Below are positions 1 to 64,000 of a DNA stretch of 64,000 nt, one piece after another. Positions within the stretch are counted from its first letter, which is position 1. Every line of letters begins with the position of its first letter. The position numbers were made by a program, and so were the translations under genes. Source of the stretch: Paralichthys olivaceus. Taxonomy: Eukaryota > Chordata > Actinopteri > Pleuronectiformes > Paralichthyidae. The notes beneath the pieces are model-generated. The model made no database searches and had not been told where the DNA came from. It saw only the letters and a list, made by a program, of their open reading frames with translations. The stretch covers positions 5,552,001-5,616,000 of the forward strand of contig NC_091114.1 in the NCBI RefSeq assembly GCF_024713975.1, read 5' to 3'.

Positions 1-844
1 CATGAGAGGTACAGCATGTTTAATGAATGAAGAGCTGTCTCTCTTAAGACAAACAGCGACCTAATCTTCTGCCTTTGACACGTAAAAAAAACTGATATGA
101 TATGACCAACACCATTTCCACATGCATGAATGAACTCGGTCTACAGCTGTTGTTCAGTTTGGGCTGAGCCTCTCAAACTTATCATTTAGTCTAAATCCAT
201 AAAACAGGTGAAAGGTGCCTTTGACAACCAGACCCAAATTAGGTCCGAGCATAAGAAGTGGTCTCAGTCCGGTTCAGAGCGTGTGCTGTGTGAATAATTT
301 GGACTTTCTAACCAAGTTGCGACAGCATTAAACAATGGGAGAAATAAAAGAAGCATCAGTGTCTTGCAGGATTGCTTGAAGTCGTCACCTCAAATGATAT
401 AATGCGACATTCATTTTGCTGGCAATTGCCACTGTAACATCATTATGAATATTATAATGAGAGACAGTGGCAAGAAAGTGAGCTGATTTATAATTTAATT
501 TTGTTTTTTGCCTTAAAAATGGAGACACTGCTTTTTTTCTATGCACCAGCAAAGAGCTGAATTGACAACATGCCACATCTCTACAAACCAATCAATGTGA
601 AGAATAGGTGCAGCCTATATAGGTGATGATGTCATACTGAAGTCCTGTTCATCAGACTGCAATGTGACACCAAAACTAAGCAGATCAACTGTAAACAACA
701 AAACAAACTCCTGATGTCCAGGTGTTAAACCTGACTGCTGCAGCATAGAATGATTTTTCAACCAATAGTGGACCACAGGCTGAGGAAGCTTCTTTCCCTC
801 ATTCCATCACACCAGCTAGCTTCATCTTTATCTTTTGCTTTCCA

Positions 845-1050
845 CAGAGCCCCGACCTCAGCCCGATCCAACACCTTTGGGATGAAGTGGAATGCCGACT
901 ATGAGCCAGGGACCTATTGCCCAACACAAACGGGAGCACATCCCTGCAGCCAGGCTCCAGAGTCTTGTGGAAAACCTCCCGTGTGAAGTGGAGCCTGTTA
1001 TCGCAACAGAACAGCCCAGTTTTTGGCAATGGAGCGAATCTTCCATCAAC
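845..1050 (+). mobile_element. Tc1/mariner transposase 3' fragment (degenerate)
   Basis: The plus strand keeps the signature of the end of a Tc1-type DDE transposase, roughly 'SP-D-L-S-P-I-Q-H-L-W-D-E-V', corresponding to the usual SPDLNPIEHLWDE, with the downstream segment that normally precedes the right terminal repeat. It has substitutions and stops and no terminal repeats were recognised, so it is a dead fragment. The wording resembles the better preserved remnants at 19222-19962, so it may belong to the same family. Confidence 0.6.
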
Positions 1051-1694
1051 TTGTGATGACTTGCAAAAATGTTAATTAGATGAGATCCAATCTTGATCTA
1101 AGGACATGGGTAAACTGGGCGGAGGTAAGCTTGACCTCGAGGGTACAGTATTGCGCTGGCAGGGGCGGTCTTTAAGAAAATAATGCATCTGAACAACATC
1201 GTTTTAATGACTGGACTTGGAAGCCATTGATGATTATGACTATCAAGAGGCTGCTCGCTCATTATTCGCCGTGTGCAACCATTCAGCCTGCAGGCTGTTA
1301 TATTACACAGCGAGGAGACGGCGAAGGGCTCGCGGTGCTGTGGTAACCGATCGAGTTAGACGGCTGACCCTAATGTTGTTATTGTAAGAGGAAGATGGAT
1401 GGAGAACGTGGGGTCTCTGTGAATTCTCTTTCTCTCTCTCACTCCCTTTCACTCTTTATCTAACCCCCCCTCCCCTCTCTCGGCCCTGTCCCTGTTGAGG
1501 AGCAGAAACTGGGAGAGCGGCGAGATGAAGTGACATCATCAGCGTCAGCCACATTCCTGCGGAGGGAGGTGGTGAGGAGGAGGGGGAAACAAGGGAAGAG
1601 GAGGAGGAGGAGAATGTCCCAAAACTTTTTGAGGTTACAGGACCGACTCCCCCCTCCTCTCCCTCACAAATGCATCCATTCTCCCTCCCACTGC

Positions 1695-1718
1695 ATGTGT
1701 GTGTGTGTGTGTGTGTGT
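1695..1718. repeat. (GT)n microsatellite
   Basis: Uninterrupted GT dinucleotide run inside a longer pyrimidine-rich stretch. It explains the VCVCVC / HTHTHT reading frames here. Confidence 0.9.
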
Positions 1719-2249
1719 TCATGTTTTCCAGCACACATTACTGCTTGTGTGTGTGTTACATTACATGGGCTCCTCTTCCCCATCATGTGCTCCCTGTTTT
1801 AATTCATGTGCTTCTCCTCCTGTCCCCTCCCCCACCGCCTCCCCCAACTCATACCAACCCCCCTCCCCTTCTTTCTCTCTCGCTCTCTCTCTCCACCGAC
1901 CAGAGGAATGCGAGAACCACATCTGGAACTTATTAGAGAGAGAGAGAGAGACTGCGAGAGAGAGAAAGGGGTAGATGGAAAGAGAAGAAGTAATGGTGAA
2001 GGGAGGTGGGGGGAGGAAGGAGGGGGGAGGGAGTCAGATTTAAAAGGAAAAAAAAAAAAGAAAGTCCAGGAGGGGACAGAAAGAAAGAGAGAAAGAATGA
2101 ACTTAGGTAAGCAGAAACAAGGGCTTGTGTTGCAAGAGAAAGGAAGAAATAAAAAGAAATGAAGTTAATATCCACACAGATTGATGCCAATTAACCTCAG
2201 CCAGGATTGGGGGGGTTCCGACTGGCACCTCGGACGTCGCTTCACTCAC

Positions 2250-5200
2250 TCGCGACGATTCGGAGGCAAACTGTAGTGTTTGAAGCGGCCTCTGCCATAT
2301 TCTGTCTGAACGGGCTGCTCCACTGTCCCCACTGAGGGGGCAGTCGAGCCTGAGTAATGGTCCCTTTCTCTCCGCCGCTGGCCTCCCCAACCACTCCTCC
2401 TCCTCCTTCGTCCCTCTCTCCTCACTTTTCTTTTCATCCAGCACACCCCCCCCTCCCCATACTACAATGCTGCCCCCCTCCTCCTCTCCACCTCGCTACC
2501 TCTAAAACAAACACAAAAAAGAAAAAGAACTCCAATCACTCTCGATCACGCTTTGCCCACCTGCCCACAAGACTAACCCTCTTTGTCTCCCCCTCCATTT
2601 CTACCCCAGAACAACTTTTTTTTGAGTCCCTCGGCCCCTCCCTCCTTCTCCCCACATTGGTCCTCGCAGCAGAATGTGGCAGCAGTGCAGTTTGGGAAAA
2701 CAAGGCCGATAGATTCAGTCAGATGTGATAAAGTGTTCCTCTCTCGCTCAGGGGACTCTGCATAAGGAAACATTTTTAAGGGGATGTTTTTTTTTTCTCC
2801 GTTCTTCTTCTTATAACTCGGATGCCCCCAGCCTGTCAAACACAATCAAATTACAGGGGCCTTTAAATCCTGAGCATTCACTTAAAGCAAATGTGTGTGT
2901 GTACTTTGGTGAAATTTTCCTCAGACCAGAAGTTTGATAATGAGTTGTCCGACTAAATAGTTCTGCAAAGATTTCTCTGGCTCATCTGAACGCATGCACG
3001 CGCGCCTCTTTGTTCTCACGAGCGCCACTTCAAAGAGCATTATGGGACACTCGTGTCCAGAGGAATGCCCTTAAACAAACATATCAACTGGGAGAAGCAA
3101 TCAACATGTCACACGTAGACAAACACCCGCCAGGACAGAAATGCCAAGAATTCGCTGATTGAATGGAACCCAATGGGGAACAACAGGCGTGGATGTACAT
3201 TATAACACTACGGGCTCCATTCCCAGTTCGAGCTTTACAGCTGGTTCACTGATTAGATTCAGTGGCTGATGTCAATTAGGGATGCGTTTCGGTAAAAAGG
3301 CTTCGTTTCATATCCCGTTTAAAAAAAAAACACAAAACCACGACCCGAATTCGCATATGAACGGTGGGTTGCTTCAGAGTCGTATATCTCGCTCACTGGG
3401 GTAAAAAAAATTAAAAACAGACTTCTGCCTCGCTACATATGTCACTCCAGATCTACACTCTGAGAGAACCAGGGAGGGTTCACTATAGCACCGCAAAATG
3501 GTTCGTTAGCCTTGACACCATGGAACAACGCTCGCGAAAAAGTGTTACATCTCTATAAATAGTTTGATAATTATGGAAGCCCAATCCCGACTTAATATCT
3601 CAAAACATGACTTATAATTATGGCTTACAATCTCAAACTCAAAATAATGACCTACTAATAACTTAATACTTAATACATAATTACTAATTCTCTCAAAATA
3701 AATTGACGTAAAATCTAAAATTCATAATAATTAGAGATACTATCTTGTATACTTACTAAATATCTCAAAAGAATGAATTATTACCTCAAATTATGACTTA
3801 GTATTTCAAAATAAGACCAAATATCTCAAAATTATGACATAATATCTCAAAATGATGAGGTAAGTCATCATTTTGATTTACTATCTCATAATATTGACTT
3901 AAATTAGACTTCTCATTATCATTATCACAATTTACTATTGTTCTCAGACTTACTATCCTTAATTTCAACTTTTAAATCTCATAATTTTGATTTAGCATTC
4001 ATCTCTTTATTCTTTCACTGGCAGAGAGGAATGATTTTCTGTAGGTGACACTTTTTAATGGCTCATATACATATATTCTCTTCTCGCCATAATCTGAGCA
4101 GGAACAAGTTTAAGCAGTTATCGTAGCCCACGGTGTTCCCATGCATCCCTGAGTAACTTCAGAGGTTTCCTTTCTCCAGCTCTGCATGGGCTTAATGAGA
4201 CAGAGGACTGGCTATATGAGATTAGCTTGGGCTAACTACTCGTTTTTCTTTTATTTATTGCGAGAACATAAAATAAGTCACTTGCAGTGCGATAGAGGGG
4301 TTCTTTGCCTGGCAAATGGAAAAAGATTTCATGTACCAGCAGTACTCGGTAATAGAGAGAGAGAAATTTTGAATTTATTTAGATGAAAATGTCACAGATT
4401 ATTACTGGCACCAATGCATGAAATGTAAATCAGCGGAGTGTTTTAGTGCCACACTGGATTCTTTATGAGGCTTTCCTAATTCTTCATTTTTATTTGAACT
4501 ATTACAGCCCACTTTGAGTCATTAACAGTACACATGCAGGAGTAGAACCACCACTTCCCTGATCAAACAACCCTCGAGGCGCCCTTCTTTCTCTGGGTGT
4601 AAGAGCCCGCAGAACGCGTCTGACTCTTCCAACATGTGAATATTTTCTCTGCTGAGCACAAGGCAGGAATCCGTCTGAGGTCTATGATTCACAGCTCGGG
4701 CCGTGTGATTCAGAGCGTAGAGTCGGGGCGGCAGCGGCAGCGGCAGCTCATGGCCTCGGCTCGCACAAAAGGACAGAGGCTGACAAATGGTACACCTGCA
4801 CCGGGGCCTTTGTCCGAGTCAGCGTTTCAGACCCACGTCTGGGCTGTAGGGGCAGTGCTGCGAGGCTGCAACTCAGACCTCAAGGCCCCCCTCCTCATTA
4901 GGAAGTTAAAGGAGTGTGTTCGCAGTAATTGATTATGCAGTAACGTTTAACAGCTGCGTTAACGGTGGCGCTTGCTTGGGACCTTTTACCAGGTTGGTAT
5001 GTAGATACAAGGCCAGGATGCTAAATCAATCCCTGCAGTTATGTGCTAGTCGACACTTCTCATAGCGTGTCCCGGCTGCAGCTTTAAAACCGAACCTAAA
5101 AAAACAACTTAAAAACATTCTGATCCACCGCAACTTTAATTAGCCTCTCGACTAATAACCATGCAATCATTAGCACTAGTGGGCAATTACACGTGTGCAA

Positions 5201-6945
5201 ATTGCAGGCCATGAAATACTGTTTTACTAGTCTAATGAAGAGATAAGAGTCTGCATGCTCTATAAAAGAAGAAATGCTCGGGATGTGTTATCTCTTCGGA
5301 GGAGGTACTCAGCCCTCTGTGGATTGTGCCTGCCGCTGCTCTCATGTTTTCACAGCCCAACGCAAAAGCCATAGTGCAACATCTGAGACCTGACATCTAC
5401 TACGCCCGCTTTAAGTCTGGCAGCCCCATTTACAGTCTGCTAATCTTGTCTCTGGGAAAGCCTTTGAAAGCAAATATATTTGTGTGGGAGAGTAATAGTA
5501 GATTACAGAGTTGTAACAGTGCAACAACAGACAATGGGACACATGGCTTCACACATGTAAAGGGGATGTGCGTGTGTGTGTGTGTGATCATGAGCATGCG
5601 TGTGACATGAACGGTTTATGAGTGGACCAACAGAGTGACAGCATGTGACAATGGGTCTGGATGGAAAGAGCTCAGAGTGTGTGTGTGTGTGTGTGTGTGT
5701 TGCAATGGCGGCCACATAGTGTCATCCATTTATCCATGTCGATGAACAGGAATCTGCCGCTCACTGTATCTCAGGTTGTCTCATGCTTGTGCGTGAACCC
5801 CCCACCCACCACTATGGGTGGATGCCGAGCATGGCGAGTCGAGCCTGAGCGACACAAAGCCTGGCAGACAACGGTGACATCATCCCTTTCTATACCTTTG
5901 CCTAACCCCCCCCCCCCCCTTCTCCCCTTCCCTCCCTACCTATGATGAAGTGGGCGGGTGGCCGTGCACGCTCCCGGTCAGCCAAGGTAGACAATGGCAG
6001 GGGAGGGGGGAGAAAGGGGAGGTTTGCTGTGGCGACGACACACAGATGTGAATCGATCAAACAGGTAGCTTAGAGAAATTACAACCATCCTCATCTTCTT
6101 CCTCCTCCTCCTCCTCCTGCAGCCTCCTGTCTCCTAGCAACTCAGCCTCAGCTGCGATTACCATAAGCCAACAGTGTACCTGGAAGCCCACAGGTACGGG
6201 GGAGGGGGGGGGGGGGGGGGGGATGCATGGGCGCTGCTGATGCTGCACACTCCTCTTTGTGCAGCTGAAGTGAGGAGAGTGGGTTAAAGTGATGCTGTGT
6301 GTCAGGTCGCTCAGGTAGGACAGGAGCAGAGGAGGGGCGTGTGTGTGCGTGCGTGCGTGTGTGTGTGCGCGTGTGCTCTCCGTGACTGACAAGCCATTCA
6401 GATGCGGTAGCAGCGTGCACGGTGCTGCTGGCGTGTAGAGCAGCGCTGGTCAATCACTGTCATTCCCGTCACGTCCTCAGCGCCTCAACCGTCTCAATGT
6501 AAGGGGGGGGGGGGGTCTCATGTGCAAAAGGTCGTTTGGGCCGGTGGGGCGCGCTTGCACGAGTCCCCCTTCGAGTTGCGCGCACGTGCACGAGCGACCG
6601 CCTGCATTTCATTTTTTTTTAACCGGCGCGCGACAGTGATCATAAAAAAAGTGGTGATCCATTGCTGCGGCACACACACACACACACGTATGAACACACA
6701 CGCGCCCTGTCTTTCTCGTGCACGCACACACACGCACGCCTGAGGTGACCCACTGCTCGCACACAGTGATGTGAGGGGAACACTGTGAAATCACAGCCCA
6801 CGTCTTTGTCGTCTTCCACGCACGCACACGCCAGTGCTCTGAGCCCTCTGGACACGGTTTGCTAATAATATGTGATCGCACGCGCGCACTCAGTCTTACC
6901 AGTTTGAGAAGTGAGCAGCAAACTCAGGAGCAGCAGCCTGTGCAT
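2250..6945 (-). CDS. Unidentified secreted/membrane protein, exons 1-2 (partial)
   Basis: Exon 1 coding part is 6945-6900: ATG in a good context (GGCGGAACC before it), then MHRLLLLSLLLTSQT, a typical signal peptide, ending one base into a codon at a consensus G|GTAAGA donor. A compatible exon lies at 2331-2250: acceptor CCCCCTCAG, two bases completing the split codon, 26 codons reading VGTVEQPVQTEYGRGRFKHY and then SLPPNRR, and a GA|GTGAGT donor leaving two bases. Lengths (46 and 82 nt) and phases (1 then 2) fit. I do not recognise the family. The product should enter the secretory pathway. Intron 1 would be 4.6 kb and later exons would be left of the window. Exon 1 is well supported; joining it to the second exon is inference from phase, strand and reading frame only. 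Confidence 0.5.
2332..6899. other. Putative intron 1 of the left-hand gene
   Basis: No other exon was found. The stretch contains AT-rich sequence with repeated 'TATCTCAAAAT'-like words (about 3590-3990), a (TG)n run (5677-5700), a C run (5905-5918), a poly-G tract (about 6198-6221), CA/TG-rich clusters (6330-6375, 6670-6740) and a CAG/CGG-type short run (4730-4746). The TATCTCAAAAT zone looks like a decayed tandem or transposon-derived repeat. The rest is unremarkable. Confidence 0.5.
5677..5700. repeat. (TG)n microsatellite
   Basis: Pure TG dinucleotide run; a shorter TG cluster lies just before it at about 5570-5586. Confidence 0.85.
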
Positions 6946-7210
6946 GGTTCCGCCGGGTCCGATCGTGGCTCACGGCCCCGTGAGGACAGCATCAAAAAGC
7001 GGGGACGGGGCGGACGTGAGGACGGTAACAGCACCGGAGAAGAAGAGTAGTAATCCTCCGCTTTTACACCATGTCACCGCTGTTTCTCTCCCTGTTCTCC
7101 CTCCTCTCTGTCTCTCTTTCTCTCTCTCTTCTCCTCTCTCTCTTCTTCTGCTCCACTCTACGGGCGCTGAGCTCGCACTGATGACGACTCCTTCGACTTC
7201 CTGACACGGC
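6946..7210 (-). promoter_or_regulatory. CpG-rich promoter/5' UTR of the left-hand gene
   Basis: The sequence directly upstream of the 6945 ATG, read on the minus strand, is rich in CpG (for example around 6955-7040) and passes into a long purine-rich (GAGA) stretch at 7080-7150. Together with the CpG-rich 6540-6900 block this is typical of a vertebrate CpG-island promoter. No TATA box is evident. The transcription start cannot be fixed from sequence. Confidence 0.4.
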
Positions 7211-7925
7211 CTTCACAATAAAACGAGGAGACTCAAACTGGAAAGGCTACAGGAGGTGGCTACTCTCTGAAAAAGAAATAAATAAGTTGTACAGATGAAA
7301 ATAAAACCAGAGAGTAATATGTTATCATGCACTCTCACTGCGCGTGGCATTAAAACAAACAACTACATGATTTGGTTGTTCCTTAATTCAAATTGTTTTG
7401 TATGTGTCAATTTCATTAACTGCAAAATAATAATAATTACTAAATCTATTTATATATATCACCCATCTCAAAAGGGAAATGATAAGTGGGATTAAATTTA
7501 AAAAAACGATGAGGAAAGTGTAAGAACAAAATAAAATAAAACATTAGAAAATGATTTATATAGTCAGTGAGGTAAGAGTGAATAGATACAAATTAAATTC
7601 TGACCAGACTTTAGGAGCTATAGTCGCACAGCAGCCACCCCATCCCCTAGAGGCCAATATCATTATTGTTGTTATGATGATAATGGTTATTTATGATAAT
7701 CCATGTTCAAATTAGTCCATGGTTTACCTTTACCTCTATTTGTGTAATTGATGGAAACTGTGAAACAATAAGACAGCTCATGTAACAATTTAGATACAAA
7801 TTTGAATTCATTTAATTTAACCATTTCTCTTTACTTCCGGTGTTGCTGCAATGTCTCTAACTTGACGTCGTATTCTCATTAGAGGCGCATTCCTCTCTCT
7901 CCGTGTGTGTGTGTGTGTATGTGTG

Positions 7926-7957
<32 letters not shown>

Positions 7958-8582
7958 ACGTCAGCAGCACCACAGCACTGCCCTTTCTTCTTCTTCTACT
8001 ACTACTTCTTCAACTTCTGCCCCCCCCCCCTCCTCCTCACACTTTGGACGAGTCCACTAAAAAGAGAAAAAGAGAAACTTGATGAAATGATAAATAGATA
8101 GAATATGCTCAGAGGGGCTTAATCCTTGAGACGCACCGTGCTGTAGTGAAGGGGTTTGGGTCATGATGAAGTAATGGAGTCATTCCAGATGAGCTGGTAT
8201 CTTAACTCACCTCCACACCTCAATCCTCTAAAGAAAATAAAGAACATCTACTGCAGAGTGAGCAGACGCCTCTACTGAAACTACACATGAGAATTTGCAG
8301 TATTAAGAGACTGATGATTATTATTAAAATTCAATTATGCAGCAGGAATATTTCCATTAGTCCCTGATTGTTAATGTTGACTACTCCATAGAATAAGGCA
8401 GTGATGTCATCATGATGAAATCGCCCCTGTGATACTGTAACTGTACCAGGGATCGGCGGGTCTTTATCCACGGGGAGCCCCGTCTCACAACGCTGATGTT
8501 CGAGCGCCCCCACGTGGCGTCAATCCCCTGCAAGTGCTCTGCTCTCCAATCCAACACAACTGGAGCAAGGATCCCAAAATAT

Positions 8583-8585
<3 letters not shown>

Positions 8586-8626
<41 letters not shown>
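8586..8626. repeat. (CA)n microsatellite
   Basis: About 20 uninterrupted CA units. Confidence 0.9.
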
Positions 8627-8628
<2 letters not shown>

Positions 8629-8689
8629 TATCCAGATCAGAAATGTGAATCTTACTCACCTTTTTATTTAAAGAGTCTATGGACTACAC

Positions 8690-9040
8690 CCTTAGCTTTG
8701 ATATATTTTTCTGTACATTTTTGTCTTTGTATATTTCAGCATATTTCATATTCAATATTTCAGTGTATTCCTATTAAGTTATTTCAATGTATTTCAATTG
8801 TTTTTAATGCAAATGTCTTTTCATTTCGGTGTATTCAGTGTATTTCTCTTTAAATATTTCAGTGTATTTCTATAAAATGATAATAATAATCAGAATTTTT
8901 ACATATTTCAATAATTGTTGTTAAAATATTGTGGGGGGATATTTCAGTGTCTTTCTTCCCAAATATTTATTTCTTTTTATCTTTCTGTGCTTTTCATTTT
9001 ATATATTTCAGTGATTTTCTCTTTTATATTTTTAAAATTC
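8690..9040. repeat. Decayed AT-rich tandem repeat (ATTTCAGTGTATTTC-like)
   Basis: Variants of 'TATTTCAGTGTATTTC' recur with 25-60 base spacing through this interval (for example near 8755, 8785, 8860, 8940 and 9003), mixed with TTTTAT runs. No open frame of interest crosses it. Confidence 0.4.
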
Positions 9041-9536
9041 ATTTAATTCCTGTCAGTCCACATCCCTCTGTTTTGTCTTCAAGTATTTTGAATGAACACA
9101 AGCATACGATAAAAGCAGAGGACGTCCAAGCTGAATCATTTGTATTTCCACTGCCAGGGAGCTCTGATCTTTTGACAGATGGACCTTGTCCCTCTCAGTG
9201 GAGTCGATGTGTTAAAGGCACATCTCAAAACATTGGTTTTCTGTAGCGCTACTTCCTCTAAAACACAACGATGTCAGCGTGCACCACAGTCAAATAAATC
9301 ACATGCAAAATCCAGCTTTGGACAAAATGTGTGAAATAAATAAAAAAGAGGAAATGTTTATTTAACATGAGGTCAGTGATGCACATGTGAGAGTGAGGCA
9401 GGGCTGAGCTTCAGTGTGCTCACTGCAGCTCACACTCTTATTATCGAGGATTAACAGAAAACGATCAACTGCGACCAGAGCATCATCATCTGCGTCCAGC
9501 TGATAAAAAAACACACCATGTGTTACCATAGTGACC

Positions 9537-9610
9537 CATCTCTGCCGGGACTCGAACCCGGAGCCTCTGGATTAGAAGTCCAGCGCGCTATTCCATTGCG
9601 CCACAGAGAC
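9537..9610 (-). tRNA. tRNA-Arg (anticodon TCT)
   Basis: The minus strand folds as a complete cloverleaf: acceptor GTCTCTG pairs with CAGAGAT (one G-U at the end), the D-arm holds GCGCAATGG, the anticodon stem CTGGA/TCCAG closes the loop CTTCTAA with anticodon TCT (reads AGA codons), and the T-arm is CCGGGTTCGAGTCCCGG. Box A and box B promoter words are intact and a run of seven T on the transcribed strand (9511-9505) supplies a Pol III terminator. There is no intron, although many vertebrate tRNA-Arg(TCT) genes carry one. The 3' CCA is not encoded, as expected. Confidence 0.93.
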
Positions 9611-10236
9611 TGCGCCAAGACCTACATGAGCAGCATCATTTTTATCGCTCTCCCCTCCCCACGTCGCTCCTCTGCATCCCTGCAGCATCAGGACCAGTCT
9701 GAGCCGACATGTTGGCGCTTCCCCGGTTTCACCGCTAGATGGAGCTGTTGAGGTTCAAGTTGGAGGACGTCTGACAGGAAGTGCGGTTGCGGCGGTGACA
9801 AAATAAAAGCCCTCGTCACCGCAGAGGGCGCTGTGTCATGGATACTTAGCGGATGCTTTTATTTTGAAATTACACTACCGGATGTTTTGTTTTTAGAAAA
9901 GCAGCTTAACTCATGGTGTGTGTCGGGGCTTTGTATTCACAGAAATATTTTCTATATGTTTGTCCCTGCACGTGGTGGTGAGTTGATGGATTTACGAATA
10001 AAAGATATTCTATAATAAATGATTTACATTTCGAGATGTAAGGTGTATCTCCATCTAACAGGATTATCAGTGCATGGTGTCTCCATTATAGAGAGAAAAT
10101 GAGACCTTGTGTGTTATGTTGCGGTGCAGTCCAGTTACTCTACAGCCGACTGATAAACATAGATTTATGGATTTATTTCTGCTCTCCTCAGTCGCCACGT
10201 CTCTCTCATGTAGGTCAGTGGAGCTCCAGCATGCTA

Positions 10237-10240
<4 letters not shown>

Positions 10241-10287
<47 letters not shown>
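10241..10287. repeat. (TC)n microsatellite
   Basis: Uninterrupted run of about 23 TC units. It creates apparent long frames reading LSLSLS on one strand and RERERE on the other. Confidence 0.92.
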
Positions 10288-10291
<4 letters not shown>

Positions 10292-10674
10292 GTCTGCAAT
10301 AACACTGGTGCACCAGTTACACACAGATTGCATCAGATTCAAGAAACTACACACTTCCCTCCACATCCACCTCTTCAGCACACTGCGACAGTGTCTGCAT
10401 GTCTCTGTCAAGGACACGCAAGAGGAACATTCAAGCCATGTGGACATGATGTGGCAGTATATGTGTGGGCCAACAACTTCCTTAAGGTTCTACTTCTTTG
10501 TGTTGAATGTGTCTAACAAGGATGTAAAGCTGAACACACTTAATAATAAGATAAATGCAAATAATATAAAGTATTATAATAATAATAATACAGATTTACA
10601 GTAATATTTGTGAATATATATATATATATTTGTTTTTGAATTATTTTGTACAAAATATATTTGAGATGTCTATG

Positions 10675-10970
10675 TCAAATCCAAACATTAAATTGAAACC
10701 TAAATGTTAAATCTAAATGTTATAATATAAATCTTAATGTTATATTGAAATCTAAAATATACATCTAAATGTTAACTATTAAATCTAAACCTGAATGTAA
10801 ATGTAGCTATTAGATACTAATCTAAACATAAAATCTATATATTAACGATAAATCTAAATATTAAATCTAAGTTAAATCTAATTGTTAGATCTAAATCTTA
10901 ATCTAAAATATATATATATCTATGTTAAATCCAAATCTAAATACTGTATATATATATATGTAAAGGTTTA
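10675..10970. repeat. Degenerate AT-rich tandem array (AAATCTAAATGTTA-like)
   Basis: Short units related to 'TTAAATCTAAATGT' recur throughout, with single-base changes and a few TATATA insertions. This is what a slipped and eroded low-complexity array looks like. Confidence 0.6.
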
Positions 10971-12491
10971 AATTGAATATTTAGATATGACATTATCCTT
11001 AATATTTTTGTAAAACAGAAGTAAAAAAAACAAAGTTCACAAATATTGCTGTAAATCTGTTTTTAAAAAAGTGACTTTAAAAATGCATACGAGAAATGTT
11101 AATGTGTGGGAGGGAATTATGGTGAACTGTTATTTTCTGTATGTAGAGCTTTATTTGGGAAAACAGTCTTCTCATTCAGCTCCACCAACAATTGGAATAG
11201 TTTAAATGTTGATTTAAGAAACATTATTAATTATCTAGAAACTTGAGACATGGCTTAAAGCAAACCAATCTTTTGATCATGTGTAATCAGTATACTTCAT
11301 CTAATGTGATTCAGCTAACATGTACCTGTGGCTTTGAATTGTATCTGAGTCCAGCATTGAACAGCTAGATTTTTATAATGTATTTTAATTATGGGTTAGT
11401 TACTTGTTTTTAATTGGTGTTTTAATCAGTAGTTTTATAATAATATCCATAATTCCTTATGATTATTATTTGTTGTACAAATGGTTTGGACACCAAGATG
11501 ATTTTCACATTAATGTATCTCAGGTATACACAAGCATATTGCTCTCACTTGAATAAAAGAAAATCTTAGAATGTGTGTACTTTCTGTATGTTGCCATGTT
11601 ACATGTCAATGTGCAATATTCATGTGTAAAGTTGCAGCATAACCACAAAGCAGAAGATACCGTTATTCTATGGTTTCATCAAGACTGAGCAATTTTTAAC
11701 GAATTTCAAAAGCTGTCTGACAATCACAATTCTCAGGGAATGCCTTGTTTTCTATATGTTGAGCAGGAAGTGAACATTTACAGTAAGTCCTTCCTTCAAG
11801 CATCACACTGCGTCAACTGAGTGACCTGTACACATGCGCTAAGTCTGAAATGCATTCTCCACTTGTTAGAATGCACAGTTGCTCAACAGTTGAAGATGGG
11901 ACTCCTCGCCGTTGTCTTTTGCAGAAGTTGACATTGCAAAACGTTTAAGCTTGTGAAACTAAATTCAGTAGAAGGAACTCATTGGCCCATCTGTGGCTTG
12001 TTTTATTAGTCAACGATCTTTCACTGGAAAAACTAAGCTTATCTGCACAAGCAGCCTGTAAACGTCCGTTCATTAGATACTGTAAGACTGTGTTCTGGAT
12101 TTGGTGCAAAGAGACTCAGCAGTGAGGAAAAGGATACAAGTGAAGAAAAGATATTATGGGACGACAAATTGTTGAGCCAAGCTTTGTGATTTATTCATTT
12201 TTTAATACTTCAACTGGTGTCAGGAAACAGCCACAGTTAGATGACAACCTACGTTCACAGCTCAGCACATAACATTTCAAAAGATTTTCAGAACAGAACA
12301 CTTTGGCCGGATATTGAAAAAGAAAGTCCAGCAAAACAATAAAAAAACTAAATCTTTTCAGCAGTGATAGTGACTACATGGGACAAATACAGCAACCATT
12401 GTTTTTTAACTATTAAATAAAACACATAATTAAAATTGAAATGTATTTTTAATTTAATTCATTGTGGTTTTTGAATGTAATTTAGTATGAT

Positions 12492-12497
12492 TTTATT
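12492..12497 (-). terminator. Candidate polyadenylation signal of the il13ra1-like gene
   Basis: AATAAA on the minus strand, about 190 bases after the stop codon at 12691. It is the nearest canonical signal; another lies near 12190. Confidence 0.45.
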
Positions 12498-12690
12498 CTT
12501 TATACAAAAAGTAATTGACAAGCATAATATTCTCACATAAAATTAAAATATTTAGCAGTTTTGCATGTAGATGCACATAAAAATGAGTTGCAACTTGCTG
12601 CAGAACAAGGGATTGTTTAGATCGCACAAATAAAAATCATGGTAATTGTTTTCCAAGTTGATATCTTCTTTTTTTTCAGTTGCCACTCGC

Positions 12691-15600
12691 TCATGATGAA
12701 TTCTCATCACAAAATTTTACTTTATTCTCACTTGGGCTGGAAGGAAACGCTCCATTTGTGTCTATATCAACAGGATCTGTCAACAGTGTGATTTTACAGA
12801 AGTCATCTTCCTCTGCTGGGATGTACATATTGCCAACAGTGCTCTGAGAAAACAGAAAGATAAATGTTTGAAAAGAAATCAAACTCAGTTGCATTTGAAA
12901 AGCCATCATCAAATCATTTTAGAGACCACAACAACTGTTGTGATTATGGACTCAATTGATTCGAGAAACAGTGAAAGGATAACTCCTAAAAAAAACAAAA
13001 TAAAAAAATGATTATATATTTAATTATATGTGACTGAATCAAAGCTATAACTTACATCTGCAACTTAATGAATCAGGACTTGTGCACAGATGTTGGACAT
13101 ATAATCTGTTTAAATTGTGGCCCCTTTATGGTGCATGATTTAGAAAAATCATAGATCCGCCACTGACTTGAACACAAACTGTATATTAAGGCGACCACTA
13201 GCAACCTGTTAGCTTAACTGGTCAAAAAGACCAGAAGCATGGCAGAACAGCCTGACTATGTCCAGGGGAACCAGTACTACTAAAGCTCAGTTTCACACTT
13301 ATGATTCTAATACTTAACTTCAGGTCAACCTCCTCACCTGTCAGGACAAATACTTCCCAAACCATCCTTCTATCCCTTTAACAATTCCAGGAGACACCAC
13401 CATCAGGGTGTTAACCTCACCTTATTGTTGTTGTCAAAAATATCTGTGAGGTGGTCCCGAGGTTGTGGTACTTGAGGGAAGATGTGAATCCTAATCCTGT
13501 ACGGTGAGAGTTAAAATATCAGAGTCAAAACAGATTCAAAAAATACTAGAATCAATAGCATCCAAGGAAACATTAATAAGACGATACACACTTCCTGCAA
13601 CACACAAAGGTCAGGACTGTCAGGCCAGCCAGCACCAATGGGGTGAGGACGACGGCATACACCCACCCATAAGCATCCGTCTCTGCATCTGCATGTAAAA
13701 ACATCCACAGTGTTATTATCAGCAGAGAGTGACTAACACAGCAACAGAGCTTAAACTGAAACCAAAAGAATTTACAACATAATGCAGAAGTCATCTTTGT
13801 CATAGAACGCTTCCTGAAACAGACTGTAGATGGGAGCATCACATTCAAATCCTACACACAGTGGCTTTAAAAGGCTTATTAGTTCATTACTGTGTATATA
13901 TATATATATTTATGTGTGTATATATATATATATATTTATATGCCTTTTAAAGTGCCTTTCTAATTTCAAACAGAGAGATGAAGACCATACCAAAATATTT
14001 CTCCTCGCTCCATTCTGTATTAAATTTTGAGTAACAAGCTTTCATTGCCATGCGGTACTGGCAGTCAGGCAGCCGGTTCAGCTCATATGATGTTTGTTTT
14101 ATGTCTTGTATCAACAGATCCTGTGGGAGAATGAAGACATAATTGTTATAGTGGTTAATCACTCACATATCAGTTTACATCGTGGCATTGTCAAACCCCC
14201 CTTGAATTGAAGGTATATTATTCATTTCAAAAATGTAAAGAAAGGTGAGTGAAGGAGAGCAAACAGATATATACAGTATGTCATATCTTTTGACTGAAAT
14301 ATAACTTCTTCACTCTCAATCTCAGGTATTCAATTAGGCATCCAGTTGCTAAAATTGAAATTATTACATGTTATGATGATTATTAATGGAACCTATTGAG
14401 CCTAAAATAAATGGACTTAATGCGTCACAGTGACATCTCTTACCTTCTTTTTCTGACACTCAGTGTAGTTGATCTGAAACGCCTGAAAACCGCTTGTGAT
14501 GTCAGGAGTATTCCATCCGATGGTGAATTTATTCCCATCTTTTTTTACTGTCCAGTTAAGGGATTCTTTCACTGTGAAGAGACAGGCATGACAGATATTC
14601 CAGAAATTGTAACGAATACATTTCCAAGAAAGGACAGAGAGCAACTTCTTGGACTGAAGAAGGAAGTACATCTTGTATTTCAATACAATTCTTTCCACCA
14701 TACCATCATTTATATTGTCCTTGCTGAAAGTGTTCCTGAAAGGCGTGTTGTTCACCGTCCCGTTGAACAAAATCTGAATTTCCTGTTGGAGGTTGGACTG
14801 CAGCCTACAGCCGGTCCTGACGCCTAGGGTGATATTATATGACGAGCACTCTTGCAAACGGGGTAAAGGGGTAACCTCGTTTACAGATTGATACTTTTTC
14901 ACCACTCTTGGAAAGAGAGAGAAAAAAAGGTGATTAGCTCTTAAGCTCCACACTAATTCTGAAATCCCCAAAAAGTAAATTAAAGAAAAAAGAACTAGTG
15001 AAATGAACATTTAACACATACACTCTTCGATACGATTCAATAAATAGCTCAACATTCTTATGTCTGACTTGACAGCCAGAAGCTGGTTAGTTATAAGAAA
15101 GCTAGCAACTCTTCTTTTTCTGTAAAGAAAACAAACTTGTGCAGCCTGTGCTTTTCAGCTTTGGATTTCTGGGTTTGGCTGATGCCAGTCTGCCATGTTT
15201 ATTCAACACTTAATCACCGTATTTGGCTAGGCCTTAACAAATGACACATACCGATAGAAAAAATGAACACTTTGCTTGGGAGCAGCTGGCTTCCAGAAGC
15301 AGGTAACGTCATTTGAGGAGTACCTGTAGCACTGCACGTCCCTCATCACTGGAAGGAGCAAACACATGAATCCAGTCAAAATATTATTCAAAAAGCTTTA
15401 GCCTATTTCTTTGTGTACTCAAAAGCATTCAAATTGAAGGGAGCAAAGTGAGCTACCTGGATAAGAGACATTGAGGACAGCCGGCTCGCTCTTTCTGTTA
15501 TCACATTTAGTTACAACGGAAAAATGCAGAAATCCTCCGTTCATCACGGTGGTAGGGCGGGTCCAGGGAGGGGAAGGGAGATCCTGAAAAACAAAAACAC

Positions 15601-18040
15601 ACACACAAACTTCAGCACATCTAATATCGGAGTATAAACTGTATTCATCGCATATAAATACTGTGGCAAATGAATTTCTAGCAATACTTCCCAACCATAT
15701 GTAAATAATAATAATCCAAAGAATTTTAATTAACTCAGGGCACCAAAATGATCTGTTGCTTCCAGGAGGAAATTTTAACTTAAATATAATAAAATGTATA
15801 ATAATAATAAAACATTGGCAGTGATTCCTAAGATGTTATTATCAAAAAACAAATGTAATGGATGGATTGACATTTTACTGTTGAATCATAAACGTATATA
15901 CTTATTATAAAAATGAAACACAAATACAACCAAATATGTAGAACTTGAATTTAAAAATGAACGTATGTAAATGTCAAAACAAATGCTCATCTTCAGTTTT
16001 CATATCGGCAAAAATAAACGCTGACACCGATATGTCTGTGGAAGACTAATTTTGGCCAATATTATCGCCCCAACTGATTTGGCAGTCAAATACGATTAAA
16101 ATGAGATGTGTTCATGAAACCTTTTATGAAAAACATGAAGAAGAAATACATTTTACAAAATGGAGCGACATATGGAAACTCACTTCCGTAAAGCTGTCTT
16201 CTGATATTCCTTTTTTATATGAAAGCACCTGAAAGGTGCAATTCACCGCTGAATGCTGCAGTGGGTCCCAGGTCAACTGAGGTTGAAAGTCGTTAATCCA
16301 CAGCAGGGACAGATTTTGTGGTGGTAAGACTTGGCCTCAGGTGAAGAAGGAGACAGACATCTCATAACATAGGGTTTCAGCTGGGTTGTGATCAACTTCT
16401 GTGTATGTGCAAATGCATTTTGTAGTATACACATTCACACTAAACATTTTCCCATCAACATGAGCATTTGAGGATTCGGGGCCGGGCCAGAGGGGCTCTG
16501 CTCTTAGCATCTTATGTCTTATTTGATTTGCATGCACTCCAGTTTAAAACACAATAAATATGAAAATAATTTTTACACACAATGCTTGAACAAGGAACAT
16601 AAGCATTTATGCTCAAAGCCAGAGACTCCCTGGTCCCTGATTTACAAACATCCATCCCTGGAGGTAAATTATTTTACATGTTATTTCTGGTGTGTGACAT
16701 TCATGGTTTTGAATATAGTAAGATCAGACAGCTAGCCCTCAAGCACACCACCTACCTCGACCAAAATGTTTTAAATGTGTCAACAATGAGTTTGCTTTGG
16801 TGCACATTAGTGTCCTTATTTCATCAGCCAAACTATGTTTGTAGCAGGATTACACAAAAAGTACTCAACAGGTTACAACAAAACATTTTGCAAGAATATG
16901 TTATGGGTCGAGAAAGAACCAATACAAATTTGAGCCGTGGATCTGATCAGGGGGCAGATCCAGGATTTTCTTTTCAATTTCTTTAACATTGTGAAATAGG
17001 ATGTTTTTCAGCCTTCCTGTTGATTTCTCAGAGAATCACGCTTGAATCGGAAAAATCTAAGATACAATAAGCGGGTTGTAATGAACAATTTCTGAATCTG
17101 GCTGATTTAAAAGTAGTTTAATAACAGTGTTACTGTAAATTCCACCATTGTGTATCTAGGAAACACAATGTAGGCTTATAAGTTAAGCTTGTTTTTTTTT
17201 GTCTGCCAAAATACAAAGTGAATAAATAACTAACTCAATACAATACACACAGAAATAAATAAATACTTGCATGTTGGAAATACTCTGCATACTGTGAACA
17301 CTTGCACACTGTACTTACTCAGCTGTACTGCTCTTCCTATTTTTCCTTTTTACCTTCAAAAACATACTGTGTATATATTATTATATTTACATTGTTAAAT
17401 TTTAATACTCGATTTTTTTTTAATCTTCTTAAATTTAGAGATGTCTGACATGCACCAAAACAAATCCCATGTGTGTGTAAACTTACTTGGCAATAAAAGC
17501 TTTTCTGATTCTGATGCTAATTCATAAATAAGCTGGTTCATCACCAAACTGTGTTTTTGTTTTTTAAATCATGCATCTCTTTTACGTTTACTTGGATTTT
17601 CTGGTTGTTCATTTATTTATTAAAGTTCTTTTTTTTAAGATTTGGCAGTTTCGGTCCTCCACACTCTGCTGAGGGCGTCTCTAGTTTTGCTGAGGACATG
17701 TTATGTCCCGTTATAACCTGGATATATAAATGTAAATATAAATTACAAGTGAAACATGTTTCTGTGTCTACAGGCAAATCAGACTTCATCGAAATCCCAG
17801 CGCAACAGGATATGAAGTTCAGAAACCTGTTTACAAGTCACTGTGTGTCGTTGCTATGGAAACAAACTGTCAGGGGATTAAGTTTTATAAAGTTTTTTCA
17901 AGAATAATATCGAGAAATGGAAAAAGATTTTTTTTAAAAGCGTGTTATCAAAAGTGTGTGTTTTTACCCGTGTGCGATTCCACCATCAGAAAGAGCCGAG
18001 CTATAAGGAACAAGGACAAACTTCCAGTCCTTCCAGTCAT
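12691..18040 (-). CDS. il13ra1-like class I cytokine receptor, second tandem copy (complete, 411 aa)
   Basis: Ten coding exons: 18040-17968, 16335-16184, 15583-15457, 15348-15252, 14906-14704, 14571-14444, 14120-13991, 13688-13592, 13496-13421, 12843-12691. They sum to 412 codons with stop; all junctions are GT-AG and all phases agree. Seen: signal peptide MTGRTGSLSLFLIARLFLMV; an N-terminal fibronectin-like domain (about 25-120); a cytokine-receptor module with C-x8-C-x-W (QCYRYSSNDVTCFW, about 120-135) and a second cysteine pair (about 165-180); a WS-type motif NTEWSEEK (about 293-300); a membrane span VYAVVLTPLVLAGLTVLTFV (about 308-330); Box 1-like IFPQVPQPRD; and a short tail with GNMYIPAEEDD. 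Inferred role: surface receptor chain for IL-4/IL-13-type cytokines, signalling through JAK/STAT with a partner chain. Box 1 and the tail argue against the decoy IL13RA2. It lies in tandem with il13ra1 at 22897-31309. Paralogue naming is uncertain. Confidence 0.87.
15895..16080 (+). repeat. Dispersed repeat relic in intron 2 of the il13ra1-like gene
   Basis: The sequence around 'TATTATAAAAATGAAACACAAATACAAC' (given here as its parts TTATTATAAA, AACACAAATACAAC) followed by 'GACACCGATATGTCTGTGGA' and 'TTTGGCCAATATTATCG' matches the relic at 27355-27530 in the same order. It resembles an abundant fish repeat with CGATAT/CCAATATTATC words. It carries no coding capacity. Confidence 0.5.
17170..17520 (+). 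repeat. LINE 3' tail-like repeat in intron 1 of the il13ra1-like gene
   Basis: The stretch ends in CTTGGCAATAAAAGC followed by TTTTCTGATTCTGATGCT, the characteristic 3' end of many fish non-LTR elements, preceded by TGCACACTGTACTTACTC-like words typical of such 3' UTRs. No reverse-transcriptase remnant was recognised. Confidence 0.5.
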
Positions 18041-18320
18041 CTTGTCTTTTCACTCGTCCTTCCCTGGTTTCGTCTTCACCTCCGCTGCCAAGAGTCAATA
18101 TTCTTCCTCCACAAAATTACAAAGTTTTGAGGATTCAGTCTATGGTTGAGTCACGTTGACCCAGAGCTGTGCTTCATCGGAAAGCAGGAAGACGTCAGGA
18201 GCATGGAGGCTGGAACTGGGCGGAGAGCTTCCCGTTTCTGACGGGGAAGCTTTTACGAGCAGGAACCAATGGTTGTATGAATCAATGGAAATACACCACC
18301 AAGTCTCACGTTCTGGATTA
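18041..18320. other. Upstream flank of the il13ra1-like gene
   Basis: This should contain the 5' UTR and promoter of the gene starting at 18040. No TATA box or strong CpG clustering is visible. A perfect inverted repeat, AGCTTCCC and GGGAAGCT around a 10-base loop, lies at about 18226-18251. The minus strand is open across it, but the encoded sequence is not recognisable as a protein family. Confidence 0.4.
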
Positions 18321-18324
18321 GATA

Positions 18325-18640
18325 CAACAAGAAGATAATCTAACACAAGAAGATAAGAATATAAGATGGGAAGATAAGCTATCATGAGAAGATAAGAAGA
18401 TAAGATAGGAAAGTAAGATATCATGAGAAGATAAGAATATAAGATAGGAAGATAAGATAAGAGGATAACACAAGAACATAACACAAGAAGATAACATAAG
18501 AAGATAACATAAGAAGATAACATAAGAAGATAACATAAGAGGATTGACCAATATACAAAAAAAAGATAACATCAAATTCTAAGAGATAACAAAAGAGAAC
18601 AAGATGAGAAGATAACGACATGAGAAGATAAGCAGCTCAA
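18325..18640. repeat. (AAGATAAGAT / AAGATAACAT)n tandem array
   Basis: About 300 bases of short units such as AAGATAAGAT, AAGATAACAT and AAGATAAGCT. It produces open frames full of S-Y-L-I-F-L on the minus strand, which are not genes. It sits only about 300 bases upstream of the il13ra1-like start codon. Confidence 0.85.
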
Positions 18641-18789
18641 AAAGAGGAAGCAGTTCAACAAGAAGAAACAGCTCAAACAGCCGAGTCACTTCCACCAGTT
18701 AACATTCGTCTAAGTGGCAGTTACGATCCTCAGATGAGGGCTTGCCAATTGTTTCTATATTTTTCATTTTACCCCATCGACGGTGATAT

Positions 18790-18895
18790 GATGTGACTTC
18801 TCTCTTGTGGCAAATGTACTTATTGTAAGTCGCTTTGGACTAAAGCGTCTGCTAAATGCCCTAAATGGAAATGGAAATGGAAACAGTCACCTGTG
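18790..18895 (+). repeat. SINE/LINE 3' tail (V-SINE / L2-type end)
   Basis: Contains TTGTAAGTCGCTTTGGACTA followed by AAGCGTCTGCTAAATG, the very common 3' end shared by several fish SINEs and LINEs, and then a short tandem of AAATGG. The 5' part is not recognisable. Confidence 0.75.
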
Positions 18896-19221
18896 TCTTT
18901 TCAATGGCAGTAGCGGTGCGACAATTAAGGAATCAGAGTTGCGCCGTTAATCAGCCTTTTGTCACTTTATAGTTTGGATCATAATTGCTCTTACAACATT
19001 GACGCCAAATTAGGTGAAATTCTGTTGACTAGTTATTGCAGTACATGTTTTTGGTGTTTTATCTAAATAGTTACAGGATGATTAGACAAATAGTTAAATG
19101 GCCAATTTCTACGCTGAGCCCCGCCCTTTGCAAACGTTTTTGGTTAGTAACAGAAATGATTTTTTGAAAAATCCTGATGATTTGAATAGAAATGTGTATC
19201 TAAGTCACTAGAATACACTAA

Positions 19222-19962
19222 TACACTATATTGCCAAAAGTATTGGGTCACCTGCCTTGACTCGCATATGAATTTAAGCGACATCCCATTCTTAATCCCC
19301 TTTGCAGCTATAACAGCTTCAACTCTTCTGGGAAGGCTTTCCACAGGGTTTAGGAGTGTCTTTATGGGAACCATTCTTCCAGAAGCGTATTTTTGAGGTC
19401 ACACATTTGATGTTGGACGAGAAGGCCTGGCTGTCAGTCTCTGCTCTAAATTATCCCATCGGGTTGAGGCCAGGACTCTGTGCAGGCCAGTCAAATCCAT
19501 CCACACCAATCTCTCTCATCCATGTCTTAATGGACTTTGCTTTGTGCACTGGTGCACAGTCATGTTGGAACAGGAAGGGGCCATCCCCAAACTGTTTCCA
19601 CAAAGTTGCCAAAATTATTCACTCACCCATCCAAATGGGTGTATAAAGTGCACTATATTGCCAAAAGTATCAATATCCAAGTGTTCAGTTTGGTGATGAA
19701 TCAGAGACTGAGAGCCAGGCCTTCTCGTCCAACATCAGTGTGTGATCTCACAAATACGCTTCTGGAAGAAAGTCAAAAAGTCCTATAAACACACTTTTTA
19801 TAAACATAAACCCTGTGGAAAGCATTCCCAGAAGAGTTGAAGCTATTATAGCTGCAAAGGGAGGACCGATGTCATATTAAACCCTATGGATTAAGAACAG
19901 CATGGCACTTAAGTTCATATGCAAGTCAAGCATGGTGACCCAATACTTTTGGCAATATAGTG
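19222..19962. mobile_element. Two truncated Tc1/mariner-type copies in inverted arrangement
   Basis: The terminal-repeat word CACTATATTGCCAAAAGTAT occurs at 19223 and again at 19651 on the plus strand, and its reverse complement ATACTTTTGGCAATATAGTG closes the block at about 19943-19962. Between 19222 and 19645 the transposase remnant reads on the minus strand. Between 19651 and 19962 a shorter remnant reads on the plus strand: GAGCCAGGCCTTCTCGTCCA, then AACCCTATGGATTAAGAA. The two remnants carry overlapping 3' transposase segments in opposite orientation. Both are defective. The structure is a pair of internally deleted copies sharing a central terminal repeat. Confidence 0.75.
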
Positions 19963-20762
19963 CATCTACCAAGTTTGATGATGATTGAATCAAATGATGA
20001 AGGCCAATGTCCTGTTTTGCTAAATATTTTTTGGGTAAATGGCATTCTTTTTTTTTTGACCAATCCTGCTCATTTATAGTAGACATATGTATCTCAGTCT
20101 CATGTGAAGATGTCACACTACTGCTTTTCAATTTACGCAAATTAGCCAAACAATGATCATGGCGGACTTTATGGTCCAAGAGGCTTTTTTGTAGAACATA
20201 TTGAGCTGGACTTGTGTGTTGAATTTTAAGTTAATCAGACTTAGGGTGTGAGGGCCGTCACAAAATGACGTGTTATATTTAGTTTCAAACTCTTTTTTAT
20301 CATTATGTTCTGCGGCACTGAAATATGTTTTACTACAGAAATATATAAAACTATAGTAAGTTCTACTTAAAATACATTTTTTATATTCAGAGGTTGAGCG
20401 GTTAAATGAAAAAAAAAATGTATTTTGATGTATTCATAACAGATAACCCTGAGATAGAATGACTACATGCACAGATACCATAAATGGTCAAATATCCATC
20501 AGTGTGGTAAGTTCCTGCAGCTGTCCTTATTAGGACTCTGCATTGACTTTTATTCATTGTGGGAAGCTTCACCAAAATCTTCTCCCGATAACCTAAACCA
20601 AGACCAGTGCATGCCTAACCCTGACCTGACGCCTTGCCTCAGTCGGACCAGGCTTCAGCTCCTGACAAGTCAGTGTTAACTCACATATATATATATAGTC
20701 CTTAACATATATAGACTAATGCAAATATATGGGCAGGTCAAGTATACAGTACACATTATATG

Positions 20763-20985
20763 TGGGCAGCTGTGGCTCAGGAGGTACAGTAGGTCACCCC
20801 CTAACAAGAAGGTCCCTGGTTGGATCCCTGGGTGCTGTATCTGTGCTGGTCAATGTGTGGGTGACGTGTGATAAACTGCTGCACACTGTATGGATGTGTG
20901 TTTCAAGGGCAAATCTATACTGTATAGTGCATTGAGTTGTCATCAAGACTATAAAAGTGCAATATAAATCCAGCCCATTCACCAT
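20763..20985 (+). mobile_element. tRNA-derived SINE
   Basis: The head reads GCAGCTGTGGCTCAGGAGGT (box A-like), with TGGTTGGATCCCTGGGT about 45 bases on (box B-like), and the tail reads ATAAAAGTGCAATATAAATC. This order is the standard fish tRNA-derived SINE pattern. No terminal poly-A is left and several bases have drifted, so it is an old copy. Confidence 0.8.
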
Positions 20986-21973
20986 ATGACTATAAAAATG
21001 TATATATCTATGCATAAACTCTAAGTATGGTTTCACAATAGTATACAATATGATATGATTATCACATGTAATGTTACATGATAGCAGGTGCTGACTCACA
21101 GATAATACCAGCTAAATGGAGTGTTCACAAGTAAGATCAACTTGTCACATTTTAGAGTGCACTACTGGGGATGTGGCACTTTGGGTGTGTGGCACATAAG
21201 AGTAATTAAACAACATCATCAGACCTGACAGGCAAGTTGTAATCAAGCTGTAATCATGTACAACTGTCAGTCGCCTGTTAATTCACAACAGAGAATTATC
21301 CAAAACAATGCTGAAAGTTGAGTGCAAAGGTTGAAATCAAACATCAACACCGCGACAAATCACATCAGAATCATTAGCGTCTGCAGGCAAAGTTCACGCA
21401 GGTCAGTTTGTTTCCTGACAACACGGCGTAATTCTTTTTCATTACTTTTCAGATTAAGATCAAGTCTGTCTGAGAATTCCTGCAGAAACACAAGGGCACT
21501 GGCATGTTTAGTTCTGTGTAAAACACAGTGTTTGTATTCATGCTGAGAGATAACAAGCTTTCTCCCTCATTAGTTGGCTGATACAACACAGTCTTGGTAA
21601 AGTCACCCCGATTGCTTTGACGAAATTGCTTCCTGCCTGTTGTCGAGCGGCTGTGGTTGGAGGCATCAGAACAAGGGGTCCCCAGGGATACAGCAGCTCT
21701 TCTTACCGGTGGGAAAGAGCCCATGTACAGTAGCTTCCACTGGCCCAATTGCAGTCTTCCATGCATACACTCTGCTATAATCTTTGTCTTCATCCTCTGT
21801 CCTCAGCAGGTATGACAAGCTCTCTCGGGTTCCTAGGGGGTTCCTAGGTTATTTTTCTTTTTTTTCAACTCCAACGAATGAGGATGCTTGAGTTGCTCTG
21901 CTGCAGCCCCATGTTTAGTTCCAACGTGGTGCTGCACGTCTTTCCCGCTCCCACACTCTGACCTTTCAATAAA

Positions 21974-22245
21974 AAAGGTCCAGTGTGTAAGATTGAGGAA
22001 TTTTTGGCAGAAATTGAATATAAAACAATCCTAGTGATGTTTTCACTGGTGTGTAATAATCTTAATTGTATGAATTGTTGTTTTCTTTATTACTGAATGG
22101 GCTCTTTATATCTAAAAACTTTATATTTACATGGAGGGGGGTCCTCTTTCATGTTTGGAAGGGGAGGATGAAATGAGGAGTATTCAGCAACAACATGCAA
22201 ATTCACCTCTAGATAACACAAAATTCTACACACTGAACCTTTAAT
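21974..22245. mobile_element. Short inverted-repeat element (MITE), copy 1
   Basis: Left end AAAGGTCCAGTGTGTAAGATT and right end AATTCTACACACTGAACCTTT are imperfect inverted repeats. A second copy with the same ends and similar interior (AATCCTAG.AATGTT; GGTCCTCT) is at 50255-50592. It has no coding capacity. It lies between the two receptor genes, where it may form part of the il13ra1 3' flank. Confidence 0.7.
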
Positions 22246-22896
22246 GTCCTTAAACATACGAAAATAACTTTCCAGAGATTGAATCATCTTTAACACCACC
22301 CATTACCATGACTTCCTTAATAGCAGCTGAGAACTGCGTCTTTCCCGTCCTCTAGAGGTCAGAGTGGTACAGAATTGTGCTCAGGTCAGAACAGAACAGG
22401 TAAAACAGAGCTCACTTGTAAAACGTAAAACAGTTGCCGACTTGACGCTTCCATCAGAGGTCAGTGAAAAAAAGCTTTTTAGTCTGGTGCTAAGTTACTA
22501 CACATGTCACTGAGGAATTCACCCAGTTCAGTCCAGTGAAGTTGCAAAGTTGCCTGACACCTGTATTCTCTGCAATGACCAGCAGATGGTGCCCTACTGT
22601 TTTAGTTGCAAATGGACTTCAATTTCCTGTAGAATTCTATGAGGAAATTAAGAGTTTCAGGTCTCAATCAAAAGTTTAAAACCTATTCAATAAAGCACAA
22701 TTTTGTAAATGATAGTGCCACAGTGAGCATTGGGGCATGTACACAGTGTCAGTTACTCTCGTCCAATGGGTGCAGGTCGCAGGCGCAGGTGGGCGTGCAG
22801 TGTACTCGATTCGCCGCCAAATATGGGCAAACTCGAGGCTTCAAAATGGCAGCTCACAACTCAATGGATGACGATGCCACGGGGGGGCTGGGCATG
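22246..22896. other. 3' flank / probable 3' UTR of il13ra1
   Basis: There is no gene here on either strand. The first AATAAA on the minus strand after the stop at 22897 is far away (22091-22086), with an ATTAAA near 22244, so the 3' end of the transcript cannot be placed. The 22639-23004 plus-strand frame overlaps the last il13ra1 exon and is antisense. Confidence 0.4.
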
Positions 22897-25800
22897 TCAG
22901 GGGTTTTGCTGCAGCTCGCCACTTTGGCTTATGAGGGTTACTCTGCAGGATTGTTCTGGCTTCGGCGTGTACAGATTCTCAGTCTGAAAAACACAACAGC
23001 GTAGTGAGTGTTTGTTAGGGCAGAGAAAGCAGGTGAGTAGAGCAACCATATTTGAATTAGTGCCATGACAATATAGAAATAAATACCTTATATGCCTTGT
23101 TTCCGTCCATCACCATTTCTTTGAAGATTGCAGAGGGATCTGGTGTGTTGGGGCAAATAATGCTGCTGTACCTACAGAACACACAACAACAATCAATCCC
23201 AGTGAATCAAATGAAACTAGCACAAAATATTTCCACCACCAAAACACTTTTATAATATTTCAACAAGGAGCTGTTTATTTTCCTCAGAAGAATGTGAGAT
23301 CTTTGGTGCTGAAGGCTCCGAATGTGGATATGGTGATCCGAGCACAAGTGAAGTGCGGATAGGAGAGCGTTCCGATCATTCTCTCTGCTCGTGAACGTGT
23401 ACAAACATGACTTTTGAGAAACTTGAGTGTGATGTGGAAACATGCCATAGAGTAGACTTGCTTTATTAATCTTTAAATCATTCTAGAAGTTAAAAAAAAC
23501 TGTGTGATGTCTCATCATAACTAATACTAATGTTTGCTTCGCAGCTTTTAGTAGATCTCTAACAAAGTCAGATTCGATTAAGAGTAACAGTAACTTCGTT
23601 CATGTTAAAGGGAATTTTCTTGACACACACATGAGCTGTTTGTTGTCTAGCAACTGACCTACTTTTACAAAAAGGTCAGGTGTTGCAATAATCTCAGTGA
23701 CACTATTCAATATCCCCGTCATCATCAGCATCATCACCCCATTAACATCTGGCTTTTGTCTGCGATAGGAATTGATACAATCAAGCATTCAGTCCCGAGT
23801 CAAATGACGAGGGCCTTTTATCGGCTCTGATTGCCAGTAATGGAAGAATAACACCAGAGTGATCGCGCTAATTTCTTCTTCTGCTACAGGCCGAGACTGA
23901 TGTGGGAACTCCCATCATGCCCTGAGCACTAACACTTGTCTGACTCCCTCTCTCTGTCTCGCTTCCTCTGGCTGCCCCCGTGGTATATCACATTTCTACA
24001 TATCTCTCTCTCTCTCCCTCTCTCATTAAAAAATAGAAAGACAGAGTTTAAATATGATTACACAACTGTTTCTGGTCTCTCTCTCCTCTTCCCCCAATCG
24101 GTCGAGGCAGATTCACATTGTTTAACCTCGGTCTCGACCTTGCTATGTAAAGTACAAAAACAGATATATGTTCTGCTTTGGCACTATTCAAATAAAACTA
24201 AATTGAATGTGTTTATTGACACAGATCTCAAGGACTGCTAAATGAGGGCATGTGCAGCAACATCGAGTAACTTGGACACCATGAGTTTAACCTTGCACCA
24301 TCTACAGACGCTACAATGCAATGTTTTCAGTTCTGTGTCCCAAACATACTTCCTGAAGCAGTAGCAGGACAGAATGATGGAGAAAAACACAATGGTGGGG
24401 ACAATGAGGGCCACAGAGATAAGCGTCCAGTCTTGAGTGTTGTCGGCCATACCTGTGGAGAGCGACAGACAAGTGTCAGCTTTTAAGGAACAATTTAAAA
24501 AGTATTCCTCAAGTCAGAAATTAAACTCATCTATCTTATTTCATGTGTTTGATTTTATAGTAAAGCACTTTGAGCTGCATTTTATGTATAAAAGGTGCAG
24601 TATAAATAAAATGTATTTTTATTATTATATACAGGGGTTATCTCTGTCTGCAAATCAATATGAGAACACAGCAGGAGACCACCATGAGAGAATCTGTGAA
24701 AGGCGGAGAAACCCAATTTTCAGAAGATCCTCTGCAGGTCATGTCTAAAAAATGCTTATATATGTGCAGTAATTCTTGTTTTACAACTTAAGAAACCAGT
24801 GTAGAAAAGAGGGTTGGTTACCATAAGTTACGTTTTTATTCCATGTGCCGAGTATTGTCTGGCAATAACTGCCATTGGTCAACACTCTGTATGTGAAATT
24901 GTAAAGGAAGCCTTTGGTGTACGGCACTTTGGTCATCTTATTCTGAGAGAGCTGCAGGGAAACGTTCGTGCATTTCTGAAAATATATCACACACAGGAGG
25001 ACAGTTTGTTAGGTAAGGGGAAACTTCAGTATGGAGCTTTAATGGAATATGATGCAGTTGTCTGAATTTAAATGTTTGGATATATAAACAGACACGTGGA
25101 AAATATTTGTACTGCAGACATGTTCCCAGTTGTGGTATTTGCAACAGAAAGATATGTCATAAATGGTGACAACTTACTTGGGCCTTGCATCTTGTGTAGT
25201 TGAATTCGTACATCCATGTACAACTTATATTAGTCTCTGGAGCTTGCCAAGTTAAGATTAGTTGTTCATCCCTGTCTGTGATGCTCAGCTTTGGTGATTC
25301 TGTTCCTGGGGAGATCAGAAGATGTTTTATATTTATTTTCTTCACATGTAATTACATGAATAGAACTTTTTCTGGAGAAAATACCAACCAATGGGACTTC
25401 TAAAGACTTTCCATGCAGTGCTGGTGTTAACAAGAAAGCAGAGGTCAATTCTGTCAACGTCCAGGATACAATAAAGCCTTCCTCCACTGCTGTATGGTTG
25501 ACATGCTTGCAAACTGAATTTTCCAGGAGGTGTGCCACAAACCCTGAAGTGACACAACAGAGAGGTGAGGAGAGGGGTCGGTAGAAGGGAAGTTGAACCA
25601 CAAGGAGTTGCTCTGGTTTTGATCTTTATTGGCTTAGTCCTTACTATCTTAAAGAAGGACCATGGATGCCACTTGATGCTTTCACATATTAAGACTTATG
25701 GAACAATAAATATTTCTCATTAACAATCCTGCCAGCCTTAAGAATGAATGATAACGGTATCAATGTTTATGTTGTTTCAACCTTTCAGACTGTACAAACG

Positions 25801-28800
25801 GTGTTATACCAGACATGTGAAATGTCTCCTTATCTGAGACACTGAATTGCTGAATTGATAACTGTGTCTGCACCCATATCATTTGGGAGGCAGGGGGAGT
25901 TCATATGTGTCAGTGTGGCTGCCTTTTACATTCCGCCGTCTCCTGCCGCAAACTAATTGCGTGACATCATCAAGTCTGTCTGCGCTGCAATTAAAAACTC
26001 AATGACTAAATGTTTCAGTTGAAAAATGCTGTTTTCGAATGAAAATGTTCCATCTTCCTCTACTCTGAGCTAGTAACTACATACTGATGCTTCTACATCT
26101 GCAGACATCTCACAAATGTATCCTTTATATAAATACCAAGATTATTCATTCATTCATTCAAGTTGCACAGAAACAATTCATTTTTTGAATCCCCTCCCAA
26201 CTCCTCGAGCAGACTGGTTTAACACAACAATTATGTTGGGCTGGAAAATGATTGTTAGAGAGTGGAAATACGTTGATTTCCCTCTGGCACATGTGGCTCT
26301 CTTAGCTTGGAGGAGAGCACCTAATAGTAGTACCTGTCACATTAAAAACCCTTGAATCCTCCCAAAATCAGCTCACCCTTTAATTACAATTAACTTCAAA
26401 GTAATTACTTTATTGTTATCTTTTTATTTCCTTACTTTTTTATTCTGTGGTATTTTTATTTGGTGTGTATACATATGTATAGGTATGTGTATAGATATAT
26501 GTGTGTGTCTTTTTTCTATTGTATTGCTAAAGTTTGCGTCTGTCTTTCTACATACAACTATTGTGGCTGTTATTGTTTTAAATCAGATAAAGTGTTGATA
26601 GTCATAAAAATCAAATTTATTGGCATTTTATATATGTTCTCACCAATAGGATATTGTGGGGTTCTGAGTCGAGTTCAGTGGGGTCCATGAACATTTAATT
26701 CCATCAACACCAAACATACAGTCGAAGCTCTCCAACAATTCAGCTGCATGACAAAAAAAACAAAGGTGTCACACACATACATTGCATGTAGAAGATTCAA
26801 GTCTGGTTCTAAAGCATCGCAATGGATGAATGGGACAGAGCATCTAAATACAAAAACTCTAGTATGTTTTCCTTTTGCTTTCTGGCACTCACCTCGTGGC
26901 GTCTTGCTTTCAATGGTTTTAGTCACATTTGTGCTGTTATTCCAACCACTGCAGTTGGTAGTGGCACGAACAGTGTAATTCCAATGATCAGAATCCACTT
27001 GCTCTGTGAGACAACTACCGATGAAGTTTTTCTCAGGCACACGCATCTCACACTAAAAAACAACAACACAGGCTTCAGTGATGATGACAGTTTGCTGACA
27101 CTTCTTCTCATCCTCTTCCCCTTTATCTCTCATAGCAACCGGGCAGAGGCAGACAGCGGCACACTAAGAGCCGGGTTCTATTAAAGGTTTCCAGCAGATA
27201 AAAAGGAGTTTCTCCTTGGCACCAAAAGTGTTGGCTCAATAAAGAATGTTGTGGCTCTCAAAATATAATATTGTAAGAGTAAGGTCTGCACCGAGGCTCT
27301 GAGATCATTTCAGTTAGCATATATATATTTATATATAGATATTACAGTTTAACAATCAACTTTATTATAAATAAAACACAAATACAACAAAATATATTGA
27401 CATTGTTGATTCTGTAAAATAAAGGTTTTCAAAATGTTTTTTGACAAATATAAATGCCAATACTGATGTGTCTTTGAAAGGCTCACACTTTTAATTGGTC
27501 GGACTCTAGTAATTATAAACTGTGGTACTAAATTAGACATAATATTACATTTTTACAATACATTGTTATTATTAGTGCTTTCAATAGCCAACTCTCAAAT
27601 CTTGAAAAACCTTTAACTCATGGCCAAGATTTTCCAAAACAGTTAAGGAGAAGCTCAATAAACATCATAAAAGTGGCACTCAAGGGATTTAGTCCTCCAC
27701 TCACAAAAACACACATTGTACATTATGTGCAAAACATCAGAGGCAACAAAGTGTGACATGTCCTTAACCATAGTCCCCCCAAAACACTGGATCCTAGTTT
27801 TCCCATGATGCAACGTGATTGCACCTTGAAACCATGTGCAAAGGAAAAAACACACATTACCCTGACCATTGCATCACTGCAATAACCAACACCCAACCCA
27901 ACCATGTTTTTTCTGTACGTTAACCAGGTCCTTGATGCCGGATTCGGCATTGTGACCTCTTGGATCAATATTTGTTTCTGGTATTTGTGTTACATCTGTT
28001 TCATCACTGAGTTGGTTAGTCATAGTCATCCTAAATAAATTACACACCGTGTCATTTCTATTATACACTGCGCTGTCTAATCATGATGGTGGATCGTGAT
28101 GATGGATCATGATTGGGATTGTCTTTTGATTGTGGTTAATGGATCGTGACCGTGATGGTGGTAGTAGCCAATCACGATCTAACCCTAACCCAGATGTTAA
28201 GCCCTATGAGGCTAACAGATTTGTGAATATGTGGTTTACAAATACAATTTGATTGATTGATTGATGAGGGGCGAGTCAATATATTTATCACTTTCATCAC
28301 TTTTTGCTGGTTAAAATGTAAATAAAATCGAAATTGAGTTCACTAATTGTTGCATGGAACCTCCAAGACTTGACCAGGACACTTACCTTGTAAACAGCTG
28401 GATTTGAGTCATCCACCAGCCCGACAAAGTACATGATCTCACACTCCTTTGGCAGCGCGCTAGGCCTTTGCCACGACCATGACACCTTCACAGTAATCTC
28501 ATTGAGCCACTTGTATGACACCTCTGTTGGCGGAGGAAGGTGTTCTGTGGAATAAGATTTTTACCAGAAGGAGAAATTACCCTCTGCTGTTTATGAACAA
28601 ATTATGCTTTTCTGACTAATGGCCTCACAGGGGTTCAAACATACCACAACAGTTTTTTTCCTGAAAAAGCCAATAAATAAAATCTGCAGCCTAACCCTTT
28701 GAAGACATTGCTACATCTGTATTTCCTGGCGGGCCCTTGAGGTTATTCGGACTTTGTTTATTTGTTTATTCATTAGGATCCCCATTAGATGTGTCCGATT

Positions 28801-31309
28801 GTGAATGTATTCATACACTAATCCAAAACATTAAGGGAACACTTAAATCAGATCTTGATGAACAAACAGATTATTCAAGTTGAAAATCTTTACTGACAGT
28901 TGTTGAGAACATAAATACGAGACAGCGGTCAATGGAAACCAAAATCATCAACCCATTGAGGGCTGGACTCAAAACCAAAAATCAAAGTAAATCATTTTGA
29001 TTACATACTGAGCCAACTTAATTTCATCACAGCAACTAATAATGTGACTCAGTAGTGTGTATGGCCTCCTTGTGCCTGTTTGCACCCCCGTCTGTGCATG
29101 CTCCTGATGAGTCCACAGGACTCTCCTCCCAGACCTGGATCAGGGCATCAGTGAGATCTGTCAGTCTGTGGCAGAACTTGGTGGCCTCTGATGCAGCGAT
29201 ACATAACATCCCATAGGTGTTCAATAGATTGGATTTCTGTCAGGGGGACGTAAGGGTCAGTCAGTGGCATCAATGCCTTTGTCATCCTTCGCACTCTGGC
29301 CTCATGAGGCTGGGCTTTGTCCTGCAGAAGGAACACAGGGCCCACTGCACCAGCGTAAGTTCTGACAATCGCTTAGAGCATTTCAACCCGGTACCTAACA
29401 GCAGTCAGGGAACCCTTGGCTATGACATGGAGGTCTGTGCGACCCTCCAAGGATATGCCTCCTCAGACCATCACGGTCCCACAGACAAACTGGTCATGCT
29501 GGATGATGTTACAGGCAGCATAACGTTCAGTGGTGGACCTGCCAATTCTGGTGTTCTCTGGCAAATGCCCATCGCTCTGCATGGTGTCCTGTGAGTACAG
29601 GTCCCACTAGAGGATGTCAGGCCCTCATGGAGTCTGTTTGTGACAGTTTGGTCTGAAACATGCACACCAGTGGCCTGCTGAAGGGAATTTTGTGGGGGCA
29701 CAAAGGAACAGATACTGGTCCTTCTGCTGGGTCAGTGCCCTTCTACAGCCCTGTCCAGCTGTTTTCGTGTAAATGGCCGGTCTCCTGGTATCTCCATGCT
29801 CTTGAGATTGTGCTGGGAAGGCATGGGAATGCATGTATGGTTATGCAATCCTGGAGGAGCTGTGCTAACTGTGTAAACTGATTGGGCTGCAGGTAGCACC
29901 TCATTCTACCAGTATTGACAAGGACACGAGCAGAACACAAAATAAGAGAAGACTCAGTCAGGAAGGATAAGGAGCAACTGTCTGTGGCCACCACATGTAA
30001 AACCATTCTCTTTTTGGGGGTTGTCTTTTCTTTTACCTCTCCATTGCACCTGTTGTCACTTCCATTTGCACCAAAGCAGGTGAAACTGATACACAAACAC
30101 TAGTGCTTCCTAAATGGACAGATTGATATCCCTGACGTTTAACTGACTCTGTGTTATACTTTGACCATTAAGTGTTCCCTTCTTTTTTTTTTGAGCAGTG
30201 TATATATGAAGATTTATAGTTATACTATATAACATACTGCTATTTAGTATGCTACATGCTATATACTTATAACAGTCTAAATGCATCTATATGTACAGGA
30301 TATTTTCAATATCTCCTTACATATAACAAACAAGTAGAGGTTACATCCTCATGCTATCTTCCTGTGCCTCCACACAAGTTCCTCTCTCTACAAATGAAAT
30401 TTCTGTCGGTAGCGAGAAGGTGTGTATTACTTACATATTCTCTGTATTTTTATTTCATTTTTTATTGCCTATGTTATTCAATTTTTTTATTTCACATGTT
30501 CTCTTGTCTATCTCATCCTGACTTTCTACTGTTGTGAATTTACCTGGCGTGGGATCACTTAGGTACTTGAAAAAAAACTGTGATTATTGCGACAGAAAAG
30601 GCTTTGGTGAATACGTGACATCCTCTTCGTTGTCGTTATAAAAAGTTGTTTTGCATTATACATCCCTCATATTTGTGGGAACATATTTGTTTGTTGCACT
30701 GGTAGTTCCTGTAGTAATACTTCCCCCCACGTCATACTTTTTATTTGCGGTTTACACTGTTTGGTCTATCGTAATTTATTTCCGTTTTTTTAATTTCTTT
30801 CTTTGTGCGTGTCTTAATCACTTTTATTTTCTTGTTCTTCCTTTTTTTCTGACAAGGTGTTTTTTTTAGCAGTCACGGAAATAAACATGTTTATACAATA
30901 TACTTATACTGTAATTACATTGTTTTATGAATACACCATTTGCCATCCACTACACGAATAAGGCTTTTTTTCAACGGAACATACACAAAACATGCAAAAT
31001 ATACAAACCCCCACAAAAAGGGATTTCATTTCATTTCAGTTTCTTTGCTGTCATTTTTTTTTTACATCAAACATACAAACAATTATTTATTAAAGGTCCC
31101 AATTTGACCACCCGGAAAGAGACGATTAACCACCGAACAAACCCAGTCTGCATCAAGCAACAAGAGCAAACCATGTGTGGGTGACTCACGCCCTGTTCCT
31201 TGTGACGATGTGACAGGAGTGTGAACGGGTGTTTACCTGCATCACAGCGGGGAGCCGTCAACGTGGCGCAGAGAAATAACACGGTGAAAAGTCCCGGAGG
31301 CACCGTCAT
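22897..31309 (-). CDS. il13ra1: Interleukin-13 receptor subunit alpha-1 (complete, 400 aa)
   Basis: Ten coding exons: 31309-31237, 28544-28387, 27052-26893, 26743-26644, 25543-25389, 25305-25178, 24975-24822, 24452-24350, 23171-23087, 22983-22897. They total 401 codons with stop, and every phase agrees. Seen: signal peptide MTVPPGLFTVLFLCATLTAP; an N-terminal fibronectin-like domain (about 25-130); a cytokine-binding module with FDCMFGVDGIKCSW (C-x8-C-x-W, about 137-150) and a second cysteine pair (about 175-190); many N-glycosylation sites; a degenerate WS box GTWNKNVTY (about 301-309); a membrane span WTLISVALIVPTIVFFSIIL (about 318-340); Box 1 CPNTPDPSAIFKEM, close to the family's PPIPDPGKIFKEM; and a tail with ENLYTPKPEQ. 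Known role of the family: pairs with IL-4R alpha to bind IL-4 and IL-13 and activate JAK/STAT6. Position beside dock11 and the PDP-IFKEM box identify it as il13ra1. The short tail (about 58 aa) is normal for the family. Confidence 0.92.
24540..24625 (+). repeat. SINE/LINE 3' tail
   Basis: AAAGCACTTTGAGCTGCATT, then GTATAAAAGGTGCAGTATAA and an A/T-rich end, is the standard 3' end of a fish SINE/LINE family. It lies in intron 7 of il13ra1. Confidence 0.65.
27355..27530 (+). repeat. Dispersed repeat relic in intron 2 of il13ra1
   Basis: Starts CTTTATTATAAATAAAACAC, then AAATACAACAAAATAT, and later GCCAATACTGATGTGTCTTT. It is the same family, orientation and intron number as the relic at 15895-16080. 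Confidence 0.5.
28190..28265 (+). repeat. SINE/LINE 3' tail
   Basis: 'GTGGTTTACAAATACAATTT' followed by GATTGATTGATTGAT is the usual decayed tail of a fish SINE or LINE. It lies in intron 2 of il13ra1, just outside exon 2. Confidence 0.55.
28813..30202 (-). mobile_element. Defective Tc1/mariner-type DNA transposon in intron 1 of il13ra1
   Basis: Terminal repeats: TACACTAATCCAAAACATTA / AGGGAACACTT at the left and AAGTGTTCCCTT ... TTTTGAGCAGTGTA at the right. On the minus strand, degenerate transposase reads in several frames: RMRCYLQPNQFTQLAQLLQD and ISRAWRYQETG (DNA-binding HTH part, about 29935-29750), VSDQTVTNRLHEG (about 29660-29620), and QDKAQPHEARV ... SIEHLWDVMYRC (DDE catalytic part, about 29325-29180). 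Frameshifts and stops break it, so it is inactive. It has the same orientation as the host gene and sits wholly within an intron (28545-31236). Confidence 0.8.
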
Positions 31310-31640
31310 GTTCGTCCTCTCGCGTCTGTCCGGCCGGTGGTCGGTTCAACTCCCTCCCTGCCCGTATATTCCTTCTTTTCCCACTAAACGAAATATTCAC
31401 GTGGCTGTGTTTAAGAGGTGAGCAGAGGCAGAGAGACGTCGGATCGACGAGAAGACATAAAAACAAATGACGGAGGAGAACGCATCAGAGATTACTAACG
31501 AGCGCACTTCAGTAAAGTGTGTGTGTGCGTGTGTGTGTGGTCTCCGGTCTCTACCGGGAAGCACCGGCGGGGCGGAGTTAGTGTCGGAGTGGGTGGGAAG
31601 CCTCCTCTGGAGCTCGTGGGAATGATTACACTGAGTCTAG
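31310..31640 (-). promoter_or_regulatory. Upstream region of il13ra1 (5' UTR and promoter)
   Basis: CpG-containing sequence rises just upstream of the 31309 ATG (around 31310-31340 and 31540-31610), with a GT run at 31518-31540. No TATA box is visible. The start site cannot be placed. Confidence 0.35.
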
Positions 31641-32040
31641 TTCTGCACCAGGAGCCTGTGGGCGGTACCGGGGGGGGTGTTTACTTCCAATAAACCCTAC
31701 CTGCTCCCACCCATGAACTCCTCCAGGAAGTATTCAAGACCGAAATGAGGGCGTGCGTCGTGGAAACGGATTGATCGATGTCATAATGGCGTTATATGGC
31801 AGTAACAACAGAGTCGACCAAAGCCCAAGTCAATGTGAAATGATGGAGACTTCAACTCCTTCTTCCTTAAAAAAAAAGATTTTTCTTTTATCTGTTTTTA
31901 TTGCATTCCTGAATACGATCTGGCTCTTCTTAACTTTGCCCTTTCTGTGTTTCTGTAGAAATTGATTATTAGGATTTTTCTCAATCCGCAGGCTCAACTG
32001 CTATCCAAGGTTTTATTAAGAAGAGGCTTCGCTAAGTGTG

Positions 32041-32530
32041 TTTGCACTTGTGTGGTTTGCCAATATTCATCACAAATCTATTACATAAATGATATTATTA
32101 CCAAAAGATTCTCTGAATATACAATGCAATTAAGTCACTTTTAAACTATGCAAACTCCTTGAGAGCAGCTGTATTGCACAGTATTCAAACTTTACAGGCT
32201 TTCATTACAAAAACAGGATGTACAGTATCACTTGGCCCAATGCTTCAGTACAACCAGCAGCTCTAAAGACATGCCCGATCGGTTCATAAGTTTCTGCCAG
32301 CCTACTTAGCATGCAGCAAAGGGCTATAAAACTAACCCTTATCTTGACTGACTTGGAGTAGGATGTGTAACAGTAGAACCAGTTGAGCAGGAAATATTGA
32401 TCATCCTTTAACAGAGACAAAGAAAGAAAAAGGTTGTAAACATCTGTAATGAAAACAATAGTTAAACCTGCAAGGCAGAAGAAGGAAGTGGAATGCTACC
32501 TCACCTGTCTCTGCAAACACCTCAACCATA
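32041..32530. repeat. Diverged direct repeat, copy A (partner at 36461-37040)
   Basis: Blocks shared in order with 36461-37040 include CAATATTCATCACAAATCTA, AAACTATGCAAAC, GCACAGTATT, CTTGGCCCAATGCTTCA, TTATAACAG-type words, GATCATCCT and AATGCTACCT. It is either an old segmental duplicate of the dock11 3' flank or two members of a dispersed family. Confidence 0.6.
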
Positions 32531-32539
32531 CTTGCTGTA

Positions 32540-33060
32540 GCAATGGAAAATTCACATATGAACTCGAACTCTTTCCTACGTCTAATCAATGCTTGTGTGC
32601 TGTGTTTAATAACTCCTCATATAGAAACAGTTATGCTCCCATGGGAGGAACTGTCTGGCGTACATGCAGACAGACGATTCAAAACTACAGATACCTTTTT
32701 TCTTTTTTACCTTTAACTAACAAATGCCCTGATTGTTGCTATGCATTTGCATATATAACCTCAGAGTTCATGCCCTTACAAGAGTCTCTTGTTAACCTGA
32801 TCTGTGTAGCTAGCAAACTTCTTTTTCATGCAGAAGCAAGAGCAGAGTTTCCTATGTCAACCAGACTACAGGTGGCTTCAGTGTTTATGCTCTTATTCAG
32901 TAACAGTTGTCTCTTATGTTTCCTGTTTACCTGACTGTATAAAAACCTTCTTCTTGCCCTATTCGAGGTCCACTCTGAGCATTCATGCTGAGTGTGCAAC
33001 CCTCTGCAGAGCTTTCTATTAAAGACCCAAAGACAACTCTGGTCTGAGAAACTCTTGACA
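32540..33060 (+). mobile_element. Possible solo LTR (endogenous retroelement)
   Basis: The block has the order expected of an LTR: a TATA box (GACTGTATAAAAACC, about 32934), then about 75 bases on TGAGTGTGCAACCCTCTGCA, then TATTAAAGACCC, a variant poly-A signal (about 33018). The homology between the two direct-repeat copies stops where this block begins, as an insertion would cause. The ends, target duplication and any internal gene could not be seen, so this is tentative. Confidence 0.35.
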
Positions 33061-33139
33061 GAGATCATGCGCCATGCTGAACATGCTGAGCATCAATAGA
33101 AGGAACAAAGTCCAGATTGTGATGGTTTTCTGGAAGCTG

Positions 33140-33400
33140 GTGAAAGGAAAACTCAGGCAGCAGCTGATGTCTCTGCAGCTTGTCCAAAATGCTGCAGTGT
33201 GTACAACAACCAGGAGATCACATTTCTCCTGTATTAGCTTTACTAAGCTGGCTTCCGGTTAAATTGAGAATAGAACTTTAAATTCTCCTCCTCACCAACA
33301 AGGCCCTCAATAATTCGGGACACAGAGACCTCTCTACATTTAAAAGTCGGTGTAAAACCTTCCTTTTTGATAAAGCTGGCTTTGGTTTGAACCTGTTCTT
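33140..33400 (+). mobile_element. L2/Rex-like LINE reverse-transcriptase 3' end (fragment)
   Basis: The plus strand reads SLQLVQNAAVCTTTR, then KLASG, then (in another frame) LLLTNKALN and STFKSRCKTFLFDKAGF. These are the family's LQxVQNAAARxLTxTxR ... LHWLPV ... STFKSxLKTxLFxxA motifs. Stops and frameshifts make it a dead fragment. Confidence 0.75.
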
Positions 33401-34015
33401 ACTTAAGCTACCATAGGCCTAGAATGTCAGGGGACACATGACAAATGGAGCTTCTCTTTCTGTTCTCCATCGTTATCACTTTAACGTCTCATCAATACAT
33501 GTTACTGACTTGACTTCTTCCTCAGAGCAGTGTGCTTATGGTTTGCAGATCCATGACCGCAGCTGCAGCCACATCGAGGATAATGATGGTGGATCACGAA
33601 TGGACTTTGTGCCTCTTTGTCTGGGGTACTTGAATTAGGTATGAAAGTCCATGAGCGTAAACACTACCTGGCACATGCACACATAGACATCAAAGTCGTA
33701 AAGTAATTAAAATGTGGTTATTTGCAAACATTTGTCAATTGGTACTGCAGGTGAATAGAATAAAAAAGACCAAAATCTCAAAATTGAACATGAAAAAAGT
33801 ATCTTTTTGCCTGTAGTGTCCTGCATTAAACAGCAACTGCATAATTTTGATTGCAGGCTACTCATCTAATAATTATTCATTCTATTAGTTTGTTGTTTAC
33901 CGATAGATCTTTATAAATACATGATACAGACAGCCCACCCTCAAATGAGAAAAGAGGGAATAGTAGGTACACTGAAACCAAGTCTTTGTCACCATCAGTT
34001 AGTGTGTGATTAGTG

Positions 34016-34058
34016 TAATAATAATAATGATAATAATAATAACGATAATAATAATAAT
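34016..34058. repeat. (AAT)n-type microsatellite
   Basis: Imperfect AAT/GAT trinucleotide run; it creates a frame reading YYYYRYYYYH on the minus strand. Confidence 0.8.
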
Positions 34059-34173
34059 GTATTGGATTATTGATGTATTCAGGCAATTCAGTCTTGTTAC
34101 CTGGCTATAAAAGCTGAAGGTTATCTTGTGAAACAAAAGTAATTAAATCATTAATTAGTAAGCACTTTCCCTA

Positions 34174-34179
34174 TTTATT
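34174..34179 (-). terminator. Candidate polyadenylation signal of the PPP1R15-like gene
   Basis: AATAAA on the minus strand about 245 bases after the stop at 34423. Confidence 0.45.
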
Positions 34180-34422
34180 TGGTTTTGTTTTTTCAGTACA
34201 GTGGAAAAAGAATAGAAGAAGAGAGAAGAATTAAATAAGCCCAACTGTTCCAACTAAACATAGGCCTACATGATGTTTTGAGTTGGATGGGTAGTATGGT
34301 TTGCTTATTTATGTAGTTCCTGGACCCACAATGCAGAAACAATGTAACATTAATAAGAAAATTAAAAAAAATTGAATTTGAAATAAACAAGGTTGGAAAA
34401 CAGGAAAAGTCAGCTGTTTCCT

Positions 34423-35354
34423 TCACACAGATGTGTCCTTGCCATAGAGGTAACTGTATATAAAGCTGCGGTGCTCCGGCTGGAGGCAGTAGTCAATGAT
34501 CATCTCAATGTCCTGGCAGCGTTTCTTGAATCGCATGCGGTCAAAGGCCGCCTTCAGCCAGGGACCCCGGCGATCCTCCTCATAACTGAGGAAGCACACC
34601 TCCACATATTCAGAGAATTGAACCTGACAGTGAAAAGAGGAGGAAGAGGAAGTGAAAGAACAGAAACTATTAGTTTATTGATCATTCGATCAGTAATGAC
34701 ACTATGAATAACATTTTTTTTCTGTTTCCTGTCAATAAACATTAAAACCTTCTATCGATTTTAATAAAAAGACAATGAATGAAAACCACAGGAAGAGGTG
34801 AAACTGACACAAGAGACACTGACCTTTTTGGTTGAAACACAACTCTTGGCCATGGAGGAAGAAGAGGTTGAAGTGGAGGGGGTCGGGGTGGAGGCCTTGT
34901 CCTTGCATCCAAATGAAGATGATGGAGAGGCCTTGTCTGGCCCTTGAATCCTGAGTGGGAATTGAGGGTTAAGTGGGTTGGAGGGATCTGAGGAGCAGCT
35001 GAATGAGTTCAACAAAGAGACGCTCTCAGCATCCGTTTCCTCGCTGTCCTCCCTGACACAAAAGCTGTCCACTGTCTGGCACCAAGACTTCGACAGGCAA
35101 TCAGAGTCAGAGTTAACCTTGCTGTTTGAGTCAGATCCCTCGTCATCAGCTTGGCTCAGAACAAACACATCAGCTGTTGCTGCAGTGGGGGTTTTTGTCC
35201 CAGATAGCTCTGGACATAGTGGGTTTGCTCTCATCCAGTCTTCAGCCAAGGACAATTTTGAGCTTTCTTTACTGTTGAGGTCAGCTGGCGTGACCCAAAG
35301 CCTGGTTGGAGAGACAAGGCTCTGCCCGCCGGATACACATCTGTCATCAGTCAT
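34423..35354 (-). CDS. Short PPP1R15 (GADD34/CReP)-like PP1 regulatory subunit (243 aa)
   Basis: Two coding exons, 35354-34824 and 34623-34423, split by a 200-base GT-AG intron (donor AAAAAG|GTCAGT, acceptor TTTCACTGTCAG). The start is the first ATG after an in-frame upstream stretch that begins only with TTG. Residues 1-170 are acidic and Ser-rich with no fold visible (about 60-135 rich in D, E and S). Residues 176-238 match the family's C-terminal core: KKVQFSEYVEVCFLSYEEDR (PP1-docking KVxF) then RRGPWLKAAFDRMRFKKR and DYCLQPEHR, as in PPP1R15B. Known role of the family: carries PP1 to phospho-eIF2 alpha and restores translation after stress. It is far shorter than human PPP1R15A or B (over 670 aa) and shows no N-terminal membrane helix. 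The KVxF motif is assembled across the junction. Which paralogue it is cannot be decided here. Confidence 0.85.
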
Positions 35355-35459
35355 ATTTGTAAGTGCTTGGTGAAAAATGATTTTCAACCGCAAAATACTA
35401 TGTTGGTTCTCCTACAGGTTCCTTTACTCCTTTGAAGTTTGGTGTACTTGCAGGTGAAC

Positions 35460-35468
35460 CTTTATATA
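35460..35468 (-). promoter_or_regulatory. TATA box of the PPP1R15-like gene
   Basis: TATATAAAG on the minus strand, about 105 bases upstream of the ATG at 35354. That leaves room for a start site near 35435 and a short 5' UTR. Confidence 0.5.
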
Positions 35469-36003
35469 CATTTAACATTTGCCTTTAGACCAATTGCTTT
35501 GATCACACAATGAAAGATTATTGTGATGTTAAATTGCCAAGATCAAAGGCATGTCACCATTCTAGAAGCCTATATCTATAGCAACAGAAAAAGCTAAATA
35601 TTTCAAAAAGTCTCGATACTGATAACCAGATGTAGTATGTAGGGCTGGGTCAAAAATCTCCAGACCCAATTTTCTTGATATTTTCTGAAGTTCATGTCTG
35701 AAAACAACTCTTTTAAATCAAGTTTGGGAACAGCTGTTTTTGGGAGTACACAAAGAAATAGTTGTCTCTGTTTTGGTGTGGTCTTCTTTTAGTGGCTTTC
35801 TCGCAGCTTTCAATCATGTTGCACTTCTGCAGATGGAGCCGCAAAGATGTCATAAAACACTTCCTCTGACATGTTGAATCAAAAGCTGAAGAGTGAACTC
35901 CATGACGACATGGTATGCTCTGTAGTGGAAAGTCTCTGGAAAGCTCAGAGCTACTGAATGGACCAGGTAAACACTGTCCCCAAGCTCAATTGCTCTCCCA
36001 TGT

Positions 36004-36009
36004 TTTATT
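36004..36009 (-). terminator. Candidate distal polyadenylation signal of dock11
   Basis: AATAAA on the minus strand, about 1.2 kb after the dock11 stop. A nearer double signal, AATAAATAAA, is at 36281-36272. Confidence 0.35.
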
Positions 36010-36460
36010 GAAAAAAAGGCTTTACAAAGTAAGTTGGACAGGCTGCAGCTCTTGAGAGTACAATACAGTAAAAATGAAAAGAAAACAGAGTCCAAACAAG
36101 AATCCAAAATGTTACAAATATAAATACATACATACAGTACGTACAAACATTCATGGATACAGAATTCAATTTACAGCTTATTATGTACATCTGCTTAAAT
36201 ATTATTCATTCAATCTGCTAATTTCAGTGTAGCACTTGTGAAATACTGTGAATAACCAGCATGTGGTGGTTTTTATTTATTTAGACTAAAGGCAGAGCAC
36301 AAAGGCACTGGATGTACACCCAGGTGAGAGGAAGCTGTCAATTACTGTCCTGAAGTAAAATGTTATCACACAGCCGCTGTGATCAAATTTCAATTTCTGA
36401 GCTCATGGAGAATACTGTTGTGATGATAGTTATGAAGCACTGATAAAATTCTTTTCTTGT

Positions 36461-37040
36461 CTGGTTTGACAATATTCATTACAAATCTAGGACATTATTA
36501 TTATTACCAATAGATTTTGTTTATATACAATGTGATTGTAAGCTACTTTTAAAACTATGCAAACCCCTAATAGCAGCTTTAGTACACAGTATTAAAACAA
36601 CCCTGAGGTCTGTCCTTTGCATTCTTAAACTTCACAGACTAATTAAACAAACCGGGTTTATAACTTTGGCCCAATGCTTCAATATAGGCTGTTGCTCTAC
36701 AAATGAGACATCTGTTAATCACAATCTGCTTTTAAGGCTAACCCTTTGCTTATCTGATTTGGTTTTGGATGCATGTTATAGCAGAGCCAATTAGGCTTGG
36801 ATACTGATCATCCTGTTTAGAAACACTCTGGGACGGCGCCACTGTCCTCTAAACAAGTAGTAGTAGAAAAACTGCATAGCTCTAAAGGGAAACATCGCAG
36901 AGAGAGCAATGAAGAAAAGGTTTTAGTACAGCATCTCTCCTGAATGAAAACAGTTGATCCTGCAGTTTGTCGCCAAGGCGAAAGAAAAAAGTGCAATGCT
37001 ACCTAGCATGACTCTGCAGAACACCCCAACCTGACATGCT
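36461..37040. repeat. Diverged direct repeat, copy B (in the dock11 3' UTR)
   Basis: Pairs with 32041-32530 in order and orientation; see the shared words listed there. Its 3' end lies within about 150 bases of the dock11 stop codon. Confidence 0.6.
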
Positions 37041-37181
37041 GACCATTAATCTGTGCTGCTGCGTTACATTCTCAGAAACACTGCTGCTGTATTTACTATT
37101 TCGGCCCTCCCAGACCGTCGACTCCACCTCTGGGTCCTTTTGAAGGAGAAGTGAGAGGATGTAAAGTACCAAGTTCATAGG

Positions 37182-40100
37182 TCAGCCCTGGTCGGCTGAT
37201 GTCCCACTGATGGCGCGAAAAACATGGAGAGAGTTTTGTAACAGTGAGCGCATCATGTCCTCCTGGTAGATCTGGGGTCAGAGCAGAACATCGACAGGAT
37301 GAGGGTCAGTTCTCGCACAAAGACAAAGGTCACACACATGTCCATGACATCAGAGGACATAGCACTCACCTTATATATACCCAACCTTAGCCTTAAACCT
37401 AACCAAGCCCAAACCTTATACTAACTTTAGGCTAAAACTAACCAAAACCTAACCTTATACTAAACCCTAAACTTAACCCAACTTTAAACTAACCTTAACC
37501 TAAACTAACTATGACATAACCCCTAAACCCTAACCCAACTGTAACCAAACCTTGACCTCAACCCTAACTATAACCCTAAACCTAATCCTACAGGACACAC
37601 ACACACACACAAAGTCAAATCAGCTACATTTCACACTCGATAGGATGATGGAATTTGACACGATGAGGTTCAACACATAAGCTGAACAATGAAAAAAAAA
37701 AAAGATGAAACACATAAAACAAAGCTATTAATTGTACAATTCACTAGTAACAAACTAGCTAGTGTGTTTTTTAAATTTTCATAATGGTCTTTGTTGCAGC
37801 CTGATTTGTTTATAAGAGCATGTCATTAAACACCATATAATACATTTGAAGGGATTTTCTTTTGCACGTTATTACGTTACATCAATATTGTCTGCACTGG
37901 CTACCCACCAAACTCAGGATTCATTTGAAGGTTTTATTGCTCGTTTTTCAAACGTTGGGCTAGCACCACTTAATTTAACTGTTGCATCTTCATACTCCAT
38001 CCCGAGCACTAATGTCAACCATCCTGATGTTTCTGGATCCCCCGAGATCTTGGCTCAAAAATAGACGTGACCAGGCATGTCTAAACTCTGGAACAGCTCA
38101 ACTTCTTCCCTCCTGCTTTCAATTTAAGTTGAGTTTTAGACCTTGATTTCATCTGTTATTGTGCTACATTTTAATTAGTTTGTTTAATTGCTTTTATTTT
38201 TCCTATTCATTCAGTTTTTTATATAGTATTATTTTCCTTTTAAGCTTGAATGTTAAAGAAACCTTGGCTCCCTTTACAAAAAAACATGCCCATCCATGTT
38301 ACACTCAGACTCAATCTAAAATATATATGATACATGATGATTTTCAGAATCAGAATCAGAAGTACTTTATTAATCCCCGTAGGGAAATTCAAAAATTTTA
38401 AGTATTTCTATACCGGTTCTTTAATTTTGTGTATCCAGATGAATCAACTTTATCATTTAACTGAAACATGTATGAAAGAAATTGACCATAGGGTTTCTGC
38501 AACACTGTTTTCCCCTTTATGTCCCAATTGCCATCCATCAATTAAGTTGTCTAATAAAGAAAGATAAAAGAGTGTGTCTGTTATCCTCGCAGGTATGTAA
38601 CAAACACAACCTTTCATCGGACAGAATTAAATGAATCTCTGTCTGTCACTGATTAACCTGCCTGCATGCACCATGCCCACGGATGACCAAGCCCTTAGCC
38701 AACAGACGACAGCCGGAAGTTAGGGAGCAAATGACCTTGTAGCAGTTGTCAGGCAGTGCACGTTCATGTGTTTTGGGGCATAGCTTTGACCAGAGCGTGG
38801 ACTGGAGGGGATGGAGTGTATCGGTTACATTTTTTCAAAGTATGGCCTGTTCTTGCTAACGTCTCCAGGATTACCAACCCTTGCTTTTAACTAAGAAGGT
38901 GCAGATTTATAACTTAAATAATAAAAAGAAAAAGAACAAAATGACCTACAAAGGACCATAATTTCAACACACTTAACGATCACATTACCTGTTTTTTCCC
39001 CCTTAAAGCTAAAGGGCAGCACATTGGAGAGAAAAAGTCAGACCGGTTAGTGTAATGGAATCAGCTCAACACTTCCACAATCTGTTTGAGCAATACAGCC
39101 ATGACTGATTCAAAATATACTGCACCAACTTGTTTGGCAACAGTGAAGTGACTAACAGCAGCCTTAGTCTGGTATGTCATGTGGTGGAAAACAGAATAGA
39201 ATAGAATGCCTTAATCATTACACAGCTGCACAACAAAATGTAGCACGTCTCCCTGAGTGGTACATACGATCCATATAAAACAACATGCAGCACAATCAGC
39301 ACATAGATAAAAAACGTTCAGAGGAAGGCAAAACCACTGTGTCTGTTGCCATCTTTTTCTCAACCTTGTCACACAACAGCTAAACTAACCCCTTCTTCCT
39401 TGTTTTTTAGCATTACAAAATCAACAAAGCTTTATTGTGCAGGTCTGCTCATTATCAGTGTTAAACAATATGCATCAAGAAGTATCAGCAAGTTCATAAC
39501 ATAATAAGCGGGGTTAATGCAGCGATAACAGCTCTGTAATGTGTAATGTAATTTGCCCTTCCACCCCATTCTGGTCATTTGTATCCACAGCACTGTGACG
39601 CCAAGGTAATTATGGGTACAATGAAGTTAAAAATATTTATTTAACATTTAGGCATGACTCAACAAATAATTATACTCCAGCTGTTATATTTCTCAACCTT
39701 TCGTCATAGCTTTACACAAAGGTTAACTGTCATGGATGGTTGAGTAACAACCATCCATGACAGCGGGTTCTGCTGAAATTTTACTCATAGACTGTAACTC
39801 AACAAAACAAGTCTGTAGAGTCATTTGTTATGACAAAAATAACCATCAAAATACTTTTTGGTGTAAAGAAAAATAAGATTACCTGTTCGTGGATGATGTC
39901 CGACAGCTCCTTCACCATATCCTTAAAGTTGCCCTTCAGGCCCTCATGGTACTCAAACTGATCCTCTTTAATCAGCCGCTCGTTGATGTCCAGAGCAATG
40001 CTGCAAGCTTCCACGAAGCGTCTGCAAGTATTAAAAATAAAATGCACTTGACTTGACAAGAAACTTAAGGAAATGGCTGCTTATGAGAAAAGAGGATGAT

Positions 40101-43100
40101 CTTGAAATCTATTATACACACAATAATGGAAATGAGAAGAAGGGTACCTGAAAATGTCCTTAAGGTCTTTCACTTTTTTGTTCCCAGACTGATTCATTTT
40201 ACTGTCATCAAGGAATGCTCTGGCATAGGCCATAGGACCTGCATTCACCTGCAACAAAAATAAAATGTTAGGCATTCCTGTGCAAAAAAAACTATTAAAC
40301 AGCACGGTTGACATGCCGCAGGGAGATTTTATTTTTAATGATGTAACATAGCTCAGACCTGCACAGACACACAGCCCTGCAGTTTGAGCTGCAGCTGGAT
40401 CATGTCCACTTCCTGGCTGGAGCAGAGCTTGGTCAGCTCGGCCGTTCGCGCCTTCATCTCATCAATGGCCACATCCACCGGCTTGAGCTCCACTTGCTTC
40501 TCCCCGACCACCTCCACACGCTTCTTCACATACGGGAAGGCGTTGGCGGCTGGAGACGAGAGGTTTAAAAAGGTTTTACAACCATTGAATGAAAAATGTA
40601 TTTAAGAAAATGTAACAAAATAATCAAAAGCTCATTAATGTTGAGTTTTAAAACACTGTCTCATCACTCAAAGAAGGTTATCCTCTTATAAACTATTCTT
40701 TAAAGTGAAGCTTACAGACTTGCTTTCCCAATCAATGTTCACTTGCTGTGTCTATCACTACAACAGAGCGTTTTGGGTGCAAGCGTGTCTCACACACTTG
40801 TGAGCACAGTCCTCTTCTTGCACTGCTCCTCCACGCCGCCGTGCTTTTTGCCCGACAGTGTGTACGGCGTCTCGAACACGAAGCGGTTGATGTTGTGGCA
40901 TTTCTCAAAGTCCGTTTTCTTCTCTGGCACCTCCTTCTCCTCAAAGTACGGCTTGACAAACGTCACCTGGACATAAGCAAACTTGTGGTCCAGGTCTTTG
41001 GGATTCACCTACGGGGCAAGGACACCTTTAACACAATGTAGGTCAAGTCTTTAAAAGTTTTTAAAATGATATTTTCTAAATAAACAGAGCACAGCTGCAA
41101 TACAATACTTATTTTCTTATTTTTGACTGTTTCAATTAAGTCTTTATTGTAAGTGTACTTTCTTCATGTATCTGAGTTAGGGTTAGCACCTTGTTGGAGT
41201 CCTGTATTATCTTGACGTTTTCAGGCCCAAACTTTTCCCCGTAGAGCGTCAGCAGCCGCTGTGAGATTTCCGATAGGCCAGTGAGTTTGGGTTCTTTGTA
41301 AATGTATTCCTTTCCATCCTCTTCCTCAAAGAAACCCTGTAAAAAATACACATCTGGATTCAGTTATGAATAAGAGGATAAACCATGCAACTTCTTTTTA
41401 CACATCACATTTCGCACAGACCAAAGCACATTTGTCTACCTTATGTCATCCATATTTTGCATTATCATTAGCCTTGAAGCTTTTTGTTGCTGTGTTTCTA
41501 CAAATTGAATCCATGCATGGAGCAAACACTCAATGTTTAGTGCTACATTTTCCACTTTGATCAGTTCAAATTTTAAAAATACATCCAAAGATTTCTTTTT
41601 TTCAAAACCCGAAAATCCTATATAGTATTCATAAATTTGGTGGATATAAGAATTCAAATGTACCACATCAGAGTTTCTACTTGGGTAAAGTAAGTACTTG
41701 TTTTTGAATATAATCATAATAAGTATTAAGACTTATAGAACTTGAGTAGAACATATTACCTAAAGAAACATCTACAACATCATTAACTGTGCCTATTTTA
41801 TTTTTTGTTTAATACAAGAATTTCACAGACTATTATATTATATACAGTCTTGAATTGTATGCATTGTCATTTTAACTAATAGTTGAGCCTCAGTCAATGC
41901 ATTTTAATTGTTTCTTCACCAGTGTGACTGGATCAGTGGACCGATTCTCCTCTTGTTATTGATTACTTGTAAAAGTATTGAAAAAAAATAACACGTATGG
42001 GAACTATGAGGACCAAAGTTCATCAAAGTTTAATTACACACAAAGTCATAGAGCAATTTGTTGCTCTATGACTAGGAATGTAATGTAATACTCTTCTCCT
42101 CCCGCACACGGATTAAAAGTGAAGCAAGAGGCTAACAATACAACACATACAAATAACACACCCTAAGTGAGAAGTAGCTGGACCTAAACCTGACACATGG
42201 GAGTTACTTGGTCCTTGGACTTTACCCTCTTCTTGGCAATTTAAATGATCTACATAAATGATTTAAACTCAAAAGCAAATGTTTGAAACATGAATTTCTG
42301 TAAAATTGGATGGATGTATGCATGTATATATAGATAGACCACTTTAAGGTGCAAGATGGCCTCACCTGTCCATAAAAAGCCACTCTGAAGTACGTCCCAA
42401 GCAACCTGCGGCCTGATTGTATCACCTCCATGATCTTATTGTAGGCTCTATGCAGAGTGTCATACAGTCGGCTTAGTTTCTGGATAAGAAGAGAATCAGA
42501 TTCAGCCCATGTACCATTGCAACAAACTTCCTGAAATACAAGAAATTAAATGTATTTCCGTATACAGACAAGTACAGTTGAATCTTTGGACCTTGAACAT
42601 GAGAGCAAAATAGAACCAATCCAGGATACAGAAACTTCAAGCTGTCACAGGGAGTTAAGACAGTCACGGCAGTTTCACATTGTTCACATTGTTTGTCTTG
42701 TTGTGGGTACAGTAGGGGATTGTGTGTTTGGGTATGAGCATAGAAACAGATGGAGTTAAATTTAAATTTGAAACAATCCTTTGATAAGAATGTGAATGTA
42801 CCTGCCTGTCTGCAAACCCTGTGTACAGGAGAAGGAGGAACAGGAAACTTTTAAGTGGATTCCTAACAGGTGAAAACCGAAACCGAATGCTCTGTTGTAT
42901 AAGAACTCACTGGAATCATGTTGTGTAAGTGCTGGATGCTTTTGTGATCTGATAACAAACAATCCTGTCAGTACAAGTCAAGAAGACTTTCAGGAAAATT
43001 ACTAGGGCGAAAAAAAAGCCCTGAATATAGAGTTATAATAGTATAATTAGTTATAATTAGTTACAATATATCGTAGGGACATTACTACGGTACCTCATAC

Positions 43101-46100
43101 TCGTGACGCTTCTCATAAATGGGGATGATGAGTTTGGCAATGTGCGTGATCAGTTCATAGCGCTCGGCTTTCCACAGTGCCTCCACGCAGACCTCAAGGT
43201 GTTCCACCAAGACTTCCTAAAAGATGCAAAATGTGGAATTTAATTAGTGACCATCGTATTCCAAAATACGTAAAAAGTTATGAATGTGATCAAGACCGTT
43301 TCTTTATCCTTAGTGTCACATTTTGATGGCTACCAGAAAAAAGTATTGTGTTTTGATAGCAGCTCTAGTGAGACTGAACATTTAGAGTTTAAATCAAGAA
43401 GTCCACGCCACTTCAGAAAGTCTTATGCAAAAAAGAAAATGTGTACCTCTGTGTAATATACGTCTTGCATTCCTGTGTCTTCCTTCATGGCGGCTTCCTC
43501 TTCGATATTTACGGTGATCCTCTTAAAAGCTGCAAGACCACTTGGGAACAACTCTGACGAAAGAACACCGAAGAGTAAAGAATAAGATGTGAAAAGGAAA
43601 ATTATTATATTTCACTGTAAATTTTGAGGTCACAACAAGAGCAGTGTGTCTCAGCAAGCTTTTGAGGGATTGTTGTTAAATGAACAACCATTATGGGCAC
43701 ATATGGTGTTCAGTATAAAGACACTTCAACTGGAGGAGCCAGGAACCACAGACCTTTCGATGAGCGCACATTTGTTTAACTGGCGTCATGTTTTGCATGA
43801 GATGAAAATGAACATGGGGAAGAACTGTGTGTGGTTTTGTTTCGGTATCAGTCTCTGGAGCATTTGCATGCTCACTCTAACAATGGGACGTAACTCTAGT
43901 AAGTCTGCCTACGTGTGTGACTTTCATCACACCCCCACAAAGTCAGTTAAGTCATTGAACTCCTTAGGCAAATACTTCCCTTAACACATTCCTCTGTATT
44001 CTGCTTTAATGGCCCAACCAGTGACTTAATACTATCCACGCAGCTTGGAGCTTAAATAAAGTATAAGTGGATGCCATAAATAGAGATAAAGCATCAAGTG
44101 TGTGTGTTGGGTGCAGGGACTTACTTTTCCTGTGCAGGTATTCTGCAACCAGTGCGGCCACATGAACATAGCACATAGCTGCCTGCAAAGAAAACCAACC
44201 AAACCTGATTAGTGAAGGTTTTTGTTGTAAATAACAAACCAAGATTATAATAGTTCATATAGCGTAGCTTTATTTGAAACTAAATAGGGGAGAATTCAGT
44301 TAATCCAAGATGAGATTGTGCCAAAGTATTTACTGTGTGTGACTCAATTGTAAGATCATATCTAGCGGCCGCACCCTCGGCCACTAAACTGGCAGCATAT
44401 CACATGTGTAGCAACAACATAAACTAGTAAGACCTGAGAGCTGCCAGGTAGAAAATAAGAAATGAACCTGTTTTTATTAATATGTTGTTTCTATTATTAT
44501 TTACTGATACACATCAAACTGTGTCTCCATTCACAATGAGTGGTCTAGAGATCATTGTTATCTGTTTGGTGAATTAATGCATTTATAGGTCCCTTTCAAT
44601 TTATTCAGCAAAAAGATTTGTTTAATTATATAATAATATAAAGCAAAGATAAATTGAATTGAACTGGAAAAAGTCAAAGAAATCAATTGTTTTAGGGAGA
44701 TGGCATTCCTTCTCTGTCTTCTTGTATTTCCTGTTTGTGAAAAGTGCTCTTAGCCTCGCATTAAAAATGGATTATATAGATAAATGGACTTGAACTCCGG
44801 CTAATAGTATAATCGGAGGGGACTGTATGGTTTCCAGCCCTGCTTCAGCCTCGACCTTTGAACTCTCCACAGAGAAGAGCAAAAACAGTCCCCTTGAATG
44901 ATCAAAATAAAGCACAGTAGTACAGCAGAGTATTATTTTAAACAAGAGTTCTTAGGATAATGACATAAACAGTGTCAGCCACTTGTTTACACTGAAACTA
45001 GAGAAAATAATGTTGATTATATAAAATGATTATTTGCTATCAGCTAAAAGTAAACATTTGCCTAATTTAAAATAGCATTACCAGATGTTTATTTATTTTA
45101 TGGCTCTATTTAATCCATCATCATGCATAAATGTGTTATTATAATTAATATATCATGTTCAAGAAAAACATTAAAAGATAAGGAGACCGACAGATAAACA
45201 TATGTCCCTAAGTAAACAGATATTTATAAAAGTCTTGATACCTCAGAGAGATCTCCATTCTTGAGGTGTGCTCGGGCCATGCTGTCCAGCCACGTCCGTC
45301 TCAGTTCGGGGGTGCTGGCATAAGACCGAGCCAGACTGTACTGAAGGTCCAGCAGCATCTCCGGGTCCCTCTCGTGCTCCCTCATCTGGGCCGTGGCCAT
45401 CAGCACCGTACGGATCCGCTTGGTGAGACCCTTCACTTCCGAGGGGAATGCCGTGGACTGCGTCACGCACAGACGAGCAAATAAAAAAGGTGAAAAAACA
45501 CGATCAGATCTATGAGACAAATGCATTCAGGGCCCTGTTCTTTAAATTTTAATTCTTTAAGTGCAATGTTGAGAATTGATAACTTAGCACTTAATCCTGA
45601 ATGATGGTGCTGTTATTGAAATAAGAGGGAATCAAAGTTATGGTCAGCTCTCATGTGATTTCATGAATGCTGATTAAGGTAGTGCAGCCTCCCAGCATAC
45701 ACTGGGGCATCAGACTCATGTGCACAAGTCTCAATTTATGAATTATTGGTGGTGTTATTATGTTTCACATTGGGATCCACTGTTCCAAAAAACTATTAGA
45801 TGTACTAGAACCGTGAATGTGGTTTCATTGAATATGATGCTGGATGAAGGTTTTTTTAGGTGAAACCATGAACACTTTATTTAAATTCTAAAAAAAATGT
45901 ATAAATATCTTTCATAACACTGTTATGAAGTTTCTTGCATAATGTGAATTCTGCATCTTAATGAGTATTGTGCCCTGTGCTTTGACACTTTGGCCTTGTT
46001 CGTACTTTTGATTGAATTTTTTGTTCTATTTTTATTTTAACTAGGTTATGAGTTATCAGAATTAATATTGTTATCGAACAGAAACATCTTCCTCCTCATC

Positions 46101-49100
46101 TCAAGCCCCCCCAAAAAGCCCAGGATTGATCCACTGTCATCTTCACCTCATGTTAAAGGTCATAACAAGGAGCAGAGCGTTTCAGAGATCGTATCCAGGG
46201 GCAGTTAGATTTTATAGATTCAGAGTTGTAACTGGAAGACTTTCTCGTTGTCTTGTACAATACCTTCATGGCCTTGTCACTATTTGCAAAGTTGTTGATG
46301 ATGGACAGGGACTCCTGGAAGCGTGAACTGCCAGTCAGTGCCACGTCAGAGATCAACTGGCTTACTGCGATGATAATCTGGAGAGGAAAAGGAGCAAATG
46401 GGATAATAGGTCCAGTGCAGGGGTGTAGAGAGAGGAAAAGAACAAATGAGTCCAGTGAGGAACAACGGAAACTTGGACAGCGTTCTGCTACTGTCTTTGT
46501 AGAGGAGCCAGAAATTCACAAACCCAGCAGGCTGTCTGTGTTTAAACAGCGTCAACAGCCTAATTTCATTCTTCTTATGTTATTAAAGTAACTCAAGCAC
46601 TCAGAGGTGTGTGTGGGCCAGAGGTCAAAGGGGAACATCAGGCTGCTGAAGAGATCATGGAAAACCTGGAGAGTCGCGTGTGTTGACCATTTTACCTGCA
46701 GGTGTGTGCGCAGGAAGGTCTTCCTCTTCGTGTACTCGTAGTTGTTTCTCATCAGCAGATAGAGCAGGGCAGACGCCTCGGCCCGCAGGGACCCCAGTTT
46801 AGAGACGCAGCACTTGAGCACCTCGCAGCAAAGGGCCTCGCACAGTGTCACCCGGCCCTTGAACAGCACTGACGGGAACTGAACACACAATGACAACAAG
46901 ACAATGGGTTAGTGCGTTAAACAGGGTGAGGGATTAGAAAATACTGTTAAGACTGACGGGAAAACAGCAGTAAAATGGCCGTGAGCCAAAAAAGCAATTC
47001 ATACATCGAATTATTATTTAATACACACGTTTTTTGTTTTTGCCAGCTGTGTTGTGCATACACTTTTAATTGAACAAACATGATCATTCATTAAACTGAA
47101 ATGCCCTTGTGCATATATTTTTACAATCTAATCGGGAACAAATGAAAAGCTGTGAAAAAATGACTTGGATCTTGATAAGAGATTTTCCTTTTCTCTTGTC
47201 ACGGAACATTATTTGGTCAGGAATTGCACAATGAGTATTCTCCAACAATTTCAAGCAGCATGTGCTGAACCTCAAAACATGCAAATACAATCAATTTCAG
47301 CGACAAAATTTAATTTTTTAAATATTTAGTCCAACTTCAATAATACATTTGTGCTTCTCTTTATACAAAGTTCTAAACCTAACCCTCTACCCTGCTTCTT
47401 TCACGATTTAAACCTCAATCTATTATTTGTACTTTAAATGGTTAATTTTTGCTTTTGATTTTACTGTCTTGTGTAAACAGGATTACAACACAAGTGCTGT
47501 GAAAACAACACTCACAACATTCACTCACAACTCGAGCATTTGGACATGTTGCCTTCTAAGTTTCTATACGTCAAATTGTTGCATCTGTTTGCATGTTTTG
47601 CCGCGTGTTGGGTCACCGTACAAGAGCATAGACTGCTGTCAATATAGTATAAATTAAGACTTTTGTTGTGGATTATTATAATGGGTGGATCAATCCACAT
47701 TTCATTCGCTCGTGAATAATTCTGGCAGCAGGACAGAATTAAAATAACCAGCAGTGTGTGTTCCTGGTGATTGTTTTCGAAAACAAAAATGGAGGTCTAT
47801 GGCACGGAAGGATGCGATACTACAGGGTTGATTTGCACTGGCAACTGGAATGGCACTCAGTAGAGCACATACCTTCAATGGGGCCCAGCAATCCTACCCA
47901 TGATAGGTTCATTCTACATAAATATATTTTATGACAAATTAATAAAAATAAACAAAATCTTGCATCCACCCTTAAAGGGGTTGTTAACAGACCTCAACCA
48001 GTTTGGTGGAAACAATTTAGTAGTTATTGCGTAGTTATTGCGTAGTAATTGCGTAGTAATTGCGTAGTAATTGCGTAAACCGGTTCATGTTTTTTCTGTC
48101 TGTGCCGTCAAAGGATTATACTATAATTACAAAACAGATCACCACAAAACTCAGTAAGATTCATGAAAGAAGTCATAAATCATTTTAAATGTGGTTTCAT
48201 AAGGGAACTGTTGGAGGACATGCTCTCAGTGCCATTCTAGGTTTGTTTGTCATCCCTGCTCCAGAAAACAGCCTTTTTTAAATTAGTATCTCAGCCTAAA
48301 AAATCTGTTTAGTCTGTGGGGCCTCTGCCAGTGCCAATCTTAATTTAGTACAATTAAGTCATTGTGGTTTTGGTCTTTTCTCAGGATTTGTTGAAAATAA
48401 AAATGAAATATCCATCTGTCATATTTAGGTGTAGACTTTATAACAAAGTACTTTGGTGAACTTGTTTTTGATATTCTGCAAGGTACCTCAAAGAACCACA
48501 TTGTTTAACATTTGGCATTGGCTGAGTTCATTACTCCAGAGATTTGCTTACTGTAAGTACACTCTCTTACTGTAAGAGAAATCAGACATGCCAGAACAGA
48601 GTGTCCTTTGCTGCTCTCCTATGATTCATTGCACAAACAGCTGATTCCTTTAGAGAGTGGAGCAAAAGGAAGAGCGTGGCTCTGTCTATTGGAACGTTTG
48701 CATTCCCTCGGTGGAGCTTGCGTCTACTTCCTCAATAAAGGTATAAATAGAACAAAAAACATGGTATTAGGAGATTACGAGTAATGATGCTACGTGTGAA
48801 CATAAAAACTAGGCAGCAGTGATATCAACAATCACAGGAATACAAATATTTATTCAAAGCTCCCTGCATTTTTCTCTGTCACTGTATTTTGTTTTTTTAT
48901 AGCTGAGTAGAAAGCATGAGGGCTGGACAGCTGACAGCATGCAGGTGGAAAATGTTTGAGACTGTGTCCAAACAGAAACAGAAATGTATCTGCCTTCAAC
49001 ATGCAAAACAGCACTTCATCGCCACTGTGTTGACGTCAGCCTTACCGCCTACCTTGTTAATAAAAGCTCTCAGCGCCGCAAACACGTGTCTGAGGGCGGC

Positions 49101-52100
49101 GTCCGACTGGCCAACTTTGAGGAAGGACAGGTAGATGTCAAACACCTTCTTCATCAGGGGGTTGTGACCTTCGCTGTCCAGTAGCTGGGTCTGACCGACA
49201 CAAACACACACTTATTATTCAAAACGTGTTACATTATTCCCCATAGACACTACATGCCTAAATACTAGTATAAAATACATGGGATATTCACCATTTTGTC
49301 CTATGTTCTAAAATACACACATACTGTATGTACTAGGTCTTGTACTGGGACTTGTACAGGTTTGAGGTGTGGGGAAGGGAGAACATTTTCGGGTCTTTTC
49401 GGGTTTGGGCATGAATTTTTGGACTCTAATGTACCCACACAAATTTAGCCAGAACTATTTTCTTTAATGTTAAATGCATGCAACAGTACATATTCATTTT
49501 CTTTAATTTCATTTGTGTGTGTGTGTTGACCTTGAAGCACTGTGTAAAGAGAGACAGGACATCCAGGACACTCAGGCAGACCTCAGTGGAGATGTTGCCC
49601 TCTAGCAGAGCATGATGGTGGATTTCTGCTTCCGACGGCCCCGTCCCTACAATAACACACACACACAAACAAATCCTGGTTCTAATAATTGCAAATATAC
49701 ATCACTTCTGTGTAGACAAAGCTTAGGTTTTGTGTATGTACAGCAAAAGACTCTTAGACATGCAAATCTGGAACCTCTTGCATTAGCCATATTTTCCGAA
49801 CATGTGAACATGTGATTCGCCTGCTGTTTCACTTTAAAACGAACAGCGACCACAAAGACAGAAAACAATGCAACACTGTTGAACAACAGACAAGCTCCTT
49901 AACGTAAACAGCAAAATAGAAAAGAAAGGTACCAGTCAGGTACCAGTGGCTTAAATCCTTTGTTTACTTGGAGATCCACAGTCAATTTATACATATTTAG
50001 AGTAGTGTTTCTGTTGCAAAGTAAATCCTGCAAACAAATTGAAGGCTGAATGTATTGCTCAATGTTTCACTGTGGATTGATTTTAGGATTTGACTGTTGC
50101 ATTAACCTGGCACAGTCAGTTATCTATTCTATTAGAAGCTCACACAGGCAATCAAGCTAATCATAACAATTCCAAGAACGCCCAAGGCAGCCACTCTGGT
50201 CCAGATCCTGGTTGCAGAAACTGCAAACAGGATCTGCTTTCTGGCAAATTCCCATTAAAAGGTTCAGTGTGTAAGATTTAGGTGAAAGGGATCTACTGAC
50301 AGAAATGTATTATAAAGCAATCCTAGCAATGTTCTCAATAGTGTGTTTCATCTAAATTGTACAAATTGTTGTTTCTTTACCCTAGAATTCCACCTTTATA
50401 TTTAAATACTTTATATTAACATCAGGAGAGGGTCCTCTCTACGGATCCGCCATGTTTTTAACAGTCGTCCAGATTGGACAAACTAAACACCATATGAGTT
50501 TTCATAAAAATTAAAGGCTACCATGTTTTTTTTTTAATGTTTGGAAGGTGAGGGTAAATTCACCACTAAATTCTACACACTGAACCTTTAAGCCACAAAC
50601 TTGGTTAGGTACCTCGGTGGAGGTTTATTTTTAATGGGCATTACATGAATTTCTTTTCTACAGATCTCCGAGGTCTGAAGTCTTGCTATGTGAGATTAAC
50701 TTTGCAATAGAGACTCAATTCACCATCTCTTCACCTTGGCTCACAAAATCCAGCTGTCCGCCTCTAACCTCATTGAATGTTGACATTGTGTTTGGCATAC
50801 ATTTCATTTCTGTACTTTTGTGTTCTTCTATAGAAAGGCTTTTTTTACTCGTCCAATAATTGTTTGATTGTTTCCTGGATCAGGTTTCCAAAAAACAGAG
50901 CATGTCACATTCAAACAGAAATGTTAACATAAAAGACAACTTGTGCTTGTGGTTACCTATATTAAGAGTGAAGGAGGCTTCCATTGTGCTGAACTGGTGC
51001 ATCTTAGTCTGCATGAGACTGGCTCGGTTGCAGCGCATGGCTGGCATTGTCTGAGACTTCCTGTCCGATGAGAATAGCTTCGAAACACAAACTTCCTGAC
51101 TCCTACAAAAAAAATACAACCACAGATGTTGTTTCTTTGAGAGAAAGATACAGAAAGGAAATGAGTTCTCCTCTCATCTGCTGACCCTGAGTAACTCAGC
51201 TGCAGATATCAATTATTAACATGAAATAAACACTTATAATTCATGAGACATTCACCAAACATACAAGAGCTGTCCTCCAGAAACAATGAGAGATGATGAT
51301 GAACACAACAACACAGAGATTTCTATTAGCTCCCACAACTTAGAATAATGCTTCTTCTGAGCTTAACCAAATCAAATGGGGTTTACAGTTTTTCATAAAT
51401 AAGGCAGGAAAGACAAAATATACATTACCTGCCAATGTTTCTTTTTCCAATGTAACGAAACTGAACCAGACATGTCCTGCAGGGAAAGTTCAGATATTAG
51501 CCAGGGCAGGGAAAGCGTGTATTGATTACCTACACCTATTATGTATATAATCACATTTTTTGTTAGTTTGTTCTGTTTTTGCAATACTAGGGAGCTTTTT
51601 TTCCCCCGTACGTTTTTACCAGTTTCCCAGGAAAGGATGCATGGATCTTGATTAAAAAAAAAATCAGACATATTGGGGGGAACTAATATCTACAAACATG
51701 TGAATTTGGTGCATCTTGATTGGATTTGAGGAGACTGCTGGGCCTCTGCCATGGTTTGCACTCTACTAAGTGCTATTTTAGTTTGTTTTTAACTCAATTG
51801 GTTATTGATTAATAAACAATGTGAAATGAATACCAAGTCTGCCGAAAGTCTTTTTCAGTAGAGAATTGTTTCTCAACTCACAGTACAAATCACCATTACG
51901 TGTCAGTATGATATCAGTTTCATAAATCTGTTTAACACCAGAGGAAAGAGTGTTGGCACACACTTAAAGAAAGTTATGAAAAAAAGCATTCACAGTGTCT
52001 TATTTCACTTCATGACAACAGGCTAGTGTGTGATTAATAATAGTTTCTTATGATACTACTCACTCTAGCAGACTGAGGTAGTTCATGATGTCCTGAGGGC

Positions 52101-55100
52101 TGACTTTATTCCAGTAAGACATGAGCGTTTCTGTGGGAAAAACAACGACCTCTTTAATGCATGTTATTTGCTGACATAACTCACTTATGTGAGATAAACG
52201 AAAGCCTGATTCTGCAGTGTGGGTGTGGATTATCACTGACCCTCGGACAGGGTCTTGACGATGTGTAGGAAGGAGAGCAGGAGGCCTCTGATCTCGTACT
52301 GTCCCAGTCGGCCGACGGGAGGCATTGGGCTGCTGCTCATGGTGGAGCCACGTCTCTGTAGCGATGACAAAGATAAAAAAAATTCAAATATGTTTATCTA
52401 GACAAGGCCTCAATCTGAAGATAACTTTTACAACCTAACTGATTTATTTTTTATTCTTTAGTTGCATGGATACATTTGAAATCTCTTTGGGGTCTTTTAA
52501 TTGGGAAATATGCTATTATGGTTGTTTCGAACCAAATACAATATATTAAAAAGAAAAAGGCACTTTCCTGTTTCCGTCAAGGTTTGTTTATTATTAGCAT
52601 TATTAGATCTTGCAAAAACTTCTGGGTTAATTCCCACAAAACTGGAGCAATATCTTATGGGTCAGGAAAATGTGGATCCATTCACACAGTGAACAGATTG
52701 TGGCCACATGTTAATACCAGGTCTGAACAGGGCTACAGATTCAAGTATTTAACCGTGGGTTGGTGCTAGTGTGAGATTTTCTTACCTCGATGCTGTCTGG
52801 TGTCCCCGAGTCCATAAACAGAGAGCACCTGGAGTCCTCTCTCCTCACAACATGGCCGTTCTGAGCCACGAGACCTGCAGCCAAGACAGTGCAGTGCTAT
52901 TTCATATCAGCTGAAAGCAGCACAATAAAATATACAAACACCTCACAAACTTGTTGGTGGTAACATTCATACATTTGTGGGAGATGGAGCTACTTTCATT
53001 AGAACAAATGGTTAAAATGCAGAGGGAACTGTCTAAACAATAACGGCAATAATAATAGACAAGGTCGAAAATGAATAGTCTGGGGTCAGACCATGAAGAG
53101 CCTTGTCTTCATTTCTGGACAGTGGGAGTAAAGTGGAAACACATTGTCCATCTTTATATGCAGTCTTTGTTCATAATCTTCTACTTCAGATCATCTAATC
53201 CAAAAGTCCGTAAACTGGTGACAAGCTACTACAGATATTATAGAAGACAAGAGTGAACAGATCCCATCTAGAGATTACAATACTTGTCAGTTGCACTTTC
53301 TTCCTGGCCATTGTTATTGCTGCACTTTCCATAACATTACATGCAAATGTTACACAAACCAAAATGTTTCTATTATCATAGACCAGGCAGCCTCAGGGAG
53401 GGTCTGTGGCGTTTGTGGTGACGAATCCCGAAAAGAAATGAACAGTAAAGCACACAGCTGCTTTCAGACAGAGTGCTACTGTTGTGTTACAGTTGTGTTT
53501 TGCATAAAATCCGCTGGAGCATGAGTTCTCTGTGGTGAATGAGGATAATGGATGATGTATCAACAGGAAGGGGTAGGGTACAATATGTATTGTGCAGTAT
53601 CCGCTGTTCTCAACTGACCGTGGTCTCTCTCAATCGCAGTGCTGATTCTCCTGCTGTCGGTGGAACTGGTGGATATAAGGTCGTCCCTGGAGCCCTGGAA
53701 CGGCCGCAAGATGAAAGAATTGACAACTATGTTGCTGTTATGATGCAAACTGTTATATACTAAACACCAACTTAGATTTTAGTCAGCTGGAAGAATGCTC
53801 AGTTCAAATCTCATTAAATGAAATACAGTTTATATGGCTACAGACTAAACAGCTGCACCTTCTGAGAGATACCATTTGAAGTTTGCATTATAACACACAG
53901 TTAATCTTATTGGGACTTTGCATACAACATATGTAATACCCTGGACCCCACACCCAGACCCACACACACCCACACCACCCTTTGCAGGTGCAAAGTCCAG
54001 AAACTGAAAACAATATACTGGTTATAACAATTCTCCCATTATTGTATCAATGCTGTAATGTGCTTCGTCAATAAGTTGTGGAAGGTACAAGGCTTAAAGC
54101 AAAAATTGTCTGTCTGTCATGTCCAGATGATCTGACGTCCCTCTGTAGCTAAGGGTTCCTCCTCACCTGATGAAGAGCCACTTTTGGGATTTAATCGTAT
54201 TCTTGATAGATTTTATAGGGAGTCAGATATAAAGAAAAGGTTGATATCTGATGGTGGTCCAGGGTCGCAAAGGGACTCACATTGAGGCCAAGGCCGGGGC
54301 TTGAGGTGTAAGGTTGGGCGGACAGCTGCTTCAAGTTCTGGTAGAGCAGCTCAAACAGCGGTAGGTAGAGCAAACAGATCCGGGCCTGCTGGTTCTGAAA
54401 CATTAGACACGACTGCATGAGTTTTTTAAATATACATGCACTGAAATCCATTTCAATCATGTAATAAACTAAGCATTAAGAGGTGCTTTTTCTGTTTACT
54501 CGTCTGTTTTTAGCCTCATCATCACGTGCATAACTCTTTCACCTTAAATGTATACCGGTCATCCATGGCGTGTTTGATGAGCAGGTTCTTGAGAACGCTC
54601 ACGGCCAGTTGTCTGACCTCGGGGCCCTGCTGCACGGCCTCGGCCAGTTCTCGCAGCAGAAGGCCCACCAGGAAGTGGTTGCGGCAATAATCCTCTGTCA
54701 GGCTGAACTCCAGACTCTGCTCTGATGTCGTGCCAAACGGGAAATAAAATAGGTCAGTATGGGCTGGGACAAATGTCCTCGTTGTGAAATCTGATACACT
54801 GGTGTCTTGTGAAATATGGAATGTACATGCAATTGTTTACTTCTTATACAGAAAACTAAACAAATTACCAAGACCATTGACTAAAGGAAGAATATTAATG
54901 TGTTCATTCAGTAGAACAAGTTGCAATATATATGCAGAATATCCACAATCCCACATAAGACATTCATTCAGACAATACTGTTCCCACACCACAAAAGGAG
55001 AGGAATTAAGATAATTCATCAAACATTACATACACATATAGATGTGTAATGTAATGCAGAAGTTTTCCAAATCAGAAAAGAGAATGACGGTTTTAACTGA

Positions 55101-58100
55101 AACAGGAACGTAGCTGAGAGTAACCTTCTTTGCATAGAGTAGACACAAGCGAGAGAGAGAAGTGCAACTTCCTGTCCAGAGTTGGCTAATACAGACTATC
55201 AAGCATTGAGAGCGTCCGTTCCCACAACAGCAAAGCTCCTCCCATCTACAACACACAGGCTCAAGCACATGAAGGCCTCGGCCTAGAGCTGGCATGGCTC
55301 TGAAACTGGGAAACCGAGGCTGACAGGATGGCAAGTTAGTGCAGGTCAGAACAAGGAGGTTTCACGTGCGAGGGAGTTTGTGTGCGGTAGCAAACGCGGT
55401 ATGGTGCAGTGAGCATCACCTACCTACAGGGCCAAAAAGCTCCGTCGCATACGAAATTAAATCTGACCACAAGCAAAAACACACAAACACAAAAAAAAAA
55501 CAGAGAGGGAGGGAGGGGGGGTGGTGAAAATAAATAAAGTGGAGGTAAAATTGTAAACACATGCACAGCAACACAAATGTTTGTTCTTCACTTGTGGTTG
55601 TGGAACAGATGTTGGATAAACTCGTTGAGCAGGTATAGATCAGCGTTAGGACACGTGTCAGGTGTGTTTGGCCACGTGCTTGACAATCAACATGTGAATT
55701 TATGGGGCACACAATCAAGCTGGGTGATAGACAGGGCCTGTGGTGGTGGGTGCAAGTCAGAACAAGGTCAGTGAGGGGCTTGGGGGGGTCATGTGAGAGC
55801 GATGCTCGCACATGTTTGCAGGAGGAGTCTCACCTTGGACCCGCTGCAGCTTCGTGCGCCCGAAAGCCATGGGCAGGTTGAGGGGGATGAAGTGCTCATG
55901 GTTGCACAGTGTCATCAGGAAGTCAAATTTCATTTCAGTCAGCACCTATATATATATATATATACACACACATGAGCATTTTACCCTCAAGTGCACATGC
56001 AAACATTTCTGTCAAGAGACTAATGGCTAAATAAATACAATCCTCAAAGTTGCAGATAGAGCTTGTCAAAACAAATCCTGGTTCATTTATCATTCAATGT
56101 CAAATGTGCTGACCAACACAAACAGAGATAAAGTAAGAGATGGTGTACAGGATGTCATTAAATACACAACTTTCTTTCGGTTAAAATCCTGGCTGTGTTG
56201 TGGGGGAAAGTCTTATTAGCCATCAGATGTCTTATCTCCTTACAGTGCTGGTTAACAGAGTAGTTTCTAGTTATTTTGTGCACAAGGACATTCAATTTAA
56301 CTCTACATTTTCCCGAGCTATCTGGGTCACATCATTACGAACAATTGATGCACTGATGACATGATGGATCAGTGTCTGTGGTGCGGTGTAGACATTGTAG
56401 CGTCTGTGGTGAAGCTTGAGTCATGCAAAACTGTAAGGGTTTAAGTGGAATGTGATAAGATGATGCGATCAGAATTTAGCTTTAATTTCCAAGATGGACA
56501 AGTGCAAAACACATGTATCCCCACCTTTCAAGCCCTGCCGAAGAATTTTGAAGCATACATTTATATTAACAGACCCTAATAACGCAATAAAGCCACTAAA
56601 GCAGTTTTCAGACTTCAAACTCTGAAGAAAGACCTCACAACTTGGTCTGGAATTTGCCTTTCACTTGCGAAAACAAAAATCCCTGGAGCGCTCAGATGAG
56701 CGTCGAAGCAACATGCAGTGGCAGGATGTTCCACTGCAGGATCACATGTTTATTGTTGTTTATAGTTGTTAACAGCACATCGACACTCTTGCCAGCCCTT
56801 ATCACTAAAATCACATCTTCGGTGTATTCATCTTAACATTTGTTTTCAGTTTGTCATTTAAATGTTTGGCCCACGATCAACTTGCTTGCAGTGACTCCTC
56901 CAGAGGATCTCCATCTGTGTTCTCACAGGTGAGTATCAGATTATCCGGAGTGATGCATGTCTGATAGCAGTGACGCAAGGCACTCATCTGGCAAATGTGA
57001 GTAATGTAGATTTTATCGTTTCATTTTTATACTGATACGGACCTGTCATTGCTAAGCACCCATTCAGCTGAAGATGTTTTTTTTAATTTAATTAAATTTA
57101 TTATTATTTTCCATTTTCCCATGGCTCTGCTCCTTCATACACAGTTTTCTTCATACTTATCACTTTACAAGTTACACCTACAGCACATTTTTACCATGTT
57201 CTTTTGTGCACTGGGCCACTGAGTCAGGGGCACGTACCTTGGGATCTTTGAGACTGAAATGACACATGTAGTGGTTGATGAGGCCGAAGGAAAAGCCCCT
57301 GTTCATGAACGTCAAGCACCTCTGAGGAGAGAAGAAGCTCAGTGAGGTCACATGCCCATGTGTACACAGCTGCTGTAAACCAATACTAAAACACATTTTT
57401 TAAGGCTGGGACCTTCATGTAAAACAGAGCATTATTTATATTCACTAGATCCAGATTTTTATTGGATCTACTCAACATTTCACACGCTCACTTTTTTAAT
57501 ACAGATCCAGAAGAGATTACTCTCTAAGAAATCAAGGAAAATGTTGAAAATCTCGCAATGTTAACAAAAGTGTTTTTTTTTTCCTGGATCAGTCCCCGGA
57601 TCTGAGATTTCCCCTGACCCATACCACACCCTTCCCCTTCCAAGTGTCATGATAATCCATCCAGTAGTTTTTGTGTTATGCTGCTAAATGGTCAAATTAA
57701 ACAGTTAACAGTCAAAGGGAAATAATGGAGAAATGGTAATGTTCATGTGAAAGGAAATTATCCTTTTACTGAAAATGCCGATTTAAAATCTGTATTTTAA
57801 ATTAAATTTTCACTCTTTTTAAAATGCATTTTCAAATTCCACTATTTAATTTATAATTGTATCTTAAATGCTGTATTCCCCTTTTTATTGCCGGTTAAAA
57901 TCTAATTATCAAAGCCTTTGTAATTTAGCTTATTCATAGATGAATAAATAAATTAGTAAACATATTTATGAATGCATATTCTTACTGTACAATTACTTAT
58001 TTTTAATTGGTATTAATTGATAAATTAATTTATTACTATATCCAGGACACTTGAAGAGACATGCATGAAGAAGTTGATATTCACAAACAATCTCAGATCC

Positions 58101-60732
58101 GACCTACTGAAGAAACATTATCTTTGACAGTTTGAAACAAGTCTTCATTTTAGATTAGACACATTTGTTTTTTCATCTCTATCAAACAGCCTTTAGTGCA
58201 TTCGGTTAACTTGGTCTGATATTTAATTTGCATGTTCAGACCTTGATCAAACTGGCCAGGCTCAGGTTGATGCAGCGAGCTTCCTCTGGGATTTCCATGT
58301 GGCGGATAGTGATATGCGGCATGACCGACAGAACGAGGGACTGGAGCGCCTGGTGGAAGCTATCAGGAAATCGCTGGGCCCGTGGCATCTAAAGAGGTGG
58401 GCGGGGAAAAAAACTGTAACTGGATCACGTAAAATGTTTAAAATAAAAACATGGTAAAAACATGGATACACCAGGTCAGTTTTTCATTTTTTAACAGCGG
58501 AATATGAGCTATTACTTTACTCAACATCTGGCACTGACTCAGAGGAACTGTAGCAGACATAAGCCTGGGAAATATCTAATTAAGTCAAGGAATGTTTGAT
58601 CTGCAAGCAATACAATTTTAATTCAGTCCACACCACATCTGGACCTGAAAAACATGAAGGGCCAGTTTTAACTATAAGAAGTTGATGCTGACCTTCATGC
58701 GGTTGCCCTCTTGCAGATACTGGGCCATGGACTTGGCCATGGTTTCAAAGAAGAACCAGGAGTACTTAAGACAGGGATAAATGAGGATTAGAGTTCAACT
58801 CGTGGGTGTTAAAGAATATGCAGCCTCAAGTGAAATCTAGTGCAAAATACAAAGGCGATGAAAAATATGAACTCTGACATTTTAAGACATCTTCTGTAGA
58901 AGTGGCTACAGGAGAAGTGAGCAAAACTTCTCTTTTTATAGACAAGTGTAGCATCTGCTGTCCTGAGTTGGTACTGCAACTAATTGGGCGATGGAGCCCG
59001 ATGCAGAGGAGACTACCTTGAGCAGTTTATTGCTGGTGTTGAAATCCGCAGTTTGCTTAAGGGTGGCTGTGACTGCAGTAGCCAGCACCTCGTGTGTGGC
59101 TGCAGATTTTCCTGAGGCAGGGTTGTTGGTCAAAAACACAAACTGAGGACAGAAAAAAAAAAGAAGTGAAAACATACAGAATACCTGGAAGGTTTCAGTT
59201 TCACTGATTCTCTCTCTAAAGCCGTTTTTAGACATGATCGCTGGAGAATGTCCACACAACTGGGCCCAGACTTTTTCTAGATGCCTTTCGCACACATGAA
59301 GAACACAGCAGGAGATTTTCACATCAACACCGGCGTTGGACCTTCTCATTAAAAGATTTGACAAGTACAGCACTGCCTTTTCATCCTGAGATACAGTATC
59401 TGTCATCAACACTCATGAAGAAACCTCTGGAGGATCTCCAACTTCATTCTCACATGGGCCCACTCAGACTTTTGACTGGGAGCTGGCCAGTGGAACTCGG
59501 GGGAATATCCAAAGCCTAATCGGAACAGCCCCTCTGGATGATTTCAGGAGATTATCTCGAGTTCAGTTCATGTCTGAAAGCAGCTATATGTCAAACGCAA
59601 GAGCCAAATGTGTTACCTTGACAAAAGAGCGTAGGTAGTGTTCCAGTCCTTCCTCGTGGCATCTGGAGACTATATGTATGATCACACTGAAGGCACAGAG
59701 CAGGGAAATTATTCACTGTGAACATCATTGAGCAGCAGTAATTAGAAAGCCACACCACATTTCACACAAGTGGACAACTGACCGCAGAGAGTTGACTGCA
59801 ATCTCGTGGGCTTCTTTACTGGCTGCTGTGAGCACCTCAAACAGCTGCATCAGCACTGTCGGCAGGAAGTTGACGATGACATGAGTCTCCATAGCGTGCA
59901 GGCACTGAGGGAACAAGGAGGAAGCGAGAGAAAAACAAAGATTTAAAAAACTGAATGAAAAACAGCCCCTTCCTTGGAAAAAAACACCAATACCTACTGA
60001 GTGTTGGATTCAATCAGTATTCACTCCCTGGATTTAATCGGCTCGGATCAGCTGTGATGAAACCGTGACTGTGAGCAAGTTATTTGCTAAGACAGCGAGG
60101 TGAGTGCCTCCGTTGTCATGACTTTGAATATGATAAACCAAGTACGGAAACAACGGCAAACTCCTCTGCCGGTAATCGCACATTTTCAGCAGGTTTACCT
60201 GTGTTTAAAAAAGGCATTTATTCCAGCTAATATTTGTGTAAAAGAGGTTTGATTAAATAACTACACATTAGCAGAAGATGCTGATTCTGATTTTTGGGCT
60301 CCTCAAGAGCCTGACGAATCACTGAAGGCTACTTCATGACCATATGTGTCTCCGTCATCATTTCACAACATCTCAATTTTGTTTCCTCGCACTTTGCACA
60401 CGCTACACTGCTGATACAATTGGCCTTTTACCCTCCATGGATTCAGTTTTTCTTCCCGAGTTTAATTCAGTTTGACTTATAAATTCCATTTGACTCCTAA
60501 ACAAGGTGCTTCTCCCAGTTTTGTCATTGCCAGACGAGCCTGGTTCTGACAACGTGTGAATGAATGAATGTCACTTGTGTTGTAAAGTGATCGCTCCTCC
60601 TCATCTCACCTTCAGGTATTTGATCAGTTCAGCTTGGTTGCCCTCTGACGTCGTCCTCATCAGCTGGCAGTGCTGGAAGAATTTGTGTAGATGCAGGTCC
60701 TGGTGGACGAAACAGGACAATATCAGTGTCAT

Positions 60733-60790
<58 letters not shown>

Positions 60791-62897
60791 CATCTATACC
60801 AGCTGCCTTCATGCATACTTTACATGTGAGTGAAAGAAAAGGAGAATCAGTGTTGTACCTGAGCATATATTGTTGATGCTACATGGGTCCTCACTTTGAA
60901 CAGCGACTTGGCGTTCTCCACCCACTTGATGTCTGGTTGGGACTGTTCAAAGAAGCAATCAGATTTTATCGTTAATGTTAGATTCTCTGGGGAATTCATT
61001 CGCTTTCATGTGACCTCCAGGTATTTCCTATGGCACTAAAAACTCAAGATGTCATCCGATAAAGGTTGGGATGAAGATAACTTTAGTTTCCAAGGCTTCG
61101 AGTGGGTACGGTTCTACCTTCTTGGCGTCCTGACACAGGTATCCAGCGGGCAGGGTGGCGGCTACAGAAAGCTGAAGTTCTAACGACTGCATCCTCCCGT
61201 CTCTTAGCAAAGGCATCCAGGAGTAACCCACTATGAAAGATGCAAACAGAGGACTTAGGCTAAACATTCTATAAATCAACTAAGCCATTTCACTAACAGT
61301 TTGATGTTTTTACTCAACAGAAAGCAGTATCCTTTCTCCTTACCCAGCGTCTCCACTCCCTCCCTCTTCTTGCTGCTGGCCTTGCTGCTGGACTCACAGC
61401 TGATGTGGTAAAAGCTGAAGAGGATGTGATGTTTCTCATGCATGTGCACTGGCAGCTCAATCTTAACCTGCACACGGATGAAAAGTTCAAGCTTAGTATT
61501 CGCTTTAAGTCAGGGGTTTTCAAACTGTGGGAGAGTTAGCCCCCCCCCCCATTTTTTGCTGTTGCTATACTTAATGTTGCATTCATACTTAAAAAATGGT
61601 TGTTGAACACATTTTTACACATTTCAAACATCTGCGCTTTTATAACATCTTATTTATATATTTCAAACATCTGTTTTTTCAGAACATCATTTTTCTTTTT
61701 ACACATTTCAAACATCTGTGCTTTTTTTAACACATCACATCACCACAATCGCGCCCCCCTTGAAGAACTCTTGCGCCCCCTAGGGGTATAGTGATATAGT
61801 TTTATTCCTGTTGAGACCAGAATAGTAATATTCAAAATGAGACAGATGCATAACAAACTGAGAACAGCTGTCAGATGCGAGTATCGGTGTTTCTACCAGT
61901 TTCTAATTGGCAAAACCCATCGCTAGAAGGGCTTTTATAAAAATATTTAGTTAAAAGGACAAATAAAATATAGAAAAAGTTACGACAGAGGCATAAAAAA
62001 GGTGACAAATACAATTTACCATAAACCAAACATTACAGACTAGATATGGGGGAAGGGTTGTTGCTGAATTAAGCAGGATATATTTGGTGGCTCCTTTTAA
62101 ACCTTGTGAAGTTGGCAGTAAATCTTAAATGATCAGTAAGGATACAGTTCTACTTTAAGACGGTCAGTGCATCAAAGCAACGTTGACTTCACACAGTCAT
62201 GATGAAGAGGTTGTATCTCTCTTATATAACTTTCCTATTTGGATTAAAATGAATTTAAAAGGGTTAAGCTGTCGACTGTTCACAGTTGTAACTACCTTTA
62301 ACTAAAACACACCTTGGCATATATATTTGTAGTTTGTGTTTAACTTTTAGATCCATTAGACACATGATGCCGTGTATTTCAGTGACAGATATTAGCCACG
62401 AGGGGGCAGCAGTAGCAGAGAATTTTCCTGACATATTGGCACATGCTGATTTCCTCACAGGATATGACAGTCAATTGATTCACCACGAATACACATCAGG
62501 TTTATGACATAGATATGAGTCACTCAGTCTATTCAAATGTGTCTCTGGGTCATTTATAACTTTATAAGACTATAACCGCAAAGTCCCAATGAAGCTGTCT
62601 GTGTCCTGACTTTCTTAAATGTCAGATTCCTCCGTACATTAATAATAAAAATCAATTTATATAGCGAACGTATATGTGCTCAAAGTCATGATCAAATATG
62701 CTAAAACTATAAAGATCATCGTTGTCCTGTGAGAGCAGACATCCTCCATGATGTGACTGGAAGCTGAAGCATGTTGGGGGGGGGAAATCCCAGCGATCGT
62801 GCTGCTGTGTGTGGAGGCCCTCATGTGGGTGTTTGAGGGGACTCTTAAAAATCCTAATCGGTTTGACATCAGGGCCCTCTGTTCTACCTCTCTCTGG

Positions 62898-62956
<59 letters not shown>

Positions 62957-63336
62957 ACTGCTTGACCAGTCAAGTGTGAGATCACAGCTCTACCCCTGAG
63001 ACAGATTTATGGGATTATCTCAGCGGTGGCTGAGGAATTTGAGCACTGAACACACACTGTACAAAAGGTATAAGATTCCAGGGAGTTCTGAGAAAAAAAA
63101 GACTTTTCTCACTGTTGCTCCAGATGCACATTTTCAATAACCTGATGTGTACGTTCAGCTTTTATTGAGCAGATGGAATAAATCCCACGGCTGTAAGACT
63201 GCAGATATATTTAGACTATAGTTTTCAAATGGGGTCTTCTCACCTCGTCGTAAAACTCCGGGCTCTGATTGTGGTGTAGGACGGCTGCGTAGGTGCTGCC
63301 CGTGAAGAGCGAGTCCCCCGGCTTGCCGTAGATGCA
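37182..63336 (-). CDS. dock11: Dedicator of cytokinesis 11 (Zizimin2), 3' two-thirds, 35 exons
   Basis: Exons: 63336-63244, 61467-61344, 61230-61118, 60942-60859, 60699-60610, 59904-59783, 59686-59617, 59142-59017, 58764-58693, 58388-58242, 57321-57238, 55945-55834, 54721-54543, 54394-54281, 53694-53619, 52874-52786, 52355-52241, 52130-52064, 51476-51429, 51102-50957, 49646-49531, 49190-49053, 46878-46696, 46377-46264, 45457-45242, 44182-44125, 43553-43447, 43216-43094, 42479-42366, 41336-41190, 41008-40798, 40549-40359, 40248-40148, 40021-39883, 37271-37182. Total 4119 nt, 1372 codons plus stop, all phases consistent. DOCK-D hallmarks: DHR-1 part [104 protein letters not shown] then [12 protein letters not shown]. 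Known role: Cdc42/Rac guanine-nucleotide exchange through DHR-2, in blood-cell migration and cytoskeleton. The PH domain and first exons lie beyond the right edge. DOCK9/DOCK10 are possible but less likely given the AISGT tail and neighbouring il13ra1. Confidence 0.95.
37378..37593. repeat. Degenerate CCTAAC/CCTTAAC-like array
   Basis: Repeated words such as AACCTTA, AACCTAACC, CCTAAACC and TAACCCTAA over about 215 bases. They resemble decayed telomere-type (TTAGGG)n sequence, though the unit is not constant. Confidence 0.6.
37870..38150 (+). mobile_element. L2-like LINE reverse-transcriptase 3' end (fragment)
   Basis: The plus strand keeps parts of the family's terminal region: HVTSIL-like start, LALHW-LPxKLRI-like words (now [14 protein letters not shown] in frame), GLAPLNL, and, after a stop, KLWNSS. 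It is broken and non-functional. Confidence 0.55.
38340..38392 (+). repeat. LINE 3' tail (CAGAATCAGAA...TTTATTAATCCCC)
   Basis: CAGAATCAGAATCAGAAGTA followed by CTTTATTAATCCCCGTAGGG is the hallmark 3' end of a common fish non-LTR family. Confidence 0.7.
45458..46263. other. Intron of dock11 with no recognised feature
   Basis: Unique AT-rich sequence; I see no repeat, exon or conserved word. The same is true of the intron at 44183-45241. Confidence 0.5.
46879..49052. other. Long dock11 intron
   Basis: No exon is missing: [20 protein letters not shown] (46878-46696) follows AALRAFINK (49190-49053) in phase. Contains a decayed SINE/LINE-like tail with a 12-base tandem (47975-48080). Confidence 0.5.
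48019..48078. repeat. 12-base tandem repeat (AGTAATTGCGTA)n
   Basis: Five adjacent copies of AGTTATTGCGTA / AGTAATTGCGTA. The unit resembles the 'CAGTAGTTTTTGCGTAATCC' end of a fish RTE/SINE tail, so it probably grew by slippage inside such a tail. Confidence 0.85.
50255..50592. mobile_element. Short inverted-repeat element (MITE), copy 2
   Basis: Ends TTAAAAGGTTCAGTGTGTAA and AATTCTACACACTGAACCTT are inverted repeats of each other. It shares interior words with copy 1 at 21974-22245 and sits in a dock11 intron. It is non-coding. Confidence 0.75.
52875..53618. other. dock11 intron with no recognised feature
   Basis: Nothing but unique sequence is seen; the adjacent exons are in phase. Confidence 0.5.
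54722..55833. other. dock11 intron
   Basis: No exon or repeat family is recognised apart from short A/G-rich runs near 55490-55520. Confidence 0.5.
55946..57237. other. dock11 intron
   Basis: An AT dinucleotide run abuts the acceptor at 55948-55963, so the polypyrimidine tract of the 55945 acceptor is replaced by TATATA. The rest is unique sequence. Confidence 0.5.
57585..57700 (+). repeat. Fish RTE/SINE 3' tail
   Basis: CCCCTGACCCATACCACACC, then CATGATAATCCATCCAGTAG and TTTTTGTGTTATGCTGCT match the widespread fish tail 'cctgacccataccacac...ccagtagtttttg'. Orientation plus, in a dock11 intron. Confidence 0.6.
59217..59592. mobile_element. Short inverted-repeat element (MITE-like)
   Basis: Left end AAAGCCGTTTTTAGACATGA and right end CATGTCTGAAAGCAGCTATA are imperfect inverted repeats about 375 bases apart, in the dock11 intron between exons 59617-59686 and 59017-59142. 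The interior is non-coding. Confidence 0.6.
60734..60787. repeat. (CA)n microsatellite
   Basis: About 26 CA units in the dock11 intron just upstream of the 60699 exon. Confidence 0.92.
61468..63243. other. dock11 intron
   Basis: Contains a C run (61542-61550), a short triplicated word (ACATTTCAAACATCTG at about 61618, 61657 and 61700), and a long GT microsatellite (62900-62954). No exon. Confidence 0.5.
62900..62954. repeat. (GT)n microsatellite
   Basis: About 27 GT units; produces a VCVCVC frame. Confidence 0.92.
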
Positions 63337-64000
63337 CTGAAAGGCAATCAGGCAAGCACATCAGTAATTCAAGTGTTTGATGTCGGGGCACAGCAGTGAG
63401 TAAGTGCTCAGCAATCTGTGGTTACCGACAGTCAACGAAAGTGGAAAGAGGAATTTTCAAAAGCAGAGGATCCAACTAGACAAAAGGGGCAACATCTTGA
63501 AAAATTATATAGATTTTGATGCATTGCACAGCACGTTTCATTTACACATTAGTGCCTTCCCTCCTCTGCTGGATGTTGAAAACAGAAAACCAACAAATAC
63601 ACAACAATTACACAACTTTGATTCCACATGTGGACACTCAAATACTCATTTTTCAGGCATTAGAGGTTATAAATGTCGGATCTCTCATGAAAGCACCTTC
63701 AAACACTGCACAGCCAAAGTTTGGTGTCAGAGCGAAAAAACCTGTGTAACAAAGTCATTAGGATATTTCTAATGAGGCACAATAAGGAGAACGACTGGTC
63801 TGAGACTAACTTAGGATGCTAACAGTTGTAGTCGTCTCTAATGAACAGTAATGAGCAGTGCTGGCCAGAGGAAGGACAGAGTTCTGGAGGCAAGTAATTG
63901 AAAGTGAGAGTGATAAGAGCCAGGATGAAAAAACAAAAAAAACAAACAGCTGGAGCCTCTGCAGGGGGATTTGGATGAGCCATGAGGATGGGAGAGGCTC
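63337..64000. other. dock11 intron reaching the right edge
   Basis: No exon seen. The 63404-63772 plus-strand frame (122 aa) has no recognisable domain and lies antisense in the intron. Confidence 0.5.

Follow-up and report, generated by a model that had tools for sequence, protein, structure and literature searches.

A probable old tandem pair of class I cytokine receptor genes, il13ra1 and a diverged neighbor, in Paralichthys olivaceus

Two receptor genes with one exon plan

Two class I cytokine receptor genes, here called A and B, form a head-to-tail pair on the minus strand of the window, i.e., the whole 64,000-nucleotide stretch of Paralichthys olivaceus DNA that was analyzed (C22:5552001-5616000, on contig NC_091114.1); genome searches covered 588 Mb on 25 contigs. 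Both gene models were rebuilt from the minus strand of the window DNA. Gene A (31309-22897, 400 aa) and gene B (18040-12691, 411 aa) each comprise ten exons with an open frame, each encodes a single-pass receptor, and GT-AG borders were found at 18 of 18 introns, which bears out the description of two complete ten-exon receptor genes given in an earlier note on this DNA. Exon lengths are 73, 158, 160, 100, 155, 128, 154, 103, 85, and 87 nt in A and 73, 152, 127, 97, 203, 128, 130, 97, 76, and 153 nt in B. The length pairs listed earlier are exact, in the order B/A, and so is the identity of all nine intron phases (1, 0, 1, 2, 1, 0, 1, 2, 0). The further step from these identical phases to a duplication is weaker than was claimed, however: the five phases readable by eye in the il13ra2 gene of this fish on C15 (0, 1, 2, 1, 0) equal those of A and B, so the pattern is a family trait rather than the mark of a single A/B duplication. 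Since equal phases are family-wide, they provide no evidence that A derived from B or the reverse, and they leave the duplication undated.

In gene A, the start codon and putative signal peptide are located in exon 1 (31237..31309, like all exons below on the minus strand), followed by the first and second parts of domain 1 in exons 2 (28387..28544) and 3 (26893..27052), domain 2 in exons 4 (26644..26743, with the first cysteine pair) and 5 (25389..25543), domain 3 in exons 6 (25178..25305) and 7 (24822..24975), the membrane span in exon 8 (24350..24452), box 1 with the peptide PDPSAIFKEM in exon 9 (23087..23171), and the tail end with the stop codon in exon 10 (22897..22983). Gene B follows the same order, with the start codon and putative signal peptide in exon 1 (17968..18040), domain 1 in exons 2 (16184..16335) and 3 (15457..15583), domain 2 in exons 4 (15252..15348, with C-x9-CxW) and 5 (14704..14906), domain 3, an fn3 domain, in exons 6 (14444..14571) and 7 (13991..14120), the membrane span in exon 8 (13592..13688), a box 1-like stretch, FPQVPQP, which aligns to CSF2RA box 1, in exon 9 (13421..13496), and the tail end with the stop codon in exon 10 (12691..12843). 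Domain 2 of B matches Pfam IL6Ra-bind.

Judged by hydrophobicity, both proteins have a signal-like start and a single strongly hydrophobic membrane segment (the top-scoring 19-residue windows cover residues 319-337 in A and 316-334 in B), in line with the signal peptides and spans reported earlier, and both carry box 1-like prolines as well as at least ten glycosylation sequons. A 2007 survey gives the class I double cysteine motif as CX9-10-CXW-X26-32-C-X10-15-C and assigns WSXWS, which is slightly variable, to the cytokine receptor region, within its second fibronectin fold (PMC1963337). The cysteines of A (C-x8-CxW-x27-C-x10-C) and of B (C-x9-CxW-x33-C-x12-C) each depart from this motif by one residue in one spacing, and canonical WSXWS is absent from both proteins, being replaced in the respective exon 7 by WNKN in A and by WSEEK in B.

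Two stretches resembling mobile elements were also seen at the locus, one between A and B (19221-19965) with 78-base inverted arms (86% complementary) and nested inverted repeats, and a transposon-like one in the first intron of A (28825-30189), whose 22-base inverted ends are 86% complementary and separated by about 1.3 kb. Left of B and on its strand, kirrel-type and ndufs2-like exons were detected at C22:5521-5541 kb (-); we take these to be a kirrel-type gene and ndufs2, neighbors that would presumably set B at a break in mammalian gene order.

Gene A as il13ra1, and il13ra2 on another chromosome

Judged by its sequence, gene A is the fish il13ra1. Its membrane and tail segment scored z 15.1 to IL13RA1 and 11.1 to B, compared to 4.1 to IL5RA, 3.1 to CSF2RA, and 0.8 to IL13RA2, the human tails in these segment scores being provisional and that of CSF2RA confirmed by a solved chain up to EEFTPEE. 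An IL13RA1-type membrane span and the PDPxxIFKEM tail are present in A (human tail provisional). For the outer domains, the top raw score of A was to IL13RA1 (174.5, z 10.1), with B at 162 (z 11.1) and no other human receptor above 112.5, and domain 1 alone matched Pfam Il13Ra_Ig (E 0.0006) without reaching the curated cut-off. When human IL13RA1 was run against the window exons of both genes, it reached those of A best. Across the whole genome, the same query listed an il13ra2 exon (E 0.4) and an fn3 match due to chance, but neither A nor B; that A was missed is likely due to fast change and small exons. A whole-genome Il13Ra_Ig search gave no match, A included.

The neighborhood points the same way. 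Upstream of A on the minus strand, reading frames of dock11 type (39799..45526) include two tested frames, 39799-40080 and 45224-45526, that exceed the cut-offs of the Pfam DHR-2 models for lobe C and lobe A; we take these to be dock11 rather than another DOCK gene, and DOCK11 adjoins human IL13RA1. Between A and these frames lies a ppp1r15-like gene (34423-35411, -), the C-terminal frame of which scored 48.6 bits against Pfam PP1c_bdg and the other 25.8 (cut-off 26.1); we know of no ppp1r15-like gene between IL13RA1 and DOCK11 in mammals.

A comparison with sea bass IL-13Ra1 adds to this picture. The published primers for that gene encode ENMMKVPY and PDPSAIFK (PMC5440397). Gene A offers fitting peptides for both, QNKMTKVPY in exon 7 and an identical PDPSAIFK in exon 9, and the reverse primer agrees with the sequence at 23143 in 20 of its 24 bases, compared to 8 mismatches at its second-best position in the window. 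The forward primer, aligned to A without gaps, shows 8 mismatches, which is chance level; no site was found for these primers when up to three mismatches were allowed, and the primer interval in the A cDNA is ~276 bases, against ~200 in the paper (PMC5440397).

The il13ra2 gene of this fish is located at C15:13526001-13536000 on the minus strand, on another chromosome than A and B, and has an intact WSEWS. Human IL13RA2 matched six of its outer-domain exons (up to E 6e-10) and was the best human query on five, with IL5RA better on one. A genome search with Pfam IL6Ra-bind gave two matches, together on C15 (13 candidates scored). Genome searches with the receptors themselves (E up to 1) returned for A its own exons (14 best candidates scored), and for B its own exons plus one il13ra2 exon (E 0.7; 8 best candidates scored); within these limits, no close paralogue of A or B was found. 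Six short B patterns run against viral and prokaryote collections gave 5 and 34 pattern matches, respectively, and no confirmed relative.

Affinities of gene B

Gene B is similar to several receptors of the group at once. Its best match among solved structures, by sequence, was CSF2RA (E 1.6e-5), running from domain 2 through domain 3 and the membrane span to box 1, and IL13RA1 was absent among its 7 structure matches (E up to 10). Pairwise scores for the outer domains were 165.5 to IL5RA, 163.5 to IL13RA2, 162 to A, 143.5 to IL13RA1, 143.5 to CSF2RA (first domain of CSF2RA left out), and 108 to IL3RA, and z values from 12.3 to 9.2 across IL5RA, IL13RA2, A, CSF2RA, and IL13RA1 indicate similar levels. 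In profile comparison, the outer domains scored 51 with IL13RA2, 38 with the alpha chains, and 30 with IL13RA1 plus A, changing to 49, 75, and 73 once tails were added. For the membrane and tail segment, z was 11.4 to IL13RA1, 11.1 to A, 10.0 to CSF2RA, and 9.6 to IL5RA (human tails partly provisional), and -0.8 to the provisional IL13RA2 tail. The IFKEM tail motif is not found in B, which has RDHLTDIF at the equivalent place.

These similarities raise the possibility that B is an alpha chain of the IL-3Ra/IL-5Ra/GM-CSFRa branch, still located next to il13ra1, at the birthplace of that branch, and acting with a common beta chain, a reading that we regard as unlikely but as the most serious alternative. 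Apart from the structure match and the top outer-domain score with IL5RA, it draws on the observation that human CSF2RA and IL5RA, run against the exons of A and B, reached only those of B, weakly (best E 0.5). The membrane and tail segment of B, on the other hand, favors neither side, its similarity to A and IL13RA1 equalling that to CSF2RA and IL5RA (human tails partly provisional here too). A whole-genome search with human CSF2RA gave no match, B included, and one with human CSF2RB gave weak matches only (best E 0.035). Human gene order was the reason to search for a csf2ra-like gene beside asmtl on C10, where no receptor match better than E 0.18 was found in 120 kb; since even within the window B is barely picked up by human CSF2RA, this empty region shows little. 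Two weak matches to slc25a6, interrupted by stops (E 0.004 and 0.009), were seen there at C10:5485523-5486298 (-), ~4 kb from an asmtl-like Maf domain.

In favor of this alternative, csf2ra has been annotated in scad, along with a separate IL13RA1, and in cod macrophages (PMC11047736, PMC8818700). The 2007 survey did not find zebrafish IL3RA, GM-CSFRa, or IL-5R and suggested that these receptors stem from IL13RA1, IL13RA2, or TSLPR; it identified zebrafish il13ra1 from synteny and listed a similarity of 16.7% for it (PMC1963337), so that this gene could be of either A or B type. A 2015 review states that no IL-3/IL-5/GM-CSF ligand candidate was found in non-cyprinid teleosts, while cautioning against overvaluing this result (PMC4690019). 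If B were an alpha chain of this branch, it would mark the birthplace of the branch, and a fish ligand would exist that has so far been overlooked.

The trees include two species only (this fish and human) and have very long branches. For a seven-sequence set (five human receptors plus the two fish genes; three alignment modes by two column sets), A and B paired in 4 of 6 trees, and B grouped with IL5RA, IL3RA, and CSF2RA in the other two. When fish il13ra2 was added as an anchor for IL13RA2 (eight sequences, with provisional human tails included in three of the six alignments), all six maximum-likelihood (ML) trees paired A with B and none placed B with the alpha chains. SH-aLRT/UFBoot values for the pair were 92.9/89, 94.9/80, 93.8/79, 96.9/82, 70.2/53, and 97.2/89. 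The earlier note had proposed such a tree of both products with class I receptors as a check on its duplicate pair, and the eight-sequence trees uphold the pairing. Its label of an il13ra1-type pair fared less evenly: A is il13ra1 and the two genes are nearest relatives in these trees, but B is not specifically il13ra1-like, as the CSF2RA structure match illustrates.

Alternative placements were compared by approximately unbiased (AU) tests. Placing B among the three alpha chains (IL5RA, IL3RA, and CSF2RA) cost 0.4-10.3 log units relative to the eight-sequence ML trees and was rejected in none of the six alignments (p 0.09-0.56), while B with CSF2RA alone was rejected in five. Grouping A with IL13RA1 was likewise rejected in none. 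IL13RA1 fell outside A and B in the best trees, and forcing the three together cost 1.5-3.8 log units and was not rejected (AU 0.17-0.42).

Since both fish genes are long-branched, we used simulations to evaluate a long-branch artefact. When the data were simulated with A next to IL13RA1 and B as one of the alpha chains, an A+B pair was recovered from 2 of 59 fixed alignments and, with indels and realignment, from 3 of 48; when the two were simulated as a pair (indels and realignment), the pair was recovered in 41 of 48. These rates lean optimistic, because the simulations reuse the simple model of the tree and the branch lengths of one alignment. They nevertheless suggest that long branches alone would seldom yield the A+B pair, which argues against B as an alpha chain. 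An early reading of B as the GM-CSFRa orthologue, taken from the structure match, was lowered by the eight-sequence trees and these simulations. In addition, the branch of B was shorter than that of A in all six eight-sequence trees, so the broad similarity of B to the group may reflect retained ancestry.

Other origins for B appear less plausible. A recent duplicate of il13ra1, with IL-4/IL-13 binding shared out between two similar receptors, would agree with the tandem position, the equal exon plan, and the pairing in trees; yet A and B are only 24.4% identical (89 of 365 aligned residues), their outer domains share 27% identity compared to 28% between A and human IL13RA1, and the exon phases are common to the family, which makes a recent event improbable. 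Because A is about as distant from B as from human IL13RA1, the duplication should instead be ancient. It is more improbable still that B is a decaying or untranscribed copy: while its WSXWS is degenerate, so is that of A, the il13ra1, and B has kept 411 open codons, nine GT-AG introns in phase, a hydrophobic start, a membrane span, and a box 1-like stretch at great divergence. Finally, B is hardly il13ra2 or a decoy receptor, for although exon 5 of B was the best match of fish il13ra2 among the exons of A and B (E 7e-7) and IL13RA2 gave B its highest outer-domain profile score, il13ra2 itself lies on C15, B carries a box 1-like stretch, its longer tail is unlike the provisional IL13RA2 tail, and the AU test rejected B with IL13RA2 in three of the six alignments, with this placement never the best tree, so that the grouping named earlier as fatal to the duplicate pair did not occur.

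A probable old tandem duplication and its putative roles

Since A and B are nearest relatives in all six eight-sequence trees, tandem duplication is the better reading. Most likely, and as far as sequence comparison can tell, they are a real and old tandem pair of a known kind rather than the product of a recent event. Specifically, we assign a probability of roughly 0.58 to A being il13ra1 and B an intact, long-diverged tandem sister, with both genes going back to a local duplication that would have occurred long ago among ray-finned fishes. On its shorter branch, B may have kept ancestral traits, which would explain its likeness to several members of the group.

Known receptors share different features with the two genes. 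IL13RA1 has the dock11-type neighbor, the PDPxxIFKEM tail, and the membrane span in common with A, and differs from B in its IFKEM tail. The GM-CSF, IL-5, and IL-3 receptor alpha chains resemble B in the three outer domains and in a box 1 followed by a D-x-L-x-D stretch; they differ in that the trees prefer B with A. IL13RA2 has equal readable exon phases and a clear domain 2 similarity to B, but is a separate gene, whereas B has a signalling-type tail.

A counterpart of the pair has probably already been described in trout. A review gives 34% identity between two divergent genes, trout IL-13Ra1a and 1b, and credits them to genome doubling (PMC7274943). The IL-13Ra1 of sea bass appears to be of type A and shares ~50% identity with trout 'IL-13Ra1beta', here taken as 1b (PMC5440397), and an IL13RA1A transcript is named in a grouper brain table (PMC5295026). 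By inference, the pair described here probably corresponds to trout IL-13Ra1b (A) and IL-13Ra1a (B). A tandem arrangement such as that of A and B is absent from the published descriptions of the trout genes consulted, and no description of the tandem pair was found in the literature covered, mainly open-access papers.

Both A and B are laid out as receptor chains of type I topology, in which three outer domains and one span are followed by a short tail that contains box 1-like sequence. This layout is that of a chain without its own kinase, so each should pair with another chain and a JAK; by analogy with their class, A and B would most likely each serve as one chain of a two-chain receptor that recruits a JAK kinase. 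In the type II IL-4 receptor, the partner of IL13RA1 is IL-4Ra. Gene A would then be the second chain of a type II IL-4/13 receptor, most likely with IL-4Ra as its partner, while B, together with a partner chain, is most likely a putative receptor for a helical cytokine of the IL-4/13 group or a related one. A split of IL-4 and IL-13 use between A and B, as put forward in the earlier note, is possible but conjectural. If B is indeed the sister of il13ra1, studies of IL-4/13 in fish that measure a single IL-13Ra1 may overlook the other gene of the pair, and the 34% identity between the trout genes may stem from an ancient tandem duplication instead of a doubling of the genome.
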